From Candidatus Thermoplasmatota archaeon (GTDB lineage: Archaea > Thermoplasmatota > SW-10-69-26 > JACQPN01 > JAIVGT01): 41,510 bases of DNA. The stretch spans positions 1-41,510 of the forward strand of contig DATLFM010000088.1 in assembly GCA_035541015.1 (NCBI GenBank), read 5' to 3'. Both the position numbers and the translations under genes were made by a program. Under the pieces are notes generated by a model, which saw only the letters and a program-made list of their open reading frames with translations, did not search any database and was not told where the DNA came from. Below, piece by piece: positions 1 to 41,510 of this stretch. Positions within the stretch are counted from its first letter, which is position 1. Every line of letters starts with the position of its first letter.

Positions 1-945
1 GTCGCTTTGCGCGGCGATGCGGCCGCCGTCGTGGACGGCCAAGCCGACGCTGTGGCCGGTGGAGTGGATGAACCGGCCTTTGTACTTCGTCTTGTCGATG
101 ACGGCCGCGACGTCGTTGTGCACGTTGGCGGCTTTCGCGCCGTGGTGGATGGCGTCGAAGCCGACCTGCTGGGCCTCGCGCACGATGTCGTACACCTCGC
201 GCTGCTCGCGCGTGGCCTTGCCAAAGACGAAGGTGCGCGTGATGTCGGAGGCGTACATCTTGTACCAGGCGCCAAAGTCGAACAGCGCGTAGTCGCCCTT
301 GCGAAGTTTGCGGTCGGTTGGGAACGCGTGGGGCTCGGCGGCGTTCTCGCCAAAGCTCGTGATCGTGCTGAAGCTTGGGCCCGAGGCGCCGCGGCGCTGC
401 ATGCGGTCGTTGAGCTCGGCCGCGTGCTCGCGCTCCGTCTTGCCGGCCGCAAGGAAGTCGGGGATCTCGAGCGCGACCTTGCTTGCGATGTCGGCGGCCT
501 TCTTGATGCGGTCGATCTCGATCTCGTCCTTGAACAGGCGCGCGCGCAGCATGGGCTCGGAGACGTCCACGAGCTTGGCGCCCTTGGGGAGGCTTCGCTT
601 CAGGCTTTCCCACGCGACGTAGGTGATCTCGCGGCCGTGGAAGCCCACGCGCTTGGCGCCGCCGAGGGCCTTGCGGACGATGTCCTCGCGCTCCTTGCGG
701 GAGGCGTACACGGAGATCGTCGCGTCCTTGGCGCGCCGGGCGCTTTGTTCCTCGAGCGAGTTCGTGGCGACGTGCACCTTGCCGTTGGGCAGCGCCACGC
801 ACGCGTTTCCTTCGAAGATGCCTCCCTCGACGAGGTCGGTGAGATAATAGAAGGAGAGGTCCACGTGCGGCGACTCGCTGTTGACGAGGGCGACGGCGTC
901 GACGTCGGGGGCCTGCTTGAAGAAGTTCTTCACGCGCGAGCGCAT
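1..945 (-). CDS. M24 family Xaa-Pro aminopeptidase/dipeptidase, 3' end outside window
   Basis: Cytosolic metallopeptidase predicted to remove residues next to proline, in peptide turnover. The 315 codons present begin MRSRVKNFFKQAPDVDAVAL and give the creatinase-type N-terminal domain (about residues 1-150), then the start of the pita-bread catalytic domain. Two Asp metal ligands are readable in FDFGAWYKMYASDITRTF (about residues 222 and 233), and the conserved His lies in HSTGHSVGLAVHD (about residue 294). The two Glu ligands expected further on are beyond the left edge, so completeness of the site cannot be judged. I chose the ATG at 945 because a TATA-like TTTCAAATA is centred about 30 bp upstream. 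A 20-bp inverted repeat sits directly behind that TATA box. The M24 fold is secure; the exact substrate is not. Confidence 0.88.
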   Translation of the reverse strand, partial: MRSRVKNFFKQAPDVDAVALVNSESPHVDLSFYYLTDLVEGGIFEGNACVALPNGKVHVATNSLEEQSARRAKDATISVYASRKEREDIVRKALGGAKRVGFHGREITYVAWESLKRSLPKGAKLVDVSEPMLRARLFKDEIEIDRIKKAADIASKVALEIPDFLAAGKTEREHAAELNDRMQRRGASGPSFSTITSFGENAAEPHAFPTDRKLRKGDYALFDFGAWYKMYASDITRTFVFGKATREQREVYDIVREAQQVGFDAIHHGAKAANVHNDVAAVIDKTKYKGRFIHSTGHSVGLAVHDGGRIAAQSD

Positions 946-968
946 GAGCGGGGGAAACGCCCGCGCGG

Positions 969-980
969 GTATTTGAAATG
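969..980 (-). promoter_or_regulatory. TATA-box region of the M24 peptidase gene
   Basis: Read on the minus strand this is CATTTCAAATAC, the AT-rich patch in a GC-rich intergenic stretch. It is centred about 30 bp upstream of the ATG at 945, as expected for a leaderless archaeal transcript. Confidence 0.55.
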
Positions 981-984
981 GGGG

Positions 985-1004
985 TGCGATGATCATTCAT
1001 CGCA
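985..1004. promoter_or_regulatory. 20-bp inverted repeat, copy 1 (operator-like)
   Basis: The sequence TGCGATGATCATTCATCGCA has 8-bp arms (TGCGATGA/TCATCGCA) around TCAT. It lies 4 bp behind the TATA-like patch of the M24 peptidase gene, where an archaeal regulator would touch the TFB-binding region. An identical copy in the same orientation occurs at 18649-18668 by the prefoldin promoter. Confidence 0.6.
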
Positions 1005-1058
1005 GCCGTGGAAGGGTGGCGGCCGACCGCGGCCGCCGGGGGAAGGAGGTCAGAGGGA

Positions 1059-1080
1059 GGCGGTCCGGGGGAAGACCGCC
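1059..1080 (-). terminator. GC-rich hairpin downstream of the 39-residue protein gene
   Basis: GGCGGTC and GACCGCC form a 7-bp stem around an 8-nt loop. On the minus strand it lies 26 nt past the stop of the small membrane protein gene and is followed by a pyrimidine-rich run. It may end that transcript, but there is no clear T tract, so the role is inferred. Apart from this hairpin and the promoter elements I see nothing else in 946-1105. Confidence 0.35.
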
Positions 1081-1105
1081 GAGGGGGATGCGTTCTTGAT
1101 CGTGT

Positions 1106-1225
1106 TCACGCCACGACGAGGCCCAGCAGGAGGACCGCAGCGGAGAACGTGCAGACGTACGAGGCGACCCAGCAGAGGTAATCGCCAAGACCGCCATCGC
1201 GGGCGCCCATCGGGTTAGCGTCCAT
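1106..1225 (-). CDS. Small single-TM membrane protein (39 residues)
   Basis: Short ORF on the minus strand starting MDANPMGARDGGLGDYLCWV. After about 15 polar residues it forms one hydrophobic helix to the C-terminus (YLCWVASYVCTFSAAVLLLG and onward), containing two Cys, with no charged tail. A purine-rich GAGAGGG, 5 nt upstream of the ATG at 1225, can act as ribosome binding site, and an AT-rich TAATTACAA lies about 60 bp upstream. A GC-rich hairpin follows the stop. No family is recognised. The coherent helix and the ribosome site make it plausible, but an ORF this short could be chance. Confidence 0.42.
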   Translation of the reverse strand: MDANPMGARDGGLGDYLCWVASYVCTFSAAVLLLGLVVA

Positions 1226-1404
1226 GCAACCCTCTCTGGCGGGAGGGACGGATGTCGGTGCCGTGCTGGCTCTAGCAACTTGTAATTACCGGCCGGTCAA
1301 ATAGGCCGCCCCGCGCCTTGATCGGTCGGAACCAAGACCGCGGGCATGGGCCGGATTCGGCGGCCGATTTCGAGCGGCCCGGACCGGAAACGAGCTTTCC
1401 CCAG

Positions 1405-2109
1405 CTACACCGTGGGCCGCCGGTCGCGCCGGGCGACGGGAGCGCGACGCTCCGCGGCCGGCGCCGGAACGCCGGCGGGGCGCGCAAGCAGCGCCGCCGA
1501 GAGCCCCCCGGCAAACGCCGCCGGAAAGGCAAGAAGCACGAGCGCGCCTAAGCTTGCAAGCAAGGCTCGCGCGCTCGCGACGATCTCCTGCGAGGCGGCT
1601 TCCGGGTTTGCGGCGGCAAAGGCGGCGGCAAGGAGGCCCGTGAACAGGAACGCAAGCACGATCTGGCCGAGGCCCCCGCCGAGGAAGCCCGCGACAAAGG
1701 CGCTTCCGGGGTAGGGCTCCAGCACGCGCGCCGCGTGCACGCCGCACGCGACGGCGATCACCACGCCTGCCACAAGGAGGCTCCACACGAGCGCCCCCGT
1801 GACGGGCGTCACCGGCACCGAGCCGGGCTCCGCGGGCGTGGCGGTCCAGGCGAAGGCGAGGGCGGCCAGGGCCAACGCCAGGCCCGTGGCCGCATGGACA
1901 CCGACGATGCGAAGCGTCGTCCCGCCGACCGTGGGCGCCGCGGGCCGTCCCCACGGCGCTTCGACGGAATCTGGCTCCTCGACGAACTCCGTCTCGGGCG
2001 CGTACCATCGTCGCTCGAGGCCGGCGGGCGCGGGCTCGGGCGGCGTCTCGTCCGCGCTTGACAGGGGATCGTCCTTGGCGTCGATGGGCATGCTGCTGTT
2101 CGCTCGCAT
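1405..2109 (-). CDS. Predicted 4-TM membrane protein of unknown function
   Basis: 234 residues from the ATG at 2109 (MRANSSMPIDAKDD). A soluble acidic N-terminus of about 65 residues is followed by four hydrophobic segments: GVHAATGLALALAALAFAW, a GALVWSLLVAGVVIAVACGV stretch, GFLGGGLGQIVLAFLFTGLL, and a LASLGALVLLAFPAAFAGGL stretch. The tail is Arg-rich and Pro/Ala-rich, ending about RRAPVARRDRRPTV. I recognise no family and no catalytic motif. It lies 57 bp downstream of ilvE on the same strand and could be cotranscribed. Alternative starts are the ATG at 2091 and an upstream codon at 2154. It is probably a real gene, since membrane topology is coherent only in this frame. Confidence 0.6.
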   Translation of the reverse strand: MRANSSMPIDAKDDPLSSADETPPEPAPAGLERRWYAPETEFVEEPDSVEAPWGRPAAPTVGGTTLRIVGVHAATGLALALAALAFAWTATPAEPGSVPVTPVTGALVWSLLVAGVVIAVACGVHAARVLEPYPGSAFVAGFLGGGLGQIVLAFLFTGLLAAAFAAANPEAASQEIVASARALLASLGALVLLAFPAAFAGGLSAALLARPAGVPAPAAERRAPVARRDRRPTV

Positions 2110-2166
2110 GCGCGCGTCTATCAAGCTCTTGGGACAAGCGGTCGCGCCGCGCACACCGAGGACGTC

Positions 2167-3114
2167 CTAGGCCAGGACGCGCTCCCTCTCTTCGGCGTCG
2201 ATGGGCGTGCCCGTCTGGTTGCACAGCGTGCGGAACGCGGCCGTGAGGTGCTTTGTGACCGGCCCGGGCTTTCCGTCGCCGATCTTGCGGCCGTCCACGA
2301 CGACCACGGGCGCAAGCTCCGCGGCCGTGCCCGTGATGAAGACCTCGTCTGCGCTGTACACGTCAAAGAGCGTGATCGTCTCCTCGCGGACCTCGTAGCC
2401 CTCGGCGCGGGCCACCTCGATTGCGGTCTGGCGCGTGATGCCCTTCAGCGTGTTGTGCGGAGGCGGCGTGAGCACGACGCCTTTTCGGATGAGGAAGATG
2501 TTGTCCGCGGTGGCCTCCGAGACAAAGCCGTGCGTGTCGAGCATGATGCCCTCGTCGGCGCCGCGCGTGTTCGCCTCGATGCGTCCGAGGATGTTGTTGA
2601 GGTAGTTGAGGCTCTTGATGTTGGGCGACACGCACTCGGGGGGCGTGCGGCGCGTGCTCACCGTGACGAGCGTGAGGCCCTTCTCGTACCGCTCCTTCGG
2701 GTACAGCGAGATGAGGGGCTTCGTGATGACGACGACGGTGGCCTTCTTGCACTTGCGGGGGTCAAGGCCAAGGTCGCCGACGCCGCGCGCCACGACGGGC
2801 CGGATGTACGCGTCGCGCAGGTTGTTGCGCCGCAGCGTCTCGAGGATGATCTCGGCGAACTGGGCCTTCGTGTGGGGGATCTCGAGCGCGATGGCTTTGG
2901 CCGAGTCGTACATGCGGTCGAGGTGCTCGTCGAGCCGGAAGACGCGCCCGTTGTAGGCGCGGATGCCCTCGAAGACACCGTCCCCGTACAGGAAGCCGTG
3001 GTCGAAGACCGAGATGGCCGCCCGGGCCTCGGGGACCCACGCGCCGTCGATGTAGATCACGAGTCCGTCGGGCTTGGCGCCGTCCTCCGAGCCGGGTCCC
3101 ATCGCCGTGGCCAT
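2167..3114 (-). CDS. ilvE: Branched-chain amino acid aminotransferase
   Basis: PLP-dependent fold type IV aminotransferase making valine, leucine and isoleucine from their 2-oxo acids with glutamate as amino donor; cytosolic. The family opening [20 protein letters not shown], the [14 protein letters not shown] stretch, RPVVARG and the PLP lysine in [10 protein letters not shown] (Lys167 of the 315-residue protein) are present, as are [14 protein letters not shown] and the TGTAAE phosphate-binding turn. I chose the ATG at 3114 because a strong GAGGAG lies 5 nt upstream; an in-frame ATG at 3144 adds ten residues without that support. Full length for the family. thrS lies upstream on the same strand with a 138-bp gap containing a 12-bp palindrome. 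Confidence 0.93.
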
Positions 3115-3119
3115 GAAGG

Positions 3120-3125
3120 CTCCTC
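3120..3125 (-). promoter_or_regulatory. Strong Shine-Dalgarno site that fixes the ilvE start
   Basis: GAGGAG on the minus strand, 5 nt before the ATG at 3114. Many other genes here have no clear ribosome site, so this message probably carries a leader. Confidence 0.6.
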
Positions 3126-3174
3126 GTTTTTCGGAAGGCTTCATGCGTCATAATGGTTCGCGCGTTCGCGTCCG

Positions 3175-3186
3175 TCGTTCGAACGA
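3175..3186. promoter_or_regulatory. 12-bp perfect palindrome upstream of ilvE
   Basis: TCGTTCGAACGA is fully self-complementary and lies about 60 bp before the chosen ilvE start. It may be an operator. At 12 bp in GC-rich DNA, chance occurrence cannot be excluded. Confidence 0.3.
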
Positions 3187-3252
3187 TTTCCGGTTTTGGA
3201 ATTGGACGATCGCGCGCCTCGCGCCGGTCCTCGGCTTCGTTTGGCGCCCTCG

Positions 3253-5187
3253 TCAGCCCCGGAACGCCGGCCGCAGGGACAATCGCCGCGGAAGCGGCAG
3301 GGCGGCCTGCGGACGGTCGCCCCGCTCGGCGACGACGTACCGCGCCAGCTCCTCGAACGTGAGATCCCTTGTCGTGCCGTCGCGCAGGCGCGCGGGGAGC
3401 TTGCCCGAGGCGGCCTCCTTCTCGCCGTACACGATCGTGAGGGGCACCCATTCCTTCTCCGCGTCGCGGATCTTGCGTCCGATGCCCTCGTCCCGGTCGT
3501 CCACGTCCGCGCGGCAGGGCAGCGACTCGGCGAGCTTCTCGCAGGCGGTCACGAATTCGTCCCGGACGGGAAGGAGGCGGACCTGCGTGGGGGCAAGCCA
3601 GAAGGGGTACGCCGGTTTCTGGCCCGCGGCGATCTTGCGCGCCTCGTTTTCGAGGAAGGCGTACACGTTGCGGTCCACGCTCCCGCTGATGGACGTGTGC
3701 AGGAGGAGCGGGTGCCGCTTCTGGCCCGAAGCGTCGGCGAAGGCGATGCCGAAGCGCTCGCCGTTCTCGACGTCGATCTGGACGGTGGAGAGCGCGCTTG
3801 CCTTGTCGCTCGTGTCCACGACGTTGAACTCGAACTTCGTGACGAAATAGAAGAACCGCTCGTCCCACATCTCGACGAGGACGGGGCGGCCCAGGAGGCG
3901 GGGCAGGGTGGCGGCGAAGTCCTTGTTCTCCTCGTAGAAGCTGCGGACGAAGCGCACGGCGGCCTCGTAGGGTACGCCGAGGTCGTCCATCCAGCGCATG
4001 GAGAGGCGGAACTGGCCCTCGAACTCCTCCTTGGCCTGCGCCACGTCGGCGACCATCGTGTGCATGTCGGGCATCGTGAAGGCCCGGAGGCGCTTCAGGC
4101 CCGCCACCTCCCCGCTCTGCTCGCGCCGGAACGAGTAGTGCGTGAGCTCGTAGAGCCGCAGGGGCAGGTGCTTGTAGCTGATCGTCATGTCGTGGCCGAT
4201 GAGGTACTGGCCAAAGCACGCGGCGAAGCGGAGGAAAAACTCCTTGTCCTCGCTCTGGACCGTGTACTGCCGCGCGGGGAAACGCTGCAGGTACTTCGAG
4301 AGCGCCGGGTGCTGGTAGTCGTACATGATGGGCGTCTCGACGCGCATGGCGCCGGCGCGTGCGACGAGGTTCGAGACGTGCTCCTCGAGGAGGCGCTTCA
4401 CGAGCTGCCCCTTGGGGTACCAGCGGAAGTTGCCCGAGTCGGAGCCGGGCTCGTAGTCGACGAGCTCCTGCTCGCGCATGAGCTTCACGTGGGGCGGCTC
4501 GCCCGCCGTCGCGCGCACCTTGGCGCTTTCGTAGCGGTAGAGCTTCTCGAGCGTCCGGTGCGAGGAGAAGTCGAACGACGCGGCCGGAACGAGCTCGCCT
4601 GCGGGCGTGAGGACGTACCAGGTGGACTGGAGGGTCTTCTCCCTTTTCACGGCCTCCGAGTCCGCCGACGACGATGTGCGGCTGCCAAGCGCGCCCTCCG
4701 GAGCCCCCTTTCGGTGCACATCGACTGGCGTCCCGGCCTTGCCGGGCGCGGCCGACGCGTCGAGCCGGATCGTCCGCGCAAGCTCCGCAAGCGGGTGGCC
4801 CTTGGCTTTCAGCGAGAAGGACTTGTAGTACCCGAAGGGAACGGCGAGCAGGGCAAACGAGCCGTCCGCCCGCACCGTCTGCACGAGGGTCTCGCCCACG
4901 CGCATGGCGTCCTGGGGCTTGGCAAGCGTCGAGGAGAGGTGCGCGTACGGGTAGAGCGCGACGTTTGCGACCTTCACCTGGCCGGCCACGTCCTTGATGT
5001 TCTGGAGCGCGAGCTTGCAGAGGCCTTCCGCATCGGCCTCGTCGCCCGCCTCCACCGAGTAGTAGACGACAAGCGCCTCGGTCATGGCGCCGCGGCGGCG
5101 GTCCTCGGGAAGCTCGGGAACGCCCTTCAACGCGGGCTTCTTGGCCTCGTACTCGACCGAGTCGGCGTGGATGAAGAGCAGGCGCAT
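3253..5187 (-). CDS. thrS: Threonyl-tRNA synthetase, archaeal type
   Basis: Charges tRNA-Thr with threonine. The 644 residues start MRLLFIHADSVEYEAKKPAL, the opening of the archaeal D-aminoacyl-tRNA-deacylase-like editing domain (about residues 1-145), unlike the bacterial TGS/SAD domains. The class II catalytic core follows. The three zinc ligands are recognisable: Cys in AACFGQYLIGHD (about 323), His in FTMPDMHTMV (about 375) and His in LLLHTSISGSVDRN (about 496). Motif 2 is FRREQSGEVAGLKRLRAF. The anticodon-binding domain starts at about YPFWLAPTQVRLLPV. A longer reading frame extends to 5313, but the ATG at 5187 matches the family N-terminus and has a TATA element about 33 bp upstream. 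Confidence 0.96.
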   Translation of the reverse strand: MRLLFIHADSVEYEAKKPALKGVPELPEDRRRGAMTEALVVYYSVEAGDEADAEGLCKLALQNIKDVAGQVKVANVALYPYAHLSSTLAKPQDAMRVGETLVQTVRADGSFALLAVPFGYYKSFSLKAKGHPLAELARTIRLDASAAPGKAGTPVDVHRKGAPEGALGSRTSSSADSEAVKREKTLQSTWYVLTPAGELVPAASFDFSSHRTLEKLYRYESAKVRATAGEPPHVKLMREQELVDYEPGSDSGNFRWYPKGQLVKRLLEEHVSNLVARAGAMRVETPIMYDYQHPALSKYLQRFPARQYTVQSEDKEFFLRFAACFGQYLIGHDMTISYKHLPLRLYELTHYSFRREQSGEVAGLKRLRAFTMPDMHTMVADVAQAKEEFEGQFRLSMRWMDDLGVPYEAAVRFVRSFYEENKDFAATLPRLLGRPVLVEMWDERFFYFVTKFEFNVVDTSDKASALSTVQIDVENGERFGIAFADASGQKRHPLLLHTSISGSVDRNVYAFLENEARKIAAGQKPAYPFWLAPTQVRLLPVRDEFVTACEKLAESLPCRADVDDRDEGIGRKIRDAEKEWVPLTIVYGEKEAASGKLPARLRDGTTRDLTFEELARYVVAERGDRPQAALPLPRRLSLRPAFRG

Positions 5188-5215
5188 GGCGTCGGGCCGA
5201 CAGCGACGGCGGCAG

Positions 5216-5224
5216 GATAAAAAC
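5216..5224 (-). promoter_or_regulatory. TATA box of thrS
   Basis: On the minus strand this reads GTTTTTATC, the only AT-rich patch before thrS, centred about 33 bp upstream of the ATG. This suggests a very short leader. Confidence 0.6.
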
Positions 5225-5376
5225 GTTGGCCCGCGGGGAAGGAGAAGAAGGGGAGGGGGGCCGATGCACGGACTGGTAGTATCGTCGGAGGCGGCCCAGA
5301 GCCTCCGTCCCATCCGTCCCGCGAGGGACGCGCGTCCCCCGTCCCGGGCCTGGAACAGGTTTGCGCGCTTTAAATG

Positions 5377-5435
5377 TTTCGTAAAATCACGAAACTACGA
5401 CGTCACGAAATCGTGCGATTATGATATTACGAAAT
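5377..5435. promoter_or_regulatory. Operator-like array of ACGAAA boxes
   Basis: In an AT-rich island of otherwise GC-rich DNA the hexamer ACGAAA occurs at 5389, 5405 and 5429, and its complement TTTCGT at 5377. TTTCGT-6-ACGAAA forms an 18-bp dyad at 5377-5394. CACGAAATCGTG at 5404-5415 is a second dyad with 5-bp arms. The direct copies are spaced 16 and 24 bp. The array ends immediately before the TATA box of the winged-helix gene, so autoregulation is the obvious inference. Confidence 0.65.
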
Positions 5436-5436
5436 C

Positions 5437-5443
5437 AATAAAT
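5437..5443 (+). promoter_or_regulatory. TATA box of the winged-helix regulator gene
   Basis: AATAAAT is centred 28 bp before the ATG at 5468, supporting a leaderless message. A second candidate, TTTAAAT at 5369-5375, lies before the operator array and would give a leader of about 70 nt. Confidence 0.5.
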
Positions 5444-5467
5444 CCTGGGCGGGCGTTGGGCGGCCGG

Positions 5468-5779
5468 ATGCCCGCCCGCGAGCTTACGCTGACCCGCGAC
5501 GCCCCGGAGATGGAGGCGATCGTCCGCGTGCTTTCGGCAAGCGTGAACGTTCGCATCCTCGCGGCTCTCATGGAGGAGCGCAAGCGGGGCGAGGGGTGGC
5601 TGTTCCTCTCCGAGATCGCCGAGCGCATCGACGAGAAGCCGGGAACGGTGGGCCTTGCGATCCAGAAGCTCCTTCCGCTTCTCGAGGAGAGGCGGGAGAA
5701 GGGCCGCCGGTACTTCCGCTCGCAGCACCGCGAGCTCTCCCTCGTCCTCGAGGCTCCCCGCCGGCTGCGCGACGGATAG
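5468..5779 (+). CDS. Small winged-helix transcriptional regulator
   Basis: A 103-residue cytosolic DNA-binding protein starting MPARELTLTRDAPEMEAIVR. The helix-turn-helix is readable as VNVRILAALMEERKRGEGWL, FLSEIAERIDEKPGTVGLAI and QKLLPLLEERREKGRRYF, with the wing in GRRYFRSQ, as in ArsR/MarR-like archaeal regulators. There is no metal-binding Cys cluster. The start is chosen from the TATA box 28 bp upstream; the frame stays open far upstream, but that stretch includes the operator array. The dense array of inverted and direct boxes directly before the gene suggests it binds its own promoter. Target genes may include the two zinc-ribbon membrane proteins downstream on the same strand. Confidence 0.75.
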   Translation: MPARELTLTRDAPEMEAIVRVLSASVNVRILAALMEERKRGEGWLFLSEIAERIDEKPGTVGLAIQKLLPLLEERREKGRRYFRSQHRELSLVLEAPRRLRDG

Positions 5780-5832
5780 GGGCGCGCGGATAGCCTTATC
5801 TCCGGCGGCCCGCATTCGGTCGCCCGGCCCCC

Positions 5833-6357
5833 ATGCAGTTCACCACCCGGGAGGAGCTTGGCCGCTGGTTCGTGGACGCGGCAACGCGGGTCCAGCAGGG
5901 CGACTTTGGCATGGCAGCCGGCGTCGCCGGCATGATCTTCCTGTTCTTCTTCGTCATGCTTGCCGTCCAGATCGTGCTGGCGATCTGGGTCTATACGGAC
6001 GCCCAAAAACGCGGCGACAACGCCGTGCTGTGGCTCCTCATCGTCCTTCTCACGGGCCTCATCGGCGTCGTCATCTGGCTCGTGGTGCGCCCGCCCGAGC
6101 GCGGACCCTACGGCGTTCCGGGCGCGCCGCCGCCGTACGGGTACGCGTCGCCGCCGCCGGGCTACGCCCCGCCCTACGGGGCGCCGCCGCCCCCTTACGC
6201 CCCGAGCCCGCCGCCTCGTCCGGTCGACTCCACGTATCCGGGAGCGCCTTCCGGCTCCGGCTACGGGGCGCCCAACGTTTTCTGCCCGACGTGCAACGCG
6301 CCCAACGCGGCCTCGAACCGCTTCTGCGCGGCCTGCGGGCGCCAATTGGTGGCGTAG
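5833..6357 (+). CDS. Two-TM protein with Pro/Tyr-rich linker and C-terminal zinc ribbon
   Basis: 174 residues. Two hydrophobic helices (about residues 30-55 and 63-86) are joined by the short polar turn TDAQKRGDNA. A low-complexity linker rich in Pro, Gly, Tyr and Ala (about 90-145) follows, then a zinc ribbon with Cys151, Cys154, Cys165 and Cys168 (CPTCN and CAACG). The fold of the membrane part resembles phospholipase-D-nuclease N-terminal/PLDc_N-type two-helix hairpins; I see no enzyme motif. Its TAG is immediately followed by the ATG of the next gene, which also ends in a zinc ribbon, so the two are almost certainly one operon with related roles. Function unknown. Confidence 0.75.
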   Translation: MQFTTREELGRWFVDAATRVQQGDFGMAAGVAGMIFLFFFVMLAVQIVLAIWVYTDAQKRGDNAVLWLLIVLLTGLIGVVIWLVVRPPERGPYGVPGAPPPYGYASPPPGYAPPYGAPPPPYAPSPPPRPVDSTYPGAPSGSGYGAPNVFCPTCNAPNAASNRFCAACGRQLVA

Positions 6358-7320
6358 ATGGGCCGGATGGACCTGGGCCAGGTGCTTTCGGGCGCCTTCC
6401 GCATCGTGTTCGACAACCTCGGGCTGTACGTCTCGACGATGGGCGTCTTCATCGTGCTCGAGGGGCTCGTTGGCGCGCTCGTTCTCGTCGCCTTCCTGTC
6501 GGACCTTCCCGATCCGGAGGCCTCGCCCGCGCTTTTCCTTGCGAACCTCGCCGCGCCCACGGCGCTTGCGGGCGTGGCGGGCTTCGTGTTCACGCTCTTT
6601 GCGGTGTACTTTGGCATCGTCGTCACCGACGGCCTGTTGCGCGGCGAGCGCCGGGGCCTCTCGCAGGCGTGGGCGATGGGGCAAGGACGGTTTGGCCACT
6701 TCGCGGTCACGTTGCTTGTCACCATGCTTGTGCCCATGCTCCTTATCGTGGGCGGCCTTGCGCCGCTGTTCTTGACGCTTGTCGCGGGTGCCGCGTCGCC
6801 GGAGGCGTTCGTCGCCGTGGCGCCGCTTGTCTTCCTGAGCCTCCTTGGCGCCATCGTGCTCGCCGTTTGGCTGTACCTGCGGTGGTACGTCGCGCCCGTG
6901 GCGGCCGCGCTCGAGGCGCCCGGCGCGGTGGGCGACCGCCTGTCGCGCAGCCGAGCCCTCACGCAGGGAAGCCGCCTGTCCATCCTGGGGCTCCTTGTGA
7001 TCCTGGCGATTGTGGGGGCCATCCTTTCGGCCATCGCGACGGCGCCCCTCTCGCTCGCCTTGGGCGGAGAGTCGATCCTCGTCCAGGCCCTGGCGCAGCA
7101 GGCCGGCGGCGTCCTCGTCTCGTTGGTCATGACGCCGGTGGGTGTTGCGGCGGCCGTCTTGGTATACGCCTCGCTTGCCGCGCCTGCGCCGGCTCCCTTC
7201 GTGCCGGTTCCGTGGCCGGCTCCACCGCCTTCTGCGGCTCGTTTCTGTCCCGCTTGCGGCGCCTACCTTGCCGAGGGAGCGGCGTTTTGCGGCGCGTGCG
7301 GTCGATCGGTCGGCCCCTGA
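6358..7320 (+). CDS. Polytopic membrane protein with C-terminal zinc ribbon
   Basis: 320 residues with about six hydrophobic helices, starting MGRMDLGQVLSGAFRIVFDN. This resembles the DUF-type membrane domain related to the glycerophosphoryl-diester-phosphodiesterase membrane domain, with the characteristic DRLSRSRALTQGSRLSILGL segment between helices. The C-terminus has a Pro/Ala linker and a zinc ribbon with Cys297, Cys300, Cys311 and Cys314 (CPACG and CGACG). It begins at the base after the stop of the preceding gene. The two proteins share the layout of membrane helices, proline linker and zinc ribbon, which suggests they interact or that the ribbons recruit a common cytosolic partner. 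That is inference; no function is known to me. Confidence 0.72.
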   Translation: MGRMDLGQVLSGAFRIVFDNLGLYVSTMGVFIVLEGLVGALVLVAFLSDLPDPEASPALFLANLAAPTALAGVAGFVFTLFAVYFGIVVTDGLLRGERRGLSQAWAMGQGRFGHFAVTLLVTMLVPMLLIVGGLAPLFLTLVAGAASPEAFVAVAPLVFLSLLGAIVLAVWLYLRWYVAPVAAALEAPGAVGDRLSRSRALTQGSRLSILGLLVILAIVGAILSAIATAPLSLALGGESILVQALAQQAGGVLVSLVMTPVGVAAAVLVYASLAAPAPAPFVPVPWPAPPPSAARFCPACGAYLAEGAAFCGACGRSVGP

Positions 7321-7381
7321 GCTGCCGCGGGCGACGACGACTGTCCCGGGCGTTCGTCGGCGGAACGACTGAAAACGTGCC

Positions 7382-7400
7382 GCTTTTCCGGCGCAAAAGC
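7382..7400. promoter_or_regulatory. Inverted repeat before the promoter at 7408
   Basis: GCTTTT and AAAAGC flank a 7-nt GC spacer. The right arm ends 7 bp before the TATA box of the gene at 7441, a normal place for an archaeal regulator. It could also fold as a hairpin ending the upstream operon. Confidence 0.35.
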
Positions 7401-7407
7401 AAAAACG

Positions 7408-7416
7408 GCTTATAGC
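7408..7416 (+). promoter_or_regulatory. TATA box for the gene at 7441
   Basis: GGCTTATAG is centred about 30 bp before the ATG at 7441 and only 6 bp before the GTG at 7417, so it argues for the shorter protein. Confidence 0.5.
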
Positions 7417-7440
7417 GTGGAATGCAGAACGAAGGGCTGG

Positions 7441-7884
7441 ATGCGGAAGTGGGGTAAGCGGATCGACGGGTTCGACGAGGCGCCCTTCCCGATCCGCGCG
7501 TTTCGGGACTTCTACGTGACACCGGTCGGAGGCTTCTCGCGCGAGCTTGCGCCGGGGGAGATCGGCATCCGCGAAGAGGCCCTCTCGCAGAACACGGATC
7601 TCACGCCGTACGAGGACCTCGTCACCGTCTCGAAGGTGGACGGCGCGCACCGAATCCCGCTCTTGCTGCGCGCGCTCTTCTGCGTCGTCCCACTCACGGC
7701 GCGCACGCCCGACGCGCTCCGAAAGTCGCCCCGCGGCGAGGCCGTCATGGGGCCCATCGACGAGACGTCCGACCCGCAGCGGCAGGCGCTTGCGATCGAG
7801 GAGGGCGACCGCATCGTGCTCAACAGCGTGCAATCCTCCTTTGGCGCCACGCGCTCGCGCCTGTGGGGCGGCGTGACGCCGTAG
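7441..7884 (+). CDS. Conserved-looking protein of unknown function
   Basis: A soluble protein of 147 residues starting MRKWGKRIDGFDEAPFPIRA. It has no signal peptide, membrane helix, Cys cluster or familiar nucleotide-binding motif. The sequence is of mixed composition with normal codon use, so I take it as a real gene. I chose the ATG at 7441 because a TATA box is centred 30 bp upstream; a GTG at 7417 would add eight residues but lies almost on the TATA box. Its stop codon directly abuts the stop of the convergent prenyltransferase gene, with no base between. Function cannot be assigned. Confidence 0.6.
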   Translation: MRKWGKRIDGFDEAPFPIRAFRDFYVTPVGGFSRELAPGEIGIREEALSQNTDLTPYEDLVTVSKVDGAHRIPLLLRALFCVVPLTARTPDALRKSPRGEAVMGPIDETSDPQRQALAIEEGDRIVLNSVQSSFGATRSRLWGGVTP

Positions 7885-8919
7885 TCAAAGCAACAGCGCG
7901 CCCGTGTAGTGCGCGATGAAGATCGCCTGGCCAAGGCCAAAGGGGATTCCGGCGGCCGCGATGGCCACAAACGCGCGCCGGGTCGGCAGGCGGCCGTTCC
8001 ACGGATAGAAGCCGACGGCGTAGGCGACGGTCTCCAGGACCACAAGCGGCCAGGTCACTTCGAACACCCGCCACGTCACGACGTAGTCGAACCAGGCCGT
8101 GAGCGCGTAGAGCGCGTTTGCGGCAAGCACGAAGGCCAAGCCCAACCACCACGCGCGCACGATCCCCAAGCGCACGGCGATCGTGTCGAAGCCGTACTCG
8201 CGGTCGAAGGGCTCGTCCACCATCGTCGTCGGCACGTAGGCGCTTGCCAGGAGGAGGATCGGCTGCAGGAGGTAGGGGAAGGGGAACGCTTCCAGGGGCG
8301 CGGCAAGGCTCCAGCCTGCAAGCGTGCAAAGGACGCCGATTCCAAAGACGTTCACGAGAAGGTCGAATCCGGCGCGGCCCTTCAGGCGGAGCGGCGGCGA
8401 CGAGTACGCCCACGAAAGCGCCAGGCAAGCGGCCATGAGGGCCAGGAAGACGGGGGAGATGAGAGCCGCGAGCGCAAGGCCGGCGATTGCAAGCGCGACC
8501 GAAAGCCGCATCGCCGTGCGCGGCGACAGGAGGGCGCGCACGAGCGGCGTCTCGCTGCGCCGAGGGTTCGAGACGTCGGCGGCAAGGTCGCAGACGTCGT
8601 TGAAGAGGAGCGTGGATCCCCAGATGAGCGGACCCATGCACAGGATGGCAAAGACAAAGGCGTACTGCCCTGCGAACCAGCGTCCCGTCGCGGCGGCCAC
8701 GACGCCAAGGTCGACGCCGGTCGTGAGCGCCTGCGTCCACACGGCCTGCCACAGCGCGACGTCGGGAAACGGCTGTCGCGCGGCGATCACGTAGCCCATG
8801 TACATCGGGAAGATGCACACGAGCCAGAATTCGGGACGCAGGGAGCGCCAGACGACAAGCGCGGTGCGCGCAAGCGACGTACTCTCGTGCGCGTTGCCCC
8901 GGGCCTCGCGGAGGGTCAT
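7885..8919 (-). CDS. UbiA-family prenyltransferase
   Basis: Integral membrane prenyltransferase of 344 residues that transfers an isoprenoid chain from its diphosphate to an acceptor. The first Asp-rich motif is NDVCDLAADVSNPRR (Asn107, Asp108, Asp111, Asp115), which binds the Mg-diphosphate. The second is DEPFDREYGFDT (about residues 235-246). Eight to nine hydrophobic helices are visible. In archaea this family includes geranylgeranylglyceryl-phosphate geranylgeranyltransferase (membrane lipids) and quinone or heme prenyltransferases; I cannot choose between them. I used the ATG at 8919; a GTG at 8934 adds five residues. It diverges from the surface-protein gene at 8992 across one symmetric TATA box. 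Confidence 0.85.
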   Translation of the reverse strand: MTLREARGNAHESTSLARTALVVWRSLRPEFWLVCIFPMYMGYVIAARQPFPDVALWQAVWTQALTTGVDLGVVAAATGRWFAGQYAFVFAILCMGPLIWGSTLLFNDVCDLAADVSNPRRSETPLVRALLSPRTAMRLSVALAIAGLALAALISPVFLALMAACLALSWAYSSPPLRLKGRAGFDLLVNVFGIGVLCTLAGWSLAAPLEAFPFPYLLQPILLLASAYVPTTMVDEPFDREYGFDTIAVRLGIVRAWWLGLAFVLAANALYALTAWFDYVVTWRVFEVTWPLVVLETVAYAVGFYPWNGRLPTRRAFVAIAAAGIPFGLGQAIFIAHYTGALLL

Positions 8920-8954
8920 CGCGCGCGCGTCCACGCGCCGACACCGACCGAACG

Positions 8955-8962
8955 TTTTATAA
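8955..8962. promoter_or_regulatory. Shared TATA box of a divergent gene pair
   Basis: TTTTATAA has a symmetric TTATAA core. It is 34 bp from the ATG at 8992 (plus strand) and 24-39 bp from the two candidate prenyltransferase starts (minus strand). No other AT-rich patch exists in the gap, so it may serve both directions. Confidence 0.5.
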
Positions 8963-8991
8963 CTCCGTCGGCAAGTGCACGCACGATCGGC

Positions 8992-9636
8992 ATGCGTTCG
9001 ATCGCTCTTTGGATCGTCGCGCTACTGGCGCTCTCCTTGCTTCCGCCGCTTGCCATGGGCCAGGGGCAGCCGGTCGCTTCCGTTCACATCGTCGCGCTTC
9101 CGCCGGGGCCGCACACGATCGCGCAGGGCGGCACGCACGAGCAGCGCTTCCAGGTGAACCTGCGGTTCAACAACGTGGAGTGCGTTCAGTCGACGAGCGT
9201 GCAGGTGCTGCTCGAGGCCACAAGCCCAGGCGGACTGTCCGTGAACATCACAAGCCTGATCGAGTTCCCCGTCCCGGCGGGGGTCTACAGCAGCACGCTG
9301 CCGACGGGCGCGTACAACCGCACCGAGGATGCGACGCTGCGGGTGGACGTTCCCGAGGACGCGGTTCCCGGCCTTACGACCGTGAACGTGCGCGCCTTCA
9401 CGGAGGTTGGCTCCCAAAGCCCCTGCCCGCCCGATGGCATCCCGGCCGCCGCGCCCGACGCCAAGGCCCACACGGTGAACGTGGCCGGCGAGCCGCCCGT
9501 CAACGACGGGAACGGCAACGGAAACGACACGAACGGGAACGGCACCGCTCCGCCGCCTCCCCCGCGGACCCCAGGATTCGCGCCGCTGGCGGCGCTTGGG
9601 GTCCTTGCGGCGATCGCCCTGCGCCGTCGGCGCTAG
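8992..9636 (+). CDS. Exported surface protein with PGF-CTERM-like anchor
   Basis: 214 residues. A signal peptide (MRSIALWIVALLALSLLPPL, cleavage likely after AMG) leads into an all-beta Ig-like domain of about 140 residues with two Cys (CVQ and CPPDG) that could form a disulfide. A low-complexity Asn/Gly/Asp/Thr linker with N-glycosylation sequons follows, then a Pro run. The C-terminus is TPGFAPLAALGVLAAIALRR plus basic residues: the PGF motif, helix and Arg tail of substrates of archaeosortase. The protein is therefore predicted to be exported, probably glycosylated, and cleaved and lipid-anchored at the surface. The archaeosortase itself is not in this window. Confidence 0.8.
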   Translation: MRSIALWIVALLALSLLPPLAMGQGQPVASVHIVALPPGPHTIAQGGTHEQRFQVNLRFNNVECVQSTSVQVLLEATSPGGLSVNITSLIEFPVPAGVYSSTLPTGAYNRTEDATLRVDVPEDAVPGLTTVNVRAFTEVGSQSPCPPDGIPAAAPDAKAHTVNVAGEPPVNDGNGNGNDTNGNGTAPPPPPRTPGFAPLAALGVLAAIALRRRR

Positions 9637-9653
9637 GCGACCCGGCTGCGGTT

Positions 9654-9890
9654 CTAGCCTTGGAACTGCGTGCCGATGAAGGTCTTCGTGTCGACGACGC
9701 CGTTGATGGCCCGGACCTTGCCGACGACGATCTCGGTCACGTCGTCCGCGTCGGTCGCCTCGATCTTGAGGATGACGTCGTATTCGCCAAAGAGCCCGTA
9801 CTTCTCCTTGATCTGAGGGATCTTCTCGAGCTGCTGGTAGACGTCGTGCTCCTTGCCCGGAGCCGTCCGGATGAGGACGTAGCCGATCAT
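9654..9890 (-). CDS. Stand-alone Lrp/AsnC ligand-binding (RAM) domain protein
   Basis: 78 residues starting MIGYVLIRTAPGKEHDVYQQ. It matches the C-terminal alpha/beta ligand-binding and oligomerisation domain of Lrp/AsnC regulators (beta strand, helix, YGLFGEYDVILKIEATDADD, then the KVRAINGVVDTKT turn), without the DNA-binding half. Such single-domain proteins are common in archaea, binding amino acids or forming mixed oligomers with full-length Lrp proteins. The gene diverges from a complete Lrp regulator 145 bp away. A CTTAAG-type TATA patch lies about 34 bp before the ATG at 9890; the longer frame to 10214 is ignored for that reason. Its 3' end converges with the surface-protein gene. Confidence 0.85.
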   Translation of the reverse strand: MIGYVLIRTAPGKEHDVYQQLEKIPQIKEKYGLFGEYDVILKIEATDADDVTEIVVGKVRAINGVVDTKTFIGTQFQG

Positions 9891-9997
9891 GGCGACCAAG
9901 GAGGCGATGCAAGGTGGGAGGCTTAAGCCTATCCGGGCGATCGGATCGCCCATGCGACGGTCACACGACCGCCATTTTGGAAGCCCGTCGCGCAAAG

Positions 9998-10032
9998 GAT
10001 CGAAATCTTTATGAAACGCCGGTCGATCGAAA
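9998..10032. promoter_or_regulatory. GATCGAAA boxes flanking the Lrp TATA box
   Basis: GATCGAAA occurs at 9998-10005 and 10025-10032, on both sides of the TATA-like TTTATGAA (10008-10015), which is centred 25 bp before the ATG at 10036. The spacing of 27 bp puts the boxes on roughly the same helix face, as expected for autoregulation by an Lrp dimer of dimers. The assignment is inference. Confidence 0.4.
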
Positions 10033-10035
10033 CCC

Positions 10036-10512
10036 ATGACCGACGCGCGCACGGCCCGTCCCGTGGTCGAGCTTGACGACCTCGACACGAAGATCATCCG
10101 CTCGCTCAACAAGAACGCGCGCAAGAGCTTCCGCGACATCGCGCGGGAGCTCGAGGTTTCCCTCTCCACGGTATCGAACCGCATCCGCAGGCTCGAAGGC
10201 GAGGGCGTGATCAAGGGCTACGTCCCCGTCGTGGACGGCTCGCGCATCGGCTACGACCTCGTCGTGATCGTGGGTGTGCGCATCGCCCACGGCAAGCTCA
10301 TGGACGTGCAGCAGCGCATCGCGCGCAACCCGCACGTCTTTGGCGTTTACGACGTGACGGGCGAGTGGGACAGCATGGTGATCGCGCGCTTCCGCGATCG
10401 CGACGAGCTGAACGAGTTCATCAAGGACATGCTCGCCATGGAGCACGTGGAGCGCAGCAACACGCAGCTTGTGCTCAACACCGTCAAGGAAGAGCGGCGG
10501 GTCGTGCTGTAG
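10036..10512 (+). CDS. Lrp/AsnC family transcriptional regulator
   Basis: 158 residues with both family domains. The N-terminal winged helix (about 13-70) reads LDTKIIRSLNKNARKSFRDI, ARELEVSLSTVSNRIRRLEG, with the wing EGVIKGYVPVVDG. The C-terminal RAM domain (about 75-150) has VYDVTGEWDSMVIARFRDRD as effector-binding turn. Such proteins sense amino acids and control amino-acid and central metabolism genes in archaea. The message is likely leaderless, since the TATA box is centred 25 bp before the ATG. The divergent neighbour encodes a free RAM domain that may mix with this protein's oligomers and change its response. Confidence 0.9.
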   Translation: MTDARTARPVVELDDLDTKIIRSLNKNARKSFRDIARELEVSLSTVSNRIRRLEGEGVIKGYVPVVDGSRIGYDLVVIVGVRIAHGKLMDVQQRIARNPHVFGVYDVTGEWDSMVIARFRDRDELNEFIKDMLAMEHVERSNTQLVLNTVKEERRVVL

Positions 10513-10688
10513 GCCAAGCTTGATCCTGCCTTGGTCGCAAGGCCGTCGCGGAAGCCGCGGAGCGCGCGGCGGTGCGCCCGCGGCCGAAGGCCAAGCGTGG
10601 CGCAGAGCTCGTGATGAAGACGTGTGCTAGGCAAATGTTCAAAGATTAGAGAAGAACCTTGATCAGGGGCGTTGTCTACCGAACGCCC
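10513..10688. other. Intergenic region before the membrane-anchored regulator
   Basis: No convincing ORF. It holds an AT-rich patch, AAATGTTCAAAGATTAG (10633-10649), that probably supplies the TATA box for the regulator gene, and a repeated octamer GGCCAAGC. No hairpin terminator stands out for the upstream Lrp gene. Confidence 0.4.
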
Positions 10689-12209
10689 ATGCGCATGGGT
10701 TGCCGCGTGCGCGCAGCGCCGCTTCTTGGTCTTGTTCTGGCCGTCACGGTCCTTGGCGCCTCCGCGTCGGCGGGCGAGGTCGTCGTGACCGTGAGCGGAT
10801 CGGGCGCCCGCGCGGAGGTGGATTCCGAGGCCGGAGGCCGCGTGCAGTCCCACACGCCCGCGCCCGCGGCGCCCGCACCGCCTTCCACGCCGTCCCCGTC
10901 GCTCGCTCCGCGGCAGGCCCTCGACCGCCTTCCGCCCCCTTCGACGCCCGCGCTTCCCGTTGGCGGCGTCGTGGCGCGCGTCCTCTTGGACGTTTCGGAG
11001 ACCCTCCAGCAGTCGTCGTCGACGCTTCGGTGGTTCGTTTCCGGTTTCCCCGAAATCGGCCGGACGGTCGATCCGGCCGACCGCACGAATCCGGAACCCC
11101 CCGCCACGGGGCCCCGTCAGCTCGATCGGGTGTGGGGGCTTTGGCCCGGGGACGTCGAGGATCCCGAGGCCGGGCTTTTCGATGGCACGTTGCTGGGCGG
11201 CGCATGGGAGGGCTTGGCGCCCGACCGGGTCTGCGACGTCTTCGACATCGTCGTCCAGGAGCTTCGATCCGTCCTGGGCGGTGCGGCGGACGCCTGGCGG
11301 GACGTGTCCGTGGAATCCCTGGACGGGCGCCCGCTTCTGCTCGAAAGCACGAGCGTCCACGCGGGAATCCCGGCGGATGCTCCCACCGGACTTGCGGTCG
11401 AGGAGCTCCGTTTCGGCCAACGTTTCGAAGTGCCCGACGCGCGGCTTCCGCCGCCGGCGGAGAGTGGACTTTCCCCCGCCGCGCGCGCGCAAGCCGGCGG
11501 CCCGCTCGCGTCGCCTTTCGGCGACGGTTCCGCCTCCCGCGTTGCCACGGCCGCTGGCGTCGCCGCCCGATCCGTCGAGCGCCTGCCCGATCTCTGGCCG
11601 GCGCCCGCTCCCGCGACGCCCGCGTTCCACGCGCGCGCGAGGGAGGAAACGCCGGCTTTGTCCGTGCTGGAGCGGCCCGCGGTGGCCGCCACCGTGCTCC
11701 TCTTGGGCCTTGCGCTTCTTGGCGCAGTCCTCTACCACCGCATCCGGGCGCACCAGGCGCTCGAGCACCCGGTCCGCCGCCGCATCTTCGAGACGATCCG
11801 GGCGCGCAAGGGCGCCTCCCCCTCGGTCCTCGCTGCCGAGCTTGGCCTCCACTGGACGGCCGTGGGCTACCATCTGCGTGTGCTCGAGCGAAGCGGCATG
11901 GCGCGCTCCGTGCGTCGCGGGCGCGCCGTCGTGTTCGTGGCGGCCGGGGAGGTCGCCCACGTCGGGCAGGCCGCCGTCTCTGCGAGCAGCCGCGAGGTTC
12001 TTTGCGCCGTCGCCGCCGATCCGGGCCGGCGCCTGGCCGAGTACGCGCGGGCGCTTGGCGTGCCGCTGCCACTTCTGCACTACCACGTGCGGCGCCTCGT
12101 CGAGGCGGGCGATCTCGTCCACGTGGCGGGGCCGGGCCGCCGCAAGCGGTACGCGCCCGCGCCGGAAACGGCCGTTCCGGCGCTCCGCGGCAACGACCGG
12201 GTCGTCTGA
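10689..12209 (+). CDS. Membrane-anchored regulator: exported domain, TM helix and two winged-helix domains
   Basis: 506 residues. The signal-anchor segment VRAAPLLGLVLAVTVLGASA is followed by an exported part (about 28-325) rich in Pro and Ala at both ends with a central folded segment. One TM helix comes next (AVAATVLLLGLALLGAVLYH, about 332-351). The cytosolic part holds two winged helices: LEHPVRRRIFETIRARKGAS followed by HWTAVGYHLRVLERSGMARS, and SREVLCAVAADPGRRLAEYA followed by LPLLHYHVRRLVEAGDLVHV. This layout couples an outside signal directly to DNA binding. I start at ATG 10689; a TTG at 10659 is possible. A second protein with the same architecture lies at the right edge of the window. 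Confidence 0.75.
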   Translation: MRMGCRVRAAPLLGLVLAVTVLGASASAGEVVVTVSGSGARAEVDSEAGGRVQSHTPAPAAPAPPSTPSPSLAPRQALDRLPPPSTPALPVGGVVARVLLDVSETLQQSSSTLRWFVSGFPEIGRTVDPADRTNPEPPATGPRQLDRVWGLWPGDVEDPEAGLFDGTLLGGAWEGLAPDRVCDVFDIVVQELRSVLGGAADAWRDVSVESLDGRPLLLESTSVHAGIPADAPTGLAVEELRFGQRFEVPDARLPPPAESGLSPAARAQAGGPLASPFGDGSASRVATAAGVAARSVERLPDLWPAPAPATPAFHARAREETPALSVLERPAVAATVLLLGLALLGAVLYHRIRAHQALEHPVRRRIFETIRARKGASPSVLAAELGLHWTAVGYHLRVLERSGMARSVRRGRAVVFVAAGEVAHVGQAAVSASSREVLCAVAADPGRRLAEYARALGVPLPLLHYHVRRLVEAGDLVHVAGPGRRKRYAPAPETAVPALRGNDRVV

Positions 12210-12231
12210 ACGTCCGCGGTCCCCCAGGCGT

Positions 12232-13650
12232 CTACGAGTACCAGTGCACGTCCGCGGGACTTGCGTACAGGCGCACGCCTCCGGTCTGCCGCACGTATCC
12301 CACGTGCGAGATTCCCGCCGGCACGCCCTCGAGGCCGCCTGCGCCCACCGCCTGCGTGTCCGAGTAGACGACGTGCAGGAACCCTTGAGGGTCCACGGCC
12401 GTCTCGAAGAAGTCCCCCATGCGCCGGTCGCGCGGGTTGCGAACGCAGTCGAGCGTGAAGTCGCAGGCAAGCCCGAGGGCAAGGCCCGGCTGGATGCGGC
12501 CGCGGTGGACGATCTGCGGCGTCGCGACGACGGTGGTCACCGTCGGCGAGTCCGAGGCTGCCTCGGTCACGAAGGAGACGAACACGCGCCACTCGGATTC
12601 GAGGGTCATGGGACCCTCGGTGCCGTACCACGTCACGGCCACGCGTCCCTCGCTGCCAGCCGTGACCCAGGGCCACATCTTCTCGCCCGAGGGCACGACC
12701 GGCGCGTCGCTTACGGTGTACGGCGGCAGGAAGGCGTCGGCGTCGCGGGGAAGGACGGACAGGTAGACCTTGCGGTCGGCGAATCCCACGGCCGCCACGT
12801 ACACGTTGCCGGCCGCGTCGATGGCCGGCTCCGGCAGCGCGGCCGCGCCGACAAGCTGCGGACCGCGCGGGGAGATGCGCGTCCACGTGGCGCCGCCGTC
12901 GCGTGAGCGCTCGAGCCCGCCGCCCGAGCACCCGACGAACAGAAGGCCGTCGGCGCCGATCGACAGGTCGCCGCCGCAGCGTGCCGTGCCCACGTGGACG
13001 AAGGTGGCGCCGCCGTCCACGGAGCGCAGCACCTTGTGGCCGCCGCCGAAGTTCGAAACGAAGAAGACCTCGTCGCCGCGCGCGGCAAGCCACGGCCGAT
13101 CCTGGTCCTTGCGGGTGGGGCCGTCCTCGAGGTTGCGGCATTCCCACGTCTGCCCGTCGTCGAGGCTGCGAAGGACGCTTGCGCCCGTCTTGTAGAAGTC
13201 CGTGAAGTACGCAACGCCCTCGGCCGTGACGGCAAAGTCGGGATCGGAAAGGCCTGGCACGCAGTCGGAAAACGGCACGTTCGCAAGGCCGGGCACGTCG
13301 CCCGTCCCGCCGACGCGAGCCACGCGGGCGAAGGTCTCGCCTCCGTCGGCGGATCGCCACACGTACGACTGGCCGTTGGCGCCCGTGACGAGGTTGGGGT
13401 CGGCGCGATTGGCGTGCGTCCATCCGGGGTGCGCGGCCACGAGGATCGTGCCGGAGGGAAGGATCGCGATCACGGGCTCTCCGCCCGCGCGCTCGCGGTC
13501 CAGGATGCGCTGCGCCGTGAACGTCGGCGTCTCGTCAACGAGGGGCGCGGGCGAGGCGTGCGGGGGCTCCTCCTCCACGACGAGGGGAACGCCAAGGGCA
13601 AGCGTGGAGGCGAGCACGACGGCGACGGCGGCAAGCGAATGGATCTTCAT
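12232..13650 (-). CDS. Secreted Asp-box (BNR/sialidase-fold) beta-propeller protein
   Basis: 472 residues. An N-terminal signal peptide (MKIHSLAAVAVVLASTLALG) leads into a propeller marked by four Asp-box turns: SADGGETF (100-107), SLDDGQTW (162-169), SVDGGATF (210-217) and SRDGGATW (249-256). The sialidase Arg triad and Tyr/Glu pair are not evident, so I call it a fold relative and not a sialidase. It has no lipobox, C-terminal helix or PGF motif, so it is probably released or held by partners. I chose the ATG at 13650, in front of the signal peptide; the frame runs on to 13884. It converges with the regulator gene, with 22 bp between stops. A second Asp-box protein is encoded at 17069-18592. 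Confidence 0.78.
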   Translation of the reverse strand: MKIHSLAAVAVVLASTLALGVPLVVEEEPPHASPAPLVDETPTFTAQRILDRERAGGEPVIAILPSGTILVAAHPGWTHANRADPNLVTGANGQSYVWRSADGGETFARVARVGGTGDVPGLANVPFSDCVPGLSDPDFAVTAEGVAYFTDFYKTGASVLRSLDDGQTWECRNLEDGPTRKDQDRPWLAARGDEVFFVSNFGGGHKVLRSVDGGATFVHVGTARCGGDLSIGADGLLFVGCSGGGLERSRDGGATWTRISPRGPQLVGAAALPEPAIDAAGNVYVAAVGFADRKVYLSVLPRDADAFLPPYTVSDAPVVPSGEKMWPWVTAGSEGRVAVTWYGTEGPMTLESEWRVFVSFVTEAASDSPTVTTVVATPQIVHRGRIQPGLALGLACDFTLDCVRNPRDRRMGDFFETAVDPQGFLHVVYSDTQAVGAGGLEGVPAGISHVGYVRQTGGVRLYASPADVHWYS

Positions 13651-13748
13651 GTTCGTCGGCGCGTAAGGCGCCACCGAGGGACTTGAACACCGTCCGAGCG
13701 GATTCCAAGCCGGGCCCTCCACGGGGCGGGCAAGCCCGCGCCGACGCG

Positions 13749-15164
13749 TTAGCAGGGCCGGTCGGAGAATACGTCGCTCACGTCTCGGCCGCCGTCGGAG
13801 CGCGGAACGACGAGCGTGAGCGTGACGCGCGCGTACTCGCCCGGCTTGGACGCCCAATCGTCCTGGCGCCACGTGGCCGTCCACGTTCCCTCCGCGGGAT
13901 CGCCGGCCGTCCTTTCGCGCGCGTATGCGTTCAGGCGCGACCAGGAAGCCTCAAACTCTCGGCTCGAGACGCTGTGGGCGCTTGAGCCCCAGCGGATCGA
14001 GGCGCGGGCTTGGATCTGCGTCCCGGTGGGTCCGGCCATGGCGCCTTGCGCTTGGATCTCGACGTCGTAGTACGTTGTCTCGTAGAAGGACTCGTAATGC
14101 GAGAAGGATCGGCTGCACGACACCGAAAGGATCTGCGCGTTGGCTTGCGCCGGCGGCGGCGGGGGTGGCGGATCCCGGGCGTCAACCACGAGCGCTTCTG
14201 TCCGCTCGTTGTTCGTCTCGTCCGATTCGGCCACCGCGTCCCCCGAGTCGGCCACCGCGCGCAAGGTATGACTGCCCGCGACCGCCCGCCACGTCGCAAC
14301 GGCAGCGGCGTAGGCTCCGGGAGCCAGAGACTCGACCTCCCGCAGCCGCAGAAAGGTGCCGTCGAGCTCAAGAAGGATCGCGAAGGGGCCCGCCGGCGCC
14401 TGGCCCACGTTGTCCACGCGCGCGCCAAAGGCCACCTCGTCGCCTTCGCGCAGCGTTCCGGCCGGGTCCCAGAGGATGCGCGTGACAAGAAGGTCCGGAA
14501 GAGGCTCGCAGGGACAGCTTGGCGGCGTGTCGTTTGCCGGCCGGACCGCGAGCGTGACCGGTCCGCAGTCCTGCTTTGCGACCGAATCGACGACGCAAAC
14601 GGGGAAAACGAAGACGCCGACCTGGCGGGCGATCCCGGTCATGATCCCGTCGACGCCCACGACCACGCCCAACGGCGGCGCGCCCTCGCGGAAGGTGTCG
14701 GATTGAAAGTGGTACGGAGGAACGCCGCCTTGCCCCGTCGCCACGCGCGCGTTGCCGTCGCACGGAACGTCCACGACGCAGAAGGCGCCCACGACGGGCA
14801 GCAGCCGGGGCGGCGCGGCAACGATGGAAAGGGTGACGGCGAGGGTTTCGCTGCGCGGAGGCGTGGCGTTGTCCGTCACGGTCACGGCAAAGGCGGGAAG
14901 CACGGATCGCGTGGAGCCGGCCGCCAGCAACGACGGCGTGCCCGTGAGGTTGCACCCGGAGAGGGCGAAAGGCTCGGGAACGGCGCTGCCCGGAGCAAGC
15001 GCGCACGCATACGGCGGCTGCCCGCCTTCGATGGAAAGCGTCCGTGCGCAGGCCTGTCCTTCGAAGCATTCCAGTGCGATCGGCGTGCCGGCGACTTGGC
15101 TTGGCAGGGCGCAGCCGGCCAAGAAGAGGTTCACGACGACGGCCGCGCTCACCCACCCGCGCAT
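13749..15164 (-). CDS. Lipoprotein with Ig-like and CARDB domains
   Basis: 471 residues. A signal sequence with lipobox LAGC (Cys18) predicts lipid anchoring on the outer face of the membrane. Two Ig-like putative cell-adhesion domains follow (about 25-125 and 130-230; one contains GGVPPYHFQSDTFREGAPPL), with paired Cys. A CARDB domain comes next (about 235-345, PDLLVTRILWDPAGTLREGD and ending SDETNNERTEALVV). After a Pro run and a linker there is a beta-rich C-terminal domain of about 120 residues that I cannot name. The start at 15164 is supported by a TATA box 27 bp upstream. It diverges from the thioredoxin gene. A role in surface adhesion or as a binding scaffold is inferred. Confidence 0.75.
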   Translation of the reverse strand: MRGWVSAAVVVNLFLAGCALPSQVAGTPIALECFEGQACARTLSIEGGQPPYACALAPGSAVPEPFALSGCNLTGTPSLLAAGSTRSVLPAFAVTVTDNATPPRSETLAVTLSIVAAPPRLLPVVGAFCVVDVPCDGNARVATGQGGVPPYHFQSDTFREGAPPLGVVVGVDGIMTGIARQVGVFVFPVCVVDSVAKQDCGPVTLAVRPANDTPPSCPCEPLPDLLVTRILWDPAGTLREGDEVAFGARVDNVGQAPAGPFAILLELDGTFLRLREVESLAPGAYAAAVATWRAVAGSHTLRAVADSGDAVAESDETNNERTEALVVDARDPPPPPPPAQANAQILSVSCSRSFSHYESFYETTYYDVEIQAQGAMAGPTGTQIQARASIRWGSSAHSVSSREFEASWSRLNAYARERTAGDPAEGTWTATWRQDDWASKPGEYARVTLTLVVPRSDGGRDVSDVFSDRPC

Positions 15165-15187
15165 GGCCCGCCAGAATCCCCTTTTCG

Positions 15188-15194
15188 CATAAAG
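15188..15194 (-). promoter_or_regulatory. TATA box of the CARDB lipoprotein gene
   Basis: On the minus strand this reads CTTTATG, centred 27 bp before the ATG at 15164; a leaderless transcript is likely. Confidence 0.55.
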
Positions 15195-15224
15195 GGTTCG
15201 TGAGGGTCGGCCGGGCCCTCTGCC

Positions 15225-15230
15225 TTTACA
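15225..15230 (+). promoter_or_regulatory. TATA box of the thioredoxin gene
   Basis: TTTACA is centred 25 bp before the GTG at 15253 and supports that unusual start codon. Confidence 0.5.
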
Positions 15231-15252
15231 AGAGTGGCGGCGATTTCCCCTC

Positions 15253-15666
15253 GTGGACGACACGGGGACCGATCCGGAGCTGGAGGCGATCCGCGAGCGG
15301 CTGCGACGAAGCCTCGCCGGCCAGGCCGCGTCTCCCCCGGCCGACGGTGAGATCGTTCATCTCACGGACGCCACCTTCGACGCCACCGTGTCGCGGCCGG
15401 GCGTCGTGGTCGTCGACTTTTGGGCCGATTGGTGCATGCCGTGCCGCGCGATGGAGCCCGCCTACAAGGCGGCTGCGAAGGAGTTTGCCGGTCTCGCCAC
15501 GTTTGCCAAGCTGCACGTGGACCAGAATCCGATCACGGCGTCGGCGTGGGAGATCCGAAGCATTCCCACGGTCCTCGTCTTCAAGGACGGAAAAGCCGTG
15601 GACGGGCTGCTTGGCGCCGTTCCCAAGGCGGAGATCGTCGAGCGCGTGCGCCGCTTCGCGCGCTGA
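15253..15666 (+). CDS. Thioredoxin-family protein with WCMPC active site
   Basis: 137 residues, cytosolic: no signal peptide. After an acidic N-terminal extension of about 30 residues the thioredoxin fold runs from IVHLTDATFDATVSRPGVVV. The redox centre is Cys61-Met-Pro-Cys64 in FWADWCMPC, where the classical protein has Gly-Pro; Met in place of Gly should shift redox potential or partner choice. The cis-proline is Pro105 in SIPTVLVF. The N-terminal extension and the GTG start are unusual, but the TATA box 25 bp upstream supports them. It diverges from a lipoprotein gene containing several paired Cys. A role in disulfide chemistry for those exported proteins would need an export path, so a general cytosolic reductase is the safer reading. 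Confidence 0.9.
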   Translation: MDDTGTDPELEAIRERLRRSLAGQAASPPADGEIVHLTDATFDATVSRPGVVVVDFWADWCMPCRAMEPAYKAAAKEFAGLATFAKLHVDQNPITASAWEIRSIPTVLVFKDGKAVDGLLGAVPKAEIVERVRRFAR

Positions 15667-15687
15667 CGCGATCGATGGAATGGGAGG

Positions 15688-15704
15688 GGGGACCCGATGT
15701 CCCC
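15688..15704 (+). terminator. GC-rich hairpin after the thioredoxin gene
   Basis: GGGGAC and GTCCCC pair around a 5-nt loop, 21 nt after the thioredoxin stop. No T tract follows, so termination is inferred. Confidence 0.35.
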
Positions 15705-15708
15705 ACCA

Positions 15709-15840
15709 ATTGCGTGGCAATGGTTCGCAATCGGCGACCTTTCTCCCGCGCGGAAGACCATGAATTCTCTGCACACTTCCTTGGAATGAACCATGCTCTC
15801 GTCCACACTTTCTTGGAACGCGGTGTCGCCGGCGACACCG
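15709..15840. other. Structured intergenic segment between convergent genes
   Basis: This 132-bp stretch has no convincing ORF and is less GC-rich than its neighbours. It contains ATTGCG/CGCAAT arms with an 11-nt loop (15709-15731), two near-identical 15-mers CACACTTCCTTGGAA (15772-15786) and CACACTTTCTTGGAA (15804-15818) set 32 bp apart, and the perfect 20-bp palindrome CGGTGTCGCCGGCGACACCG (15821-15840). It could be a structured RNA, a double terminator or a protein-binding region; the sequence alone does not decide. Confidence 0.4.
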
Positions 15841-15860
15841 GGTCACCGATTCCTCCGGCC

Positions 15861-17072
15861 TTAACGGGCGACCGGCGCGACCCTCCGCGGCGGGCGCAGC
15901 GCGTACGTGCGGCCGCGCCAGGCGATCGCGCGCACGCGCCGCGAGCGGTGCAGCACGTACAGCATGAGGAACGGCTGGAAAAGCGAGGTCGCGGCCGAGT
16001 CGCGCTCTGCGTCCAGGAGCGGCCGGTGGCCGGGCAGAAGCTCGCGGAAGAACCGCCAACGCATGCGCGTGCGCAGCGGGTTCGAAAGCACGGGGATCGT
16101 CATGGCAGCGCCGGCAAGCGCAAGCGTCGGGTCCGCGCGCGCAAAGCCGGCGGCCGCTGCCGCGACGCCCAAGACGAACAGGGCCACGGAAGCTCCGTAG
16201 ACGGCGGCGGCAAAGCGCCAAAGGCGCGGCATGCTCTCGCGCGTGAGAGCCGTCTGCCGCACGCACCACTCGAGGCAACCGCCGCGGTCGGTGTCCTCCA
16301 CGTTCACCGAGCAGGCGCGAGGGGCAAACGCGACCAAGAGGCCCAGCCGCTCGACCGCGCGGGTCAAGGCGACGTCCTCGGCGATCGCCTCGCGCATGGC
16401 GTCCTCGACGCGCGCAAGCTCGTACGTCTCTCGCCGCAGCGCCATGCTGCCGCCCCAGCAGAAGCGGTACCGGGAAAGCAGCATGGCGTCGAGGCCCGTG
16501 CCGTTCCACTGCGCTCGAAGGCGCGACCAGAAACCGTGCCGCTCGGAGACGTACCACCGGTACGCGGTGACGGCGCCCACCGCCGGGTCGGAAAGCGGCT
16601 CGACCATGCGGGAGAGCCAGTCGCGCGCGGGCCGGACGTCGGCGTCGACAAAGACGATCGCCCGCGACGCCGGGCGCGCGCGTCGCACGGCCGTCGCCTG
16701 CGCGCGGGCCTTGCCGCTTCGGAACTCCGGCGCGTCGGCGCCGTCGCGGTCCACGACCACAAGCCGCGCGCGGGGAGGCGCGACGCGGCGGAACGCATCG
16801 GCGGAAGGATCGTCGGCCGAATCGACCGCGACGAGAAGCTCGAAGTCGGGGTACGCCTGCGCGGCGATGGCGCGAAGGTTCTCTTCGAATCCCTGCTGCT
16901 CGCCGCGGCAGGGCAGCACCACCGTGACGGGCGGCTTCCATTCCGCAAACGTTTGCGCGAGGGCTTCGCGCTGGAGCCGGCGCGCGACGAGGACCGAGGC
17001 GACCGGGAAGGCCACGCATCCAAGAGCGACGAGGAGCAGCGCCGCAAGCGCGATGGCTTCGAGCGTGGTCAC
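15861..17072 (-). CDS. Membrane glycosyltransferase, GT2/GT21 (ceramide-glucosyltransferase-like)
   Basis: 403 residues. One N-terminal helix (about 4-30) precedes a cytosolic GT-A domain, starting VTVVLPCRGEQQGFEENLRA. The processive-GT residues are present: Asp84 (VAVDSADDPS), the DxD Asp143/Asp145 (FVDADVRP), Asp233 (AEDVALTRAVERLG) and a CVRQTALTR motif at about 270-278 in place of QxxRW. This combination is closer to ceramide glucosyltransferase and HpnI-like GT21 than to cellulose synthase. Two to three C-terminal helices follow. It probably moves a sugar from a nucleotide-sugar to a membrane lipid. The GTG start overlaps the stop of the upstream Asp-box lipoprotein gene by GTGA, so the two are translationally coupled. 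Confidence 0.82.
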   Translation of the reverse strand: MTTLEAIALAALLLVALGCVAFPVASVLVARRLQREALAQTFAEWKPPVTVVLPCRGEQQGFEENLRAIAAQAYPDFELLVAVDSADDPSADAFRRVAPPRARLVVVDRDGADAPEFRSGKARAQATAVRRARPASRAIVFVDADVRPARDWLSRMVEPLSDPAVGAVTAYRWYVSERHGFWSRLRAQWNGTGLDAMLLSRYRFCWGGSMALRRETYELARVEDAMREAIAEDVALTRAVERLGLLVAFAPRACSVNVEDTDRGGCLEWCVRQTALTRESMPRLWRFAAAVYGASVALFVLGVAAAAAGFARADPTLALAGAAMTIPVLSNPLRTRMRWRFFRELLPGHRPLLDAERDSAATSLFQPFLMLYVLHRSRRVRAIAWRGRTYALRPPRRVAPVAR

Positions 17073-18592
17073 GGGGCAAGCACCTTGGCCACGGCCACCT
17101 CGGCCACGCCCGTGCGCGTGTCGCCCCAGCCGGTCCACACGGTCCCGTCGCTTGCCACGCCGATGCCGTTGTAGTCGCCGATGAAGGGCCCAAGCGTCGT
17201 CTGGTGCTTGCCGAGGTCGCCGTCGAACGGAGACGCCGTGAGGCGAAGGTTCGTCCACGTCGCGCCGCCGTCCACGCTTGTTGCAAGGCTCGCGTCGAGG
17301 AGCTTGTCGGCGGGGTCGAAGGCGCGGTCGTAGTACAGGACGTGCACCGCCCCGTCGCGGGCGACGACGATGCGCGGGAAGAACTGGTCGTTGGCCGTTT
17401 CGTCGAGGTTTGCCCGGGCGGGCTCCGACCACGTGCGGCCGCGGTCGTCGCTCCACCGGACGTGGACGTCGCGGTGTCCTTGCGCTTCGTCCGTGTAGGC
17501 GGCGTACAGACGCCCGGTCGCAAGGTCCGCCGCAAGCTCGGCGTGGACCGGCGCGCGCCACGCGGCGTTGCGCGCCGGCCCGTCGCCCTGCGTGCCGCGG
17601 GCGTACGAGAACACGCGGCCCACCTCCTGGAAGCTGCGGCCGTCGTCCACGCTCTCGTAGAGGAACACGTCCTCGACGGCCGGGCGCTGATCCTCGTTGA
17701 GCGGCGACTTCACGACCGTGACGTACACGCGGCCTTCCGCGTCGGCGGCAAGCCCGCCGAAGAACTGCGTCGTGCGCGGCGCGTCGGGCGCAAAGAAGTT
17801 CACAGGCCGGTCCACCTCGCGGCCCTCGCTGCGCGCCGTCACGGCCCACACGGACACCGTGTCGTACTGGCCGGGCACGTCCGTGAACGAGCGGGGCGCC
17901 CGCGTGGAGTCGCCCCACGTCGTCGTCCACCCGTTCCAGACCGAGTGCACCGAGTTCGTGGCGGGGTTCACGACCATTCGCGGGTAGTCGTGGAAGACGA
18001 GCTGCGCGTCGCCCACGGCCATGTGCGCAAACGTGCCCCACGTCTCCCCGCCGTCGCGGCTGACCGCGAGCACGAAGGCCGAGCCGAGGTACGGCCAGCC
18101 CGTCGGAAGCGAGGGCACGTCGCGGGGCGAGACCGCCCACCGGTACGCCTGCAGGGCGTAGTAGAGGACGCCGTTTGCGTCGAACACGAGGATGGGATCG
18201 GTCACGCACGAGTAGGGCACGAGGACCGGCTCGCGGTTGGCGCGGTCGCCGCCTACGTACACGGTCTTCCACGTCCTCCCGCCGTCCTTTGTGACCTGCG
18301 CCACGGACCAGACGCAGTTGCTCGCGCGCGGGTCGAGGTCCTTCGAGGCGACCACGACGTTGTTCGGGTCGAGCGGATTCACGGCAAGGTCGATCTCGGT
18401 CTTGGCGGGCGCCTCGTTCCAGGAGACGCGCGCCGTGCAGGGGTCGGGCCACCGGTCAAGGCCCGAAGCGATCGAGCAGTCGGGGCGAAAACCGAGGGCG
18501 GGCGGGACGGCGTCGTCGGGCGCGCTTGGGGTGGGACCCAGGCATCCGGCGACAAGGGCGGCGGCAAGCAGCACGGGAACGGGCCGTCGCAT
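17069..18592 (-). CDS. Asp-box (BNR) beta-propeller lipoprotein
   Basis: 507 residues. The signal sequence ends in lipobox VAGC (Cys17), predicting lipid anchoring outside the membrane. The rest is a six- to seven-bladed propeller with Asp-box turns TKDGGRTW, SRDGGETW, SVDDGRSF, SDDRGRTW and SVDGGATW, spread through the protein. Sialidase catalytic residues are not apparent, so ligand or glycan binding is more likely than hydrolysis. The frame stays open to 18664 through the inverted repeat, but the ATG at 18592 opens a normal lipoprotein signal and has a weak TATA patch 28 bp upstream. Coupling to a glycosyltransferase suggests a shared envelope-glycan role (inference). Confidence 0.8.
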   Translation of the reverse strand: MRRPVPVLLAAALVAGCLGPTPSAPDDAVPPALGFRPDCSIASGLDRWPDPCTARVSWNEAPAKTEIDLAVNPLDPNNVVVASKDLDPRASNCVWSVAQVTKDGGRTWKTVYVGGDRANREPVLVPYSCVTDPILVFDANGVLYYALQAYRWAVSPRDVPSLPTGWPYLGSAFVLAVSRDGGETWGTFAHMAVGDAQLVFHDYPRMVVNPATNSVHSVWNGWTTTWGDSTRAPRSFTDVPGQYDTVSVWAVTARSEGREVDRPVNFFAPDAPRTTQFFGGLAADAEGRVYVTVVKSPLNEDQRPAVEDVFLYESVDDGRSFQEVGRVFSYARGTQGDGPARNAAWRAPVHAELAADLATGRLYAAYTDEAQGHRDVHVRWSDDRGRTWSEPARANLDETANDQFFPRIVVARDGAVHVLYYDRAFDPADKLLDASLATSVDGGATWTNLRLTASPFDGDLGKHQTTLGPFIGDYNGIGVASDGTVWTGWGDTRTGVAEVAVAKVLAP

Positions 18593-18648
18593 GCGCGCAA
18601 GGAGCGGCGCGCACGGGAAAAAGCCATCGGCGGGTTCGCCCCGGCGGC

Positions 18649-18668
18649 TGCGATGATCATTCATCGCA
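18649..18668. promoter_or_regulatory. 20-bp inverted repeat, copy 2 (operator-like)
   Basis: TGCGATGATCATTCATCGCA is identical to the sequence at 985-1004, in the same orientation. It lies between the divergent propeller-lipoprotein and prefoldin genes. It ends 11 bp before the TATA-like TTAAAAG of the prefoldin gene, comparable with its place behind the M24 peptidase promoter. Confidence 0.6.
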
Positions 18669-18679
18669 GGTGCGCACGC

Positions 18680-18686
18680 TTAAAAG
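18680..18686 (+). promoter_or_regulatory. TATA box of the prefoldin beta gene
   Basis: TTAAAAG is centred about 35 bp before the TTG start at 18718, giving a transcript with a leader of roughly ten bases. Confidence 0.5.
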
Positions 18687-18717
18687 CGGGACGGCGCATT
18701 GCGCCCCGGCGATCCCG

Positions 18718-19074
18718 TTGGCCGCCGACATCCCGCCGCAGATCCGGAACCAGATCGCGCAGCTGCAGCAGATCCAGCAGCAGGCGCAGACGATCGTCTC
18801 GCAGCGCGTCCAGCTCGAGATGCAGGTGAAGGAGATGGAGCGGACGCTCGAGGAGCTTGCCAAGACGCCCGAGGACGCGCCCGTCTACCGGAGCGTTGGC
18901 ACGCTTCTCATCCGCGTGAAGGACCGGCAGACCGTCGCCAAGGACCTCGAGGACTCGAAGGAGACCACCGAGGTGCGCCTGAACTCGCTCAAGCGGCAGG
19001 AGGAGCGGCTCAAGGAGAAGCTCTCGGCCCTGCAGCGCGAGGTCTCCGCGGCGCTTTCCGCCGGGCAGCGATAG
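18718..19074 (+). CDS. pfdB: Prefoldin subunit beta
   Basis: 118 residues, the usual length for archaeal prefoldin beta. Four beta subunits and two alpha subunits form the jellyfish-shaped chaperone that hands unfolded proteins to the thermosome. The N-terminal coiled coil reads IPPQIRNQIAQLQQIQQQAQ. The central hairpin TPEDAPVYRSVGTLLIRVKD forms the beta barrel, and a second coiled coil runs to the C-terminus (LKRQEERLKEKLSALQREVS). I use the TTG at 18718 as start because it places the family opening correctly and no ATG or GTG is available near it; the frame is open much further upstream. The 20-bp inverted repeat shared with the M24 peptidase gene precedes its promoter. Confidence 0.92.
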   Translation: MAADIPPQIRNQIAQLQQIQQQAQTIVSQRVQLEMQVKEMERTLEELAKTPEDAPVYRSVGTLLIRVKDRQTVAKDLEDSKETTEVRLNSLKRQEERLKEKLSALQREVSAALSAGQR

Positions 19075-19148
19075 TTCGATGAACCTGGGGATTCGCACGG
19101 GGCGTGGCGCGCGGGTTTTCCTTCGGAGACCCATCCAAAAAAACCAAG

Positions 19149-19156
19149 TATATATA
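19149..19156 (+). promoter_or_regulatory. TATA box TATATATA of the surface-protein operon
   Basis: This is the strongest TATA element in the window. It is centred only 15 bp before the ATG at 19168 but 33 bp before the in-frame GTG at 19186, so transcription may begin past that ATG. Confidence 0.7.
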
Positions 19157-19167
19157 GGCTGAGCCTG

Positions 19168-21735
19168 ATGGTCGCCCGGATACCGGTGAGCCCGTTGGGA
19201 GTCCGTTTCGCCGTACCATTCAGCCTTCTTGCTCTTGCGGCGCTTGCGCCCCTCGCGTTTGCCGGGGAGCCGACGCCGATGACCTTCAACGGGTACGAGG
19301 TCGACGGCCGCGTCAACGGCGTCTCCATGGACTGGGGCCGCACGGTCGCCGTCGTCGCCAAGGACGGCTCGGCGCAGGACCTGCAGGACCGCGAGCTCTT
19401 CGCGTTCCGGCTGGAGCCGCCGCAGCAGGCCGGGCTCCTGTGGTCCGAGGAGGACACCTGCCCCACCTGCCTTCTCGTGGAGGGCAAGCGCCTCGTGCGC
19501 TTTGCGCGCGGCAGCGCGCAGAGCGGTCCCGGCGCGCTCCTTGTCGCCGTCGACGAGGAGAACGCCGCGCAGCGCAACTGGTACGTCTATGGATGGCAGG
19601 GGACACAGCCCCTCGCCTCGCGCGCGTCGGCGAGCCCCATCAATGGCATCGCCATCTCGGACGGAACCTCGGTCGGCCACACGGTCGCCGTCGTGAGCGA
19701 CGGCACGGGCACCGCGCCGCCGGGCCGCAACCAGACCTCGATCTACACGTACTCGGGCGGCGCGATCCAGCACGTCACGAACTTCACCGTCTTCAGCCAG
19801 GTCGGCACCGTGGCCGCCGCCCACGCGGTCGACATCTCCTCGAGCGGCCGCTTCGTGGTGGTGGGCGCCACGCGCCACGTGGCCGCTCCCGCGCCCGCCG
19901 GCGCCGTGTACCTCTTCGACGCCAACGCGGCCGGCGTGGGGCCCAACAACCCGGCGCCGGCGCTTCTGTCGCGCGAGACGCACAACCAGTGGGGTAACAT
20001 GACAAGCCCCATCCGTCACGTCGCGATCGCAGGCGACGGGCGGTACTTCGTGGCGGCCGACGAGGCAAGCCCCGGCCGCGTGTATCTCTGCACGAACCGC
20101 CACGCCATCAACGAGCCGTGGGTGCGGTGCGACGCGCAGTTCTCGGTCGAAGGCCGCATCACGGCGCTTGCCATCTCGTTCCACGGCAACAACTTCGCCG
20201 TCGGCACGGACGCCGGCGACGTGTACACGTGGCGCATCAACCGCGACGACCGCAGCAACGCGCAGAACGCCAACGCCGGCGACGTGGGCTCGAGCGCCAC
20301 GCCGCTTGGCCCCTGGCGCGGCGCGCAGGCCGGCTCGCGCGCGGCCATCTCCTCGCTTGCGTACTCGTTCAACGGCCAGTGGCTCGTCGCCGGCGGAACG
20401 CACCTCTACGGCTTCGTGAACTCGACGATCGATCCCGTCTGGCAGCTGCCGCTTGTGGTTCCGGGAACCGGCGGCGCGGTCGTGGCCTCGCCGGTCCTTG
20501 GCGTGGCCATCTCGCACGACGGGCAGCGGATCGTGGCCGTGGCCGACCAGCCCGCCTCCGGCGGCACGCCTGCCAAGGGCCGGGTCTTCGCCTTCCAGCA
20601 ATCCTTCGGCGTCGATCTCTCGGCCGACCCCGCCTCGCGCACGACGCAGCCGGGCTCGGTGGCGCGGTACCTCGTCACGGTCCGCAACACGGGCTCCAAC
20701 GCGGACAACTTCCGCCTGGAGGTGATCCCGCCCACGCAGCCGCGCGCCTGGTCGGCCACGCTCAACGCAACGACCGTGGCCCTCCCGCCGGGCCGCGACG
20801 TGCGCTTGTTCCTGAACGTGACGGTCCCCGACGACGTGCTGCCGGAGACGTACATCACGACGGTGCGCGCCGAGAGCCTCGGCTCCGTCGCCGCCGGCGG
20901 AAGCTCGGTCGCCTCGAGCTCGGTCGCCGTGCCGACCGTCGTCGGCCGCGTGTACGGGGTCGAGGTGACGCCGCGCACGCAGGAGACGGTCGTGAACCCC
21001 GGCGAGCGGCGCGACGTCCGACTCACGCTCCGCAACACGGGCAACGGCGAGGACACCATCCGGTTCGCGGTGACCGCGGTGGGCCGGTCGCCCGGCACGG
21101 AATGGGCCACGCGCCTTGAGCCCGACGGGCTCGTCACGATCCCCGCCTTTGGCACGCGCGAGGTCCTGCTCGAGGTGCGCTCGATCCGGGCCGCCGACGG
21201 CGACTTCGTCGACCTCTCGTTTGTCGCCGAAGCCAGCCGGGGCGAGGTGGGCATCCGCGACACGGCGAAGGTTCTCGTGCGCGTGAACCCGCGCTTTGGC
21301 GGCTCGGTCGAGATCGAGCGAACGGATCTTCTGCTGGCGCCCGGCGAGGCGGCCGTCGTGAACCTCACGGTCGAGAACCACGGCAACACGCGGGACGTTT
21401 TCCGGATCGAGAACCGCACCGAGCCGCGCAATCCGGTCGGCTGGCGCCTGTCGCTCTCGTCGCAGACGGTCGTCCTCGATCGTCTGGGCGACAAGGGCGT
21501 CGTGCGCCTGCGCGTGACGGCGCCCTCGGCCGCGCAGGCAGGCGACGAGATCACGATCTTCGTCGACGTGTTCTCGCAGGGCGAGGAGGGCCGCCGCGTG
21601 GACCAGAAGAGCCTCGTGGCCCGCGTGGGCGAGCGCGGCGGCGGGTTCCTTGGCCTGCCCGGTTTCGAGCCGCTGCTGCTTGTCGTGGGCGCCTTGGGCG
21701 CCGTCGTCGTCCTCCGTCGCGGGGGGAGAGGCTAG
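19168..21735 (+). CDS. Exported beta-propeller protein with three NEW3/CARDB-type domains and C-terminal anchor
   Basis: 855 residues. A signal peptide (VRFAVPFSLLALAALAPLAF) leads into a WD40/PQQ-like propeller (about 40-475) with recurring blades such as HVAIAGDGRYFVAADEASPG and VAISHDGQRIVAVADQPASG. Three Ig-like NEW3/CARDB-type domains begin near residues 479, 594 and 710, each with a VTVRNTGSNADNFRLEV-like core. The C-terminus LPGFEPLLLVVGALGAVVVL plus RRGGRG is a PGF-CTERM-like anchor. Sequons (NVT, NLT) suggest glycosylation. The GTG at 19186 fits the promoter spacing better than the ATG used here. The next gene starts 1 nt after the stop and has the same layout, so they form an operon. 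The propeller ligand is unknown. Confidence 0.8.
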   Translation: MVARIPVSPLGVRFAVPFSLLALAALAPLAFAGEPTPMTFNGYEVDGRVNGVSMDWGRTVAVVAKDGSAQDLQDRELFAFRLEPPQQAGLLWSEEDTCPTCLLVEGKRLVRFARGSAQSGPGALLVAVDEENAAQRNWYVYGWQGTQPLASRASASPINGIAISDGTSVGHTVAVVSDGTGTAPPGRNQTSIYTYSGGAIQHVTNFTVFSQVGTVAAAHAVDISSSGRFVVVGATRHVAAPAPAGAVYLFDANAAGVGPNNPAPALLSRETHNQWGNMTSPIRHVAIAGDGRYFVAADEASPGRVYLCTNRHAINEPWVRCDAQFSVEGRITALAISFHGNNFAVGTDAGDVYTWRINRDDRSNAQNANAGDVGSSATPLGPWRGAQAGSRAAISSLAYSFNGQWLVAGGTHLYGFVNSTIDPVWQLPLVVPGTGGAVVASPVLGVAISHDGQRIVAVADQPASGGTPAKGRVFAFQQSFGVDLSADPASRTTQPGSVARYLVTVRNTGSNADNFRLEVIPPTQPRAWSATLNATTVALPPGRDVRLFLNVTVPDDVLPETYITTVRAESLGSVAAGGSSVASSSVAVPTVVGRVYGVEVTPRTQETVVNPGERRDVRLTLRNTGNGEDTIRFAVTAVGRSPGTEWATRLEPDGLVTIPAFGTREVLLEVRSIRAADGDFVDLSFVAEASRGEVGIRDTAKVLVRVNPRFGGSVEIERTDLLLAPGEAAVVNLTVENHGNTRDVFRIENRTEPRNPVGWRLSLSSQTVVLDRLGDKGVVRLRVTAPSAAQAGDEITIFVDVFSQGEEGRRVDQKSLVARVGERGGGFLGLPGFEPLLLVVGALGAVVVLRRGGRG

Positions 21736-21736
21736 C

Positions 21737-24160
21737 GTGCGTGCCGCACGCCTGGGCCTGTTGATCGCCCTCGCGATCCTGCTCACGGCGCCCGCCGCCG
21801 TAGGCTCCCCTCCGCCGGCGCAGCCGTGGAGCCCCGCGCCCGTCGAGCATCCCGGCGGGCCCCAGGGCGTTCCGCCGCCGCTGCGAGGCGGTCCGCCGCT
21901 TGCGCTTGCGTTTGCCTCCGCCGGCAGCGTGCTTGCGCTTGGAACCGCCGACGCGCGGCCGGGCGGGCCCGTTCCGCAGCCGGACCCTTCCGACCGCGAC
22001 CTTTTCCTCTTCGACTTTGTCTCGGGGTACCTTCGCAGCCGCGCAGACCACGAGGACCCCGTGCGCGAGGGGACGAGCGCCGTGGCGCTTGCGGCCGACG
22101 GATCGCGTCTTCTGGCAGGGTCCCCGTTCGTGGACGCGCCAAACGTAGCCTACTTTGCGACCTCGAGCCTGGAGAGCCCGCTGTGGACCGAGACCCTCTC
22201 GCAGCCCGTTCGCGCCGTGGCCCTTTCGGCCGACGGCCGTCGCGCCGCCGTCGCGGCCGCCGGAGACACGGGCAACAGCGCCTTGCGCTTCTACGGCGGC
22301 GGAGACGCTAGGACCCTCGCCTGGTCGGCCACGTTTGCCGGACGCGTGAACGACATCGACCTTTCCACCGCCGGCACGCACCTTGCCGCCGGCGGCCGCG
22401 CGCTCTCGGGCGACCTCGTCGTGGGCGAGGTTCACCTGTACGCCACCACGACCGCCACCGCGTCGACGCCCATCGTGCGCCACACGATCCAGGAGGCCGA
22501 CAGCGCGATCACGGACGTCGACCTTTCCGACGACGGCGCCTGGCTTGCCGCGGGAACGGACGCGGGCAGGCTGCTCGTGATCTCCGAGGCGTCGCGCGCG
22601 GTCGCCTTCAACCTCCGCCTCTCCACGCTTGCGCCCGGCGCCGTGCCGCAGCCGGTGGTGCGCGTGGCGATCTCCCACGACGGCGCGCGGCTGGCCGCCA
22701 TCGATGCCCTGCGCCTCTACGTCTTCGAGCGGCAGGCTGGAAGCTACGCCTTCCGCTGGAGCGCCGACCTCGACGGCGGAGCAACCGACCTTGGCGCAAC
22801 GCCCGACCTCGAGTACCTGGCCGTGGCGGGGAGACCGCTGCGCGTCTTCCACGTGTCCTCCGGCACGCCGTTGTTCGACCTCGACGTCGAGGGCGGCCTC
22901 GTGCGGATGGCCCGCGCGGTCGATTCGGGCGAGGTGCGGCTCGCAGCCGCCTCCGACGGGGCGGTGCACGCGCATCGGCTCGTCTTCGACCACCGGATCG
23001 CCGCCCCGCCGGCGCCTGCCGCGCCCATCGTGCCGGGCCGTGCCGCGACGCTCACGTTCAACGTCACGAACGAAGGCTCGGCCGCCGGGCGCGTCCTGCT
23101 CACGGTCATGGAGGGGCACGAGCTCTCCCCGCGCGTCGAGACGCCCCTCGTGCTCGCGCTTCCGGGCCAGAGCATTCCGGTGAACGTGACGCTCTCCCCA
23201 AGCCCAGGCACCGTCGCGCGGACGTACCGGCTGAACGTGACGGCGACCTCGCTGGCCGGGGATGGCACGGTCCGTTCGGCGGAGGTCGAGGTGCGGGTGG
23301 CCTCGGCGCCTTCCGTGCGCGTGTCGATCTCGACGAACGAATCGGGCATCCAGCCGGGCACCGAGGCGTACTTCCTCCTCAACGCGACAAACGTGGGCAA
23401 CGTCCCCGTGGACCTCACGCTTGGACTCTCGCAGCGCCCCACGCAAGGCGGCGCCTGGCCGCTTGACCTCTCCTCGTCTGTCGCCAGCGCCAACCCGGGC
23501 GCGACCACCACGGCCGTGCTCACGGTCCGCGCGCCCGGGTCGGCCGCCAACGGCTCGGAGAATCTCGTGACGGTTCGCTTGCAAGGCGACGGCGTGGACG
23601 AGTCGGTGTCGCTGCGCGTGGTCGTGAACCCGCACTTTGGCGTGGCGCTCACGGTGCAGCCTCCAAGCCGCACGGCGTCCATCGGCCGGCCGGCCGCCTA
23701 CACGCTGCTTGTCACGAACAACGGCTCGCTTGCCAACACGTTCTCGCTCCACGCGTGCCCGCTTCCCCCGAACTACGTGGGCGCCCACCCGCCGTGCTTT
23801 GGCAACGACACGACGCCGGAGCTCCTTCGCGGCTGGTCGATCGCCTACGACCGCGTGCCCTTCTACCTCGCGCGCGGCCAGACGCGCGAGCTTTCCATCG
23901 TCATCCGCCCGCCCGAGACGGCCACGCCAGGCGACCGGCTGAGCCTGCAAGTGGACGCCATGGCCACGAACCTGTCGCACGAGTCCCGGGCGTTTGTCGT
24001 CGTGAGCACGAACGTCGTCGAACCGCCGCCCACCGAGGAAGAGGAGCGGCGGCGGCGCGAGACGATTCCTGGGCCGGCCGCGGTCGAGACGCTCGCGCCG
24101 CTGGCCGCGGCGGCCGTCGTCCTGTTGGCGCTTCGCGGACGATCCGCGCGACGTCCGTGA
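21737..24160 (+). CDS. Exported beta-propeller protein with NEW3-type repeats, paralogue of its neighbour
   Basis: 807 residues from a GTG that lies 1 nt past the preceding stop. The signal peptide VRAARLGLLIALAILLTAPA is followed by a propeller (about 55-410; blades such as VALSADGRRAAVAAAGDTGN and VAISHDGARLAAIDALRLYV). Three Ig-like NEW3-type domains begin near residues 418, 524 and 632; the last has a Cys pair. A charged segment EEEERRRRE and a final hydrophobic helix with Arg tail (AAVVLLALRGRSARRP) form the anchor, with PGP in place of PGF. Overall order matches the upstream gene but sequence identity looks modest, so the pair is an old duplication. They may form a heteromeric surface complex (inference). 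Confidence 0.78.
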   Translation: MRAARLGLLIALAILLTAPAAVGSPPPAQPWSPAPVEHPGGPQGVPPPLRGGPPLALAFASAGSVLALGTADARPGGPVPQPDPSDRDLFLFDFVSGYLRSRADHEDPVREGTSAVALAADGSRLLAGSPFVDAPNVAYFATSSLESPLWTETLSQPVRAVALSADGRRAAVAAAGDTGNSALRFYGGGDARTLAWSATFAGRVNDIDLSTAGTHLAAGGRALSGDLVVGEVHLYATTTATASTPIVRHTIQEADSAITDVDLSDDGAWLAAGTDAGRLLVISEASRAVAFNLRLSTLAPGAVPQPVVRVAISHDGARLAAIDALRLYVFERQAGSYAFRWSADLDGGATDLGATPDLEYLAVAGRPLRVFHVSSGTPLFDLDVEGGLVRMARAVDSGEVRLAAASDGAVHAHRLVFDHRIAAPPAPAAPIVPGRAATLTFNVTNEGSAAGRVLLTVMEGHELSPRVETPLVLALPGQSIPVNVTLSPSPGTVARTYRLNVTATSLAGDGTVRSAEVEVRVASAPSVRVSISTNESGIQPGTEAYFLLNATNVGNVPVDLTLGLSQRPTQGGAWPLDLSSSVASANPGATTTAVLTVRAPGSAANGSENLVTVRLQGDGVDESVSLRVVVNPHFGVALTVQPPSRTASIGRPAAYTLLVTNNGSLANTFSLHACPLPPNYVGAHPPCFGNDTTPELLRGWSIAYDRVPFYLARGQTRELSIVIRPPETATPGDRLSLQVDAMATNLSHESRAFVVVSTNVVEPPPTEEEERRRRETIPGPAAVETLAPLAAAAVVLLALRGRSARRP

Positions 24161-24234
24161 GATCGCCGCGACGTGCTTTTGGCGCGTCGCGTTTTCGTGC
24201 GCGGCGGCCGGGATTTGCGAGACAATCCAGCATG

Positions 24235-24243
24235 CTTAAATAG
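24235..24243 (+). promoter_or_regulatory. TATA box of the 1844-residue surface protein gene
   Basis: CTTAAATAG is centred 13 bp before the GTG at 24252 and 40-49 bp before the in-frame GTGs at 24279 and 24288. The expected transcription start near 24265 favours one of the later codons. Confidence 0.55.
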
Positions 24244-24251
24244 CGTTCCGG

Positions 24252-27200
24252 GTGTCCGCAGACCGGACAATTCTGCAGGTGGTTGCCGTGGTCTCAGGTT
24301 CGCGAAGGCTCGTCGTTGCGCTGGTGCTTGCCGCCTTGGCGATTCCCGGATTCGAGCCCGTGTTGGTGGGTCAGGTCTCGGCGCGGGACACCCCCACGGA
24401 GCAGGCCATCGCGTCCAACCTCCTGCCCCCCACGATCGCCTGGCAGAACTGGACGACGAAGACGCCGCTGCATCTCATCCGGGACCCGAACCCCCCGTCG
24501 GGCACCTCGCCCGACACTCCCGGCGACCCAGGGTTTCCGCTACTCATGAACTCGAACCCCCTGCCCGGAGGCGACGTCCCCAACGCCGCCCCCCGGCCCA
24601 TCGTCATGGGCGCGGAGGTGCAGCAGTCCGAGACGGTGTACGCTCTCCTAATGCCGGTCGTCCACCACACGTTCACCATCCAGACCGTATCCTTCACATT
24701 CCACCTCACGTCCAGCACGAGCAGCGCCTGCCAGGCCCTCAACGCACCCGATCGCGACGAGCAGTCGCACGACATTGAGCTCTTCGCGGAACTCGTGGGC
24801 ATCTTCGCGACGGACGCCGACGCCGTTGCGACGCAGCAGGACGTACAGTTGGCCAGCAACTCCATTCGGAAATGCGGCGCCGCGCTCGATCCTACGACCC
24901 AGCGGTTTGCGACGGGAACGATTCCCCTGCGAACCCCCACCGGGGGGCCCATCGTGGTTCCCGAGGGCATCCACCTCGTCCTTCGCCTGTGGGTGCGCAG
25001 CCTGAGCGGCCTGCAGGGCCAGTGGACCCTCTGGCACGGCACGACGGCGGCCTCCACGCGCTTGGACGTGGATTCCCGCGACGCGGTCCAAGCCGCAAGC
25101 TGGGTGACCGGCCGCGACAACGCGCAGAGCACGACCTTTGGGGTTCCGCCGCCGGGCGCCAATACGCAGCGGATCATCGGCTACTTCGCGGTCAAGTCCG
25201 CGTGGGGAGGCTACGACAACCCCAGCGCGTCCCCCCGCGACAGTCCCTTCACGGACCGGCGGTCGGTTTGGCAGGCCTCCCTCCGCGCGCCCAACGCGAC
25301 CGTCGTGCATCTTGGCCAGCTCATGCCGGCCTGTTCGGGCCCCGCCACGCCCTTCCAGCCGTGCCTCGCCGGGTACCAGTCGTCGGGCCGCGAATCCATT
25401 CGCGTGTTCACGTGGCCCGACGACCGCGTGTGGGAATTTGGCCCCAACGTCGCCGTGGGCGAGTATCGCCTCGAGGTCGCCGGCTCCATGGGCGGCGCCA
25501 GCAACCAGGGAGACCGGCCTCTGGGCGACGCTGCCGGCGGCGTCGCCGTATTCCGCATTGGCGGCTTTGGAGTGCAGCTTGCGCCCTTCCGGCAGGAAGG
25601 CAAGGGCGAGTCGGACGTGGGCGGGCGCATCGCCAACATCATGCGGCCGGGCCTCACGCGCACCTACCTTTTGGAGCTTCGCAACACGGGAAGCGTGCCA
25701 GACCAGATTCGTCTGCAGTCGGAGGTTCTTACCCCCAGCGGCGCCAACTGGCAGGTCCGGTTCACGGGCGCCAACGTCACGGGCGACGCGCGCGCCATCC
25801 TCGCGCCTGGCACCTCGACGCTCGTGCAGGCCACCGTCCTTCCGCCGCCCGGGGCCTCGGCGGGAAGCTCGAGCCTCATCCGCGTGACGGCCACGAGCGA
25901 GGGCGACGCCGCCGCGCGGGCCCAGATCGAGCTTCTGACCACGGTCGTCGCCGATGCGCCCATCCGGGGCTTCGAGATCTTCGTCTTGGACCAGAGGCTC
26001 AAGAACGTCACCAAGGGCGGGGCCGTCGAGTTCAACGTGAGCGTCTGGAACCACGGCAACGACGTCGACTCGTTCAACCTCACGCGCCGCGACCAGGACA
26101 CCGCCCACGTCCTTGCCAACTTCTCCACGCTTCGCCTCGAGGACGTGCCGCCTGGCGCGCTTGCGAGCCTGCGCATTCGCGTTTCCGCGCACATCAACGC
26201 CACCACGGGCGAGCGCCTGGACGTCGCCTTCCGGGCCGCAAGCCAGGGCGACGCCGCGCAGTTCCGCGACTGCTTTGCGCAGAATTGCGCCTCGGCCGTC
26301 GTGCAGGAGCTGCGCGACTTCGAGCTTCGGGTCATGCGCGTGGGAAGCGACCTCGAGGACGCCCTTACCACGATCACCTCGGGCATCCTCACCCGCGTGC
26401 TTCGTCAGGGACGAGACGACCCGAACATTTGCCCCAACCAGCTCAACCGCGAGGGCCAACGCACCGATTGCAGCGGTGGGCCCAACCAGGAGAACCTCAC
26501 CACGGACCCAGTGGACTGGCGCTACTCGACCGTGGCTTTCTACCGCATCGGCGTCGTCAACCGGGGTGACCAGCCCGAGCGGTTCCGCGCCCGTATCGCC
26601 TCGGCCTCGTCGGAGATCTTTCCCGAGGAGCGGCAGGCCGAGCGGACGCGCTGCGGTTCCGGCCAGGGAGACCCGTTCCGCGTGAACGGCGACGAGACCT
26701 ACCGTCTCGTCTGGTTCCCGGTCTACCCGCGCGCCTCCGGCAGCGACGAGGCGCGTACGAACAACATCACGGCCGACGCCAACGGCCTCATCACCGTGCA
26801 GCCGGGCAAGGAGACCTTCTTCTACCTGCGCGTCTGGCCGGCGTGGAACGACCATCCGTTGCACCTTCCCAGCGGGTGGCAGGGTCTTTGCAGCGCGGTC
26901 GCCAACGTCCGCGTGGACGTAGAGCGCGTGGAGGAAGACACCCGTCAGCCCACCGGCGTCGCCGTCCTGCAGGGTCCCAAGTCCGTGTCCACGCAGACGT
27001 TTTCGTACCGGCGCACGTACTCGACCGAAGCGACCGAGCTTGCGGACCGCTCGAACCGGGTGCTCGTCGAGCTTGGCGAGCAGGTGCTCATCGACGGGCA
27101 TTCGCGCCGCGCCAACTTCACGGCCGACGTTCCGCAGTTCTGCCCGCCCGTATCCGCGACCTCCCGCCTGTTCTGCAAGTACAAGTCGCCCGGACAGTTC

Positions 27201-29786
27201 TCAGACTGGCAGATCCACGCGACGGGGTTCACCCACGCGGCCGGGCCCTTCGAGCTTCGCGTGATTCCCGAGGGCGAGACGCTCGCGCAGCTTCGCGCCA
27301 AGGGCTGGGACTTCACGCTGGCGGACGCCTACCACAATTTCCTCACGAGCCCGCCCACGCTCTTTGAGCACGGCCAGCCCGTCAACAATTCGCGGGCCTT
27401 CCGCTGCTCGAACGGAACCGAGCTTCGCTGCGGCACGGGCGATCCGGTGAACACGACGGGCGCCGCGTTCGTCGTGAACCTGCGCGTCCACGTCCCGGCC
27501 AACGCCACGATCGACGACTACGCGCGTCTGCGCATCGAGGCGACGATCGCCGGCCGCGGCTCGAGCCAGACGATCCACACCGTCGCGGCGCAGGAGTTCC
27601 GCGTGGGCACCTCCGTCATCACGCCGACGATCCAGGGTCCGGCGCACATCCTCGACGTGCATCCGGGCGCGCTCGTCGCCTTCCCGCTCAACGTGAGCAA
27701 CGAGGGCTCGAGCACGGACACCTACCTTCTCAACGTGTCGCGCGGCCAGCAGCTGCCCGACTGGCTCACCGTGAGCTTTGCGCCGTCCCGCTTCCAGGTT
27801 GGCGCGCGCGGCAACGTGACGACCGGCGTCTTCATGCAGGTGGGCGCCAACGCCCCCACGTCGGGCTCGCAGGCCACGCAAGTGGTCGACGTGCAGGTGT
27901 CGTCGCAGAACAACGACAGCACGCAGCGCGAGTGCTTCCGCGCGCCGCCCGTCGCGCAGAACTACTTCAACGTGAACTGCGTGAGTCTCACGTTGAACGT
28001 CGTCCGTCCTCGGACGACGACCGTGGGCGTGAACACGGGCCTGCGCGTCACGGCCGACGCGTCCACGCGCTCCATCGCGCCGGGCGACGCGACGTTCTTC
28101 ACGCTCAACGTGACGAACCCGTCGAACGACAACCTCAACTTCCAGCTCGAGACGATGACGGGCGCTCCGGTGGGCTGGCGCGTCCTGTTCGGCGACTGCG
28201 CCACGTCGTGCGCCATCGGCCCGCAGGCCACGCGGCAGGTGACCCTCTCGGTCGATGCGCCGCTTGAGGCTCGCGAGCCGAGCCTCGTTCCGTTTGTCAT
28301 CCGCGCTCGGCAGGTCGGTCCCGTGCCCGACGCCTCGAACTTCGGCCAGGCCGTCGTGAACGTGACCGTCGTCGGGCGCGCCGCGACGCTCCTCGAGGCC
28401 ATCGACGGCACGCGCGTGGTGGACCGCAACTCGGCCACGACGTTCACGCTGCGGCTCACGAACCTCGGCACGGCGCCGGACAACTTCACGTTCGACCCGC
28501 CGCGCTTTGTCAACAGCTCGCAGCGCGACACGTGGGGCGCGCAGTTCCTGCGACTGGCCGACCGCGACACGCAGCGGTTCGTCCCGCAGTCCACGTTCCT
28601 CTTGGCCCCGCGCGAGCGCACGGACGTGTACCTCAACGTCACGGCGCCGCTGTCCGCGCCCAACGGCACGGTCGCCGAGCTTGAGGTGACGGTTCGCCCA
28701 AGCTCGCTGCAGACGGGCGCGCAGGTGCGTCTGGTCGCCGTCGTGCGCGAGTACGGCATCGAGCTTCGCATCGCCAACTCGACGGCGCACGCCGTCCCCG
28801 GCGACATCGTGTCGTTCCGCGTGAACGTCACGAACACGGGAAACGCGCCGGACACGATCCTCTTCGACGTGAACCTCGGCGGAGTGGCCAACCTGTGGAA
28901 CTCGACGCGCGAGACGACCTCGGTCACGCTGCCCCCGGGCGGCGCCACGGACGTCCGCTTCAACGTGCTCGTGCCACGCCTTCGGATCCTCTCGGGCGCG
29001 CCGGTCGTGTTCCTGGCCCAGTCCCAAGACGCCCGCGCCATCGGACGCACGGACGTGGACCGGTCGGCCACCGTGCAGGTGAACCTCCTGTCGTACGTGG
29101 CGCTCTCGATCGACCCCGACAACAAAGGGCTCGACTTCTGGCAGCTTGCCGTGGACCGCAACCGCAACCCGCAGGACGGCTTCGAGGTCTTCACGGACCC
29201 GCATCCGTTCCCCTACCGCGCCATCGGCGTCTACCGCATCGACGGGGACGACGACGCCCGGGTGGACCACCTCATCGACCTCGACGGCGACGGCCTGCCG
29301 GACCGCTACTGGGACCCCGACGACAACAACCTGGCGCACCTTGCCTACTGGCCGGACATCGACCGCGACGGCGTCCTTGAGGTCCTCCTCGACACCACGG
29401 GCGACCGGCTCGTCGACACGCTGTACAACCCGACGACGGGGCGCCTGCACCGGGCCTACCAGATGGACATCCACCGGGACGACACGCCCGAGTTCCTGAT
29501 CGACCGCAACGGCGACGGGATCTTCGACACCTACTACGACCCGGCCATCGGCACGGCGGGCCTCGTCACCCGCGCCGAGCGTCTTTCGGGGCAGCCCAAC
29601 GTGTACGCCGTCGACACGACCGGCGGCGGCACACCCACCCGGCACGTGAACGTGCAGACGGGGGAGATCACGGACGCGCGCGTGGCGGGCCTGGGCTCGT
29701 TCTTCGCGCAGTACGCGTACTTCTTCGTGCTGTTCGCGGCGGTCGTGGCGCTGGGCGCGCTCGTGGCCTTCCGGCGCCGGCGGTAG
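24252..29786 (+). CDS. Giant anchored surface protein with Ig-like repeats and Ca-binding-type tandem repeats
   Basis: 1844 residues from the first GTG; 1835 or 1832 if the promoter-favoured GTGs at 24279/24288 are used. A signal sequence (LVVALVLAALAIPGFEPVLV) is followed by an N-terminal beta-rich region (about 45-470) and then many NEW3/CARDB-like Ig domains to about residue 1615, each with a core like FRVNVTNTGNAPDTILFDVN. Cys pairs are frequent between 680 and 1250. At about 1674, 1712 and 1749 three tandem units of 37-38 residues start LIDLDGDGLPDRYWDP, LLDTTGDRLVDTLYNP and LIDRNGDGIFDTYYDP, resembling calcium-binding DxDxDG loops. A final helix with tail AFRRRR anchors it. Many sequons suggest heavy glycosylation. 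S-layer, stalk or adhesin are possible roles. Confidence 0.82.
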   Translation: MSADRTILQVVAVVSGSRRLVVALVLAALAIPGFEPVLVGQVSARDTPTEQAIASNLLPPTIAWQNWTTKTPLHLIRDPNPPSGTSPDTPGDPGFPLLMNSNPLPGGDVPNAAPRPIVMGAEVQQSETVYALLMPVVHHTFTIQTVSFTFHLTSSTSSACQALNAPDRDEQSHDIELFAELVGIFATDADAVATQQDVQLASNSIRKCGAALDPTTQRFATGTIPLRTPTGGPIVVPEGIHLVLRLWVRSLSGLQGQWTLWHGTTAASTRLDVDSRDAVQAASWVTGRDNAQSTTFGVPPPGANTQRIIGYFAVKSAWGGYDNPSASPRDSPFTDRRSVWQASLRAPNATVVHLGQLMPACSGPATPFQPCLAGYQSSGRESIRVFTWPDDRVWEFGPNVAVGEYRLEVAGSMGGASNQGDRPLGDAAGGVAVFRIGGFGVQLAPFRQEGKGESDVGGRIANIMRPGLTRTYLLELRNTGSVPDQIRLQSEVLTPSGANWQVRFTGANVTGDARAILAPGTSTLVQATVLPPPGASAGSSSLIRVTATSEGDAAARAQIELLTTVVADAPIRGFEIFVLDQRLKNVTKGGAVEFNVSVWNHGNDVDSFNLTRRDQDTAHVLANFSTLRLEDVPPGALASLRIRVSAHINATTGERLDVAFRAASQGDAAQFRDCFAQNCASAVVQELRDFELRVMRVGSDLEDALTTITSGILTRVLRQGRDDPNICPNQLNREGQRTDCSGGPNQENLTTDPVDWRYSTVAFYRIGVVNRGDQPERFRARIASASSEIFPEERQAERTRCGSGQGDPFRVNGDETYRLVWFPVYPRASGSDEARTNNITADANGLITVQPGKETFFYLRVWPAWNDHPLHLPSGWQGLCSAVANVRVDVERVEEDTRQPTGVAVLQGPKSVSTQTFSYRRTYSTEATELADRSNRVLVELGEQVLIDGHSRRANFTADVPQFCPPVSATSRLFCKYKSPGQFSDWQIHATGFTHAAGPFELRVIPEGETLAQLRAKGWDFTLADAYHNFLTSPPTLFEHGQPVNNSRAFRCSNGTELRCGTGDPVNTTGAAFVVNLRVHVPANATIDDYARLRIEATIAGRGSSQTIHTVAAQEFRVGTSVITPTIQGPAHILDVHPGALVAFPLNVSNEGSSTDTYLLNVSRGQQLPDWLTVSFAPSRFQVGARGNVTTGVFMQVGANAPTSGSQATQVVDVQVSSQNNDSTQRECFRAPPVAQNYFNVNCVSLTLNVVRPRTTTVGVNTGLRVTADASTRSIAPGDATFFTLNVTNPSNDNLNFQLETMTGAPVGWRVLFGDCATSCAIGPQATRQVTLSVDAPLEAREPSLVPFVIRARQVGPVPDASNFGQAVVNVTVVGRAATLLEAIDGTRVVDRNSATTFTLRLTNLGTAPDNFTFDPPRFVNSSQRDTWGAQFLRLADRDTQRFVPQSTFLLAPRERTDVYLNVTAPLSAPNGTVAELEVTVRPSSLQTGAQVRLVAVVREYGIELRIANSTAHAVPGDIVSFRVNVTNTGNAPDTILFDVNLGGVANLWNSTRETTSVTLPPGGATDVRFNVLVPRLRILSGAPVVFLAQSQDARAIGRTDVDRSATVQVNLLSYVALSIDPDNKGLDFWQLAVDRNRNPQDGFEVFTDPHPFPYRAIGVYRIDGDDDARVDHLIDLDGDGLPDRYWDPDDNNLAHLAYWPDIDRDGVLEVLLDTTGDRLVDTLYNPTTGRLHRAYQMDIHRDDTPEFLIDRNGDGIFDTYYDPAIGTAGLVTRAERLSGQPNVYAVDTTGGGTPTRHVNVQTGEITDARVAGLGSFFAQYAYFFVLFAAVVALGALVAFRRRR
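24253..24269. promoter_or_regulatory. Inverted repeat at the predicted transcription start
   Basis: TGTCCG and CGGACA flank a 5-bp spacer, covering the predicted start site near 24265. Repressor binding there would block initiation; alternatively it is chance in GC-rich DNA. Confidence 0.35.
29271..29606 (+). repeat. Three tandem 37-38-residue Ca-loop-like units inside the giant surface protein
   Basis: Units start at 29271, 29385 and 29496, that is 38 and 37 codons apart. Shared positions are L-[IL]-D-x-x-G-D-x-x-x-D-x-x-[YW]-x-P, then in the first two units D-I-[DH]-R-D and an E before the next unit. The third unit is shorter at its end. The Asp spacing suits calcium binding. DNA copies have diverged, so this is an old protein-level repeat. 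Confidence 0.6.
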
Positions 29787-29796
29787 GGCCGCTCCC

Positions 29797-29820
29797 GTTC
29801 CTGCGCAATTGCGCAGGAAC
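29797..29820. promoter_or_regulatory. 24-bp perfect palindrome between the surface protein and nuclease genes
   Basis: The left half GTTCCTGCGCAA (29797-29808) is exactly complementary to the right half, with no spacer. It begins 10 bp past the stop of the giant surface protein gene and ends 24 bp before the TATA-like patch of the nuclease gene. No T tract follows, so an operator or recombination/protein-binding site is at least as likely as a terminator. Confidence 0.55.
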
Positions 29821-29874
29821 CGCTTCCGCGTCCGGAGCGGCACGTTTTTCCATCGGTTGAGCGTGCTCTTGCGC

Positions 29875-31107
29875 GTGCGCATCCGGTTCCTGGGCGGCGC
29901 CGGCGAGATCGGCCGCCTCGGCATGGTCGTGGAGGACGTGGGGGTGAGCGTCCTGTTCGACTACGGCGTCGCTCCCGCCGACCCCCCCTTGTACCCGTTG
30001 CCCGCGCCCGCGCTCGACGCGGCCTTCCTCTCGCACGCGCATCTCGACCACAGCGGGATGCTGCCGGCGCTCGCCGCGGCGGCCGTACCCATCTACCAGA
30101 CGCCGCCGACGGCCTCCATGGCCGATCTCCTCCTGCGGGACGCGCTCAAGATCGCCCGCGTCGAGGGATACCACCTTCCCTGGAGCAAGGACGACGCCGA
30201 GCTTGTGCCCCAGTCGACCGTGCTGTCCAACTACGGCGAGGTGCACGACGTGGGCGCCCTCGAGGTCGAGCTTGCAAGCGCCGGACATATCCCCGGTTCC
30301 ACGATGTTCGAGGTCCGGGGCGGGTCGGCCACGCTCCTGTTCACCGGCGACATGCACGTTGCCGACTCGGGCCTTGTCGCAGGAGCCAAGCCCCGACCCT
30401 GCGACGTGCTTGCGATCGAAGGCACGTATGCGGACCGGGAACATCCCGACCGCAAGGTGGTCGAGCGCGATCTCGTCTCCGCCATCGAGGCCGTCCGCGC
30501 ACGCGGGGGCGTCGCCATCCTGCCGGCGTTTGCCGTGGGGCGCACGCAGGAGGTTCTCACGATCCTCCAGGGCAAGGGGTTCAAGGTCTGGCTCGACGGC
30601 ATGGGGAAGTCCGTGACAAAGCTCATGCTCCAGGAGCCGCGGTACCTGCGCGACCCGCGCAAGCTTGCGCGCGCCTTCGACGAGGCGACCCTCGTGTCCG
30701 GCCACCACGTGCGAAGGCACGTGCTCGCCTCGGCCGACGTCGTGGTGACCACAAGCGGAATGCTCGAAGGCGGGCCCGTTCTTTGGTACATGGAGAAGCT
30801 CAAGGACGATCCGCGAAGCGCCGTGTTCTTCACCGGATTCCAGGTACCCGGCACGGGAGGTCGGCAGCTTCTGGACACGCGGACCCTCACGCTGGGATCG
30901 GCGGTCGTGCCCGTCGCGATGGAGCTTCGCAAGTTCGACCTCTCCGCCCACGCGGGGGCAAGCGAGCTTGCCGCTTTCATCCGCGGCTGCAATCCGAAGG
31001 CGGTCGTCGTGTACCACTCGACCACGCGGGAGGCCCTGGCGCGCGCCATGGGCGACGAGTTCCGGTTCGTGCTCCCGGAGACGGGCGTGCCCTTCGACGT
31101 CGCCTAG
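29875..31107 (+). CDS. Beta-CASP metallo-beta-lactamase nuclease
   Basis: 410 residues, cytosolic, starting MRIRFLGGAGEIGRLGMVVE. It is an MBL-fold RNA-processing nuclease of the CPSF73/RNase J superfamily without the KH domains of archaeal CPSF1. The zinc site is visible: SHAHLDHSG (His54, His56, Asp58, His59), His in AGHIPGS and Asp in FTGDMHVADSG. The beta-CASP insert has AIEGTYADREHP (motif A) and PAFAVGRTQEVL (motif B). Late in the protein HAGASELAAF and VVVYHSTTREAL supply the last His residues. The GTG start at 29875 has a T-rich TATA patch 28 bp upstream; the frame is open to 29809. A role in RNA 3'-end processing or decay is expected. Confidence 0.88.
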   Translation: MRIRFLGGAGEIGRLGMVVEDVGVSVLFDYGVAPADPPLYPLPAPALDAAFLSHAHLDHSGMLPALAAAAVPIYQTPPTASMADLLLRDALKIARVEGYHLPWSKDDAELVPQSTVLSNYGEVHDVGALEVELASAGHIPGSTMFEVRGGSATLLFTGDMHVADSGLVAGAKPRPCDVLAIEGTYADREHPDRKVVERDLVSAIEAVRARGGVAILPAFAVGRTQEVLTILQGKGFKVWLDGMGKSVTKLMLQEPRYLRDPRKLARAFDEATLVSGHHVRRHVLASADVVVTTSGMLEGGPVLWYMEKLKDDPRSAVFFTGFQVPGTGGRQLLDTRTLTLGSAVVPVAMELRKFDLSAHAGASELAAFIRGCNPKAVVVYHSTTREALARAMGDEFRFVLPETGVPFDVA

Positions 31108-31112
31108 GAATC

Positions 31113-31118
31113 CTTAAG
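31113..31118 (+). promoter_or_regulatory. TATA box of the ferredoxin gene
   Basis: CTTAAG is centred 34 bp before the ATG at 31150; it is the only AT-rich patch in the 42-bp gap. Confidence 0.45.
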
Positions 31119-31149
31119 ACACGGAGCCGGGTTCCGGCTCACGGTTTCC

Positions 31150-31422
31150 ATGACCCGGATCGTCTGCGAACCCTGCGTCAACGTCAAATCCGGCGAATGC
31201 GTCGACGTCTGCCCCGTCGACTGCTTCTACGACTCCGGCAACCAGCTTTTCATCAACCCGAACGAGTGCATCGACTGCGGCGCGTGCGAATCGGTGTGCC
31301 CCGTGACGGCGATCTTCCCGGAGGAGGACGTTCCGGAGCAGTGGAAGGAGTACAGCACGAAGAACCGCGCCTGGTCCGACCAGGGCGGCTTCCCCAACGC
31401 CAAGGAGACGATGAAGAAGTAG
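31150..31422 (+). CDS. Seven-iron (3Fe-4S/4Fe-4S) type ferredoxin
   Basis: A 90-residue cytosolic electron carrier. The first Cys set is Cys6, Cys9, Cys17, Cys21 and Cys25 (CEPC, GEC, VCPVDC), the pattern of FdxA-type ferredoxins in which Cys9 is usually not a ligand of the 3Fe-4S cluster. The second set is Cys40, Cys43, Cys46 and Cys50 (CIDCGACESVCP), binding the 4Fe-4S cluster. The tail of about 38 residues is charged (EQWKEYSTKNRAWSDQ), as in other archaeal and FdxA proteins. Cluster type is read from the Cys spacing and needs proof. The partner oxidoreductase is not in the window. Confidence 0.93.
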   Translation: MTRIVCEPCVNVKSGECVDVCPVDCFYDSGNQLFINPNECIDCGACESVCPVTAIFPEEDVPEQWKEYSTKNRAWSDQGGFPNAKETMKK

Positions 31423-31504
31423 CGCGGCCGCGGAGAAACCGGCGACTTTTCGGCTGGCGAAGTTCCGGACGGCTTAACGTTACGTTTCGCGCTTCCGCGC
31501 GTGG

Positions 31505-31621
31505 ATGGGATGCACGGTCGAGGCTACGTACGTAGCCGAAGGCAACGGCGTCCGACGCCTGCAGCGCATCTTCCTTCGCGGCGCGCTCGCGTCGGAGAGC
31601 AGCGTTTGCTTCGACGCATAG
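31505..31621 (+). CDS. Small ORF, 38 residues, possible microprotein
   Basis: The ORF starts MGCTVEATYVAEGNGVRRLQ and ends SSVCFDA, with two Cys and no hydrophobic helix. A TATA-like CTTAAC is centred about 30 bp before the ATG, the spacing seen for real genes in this window. The stop lies 6 bp from the stop of the convergent zinc-ribbon gene, a typical packing here. Against it, the DNA contains a 16-bp palindrome (31522-31537) and GGCGTC-C-GACGCC (31543-31555), so a structured RNA is an alternative. No family is recognised. Confidence 0.4.
   Translation: MGCTVEATYVAEGNGVRRLQRIFLRGALASESSVCFDA
31522..31537. promoter_or_regulatory. 16-bp perfect palindrome
   Basis: GGCTACGTACGTAGCC is fully self-complementary and lies inside the 38-codon ORF, 12-27 bp past its ATG. 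It may be an operator overlapping a leaderless gene start or part of an RNA stem. Confidence 0.4.
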
Positions 31622-31627
31622 GACGCG

Positions 31628-31801
31628 CTAGGCCGAAGCGTTCGCAAACGTGCGCGTGCCGCAGCGCGGGCACCCGAGGACGAGGATGTGCTCGCGCTCG
31701 CGCAGCGTGTCGAGCGGGTGGTGGCCGCACGTGGGGCAGCCCTTCTCGCGGCCGCGGGGGGCGTTCGGGGCGCTCTCCTTGGTGCGTTCCCGCGCGCTCA
31801 T
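31628..31801 (-). CDS. Small zinc-ribbon protein (57 residues)
   Basis: A 57-residue protein starting MSARERTKESAPNAPRGREK. It carries two CxxC knuckles, CPTC (Cys22, Cys25) and CPRC (Cys44, Cys47), 18 residues apart with HH just after the first, which is a classic zinc ribbon. The N-terminal 20 residues are charged and probably disordered. The ATG at 31801 is supported by a GCTTAAAGC TATA element centred 26 bp upstream; a longer open frame to 32638 is antisense to the methyltransferase gene and is discounted. Such small ribbons bind nucleic acid or act as subunits of larger complexes; the partner is unknown. It diverges from the pcm gene. Confidence 0.7.
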   Translation of the reverse strand: MSARERTKESAPNAPRGREKGCPTCGHHPLDTLREREHILVLGCPRCGTRTFANASA

Positions 31802-31823
31802 CGTTCTTGTTCTGCAAGCGCCG

Positions 31824-31832
31824 GCTTTAAGC
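31824..31832 (-). promoter_or_regulatory. TATA box of the zinc-ribbon gene
   Basis: GCTTAAAGC on the minus strand, centred 26 bp before the ATG at 31801. A leaderless transcript is likely. Confidence 0.5.
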
Positions 31833-31918
31833 ACCCCGCCGAACGACGCCAGAGCACCTTGGGCCCGCGCCCTCCGGCGGGAGGAGGGTTCAACCCCCTT
31901 GGACGTCATTCCGCGCCA

Positions 31919-32581
31919 GTGTCGTCCAACGCCGCGCTCGTCGAGGACCTGGCCGCCTCCGGCCACGTTCGCACGGAAGCCGTCCGTCAGGCCCTGCTCT
32001 CGGTGGACCGCGCGCTGTTCCTGCCGGGCCACGAGGGGGAGGCCTACGAGGACCGGCCCGTGGCGATCGGGGGCGGCCAGACGATCAGCGCGCCGCACAT
32101 GGTCGCCATCATGGCCGAAGCCCTCGAGCTTGCGCCGGGGCACCGCGTCCTCGAGGTGGGAGGTGGAAGCGGCTACCACGCGGCCGTGCTGGCTCGGCTC
32201 GTGGCCCCGGAAGGACGGGTCGTCGCCGTCGAAATCCTGCCGGAGCTTGCCGCGCGCGCCCGCCAGAACCTCGCCCGCGCGGGGCTTGCGTCGTCGGTCG
32301 AGGTCCTCGCCGGGGACGGGAGCCTTGGCGCCCCCGACCGCGCGCCTTTCGACCGCGTGAGCGTGGCCTGCGCCGCCCCTTCGATCCCCCCGCCGCTTCT
32401 TGGGCAGCTGCGCGAAGGCGGCCTTGCCGTCGTGCCCGTCGGAACCCGCCACGAGCAGACGCTCGTTCGAGCGCGAAAGGGTCCAGGCGGGAGGATCGGG
32501 ATCGAGGATCTCGGAGGCTGCGTCTTCGTGCCGCTGCGCGGCGCCTTCGGCTTTCCCGACGGGCCCGACCGTCTCGGGTGA
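31919..32581 (+). CDS. pcm: Protein-L-isoaspartate O-methyltransferase
   Basis: 220 residues, cytosolic. It methylates isoaspartyl residues in aged proteins with S-adenosylmethionine, starting their repair. The family signature GGGQTISAPHMVAIM (about 51-65) and the SAM-binding loop VLEVGGGSGYHAAVLA (about 77-92) are intact. The acidic residue of the next strand (VVAVEILPELAARARQNL) and the C-terminal VPVGTRHEQ segment also fit. I start at the GTG at 31919, which gives the normal family length; the frame is open further upstream, but that part overlaps the divergent zinc-ribbon gene. With prefoldin beta, the M24 peptidase and JAMM protease it adds to the proteostasis genes of the window. Confidence 0.93.
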   Translation: MSSNAALVEDLAASGHVRTEAVRQALLSVDRALFLPGHEGEAYEDRPVAIGGGQTISAPHMVAIMAEALELAPGHRVLEVGGGSGYHAAVLARLVAPEGRVVAVEILPELAARARQNLARAGLASSVEVLAGDGSLGAPDRAPFDRVSVACAAPSIPPPLLGQLREGGLAVVPVGTRHEQTLVRARKGPGGRIGIEDLGGCVFVPLRGAFGFPDGPDRLG

Positions 32582-32755
32582 GCTGCAACGCTCGCCTGCA
32601 ACGGAAGCGGGCGGGCAACGCTCAAGTAGCCTCACCACGATGCTCGGCGCGGCCTTTCCCGGAGGGGACGCGGTCTCCGCGAAGCCGGGCGGCGGTCGGG
32701 TTCCGAGGACCTGACCATGCTTTTCTCGCGCCGGCGAACGGCGCCAATTTCCGCG

Positions 32756-33994
32756 TCAGGCCGGGCCTTCACCGGTCAAGTGCTTGAGGATGCGCTGGTA
32801 CGTGCGCTGGATCGTCTCGCCGGGCGCGCCCGTGTTGACGATGATGCACGGCGCCGTGGCAAGCTCGGCGCGGAAGAACCGCTCCTGCGCCTCGTGGTCG
32901 GGCTGCAGGAGGTACGGGTTGTACCAAGGCTCGGAGCCGTACGTTCCCCACTTCTCCTTGGGGCCGGCGCCCGGCCGGATGAGCGTGCGGCCCTCGCGGA
33001 GGATGCGGATGGCCTCGTCGGCGTCCACCTTGACCTCGGCGGGGCTCTCCTTGTCGCGCCGCAGCAGGACGACGAGGTTCATGTGGGCGCTGTCGGCCAC
33101 CTTGTGCGGGCCCTGCATCCAGTCGCGCGGCAGGATCGCGCGGCTGTTGCCAAAGCCCCAGTAGCACTTGGCCTCGCCCGTGTCCCGGATGCCGCACTTT
33201 TGTCCCGCCTCGTGGTGACAGGCGGCGGGGTCGGTGACGACGTTCTCGAGCTTGCAGCGGTCGAAGATGGGGCGGAGCCACGGCTCCTCGTACGCGTTCT
33301 CGGTGCGCACGTACAACCGGCGCTCGGGCTGGTTCACGATGAACTGCGTCTCGGCCGTCGGCTTGCGCGGGTGCTGGATGTACAGCCAGTCGTCGCCGAT
33401 GACCTTGCCTTTGGCGTGTTGGAAGAGGCGGTTCACCTGCGTCGTCTTTCCCGTGCCCGTGGGCGCGATGATGACGACGCCTTTGCCGTCCACTTCGGCG
33501 CAGGCGCCGTGGATCGAGTGCGTGTTGAACCTCTGCTCTAGGATCTTGGCCGCCATGCCCAAGGCCCAGCTCTTGCACTGGCCGTAGTACTCGGTGTTGA
33601 CGAAGACGGAGGTGTCGCGCTCCGGGCAGTAGTACGCGTGCGGCTTCTCGCCCGGCACGCCCGAAGCCGAGTAGATGAACGCGTGCGGCTTGACGGAGCC
33701 GTCGTTGTTGGAGGGACACCAGTTCTCGGTCCAGAAGTCGTACTGGTGGAAGCTGTTCGTGATGAGACGGACCACGATGCCGTTGATGTTGGCGTCCCAC
33801 ACGTAGGTCCGATCGAACGACAGCGAAGGGCGGGCCTTCTCCAGGAGCGCGTCGAGCTCCTTTGTCGTGAGGTTCTTCGTCGAGTCGACCCGACCCTGGC
33901 TACCCGTCACGAAGTTGTTGAGGCCGCTTGCGCGGTCGAAGTGGCCGGTGGGCGGGGTCGTCGTTTCGCGCGTCAAGGAGATCGCCTCCCGCAT
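32756..33994 (-). CDS. HPr-kinase/PEPCK-like P-loop protein of unknown substrate
   Basis: 412 residues, soluble. A Walker A loop APTGTGKTT (177-185) lies after GACAEVDGKGVVII, and the acidic pair GDD (200-202) follows 15 residues later, as in HPr kinase and PEP carboxykinase folds. The region SRAILPRDWMQG and HMNLVVLLRRD follows the same fold. An N-terminal 160-residue part and a Cys/His cluster (Cys259, His260, His261, Cys267, Cys277) that could bind zinc are unlike the bacterial HprK. No HPr or PTS genes are visible. It may phosphorylate a small molecule or protein. The ATG at 33994 is preceded by a CTTATCAA patch about 39 bp upstream. Confidence 0.72.
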   Translation of the reverse strand: MREAISLTRETTTPPTGHFDRASGLNNFVTGSQGRVDSTKNLTTKELDALLEKARPSLSFDRTYVWDANINGIVVRLITNSFHQYDFWTENWCPSNNDGSVKPHAFIYSASGVPGEKPHAYYCPERDTSVFVNTEYYGQCKSWALGMAAKILEQRFNTHSIHGACAEVDGKGVVIIAPTGTGKTTQVNRLFQHAKGKVIGDDWLYIQHPRKPTAETQFIVNQPERRLYVRTENAYEEPWLRPIFDRCKLENVVTDPAACHHEAGQKCGIRDTGEAKCYWGFGNSRAILPRDWMQGPHKVADSAHMNLVVLLRRDKESPAEVKVDADEAIRILREGRTLIRPGAGPKEKWGTYGSEPWYNPYLLQPDHEAQERFFRAELATAPCIIVNTGAPGETIQRTYQRILKHLTGEGPA

Positions 33995-34092
33995 GCGGGA
34001 TACCCGAGCCGACGGAAGCCCGGAGCGGTTGATAAGGTTTTGGCACGTCCGGCGGGAGCAACGGCGAGCGCTTGGGCGGCAGGCCCGCCGCC

Positions 34093-35025
34093 CTACGTGC
34101 CGCGCGCGCGGCCGCCCACGCCCTCGCGCACGGCCTCGCTTCGCGGGGTGACCTGCACGAGGCGATCGAGGACCTCAAGCGCAGGCTCGCTTTCGCGCAC
34201 GATCCGGTCGCGGATCTGCTTGGCCTTTCGCACTTCGGCCTCGTCGCGGTAGAAGCGCGCGCCCCGCGTCTTGCGGCTTCCCGGAATGAGGTCCACGTAG
34301 ACGGCGTACTTGTCGTCGTAGATGCCCATGTCGTGCAGCAGGTCGGGGGTGAGTCGGTCCGTGAAGGCCACGCGCACGTCGATGCCGCCCTCGGCTTGGC
34401 GGCGGATGAGGTCCTGCACGTCGAGCGTGAGGTCCGTGAGGTCGTCGATGATGAACACGCGCTGGACCTTGACGCCGCGGCGGATGGCTTCGAAGTTCTC
34501 CTGCAGATACTCCCGCCCGCCGCCCGAGAACCAGAAGTCGCTGATCTGCACGAAGACCGTTCCGAACACGCTGTGCCGCGTATCGTGGAAGTTGCGCTTC
34601 ACGTAGGAGAAGACCTCTTTGGCGGGCACCTCGATGTAGCCTTCCTGCAGGCGGACGACCTCGGCGGCGCAGTGCGACACGACCTCGCGCGCGCGGTCGG
34701 TGAAGAAGGCGTCGCCCGTCCGCGCGACGTCGGTGTACCCGTGCACGATGCGGGGGACCTGCTGCAGAAGGAAGGGGTCGGCGAGCGAATCCCGCTGAAG
34801 CCCGGAGGCGACGCTGAGCTCCTCGCGGGTGACGGTGAGCTGGTAGCGAAGCTCGACGAGCAGGATGAGGATGCCCGTCACCATGGAAAGGAGGAAGGAG
34901 CTCACGTGGTCGCCCGTCACCACCCAGGAGACGACGCCGATCACGGCGGCTCCAACGGCGTCCACGAGGACGAACTTCAGGAACTCGATGTTGCCCGCTG
35001 CACGACGAGGTCCCGCGTCTTTCAT
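34093..35025 (-). CDS. Membrane-anchored protein with PLD-like C-terminal domain
   Basis: 310 residues from the ATG at 35025 (MKDAGPRRAAGNIEFLKFVL). Two TM helices at about residues 14-40 and 43-60 form a hairpin that leaves nearly all of the protein in the cytosol. The soluble part has an alpha/beta segment with GGGREYLQENFEAIRRGVKV and VQRVFIIDDLTDLTLDVQDL, resembling catalytically silent phospholipase-D-like or TrmB C-terminal folds. I see no HKD motif, so enzyme activity is doubtful. A CTATAAG TATA box (35060-35066) lies about 38 bp upstream; GTG 35046 and TTG codons are alternative starts. It follows phnE on the same strand but has its own promoter. Function unknown. Confidence 0.62.
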   Translation of the reverse strand: MKDAGPRRAAGNIEFLKFVLVDAVGAAVIGVVSWVVTGDHVSSFLLSMVTGILILLVELRYQLTVTREELSVASGLQRDSLADPFLLQQVPRIVHGYTDVARTGDAFFTDRAREVVSHCAAEVVRLQEGYIEVPAKEVFSYVKRNFHDTRHSVFGTVFVQISDFWFSGGGREYLQENFEAIRRGVKVQRVFIIDDLTDLTLDVQDLIRRQAEGGIDVRVAFTDRLTPDLLHDMGIYDDKYAVYVDLIPGSRKTRGARFYRDEAEVRKAKQIRDRIVRESEPALEVLDRLVQVTPRSEAVREGVGGRARGT

Positions 35026-35111
35026 TGCCAAACCCGGCAAACCCACGCGCGGGTGGCGTACTTATAGCTTGTTGCCTTCGCCGGCAATGCACGGACGGCC
35101 GTGCGCAGGTC

Positions 35112-35903
35112 TCACGCCGGAACGGCCACCGGCTCGGGCAGATACGTCTTGCGGAGCCTTCCACCGAGGAACTCGACGGCAACGACGAGGACGAGGAGGA
35201 ACAGGAGAGCGACCATGAGGAGATCGTACCGGTAGAGGTCGAACGCGCGCGCCATGAGAAAGCCGATTCCGCCGCCGCCGACGAGGCCCACGATCGTGCT
35301 CGCACGCACGTTGTACTCGAACACGAACAGGGTCTGGCTCAGGAGAAGGTGCGTCGACTCCGGGATCGCCGCGTGCTGCGCGATGCGCCAGCGGCTGACT
35401 CCGGCGGCCGAGAGCGCCTCCACGATCTCCGGATTCACGCCCTCGAGGATCTCCGTGTAGAGTTTCGAGAGGTACCCGATCGAGTAGAGCGTGACGGCAA
35501 GCGCGCCCGGCAGCGGGCCCAAGCCGACCATGGCGATGAACACGATCGCCCACACGAACGAGGGCACCGTGCGCAGGAACGACAGGACGCCCCGCAGCGC
35601 CAGCGATGCCGCCGGGCCGCCAAACGTTCGGGAGGCGAACACCGAGAGCGGAAGCGCCACCACGGCGGCAAGCACCGTGCCAAGAAACGCGATCTCAAGC
35701 GTCTCCAGGAGCGCGACGCCCACGGCGGCCGCAAAGTCGGGGTCGATCGCCTCGGGCGTCGCGTCGCCCAGGAAGCGCCACAGGTTGTGGAACGCGCGGG
35801 GCCAGTTCGCCTCGAAGAACCGCACGTGCCACAACGCCGCCAGCACGAGGGCGGCAAGCGCGGCAAGCGTCGCTTGCTCCCTCAGGCGTGTCCGAGATAC
35901 CAT
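35112..35903 (-). CDS. phnE: PhnE-like ABC transporter permease
   Basis: 263 residues, integral membrane permease with six hydrophobic helices. The EAA loop that docks to the ATPase is EALSAAGVSRWRIAQHAAIP (about 165-185), with the conserved G and P. FEYNVRASTIVGLVGGGGIG is the typical PhnE stretch. It works with the ATPase and binding protein encoded just upstream. The start at 35903 overlaps the end of phnC by 22 bp, so the genes are cotranscribed. Substrate (phosphonate, phosphite, phosphate ester or another anion) is not readable from the permease. Confidence 0.88.
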   Translation of the reverse strand: MVSRTRLREQATLAALAALVLAALWHVRFFEANWPRAFHNLWRFLGDATPEAIDPDFAAAVGVALLETLEIAFLGTVLAAVVALPLSVFASRTFGGPAASLALRGVLSFLRTVPSFVWAIVFIAMVGLGPLPGALAVTLYSIGYLSKLYTEILEGVNPEIVEALSAAGVSRWRIAQHAAIPESTHLLLSQTLFVFEYNVRASTIVGLVGGGGIGFLMARAFDLYRYDLLMVALLFLLVLVVAVEFLGGRLRKTYLPEPVAVPA

Positions 35904-36619
35904 CGCACCTGCTCCGCGGTCACGTGCCCCGAGGGCACGACGGCTCCGATCGTTCCGTCTCTAAGAAACGCGATGCGGTCCACCGCGCCCTTGGCAAGCA
36001 CGAGGTCGTGCATGGCGAGAACGACCGTCACGCCCGAACGCTGCAGCGACCGCGCGAGGTCCAGAAGCTCGGCCGCCTTGGCGACGTCGAGGTTCGCGAG
36101 GAACTCGTCGGCGAGGAGAAGCTCCGGCTCCTGGACGAGGGCGCGCGCGATCGCCACGCGCCGCCGCTGGCCGCCCGAGAGACGCGCCACGGGCTCCTCC
36201 TCGCGCCCGGCAAGGCCCACGTCTTCGATCGCCCGGCGCGCGCGGCTTCGGTCCGCGTCCGAGAAGCGGTTCGTCAAGGCCTGCCACGCGCCGGCGCGCG
36301 AGAGCGCGCCGTGCAGCACGTTCTCCTCGACCGACAGGCGCCCGACGAGCCCGACCTGCTGCGGGATGTAACCCACGCGGCCGGCGGCGGTGCGCACCGT
36401 TCCCGAGGTGGGGGCGACAAGGCCCGCCATGAGCCGAAGGAGCGTCGTCTTGCCCGTGCCGTTGGCGCCCATGAGCGCGACCGAGGTCCCCGCGGGGATG
36501 CGCAGGGAGACGTCGCGCAGGATGGGCGCCGCCGCGCGCGGGTAGCGGAAGCTCACGTCTGCAAGCTCGACCGCGGGGACGGACCGGGAGACGACGGGCG
36601 CGGAAAGGGCTTCGGCCAT
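35882..36619 (-). CDS. phnC: PhnC-like ABC transporter ATPase
   Basis: 245 residues, cytosolic ATP-binding subunit. Walker A is GANGTGKTT (51-59), the Q-loop lies in YIPQQVG (about 84-90), the signature is LSGGQRRR (147-154) and Walker B with catalytic Glu is LLLADEFLANLD (168-179). The switch His is in VVLAMHD. The ATG at 36619 lies 5 bp past the phnD stop; the end overlaps phnE. All catalytic residues are present, so it should be active. The family match to phosphonate transporters comes mainly from gene order and the partner proteins. Confidence 0.9.
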   Translation of the reverse strand: MAEALSAPVVSRSVPAVELADVSFRYPRAAAPILRDVSLRIPAGTSVALMGANGTGKTTLLRLMAGLVAPTSGTVRTAAGRVGYIPQQVGLVGRLSVEENVLHGALSRAGAWQALTNRFSDADRSRARRAIEDVGLAGREEEPVARLSGGQRRRVAIARALVQEPELLLADEFLANLDVAKAAELLDLARSLQRSGVTVVLAMHDLVLAKGAVDRIAFLRDGTIGAVVPSGHVTAEQVRWYLGHA

Positions 36620-36624
36620 CGGTC

Positions 36625-37581
36625 CTACAATCGCTCCACGAGGCGCAGGCCCGTCGTCGTCAGAGCCGACTGCAACGGCGCGACGTGCTCGGCCGTCGTC
36701 GTCGCCCGGAACTCGACGAAGATCGCGGAGACGAGCTTTCGCATCGTCTCCTTCTTCTCGCCCTTGAGCTCGAGGAACGCGGCCTTCGTGCGCGCGGCCT
36801 TCTCGCCCGTGAACTCCTCGCCGAAGACGACTGCGTGCGAGGGGATCGGGCCTTGCGTCTCGACGACGCGCGTATTGTTGAGGACCTCGTAGAACAGGCT
36901 TGCGGCGATGTCGCCGGCCGTGACGGCCACGTCGGCCTGGCCGTTGCGCAGCGCGTTCCACGCGCCCTGGTAGCCGCCGCTTGCGAGCACGTTTCCGAAG
37001 AACGCCTTCGGGTCGGCCTCGCGGCCGGCGGCGGGGGCGGGAACAAGCTGCCGCTCCACGAGCTTGGCCACGGGGTAGACGTAGCCCGAGGTGGACGTCG
37101 TGCTCGGGTAGGCCACCGTCTTTCCGCGAAGCTCGTCGAGCGTCTGGTACGGCGAGTCCGCGAGCACGACGTAGTAGGAGTAGTACGAGGGCGCGATCAC
37201 GGGCTGGCCTTGCACGATGACCTCGCGCCACTCGGCAAGCTCGATGCGGGCGTTGGCGACCGCGGCGGCCGTGGCGGCCGGCCATGCGCTCATCATGGCG
37301 ACGTCGGCGTGGCCGTATTTGAGCGCCTCGATGACGCCGATGTACGTGAGGGGAACGAAGATCTGGAAATCGTAGCCCGTCTGCTCCTCGAGGAAGCGCT
37401 CGAGGTCGGCGGCCTGTGATTGGATGGCCGCGGCGTCCTGGGTCGGCTGGATGGCAAGGCGGATGGTGGTGGCGCCCCCGTTGGAGCCGTTCGTGGCCGA
37501 TGGCAGGGGCCCCAGGCACCCGGCCAGGACGAGCGTTCCGACGGCGATCGAGCACAGGATCATCTTCTGTCGCATGGGCAT
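36625..37581 (-). CDS. phnD: PhnD-like substrate-binding lipoprotein
   Basis: 318 residues. A lipoprotein signal ends in VLAGC (Cys22), anchoring the protein outside the membrane. The mature part has the PhnD layout: IRLAIQPTQDAAAIQSQAAD opening, ALKYGHADVAMMSAWPAATA for the first ligand loop, and NGQADVAVTAGDIAASLFYE for the second. Phosphonate, phosphite or a related anion is expected; the ligand residues of the phosphonate subgroup cannot be verified by eye. The start at 37581 follows a GGAAGGT ribosome site; ATG 37575 is also possible. Two near-identical palindromes flank its promoter. No C-P lyase or phosphite dehydrogenase gene is present. Confidence 0.85.
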   Translation of the reverse strand: MPMRQKMILCSIAVGTLVLAGCLGPLPSATNGSNGGATTIRLAIQPTQDAAAIQSQAADLERFLEEQTGYDFQIFVPLTYIGVIEALKYGHADVAMMSAWPAATAAAVANARIELAEWREVIVQGQPVIAPSYYSYYVVLADSPYQTLDELRGKTVAYPSTTSTSGYVYPVAKLVERQLVPAPAAGREADPKAFFGNVLASGGYQGAWNALRNGQADVAVTAGDIAASLFYEVLNNTRVVETQGPIPSHAVVFGEEFTGEKAARTKAAFLELKGEKKETMRKLVSAIFVEFRATTTAEHVAPLQSALTTTGLRLVERL

Positions 37582-37594
37582 ACCTTCCGCGCGA

Positions 37595-37610
37595 TTTCGG
37601 CATGCCGAAA
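37595..37610. promoter_or_regulatory. Palindromic operator 2 of phnDCE
   Basis: TTTCGGCATGCCGAAA, a perfect 16-bp palindrome, lies just past the predicted transcription start (about 37617) and 14 bp before the phnD start. It shares TTTCGGC-N2-GCCGAAA with the site at 37650. Confidence 0.7.
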
Positions 37611-37637
37611 CCAGCCGGTCGGCCGCGTAATAACGCC

Positions 37638-37649
37638 GTAATATTTGAA
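37638..37649 (-). promoter_or_regulatory. TATA box of phnDCE
   Basis: On the minus strand TTCAAATATTAC, directly next to palindrome 1. Transcription should begin near 37617, leaving a leader of about 36 nt, which fits the presence of a ribosome site. Confidence 0.65.
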
Positions 37650-37667
37650 GTTTCGGCTCGCCGAAAC
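37650..37667. promoter_or_regulatory. Palindromic operator 1 of phnDCE
   Basis: GTTTCGGCTCGCCGAAAC has 8-bp arms around TC. It abuts the TATA box on the upstream side and so covers the TFB recognition element; a bound regulator would block or recruit TFB. Confidence 0.7.
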
Positions 37668-37739
37668 CTCCAGGTTCGCCATTGTGGCCTCGGAACGTCC
37701 CCCAAAGCGCTAGTACCGTCCCGCCGCGTGCTCCGCACG

Positions 37740-38186
37740 ATGGGCGAGGACTCGCCGACGCCCGGCTGGGCGATCCGCCGCCTGTACGCCGGCCCCAGCG
37801 TGGAGATCTGGGAAGACATCGACGCCGTCGTGCACATCCGGCGAAAGGGCGATTTCCTGCTCGAAGACGCGCGGAAGTACGCCGAAGTCCTCGAACCGTA
37901 CCTCTCGCGCGACCCGCTGCTCGTGCTCGCCGACGCGCGCGAGGGCGGCGAGGAGTCGATCGAGGTCCGCCTGACCTACTACGGCATGGCGCGAAAAGTG
38001 CGCCGCGCGCGCGTGGCGGTGCTCGGAGAAGCGTACCACCGCGCGCTGCTCGTCGCGATCCACGCGCTTGCGCCGCAGATCGAATTCGAGTTCTTCCAGG
38101 AGGAGCTGGAGGCGCTGGAATGGCTCCTCGCGCCGCCGGGAAAGCCCGCCGAAGGCGCGAGCCGTTGGCGCCTTGCCCGCGCCTAA
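37740..38186 (+). CDS. STAS/SpoIIAA-like domain protein (tentative)
   Basis: 148 residues, soluble, starting MGEDSPTPGWAIRRLYAGPS. The alternating pattern DAVVHIRRKGDFLLEDARKY, PLLVLADAREGGEESIEVRL and RARVAVLGEAYHRALLVAIH fits a STAS/SpoIIAA-like alpha/beta domain of the kind found in small archaeal proteins; I rate this as moderate at best. No conserved phosphorylatable Ser is obvious. It diverges from phnDCE. A GTG at 37728 is an alternative start. Its stop overlaps the stop of the convergent JAMM gene by 4 bp. Function unknown. Confidence 0.6.
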   Translation: MGEDSPTPGWAIRRLYAGPSVEIWEDIDAVVHIRRKGDFLLEDARKYAEVLEPYLSRDPLLVLADAREGGEESIEVRLTYYGMARKVRRARVAVLGEAYHRALLVAIHALAPQIEFEFFQEELEALEWLLAPPGKPAEGASRWRLARA

Positions 38187-38608
38187 GGGGCCTCGAGATC
38201 GGTCTCCTCGGCCCGGAACGCGCGCCCGTCCCACCGCCACGCTCCCCACGCTTCCGAAGGCGCCAGCCACACGACGAGGTACGAGCCGCCCGGCCAGTTG
38301 GCGCGCGCCGCGTCGGCTTCGCTGGGTCCCGGCGGTCCCCGCGGATGCGAATGGTACACGCCAAGCGCTTCGAGCGAAAGCTCGTCCTCGATGCGAAGGA
38401 TCGTGCGGAGCTGGTCCTCCGGATGGAGGACGTATTCGAACGCGGGCGAGGACGAGGCGTTGCGGCAGGGGAACGCGCGATGGATCTCGCGCGCGCCGCC
38501 GGCGTCTTCGCGGCCGGCGAGCAGCCCGCAGGCTTCGCGGGGCGCGTCCCGTCGCGCGTGCGCGAGGATCTCCTGCACGACGGAGCGGGCGATGCGCAGC
38601 AACGGCAC
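38183..38608 (-). CDS. JAMM/MPN+ metalloprotease (Mov34 family)
   Basis: 141 residues, a single JAB domain. The complete JAMM motif is present: Glu25 in EACGLL and HSHP-x6-S-x2-D (His86, His88, Ser96, Asp99), so a zinc-dependent isopeptidase activity is expected. In archaea such proteins cleave ubiquitin-like SAMP conjugates; others cleave Cys from sulfur-carrier proteins. The neighbours show no SAMP or E1 gene, so the substrate is open. I chose the GTG at 38608 because a TATA element is centred 30 bp upstream; a TTG at 38629 would add seven residues and one at 38602 would drop two. An inverted repeat overlaps its promoter. Confidence 0.85.
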   Translation of the reverse strand: MPLLRIARSVVQEILAHARRDAPREACGLLAGREDAGGAREIHRAFPCRNASSSPAFEYVLHPEDQLRTILRIEDELSLEALGVYHSHPRGPPGPSEADAARANWPGGSYLVVWLAPSEAWGAWRWDGRAFRAEETDLEAP

Positions 38609-38633
38609 GCGAGGCGCGCGCGGGGGCAAAAAA

Positions 38634-38653
38634 GGTTTTATGACCCTAAAACC
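38634..38653. promoter_or_regulatory. Inverted repeat overlapping the JAMM promoter
   Basis: GGTTTTATGACCCTAAAACC has 7-bp arms around TGACCC. The left arm contains the TATA element (minus strand TCATAAAACC) centred 30 bp before the GTG at 38608. A protein bound here would compete with TBP. Confidence 0.55.
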
Positions 38654-38678
38654 AAAGTCGATCGAAAAGGGGAGGGGC

Positions 38679-38700
38679 GGGGGCTCCCGAGGGAGCCCCC
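38679..38700 (-). terminator. Ten-bp GC hairpin downstream of the 2-TM protein gene
   Basis: GGGGGCTCCC and GGGAGCCCCC pair with only GA between them. It lies 57 bp past the stop of the gene at 38757-39080 (minus strand) and before the JAMM promoter. It probably insulates the two transcripts. Confidence 0.45.
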
Positions 38701-38756
38701 GGCGGATCGTGTGCGCCGCCTTCGCGCGGGCGAGGGCGGCGCGAGTGGAAACCGCT

Positions 38757-39080
38757 CTAGGCGCGGATCTTGAGGCGGGGGCGCGTGGCGACCGTGCCCT
38801 CGACGTACTCCTCGTCGGCGTCGGCCGCTTCGTTCGCCTCGTGCTCGAGGCGCGCGTAGCGTTCGGCGCTGCGCTTGCGCAGGCGGTGGGGCGTGCGCAC
38901 GACGACGATGGCGCCCGTGATCATGAGCGCGAAGCCTGCCAGCACCGGCAGGAAGTCACCAAAGCCCGCGTAGCTCTGCATCATCGTGCCGCCGATCCAG
39001 ATGAACAGCAGCATGACGGCGAGGATTCCGATCTCGTGGACGACGTCCAACACTTTCTCGGTTGCTCCCAAACGAGTCAC
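38757..39080 (-). CDS. Small two-TM protein of unknown function
   Basis: 107 residues from a GTG at 39080. Two helices (EIGILAVMLLFIWIGGTMMQ and FLPVLAGFALMITGAIVVVR) are joined by a short loop. A charged C-terminal tail follows, with RTPHRLRKRSAERYARLEHE and an acidic stretch EANEAADADEEYVEG. A CATATG-type TATA patch lies about 30 bp upstream and favours this start; a TTG at 39071 is possible. The gene diverges from the CPBP protease gene across this 80-bp gap, so shared control is likely. No family is recognised. Confidence 0.55.
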   Translation of the reverse strand: MTRLGATEKVLDVVHEIGILAVMLLFIWIGGTMMQSYAGFGDFLPVLAGFALMITGAIVVVRTPHRLRKRSAERYARLEHEANEAADADEEYVEGTVATRPRLKIRA

Positions 39081-39161
39081 CGCACCGAGCTTTGTCCGTC
39101 GGGGTCCATATGATGTTGCGGCGGGACACAGGGAAGGCGAGCGCTCCGTGCGCTTCCCCGT

Positions 39162-40136
39162 TTGCCCGAAACGCCCGATGTTCCCTTTTTCCCCCGGGTC
39201 GAAGCCTTCAAGCCCGGCGCCCGGCCTGCCCCTCCGATGGACCCCGGACGCGGTCGGTTCGTGCTGCTTGCCGTGGGTGCCGTTCTCCTTGCTTGGGGCA
39301 TCACGAGCGCGGCGGACGCGTGGGCCGGCGGCGCGCCGGGCGCGGCGGCGGGCATGGCGCTCTCCGGCGTCCTCGCCCTTGCGGGCTTCGGGTGGGCGGC
39401 GGCGCGGCGGGATTGGCTTGCCGCGCGCGGCGTGGACCTCTCGAACGGCGCGCACGTGGCCGCGCTTTCGCTCGTGGGCGCGTGCGCGTTCCTCATCTTT
39501 GGCCTTGGCGCGATTGCGCAGACGGCCGCGACGGCCGAGGCGCTGCTTCGCGGCGCGCAGCCGGAGGAGGTCTTCGCCGTCACGCCGCGCGGTCTTCTCG
39601 TCGGCCTCTTGTTCAGCCTCGTCACCTTCCTGCTGCCCGCCGTCGCGTGGGCGCTTCTCGTGGAGTCGCGCGACGCCGGCGGCGCGGCCGCGTGGCTGGG
39701 CCTTCGCTCGGAGCGCTTGGGCGAGAGCCTCCTTCTTGGGATCCTTGCCACGTTTGCGTTCTTCTGGAGCCTCTTCCTGCTGGGCCTTGCCTTCCAGGCG
39801 TTCGGGTACCGCCCGCCGCCCAACGAGCTTGCGGAGGCGATCGGGCGCGCGGTGGATTTCCGCTTGGCGTTTGTGGTGGCCGCCGGCGCGGCGGTGGGTG
39901 AGGAGGTCTTCTTCCGAGGCTTCCTCCTTCGGCGGCTTGGGCTTTGGCCGCAGGCGCTGCTGTTTGGCCTCGCCCACGGCGCCTATCTGAATCCGCTGCA
40001 GATCGTGGTGACGACAGCGCTGGGTTTGGGGCTCGGCGGGCTCGTGCTGCGGACGGGCAACGTGGCCGGGGCGATCCTCACGCACTTCCTCTTCAACTTC
40101 GTCATGCTGGTCGTCTTCCTCCAAAGTGTAGCATGA
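39162..40136 (+). CDS. CPBP-family intramembrane metalloprotease
   Basis: 324 residues with about eight hydrophobic helices. The CPBP/Abi signature is present: EEVFFRG (Glu247, Glu248, Arg252), LLFGLAHGAYLNP (His272) and a late THFLFNF with His and Asn. These form the catalytic site that in relatives such as Rce1 cleaves prenylated CAAX proteins; other members act in bacteriocin immunity or signalling. A Pro-rich cytosolic N-terminus of about 30 residues precedes the first helix if the TTG at 39162 is used; ATG 39237 would remove it. The natural substrate is unknown. A UbiA prenyltransferase is encoded 30 kb away, but no link is shown. Confidence 0.85.
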   Translation: MPETPDVPFFPRVEAFKPGARPAPPMDPGRGRFVLLAVGAVLLAWGITSAADAWAGGAPGAAAGMALSGVLALAGFGWAAARRDWLAARGVDLSNGAHVAALSLVGACAFLIFGLGAIAQTAATAEALLRGAQPEEVFAVTPRGLLVGLLFSLVTFLLPAVAWALLVESRDAGGAAAWLGLRSERLGESLLLGILATFAFFWSLFLLGLAFQAFGYRPPPNELAEAIGRAVDFRLAFVVAAGAAVGEEVFFRGFLLRRLGLWPQALLFGLAHGAYLNPLQIVVTTALGLGLGGLVLRTGNVAGAILTHFLFNFVMLVVFLQSVA

Positions 40137-40193
40137 CAAACCGTGACATTTATGGTCCACCGGGGGGGTCTCTTCACGGCGGGAACCCCGAGC

Positions 40194-40532
40194 ATGGGCT
40201 ACGAAACGGTCGACGAGCGCGCGGAACGCCTGGAGGGGGAAGCGGGCAGCAAGATCGCCCTTGAGATGGAGCTCATGCGCCGGCACGTGGTCATGCTGAA
40301 GGCGGTGCTCGACAACCAGCCGGTCGGCATCATCCGCCTCGCCGAGATCACGGGCTTCCCCCAGCACAAGGTGCGGTACTCGCTTCGCGTGCTCGAGCAC
40401 GAGGGCCTCGTCGCGCCAAGCCCGGCCGGCGCCGTCACCACGGCCAAGGTTCCCGAGTTCCTCTCCCAGATGCGAAGGCTCGTGCGCGAGGTCTCGCTCG
40501 CCGTGGACCACGTGGGAAAGAGCGTCCGGTAG
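40194..40532 (+). CDS. Small winged-helix DNA-binding protein
   Basis: 112 residues starting MGYETVDERAERLEGEAGSK. The DNA-binding helices read MRRHVVMLKAVLDNQPVGII, RLAEITGFPQHKVRYSLRVL and EHEGLVAPSPAGAVTT, a typical archaeal winged helix. The C-terminal helix SQMRRLVREVSLAVDHVGKS may dimerise. I chose the ATG at 40194, which leaves a normal leader after the TATA-like ATTTATGG at 40148-40155; the frame begins at 40143 on top of that TATA element. Related small proteins are common in this group of archaea. Target genes are unknown; the CPBP gene just upstream and the divergent-acting regulator downstream are possible. Confidence 0.72.
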   Translation: MGYETVDERAERLEGEAGSKIALEMELMRRHVVMLKAVLDNQPVGIIRLAEITGFPQHKVRYSLRVLEHEGLVAPSPAGAVTTAKVPEFLSQMRRLVREVSLAVDHVGKSVR

Positions 40533-40550
40533 CGAAACTGCGTCTCATCG

Positions 40551-41510
40551 CTAGACCGATGGCGGCAAGGGCCGCGCGGGGTCGCCTTCGCCCGGCCGCA
40601 CGGTCGCGACGGCGTCGAGTACCCGTTCGCCTTCGGCCGTAAGCCAAAGGCCTCCCTCGCGCCGCTCGATCCAACGCGCCTGGCACACGATCTCCACGCG
40701 TCGGGACACCGTCGACTTCGCGAGCCCAAGCGCGCGGGCTAGGTCCTTCTGGGAAGCGCCGGGACGGCGCGCGAGCGCGGCCAGGAAGGCGAGGTTCCGG
40801 CGCCCCGCGGCGGCGCGGGCCAGCCACCGATCGTGCTCCTCGCTGCGGCCCCGGTTCTCGAGGTAGAACGCCGCGGGTCCGAGCCGGCGCTCGACGAGGA
40901 AACCGTGGCGGACGAGGCACCGCAGGTGATGCCGCACGGTGCTCACGTCGACCCCAAGCGCGCGCGCAACGGGGGTGGGCGTGCTCGCGGGATGCTCGCG
41001 AACGTGCGCGAGCACCCGCGCTCGGACGCGGTTGTCGAGAAGCTCCGAGCGGCGGAGCCGATGGTAGAGGGCGAGAAGGGCAAGCCCAAGGAGCGCCGCG
41101 GAGGACACGTGCAGCAGGACGTCCGGCGGCGCCGGCGCCGGGACGCCGCGGCTCCGCGCCGACGCTTCGTCGGCGACGGCGGGCAGGCGCGAAAACGTCG
41201 CGAGCGCCAATTCGGGCGCGAGGGTCGCCGGCGCGGCGGAGGCTTCTTGGACCCGGGCTTGCCCCGCAAGGCGGCTTCGTTCCAAGCGCCCTGGCGACGA
41301 TTCGGCCGAGCGCGCAACGGCTTTGGCGCGCGCGTCCCCGTCTGCGTGTGGCAACGGATTCTCCAGCGCGCCCTCCTCGCGCAGCCGGAGCGACCGCGCC
41401 GTGTGCAAGCCCGCGTCGACGAGCGGATCGACATCGGCTCCGGCGGGTCCGCCAAGCGCGTCGGGTGTCCCGAGGCGCGCTTCCGTCCGGGGGACCGCGA
41501 CGTCCCGCTC
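40551..41510 (-). CDS. Membrane-anchored regulator with two winged helices, 5' end outside window
   Basis: At least 320 residues; the frame is open to the right edge, so the N-terminus is missing. The exported part (low-complexity Ala/Arg/Pro, about 190 residues seen) precedes one TM helix, LLHVSSAALLGLALLALYHR. Two cytosolic winged helices follow: LDNRVRARVLAHVREHPAST with DVSTVRHHLRCLVRHGFLVE, and RNLAFLAALARRPGASQKDL with LAKSTVSRRVEIVCQARWIE. The layout, and even the TM-proximal LGLALL..LYHR segment, match the protein at 10689-12209, so the two are paralogues. It converges with the small winged-helix gene. It is expected to sense a surface signal and act on DNA at the membrane. Confidence 0.72.
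   Translation of the reverse strand, partial: ERDVAVPRTEARLGTPDALGGPAGADVDPLVDAGLHTARSLRLREEGALENPLPHADGDARAKAVARSAESSPGRLERSRLAGQARVQEASAAPATLAPELALATFSRLPAVADEASARSRGVPAPAPPDVLLHVSSAALLGLALLALYHRLRRSELLDNRVRARVLAHVREHPASTPTPVARALGVDVSTVRHHLRCLVRHGFLVERRLGPAAFYLENRGRSEEHDRWLARAAAGRRNLAFLAALARRPGASQKDLARALGLAKSTVSRRVEIVCQARWIERREGGLWLTAEGERVLDAVATVRPGEGDPARPLPPSV

Follow-up and report, generated by a model that had tools for sequence, protein, structure and literature searches.

Sequence comparison supports the view that three adjacent genes for large exported proteins, here termed A, B and C, constitute a conserved gene module for the cell envelope in one class of Thermoplasmatota, presumably SW-10-69-26 of GTDB. 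The genes lie in a window of 41,510 nt, the whole stretch of DNA that was analysed, from a Candidatus Thermoplasmatota archaeon (contig DATLFM010000088.1; assembly GCA_035541015.1) whose genome is 2.2 Mb in size and 96% complete. Their products may act as one envelope module, forming a surface scaffold or adhesion complex that is made constitutively and stabilised by Ca2+, a reading on which our judgement is evenly poised. We know of no account of the cell envelope of most Thermoplasmatota. The trio keeps its order in each of the seven class genomes, locked in place by informational genes on either side, and as such ranks as a strong candidate core component of the envelope that offers structural work a defined target.

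An earlier, sequence-only reading of the locus had proposed an undescribed surface system. As a conserved gene module this proposal stands, given the class-wide gene order and the pairs of A-like and C-like genes outside the class, and the findings are compatible with an S-layer, an appendage or a receptor; the component families (choice-of-anchor T, archaeosortase-type tails, WD40 and NEW3) are already known. No account of the trio, or of an integrin α-like layout in archaea, was found in the open literature, subscription journals and preprints lying largely outside the scope of the search.

Gene content and conserved order of the locus

The features of the locus are listed in Table 1. The open reading frames bear out the initial description of three neighbouring genes for exported proteins of 855, 807 and 1844 residues, with a gap of 1 bp between A and B; all three lie on the same strand, and B and C are separated by 91 bp. 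The frames were picked by codon-usage scoring and all three have HMM homologues in each of the seven class genomes, which shows them to be genuine genes rather than frames open by chance in DNA with 70% GC. The codon-usage gene caller was a simple, purpose-written one and its start codons are approximate. Orthologues of A, B and C share 18–37% identity. Pfam and NCBIfam models identify NEW3/FixG_C/VWA7-type Ig domains in all three proteins; A and B additionally match models of WD40-like repeats. N-glycosylation sequons exceed the composition expectation across the trio (8 versus 4.7, 9 versus 3.2 and 28 versus 12.7). DNA repeats within the genes were considered as a separate feature and discarded, being the ordinary similarity of Ig and propeller repeats. 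A strong GC hairpin followed by TTTT in the gap between B and C (24167–24191) is a possible terminator or attenuator; terminator-like sites in the region are below the chance level. A minus-strand cluster a short way upstream of the trio (12232–15164 and 17069–18664) encodes exported propeller proteins of the BNR/Asp-box type together with a CARDB protein.

Table 1. Features of the A–B–C locus and its immediate neighbours (positions in the window).
Feature	Position	Strand	Basis
Prefoldin β-type subunit, conserved upstream neighbour	18670..19074	+	Pfam Prefoldin_2, E=4e-23
Gene A, 855 aa: signal peptide, propeller, three Ig-like (NEW3) domains, PGF-type tail	19168..21735	+	Seven class orthologues; NF041740, 82 bits
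A, WD40-like propeller, residues about 35–478	19270..20601	+	WD40 match, alignment, model (low confidence before about residue 282)
A, three Ig-like domains, residues ~480–823	20605..21636	+	Model, pLDDT mostly 80–95
A, PGF-CTERM-like tail LPGFEPLLLVVGALGAVVVLRRGGRG	21655..21732	+	Sequence reading
Gene B, 807 aa from GTG, paralogue of A	21737..24160	+	B clade 100/99; model pLDDT 83.1
B, WD40-type propeller, residues 54–422, ~31–32 strands	21896..23002	+	Profile search, model, Foldseek
B, three Ig-like domains, residues ~430–762	23024..24022	+	Model
B, anchor tail IPGP...RGRSARRP	24062..24157	+	Sequence reading
Gene C, 1844 aa: exported giant, Ig-like repeats, DxDxDG segment, C-terminal TM	24252..29786	+	True start perhaps slightly downstream
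C, Ig-like repeat array, residues ~1135–1600, best conserved part of C	27654..29051	+	Pfam, homologue comparison
C, DxDxDG-rich (Ca2+-type) juxtamembrane segment	29040..29693	+	Motif count; FG-GAP/EF-hand matches in some orthologues
C, TM helix with Arg tail, YAYFFV...RRRR (most orthologues: YWY)	29694..29783	+	Sequence reading
β-CASP metallo-β-lactamase nuclease, conserved downstream neighbour, non-surface	29863..31107	+	Pfam/NCBIfam, synteny

The order prefoldin β–A–B–C–β-CASP is found in all seven genomes that make up the class sample, the loci of two of them (G001 and G006) being split across contigs but concordant. Prefoldin lies upstream of A in G002–G006 and was not recovered in G001, where the contig starts inside A. 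The run in G002 reads proteasome α, SBDS, Rrp4, Rrp41, Rrp42, L37Ae, RpoP, Pcc1-like, prefoldin β, A, B, C and β-CASP, and G003–G006 retain this order, whole or truncated; cytoplasmic neighbours other than prefoldin and β-CASP were named by eye. At the window locus the genes upstream of prefoldin are unlike those in the relatives. Neighbouring genes of this order overlap by 4 bp at the closest in the class and lie a few hundred base pairs apart at the widest, and C is present in all seven genomes at its whole length save where a contig ends within it.

Among the 390 genomes of a phylum-wide sample, strong matches to C outside the class were obtained in G128 and G062, and a search with the C tail added G012; the remaining genomes match C through generic Ig repeats only. 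The tail is found at full strength only in these ten genomes (the seven of the class and the three outside it) minus G001, because the contig of the latter ends inside C. An A-like gene, a C-like gene and β-CASP are consecutive in G062, two small genes separate the A-like from the C-like gene in G128, and in G012 a C-like gene, cut by the contig end, is followed by an A-like gene. Neither prefoldin nor β-CASP was seen beside the pair in two of these three genomes. The sequence-only reading had named beforehand, as an observation that would count against it, a failure of the trio to co-occur in relatives; the order is kept in seven of seven class genomes, and A-like and C-like genes occur together in three more. 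Since two of the outside pairs lie away from the class neighbourhood, the exosome cluster alone does not account for the A–C linkage; A and C are thus the core pair, with B an addition in this class. Gene spacing, from which joint assembly had originally been argued, does not by itself establish it, and genes embedded among housekeeping genes can keep their order even if their products do not interact.

β-CASP and prefoldin were considered as functional partners and rejected: outside the class, G062 excepted, the β-CASP gene does not stand beside the trio and has other neighbours (it does so at one of 80 loci, which is a class locus, in a survey in which the caller missed the β-CASP gene itself at about a dozen loci), and the two are treated as neighbourhood only. 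The matches of the β-CASP neighbour are from Thermoplasmatota throughout. The small genes between A and C in G128 are an MNT/HEPN-like pair (L239:11907-12639). In the C gene of G006 an in-frame TAA precedes the DxDxDG tail (L088:6253-6375), which is either a real break or an assembly error. JAJPHT010000022.1 (L106; G004:C24) is titled Proteobacteria, a name that is wrong given the archaeal exosome cluster and trio on this contig.

In a maximum-likelihood tree, B forms a single clade (100/99), with A and the homologues from outside the class on the other side; A is not resolved as a clade. The pairs G000–G001, G003–G004 and G005–G006 recur in both the A and the B subtrees, and by this repetition of the same species pairs both copies have apparently been retained since the class ancestor. 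The simplest reading of these sequences is that A and B arose by one duplication before the class radiated, both copies being kept.

Domain architecture and comparison with integrin α chains

The assignment of a propeller and three Ig-like domains to A and B agrees with their Pfam and NCBIfam domains, and the B model displays both parts. This model was built with an 18-sequence alignment (pLDDT 83, head ~90); that of A was made from A alone and has a good stalk and a poor head (pLDDT 67). When B was compared with the PDB using Foldseek, the first 27 matches were integrin α ectodomains, with E down to 2.3e-21, ~990 columns, 10–13% identity and a TM of about 0.3. Integrin α was also top-ranked for the A model. 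From the low TM and large rmsd, the domain order and fold match integrin α and the relative angles do not. B follows the head-to-stalk order of integrin α, namely a propeller, three Ig-like domains and a single C-terminal TM segment.

Profile searches with A/B match the head to WD40 proteins (5yzv, E=1e-14); for the stalk, they point to a likeness with a bacterial sialidase, in its Ig domain. ODA16 provides the best single-domain fit of the B head (5mzh, rmsd 3.5 Å). The propeller of ODA16 is eight-bladed. This fit and the number of strands in the head suggest eight blades, and the modelled head of B is of the WD40 type and probably eight-bladed. A search of a viral structure library yielded generic propeller and Ig matches only.

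Compared with integrin α ectodomains (7nxd, 3fcs), A and B share the propeller head, three Ig-like domains, C-terminal TM segment and short tail. They differ in a WD40-type, probably eight-bladed head without FG-GAP/Cage motifs or DxDxDG loops, in place of the seven-bladed integrin propeller with its Ca2+ loops (there is no FG-GAP match in Pfam, and no strict DxDxDG in A or B of the window), in NEW3-type Ig domains and in a PG-type archaeal anchor tail that lacks the cytoplasmic GFFKR motif and reads RRGGRG, RGRSARRP and similar. Moreover, integrin α requires a β partner with a vWA/βI domain, whereas in C, the candidate partner, and in its orthologues no vWA domain was detected with Pfam. Integrin homology of A and B is rejected by sequence on these three counts (the WD40 head, the missing FG-GAP and the missing vWA partner), and the likeness is one of architecture only, an analogy and not integrin membership. 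Known bacterial integrin-type propellers have no recognisable thigh and calf domains (PMC3192720); A and B, in contrast, possess a stalk, but their propeller comes from another family, WD40 and integrin propellers forming separate superclusters (PMC8023676). An integrin α layout assembled in archaea from different domain families bears on the debate over where integrins came from, as it helps to tell architecture and ancestry apart.

The choice-of-anchor T model NF041740 (cut-off 70 bits) is exceeded by A (82 bits) and C (79 bits), with B below it (32 bits). It matches the Ig-like region of all 18 A/B homologues, but spans only ~259 aa of Ig repeats and includes no propeller, trio or synteny. 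C itself had been described as almost wholly Ig-like, which does not hold: there is no Pfam Ig match at residues ~60–450 and ~690–1110, and the last ~240 residues are rich in DxDxDG (three motifs versus 0.15 in shuffles, P=0.001). When the C profile was run against the PDB, no match reached significance (best 4lk4, E=0.26). In another Thermoplasmatota genome, an Ig-repeat match (G032:C14, ~26,800–31,700; L025) falls inside an open frame that runs on for 25,796 residues without interruption, which, if it encodes one protein, would be among the largest prokaryotic proteins.

Membrane anchors and archaeosortase

All three proteins carry a C-terminal anchor, as had been noted together with their Arg tails, but the anchors are of two kinds: PGF/PGP tripartite tails in A and B and, in C, a plain TM helix without a PG motif, preceded by an aromatic YWY-type motif and the DxDxDG segment. 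The A terminus, with LPGFEP, a hydrophobic stretch and RRGGRG, shows the full PGF, hydrophobic and basic arrangement; B has only the IPGP variant. Two homologues outside the class end in IPGFE, a hydrophobic stretch and RRKR or RRR. In several orthologues PGF is replaced by PGP or PG-less variants, and halophilic orthologues are without PGF. The PGF-CTERM HMM TIGR04126 did not call the tails of A and B even at E<=1; strict membership of this family was accordingly rejected and the tails are termed PGF-CTERM-like.

The host genome encodes one ArtA (120 bits versus a cut-off of 75), followed by pssD (phosphatidylserine decarboxylase) and then pssA (CDP-alcohol phosphatidyltransferase). ArtA also exceeds the cut-off in the other class genomes, without exception, and in G062, G128 and G012; as it occurs in 230 of the 390 phylum genomes, its presence is permissive and not specific. 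In Haloferax, PssA and PssD act in ArtA-dependent processing and lipid anchoring (PMC7157517). A and B resemble the ArtA/PGF-CTERM substrates of H. volcanii in their tripartite tails and the artA-pssD-pssA cluster of the genome, and differ from them in escaping TIGR04126 and in the PGP or PG-less orthologues. The tails together with the cluster make it likely that A and B are lipid-anchored by archaeosortase.

A small exported protein without a Pfam match at 8992–9636 of the window has the tail TPGFAP...RRRR and is another candidate ArtA substrate. Contig C35 of the host genome encodes a protein of ~4,500 residues (L090:6849-19901 and L091:1-492) that ends in LPGFEP...RRRKP, the same tail as A; its neighbours are further giant exported proteins and, judged by eye, a MoxR/DUF58-like operon. 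In G128, the contig that carries the A-like and C-like pair also has an ArtA gene (G128:C122:27973-28704), which follows the C-like gene downstream at a distance of ~2.6 kb.

Possible roles of the trio

If A, B and C act together, ArtA, along with PssA/PssD, would process A and B and anchor them to lipid, C would be held in the membrane by its own helix, and Ca2+ would stiffen C through the DxDxDG segment. The two different A/B heads might bind C, surface glycans or both, head–C binding being a guess. A and B would then work like integrin α chains architecturally, with a WD40 propeller and NEW3 Ig domains as the independent starting material for the layout. A bolder form of this proposal, which we regard as doubtful, is an undescribed, class-defining archaeal complex in which two lipid-anchored integrin α-like stalks join a giant Ig-repeat partner that depends on Ca2+. 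Expressed from the exosome/prefoldin superoperon, such a complex would be the prokaryotic equivalent, arrived at by convergence, of adhesion receptors of the integrin type.

Alternatively, the trio could be the S-layer or main protein coat of the class, with C and/or A/B as abundant lattice proteins anchored like the haloarchaeal S-layer glycoprotein; we hold this to be possible, at a low probability. The proteins are large, anchored, glycosylation-rich and Ig-bearing, and the trio is universal in the class. The 'putative S-layer' model NF033506 is weakly matched by eight of the 18 A/B members (best 2e-11), and Foldseek matches B to a Methanosarcina surface-layer protein (1l0q, E=9e-15) in which an archaeal surface propeller is likewise followed by an Ig-like domain. 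This protein, however, has a YVTN propeller, PKD domains, another tail and no A–B–C locus; three unlike proteins with two anchor types fit a lattice poorly, no known S-layer family was matched in Pfam or NCBIfam, and low sequence conservation is compatible with a coat but not specific to it. That A and B serve at the surface as receptors or adhesins for a ligand from outside the cell, C being a spacer or co-receptor in its own right, seems rather unlikely to us. An integrin α-like head on a stalk would suit such a role, as would two divergent heads arising by duplication and retained since the class ancestor, but the tails are too short for signalling and no ligand pocket was identified. Retention across the class within the housekeeping cluster favours constitutive production, and it speaks more for a structural or broadly adhesive function than for a niche receptor.

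It is very improbable that the trio serves folding or assembly outside the cytoplasm as a BamB-like propeller scaffold: the prefoldin neighbour and a weak BamB match (2.8e-5) would speak for it, yet only one of 18 A/B members gives that match, other propellers match better than PQQ-type BamB and C has no chaperone feature. We also think it unlikely that A, B and C are independent 'choice-of-anchor' surface proteins co-travelling in a conserved operon. Across the phylum, numerous anchored proteins unrelated to the trio do show matches to NF041740-type Ig domains, and the neighbours are unrelated cytoplasmic proteins; against this, and in line with one envelope module, A-like and C-like genes are adjacent again in G062, G128 and G012, two of them away from prefoldin and β-CASP.
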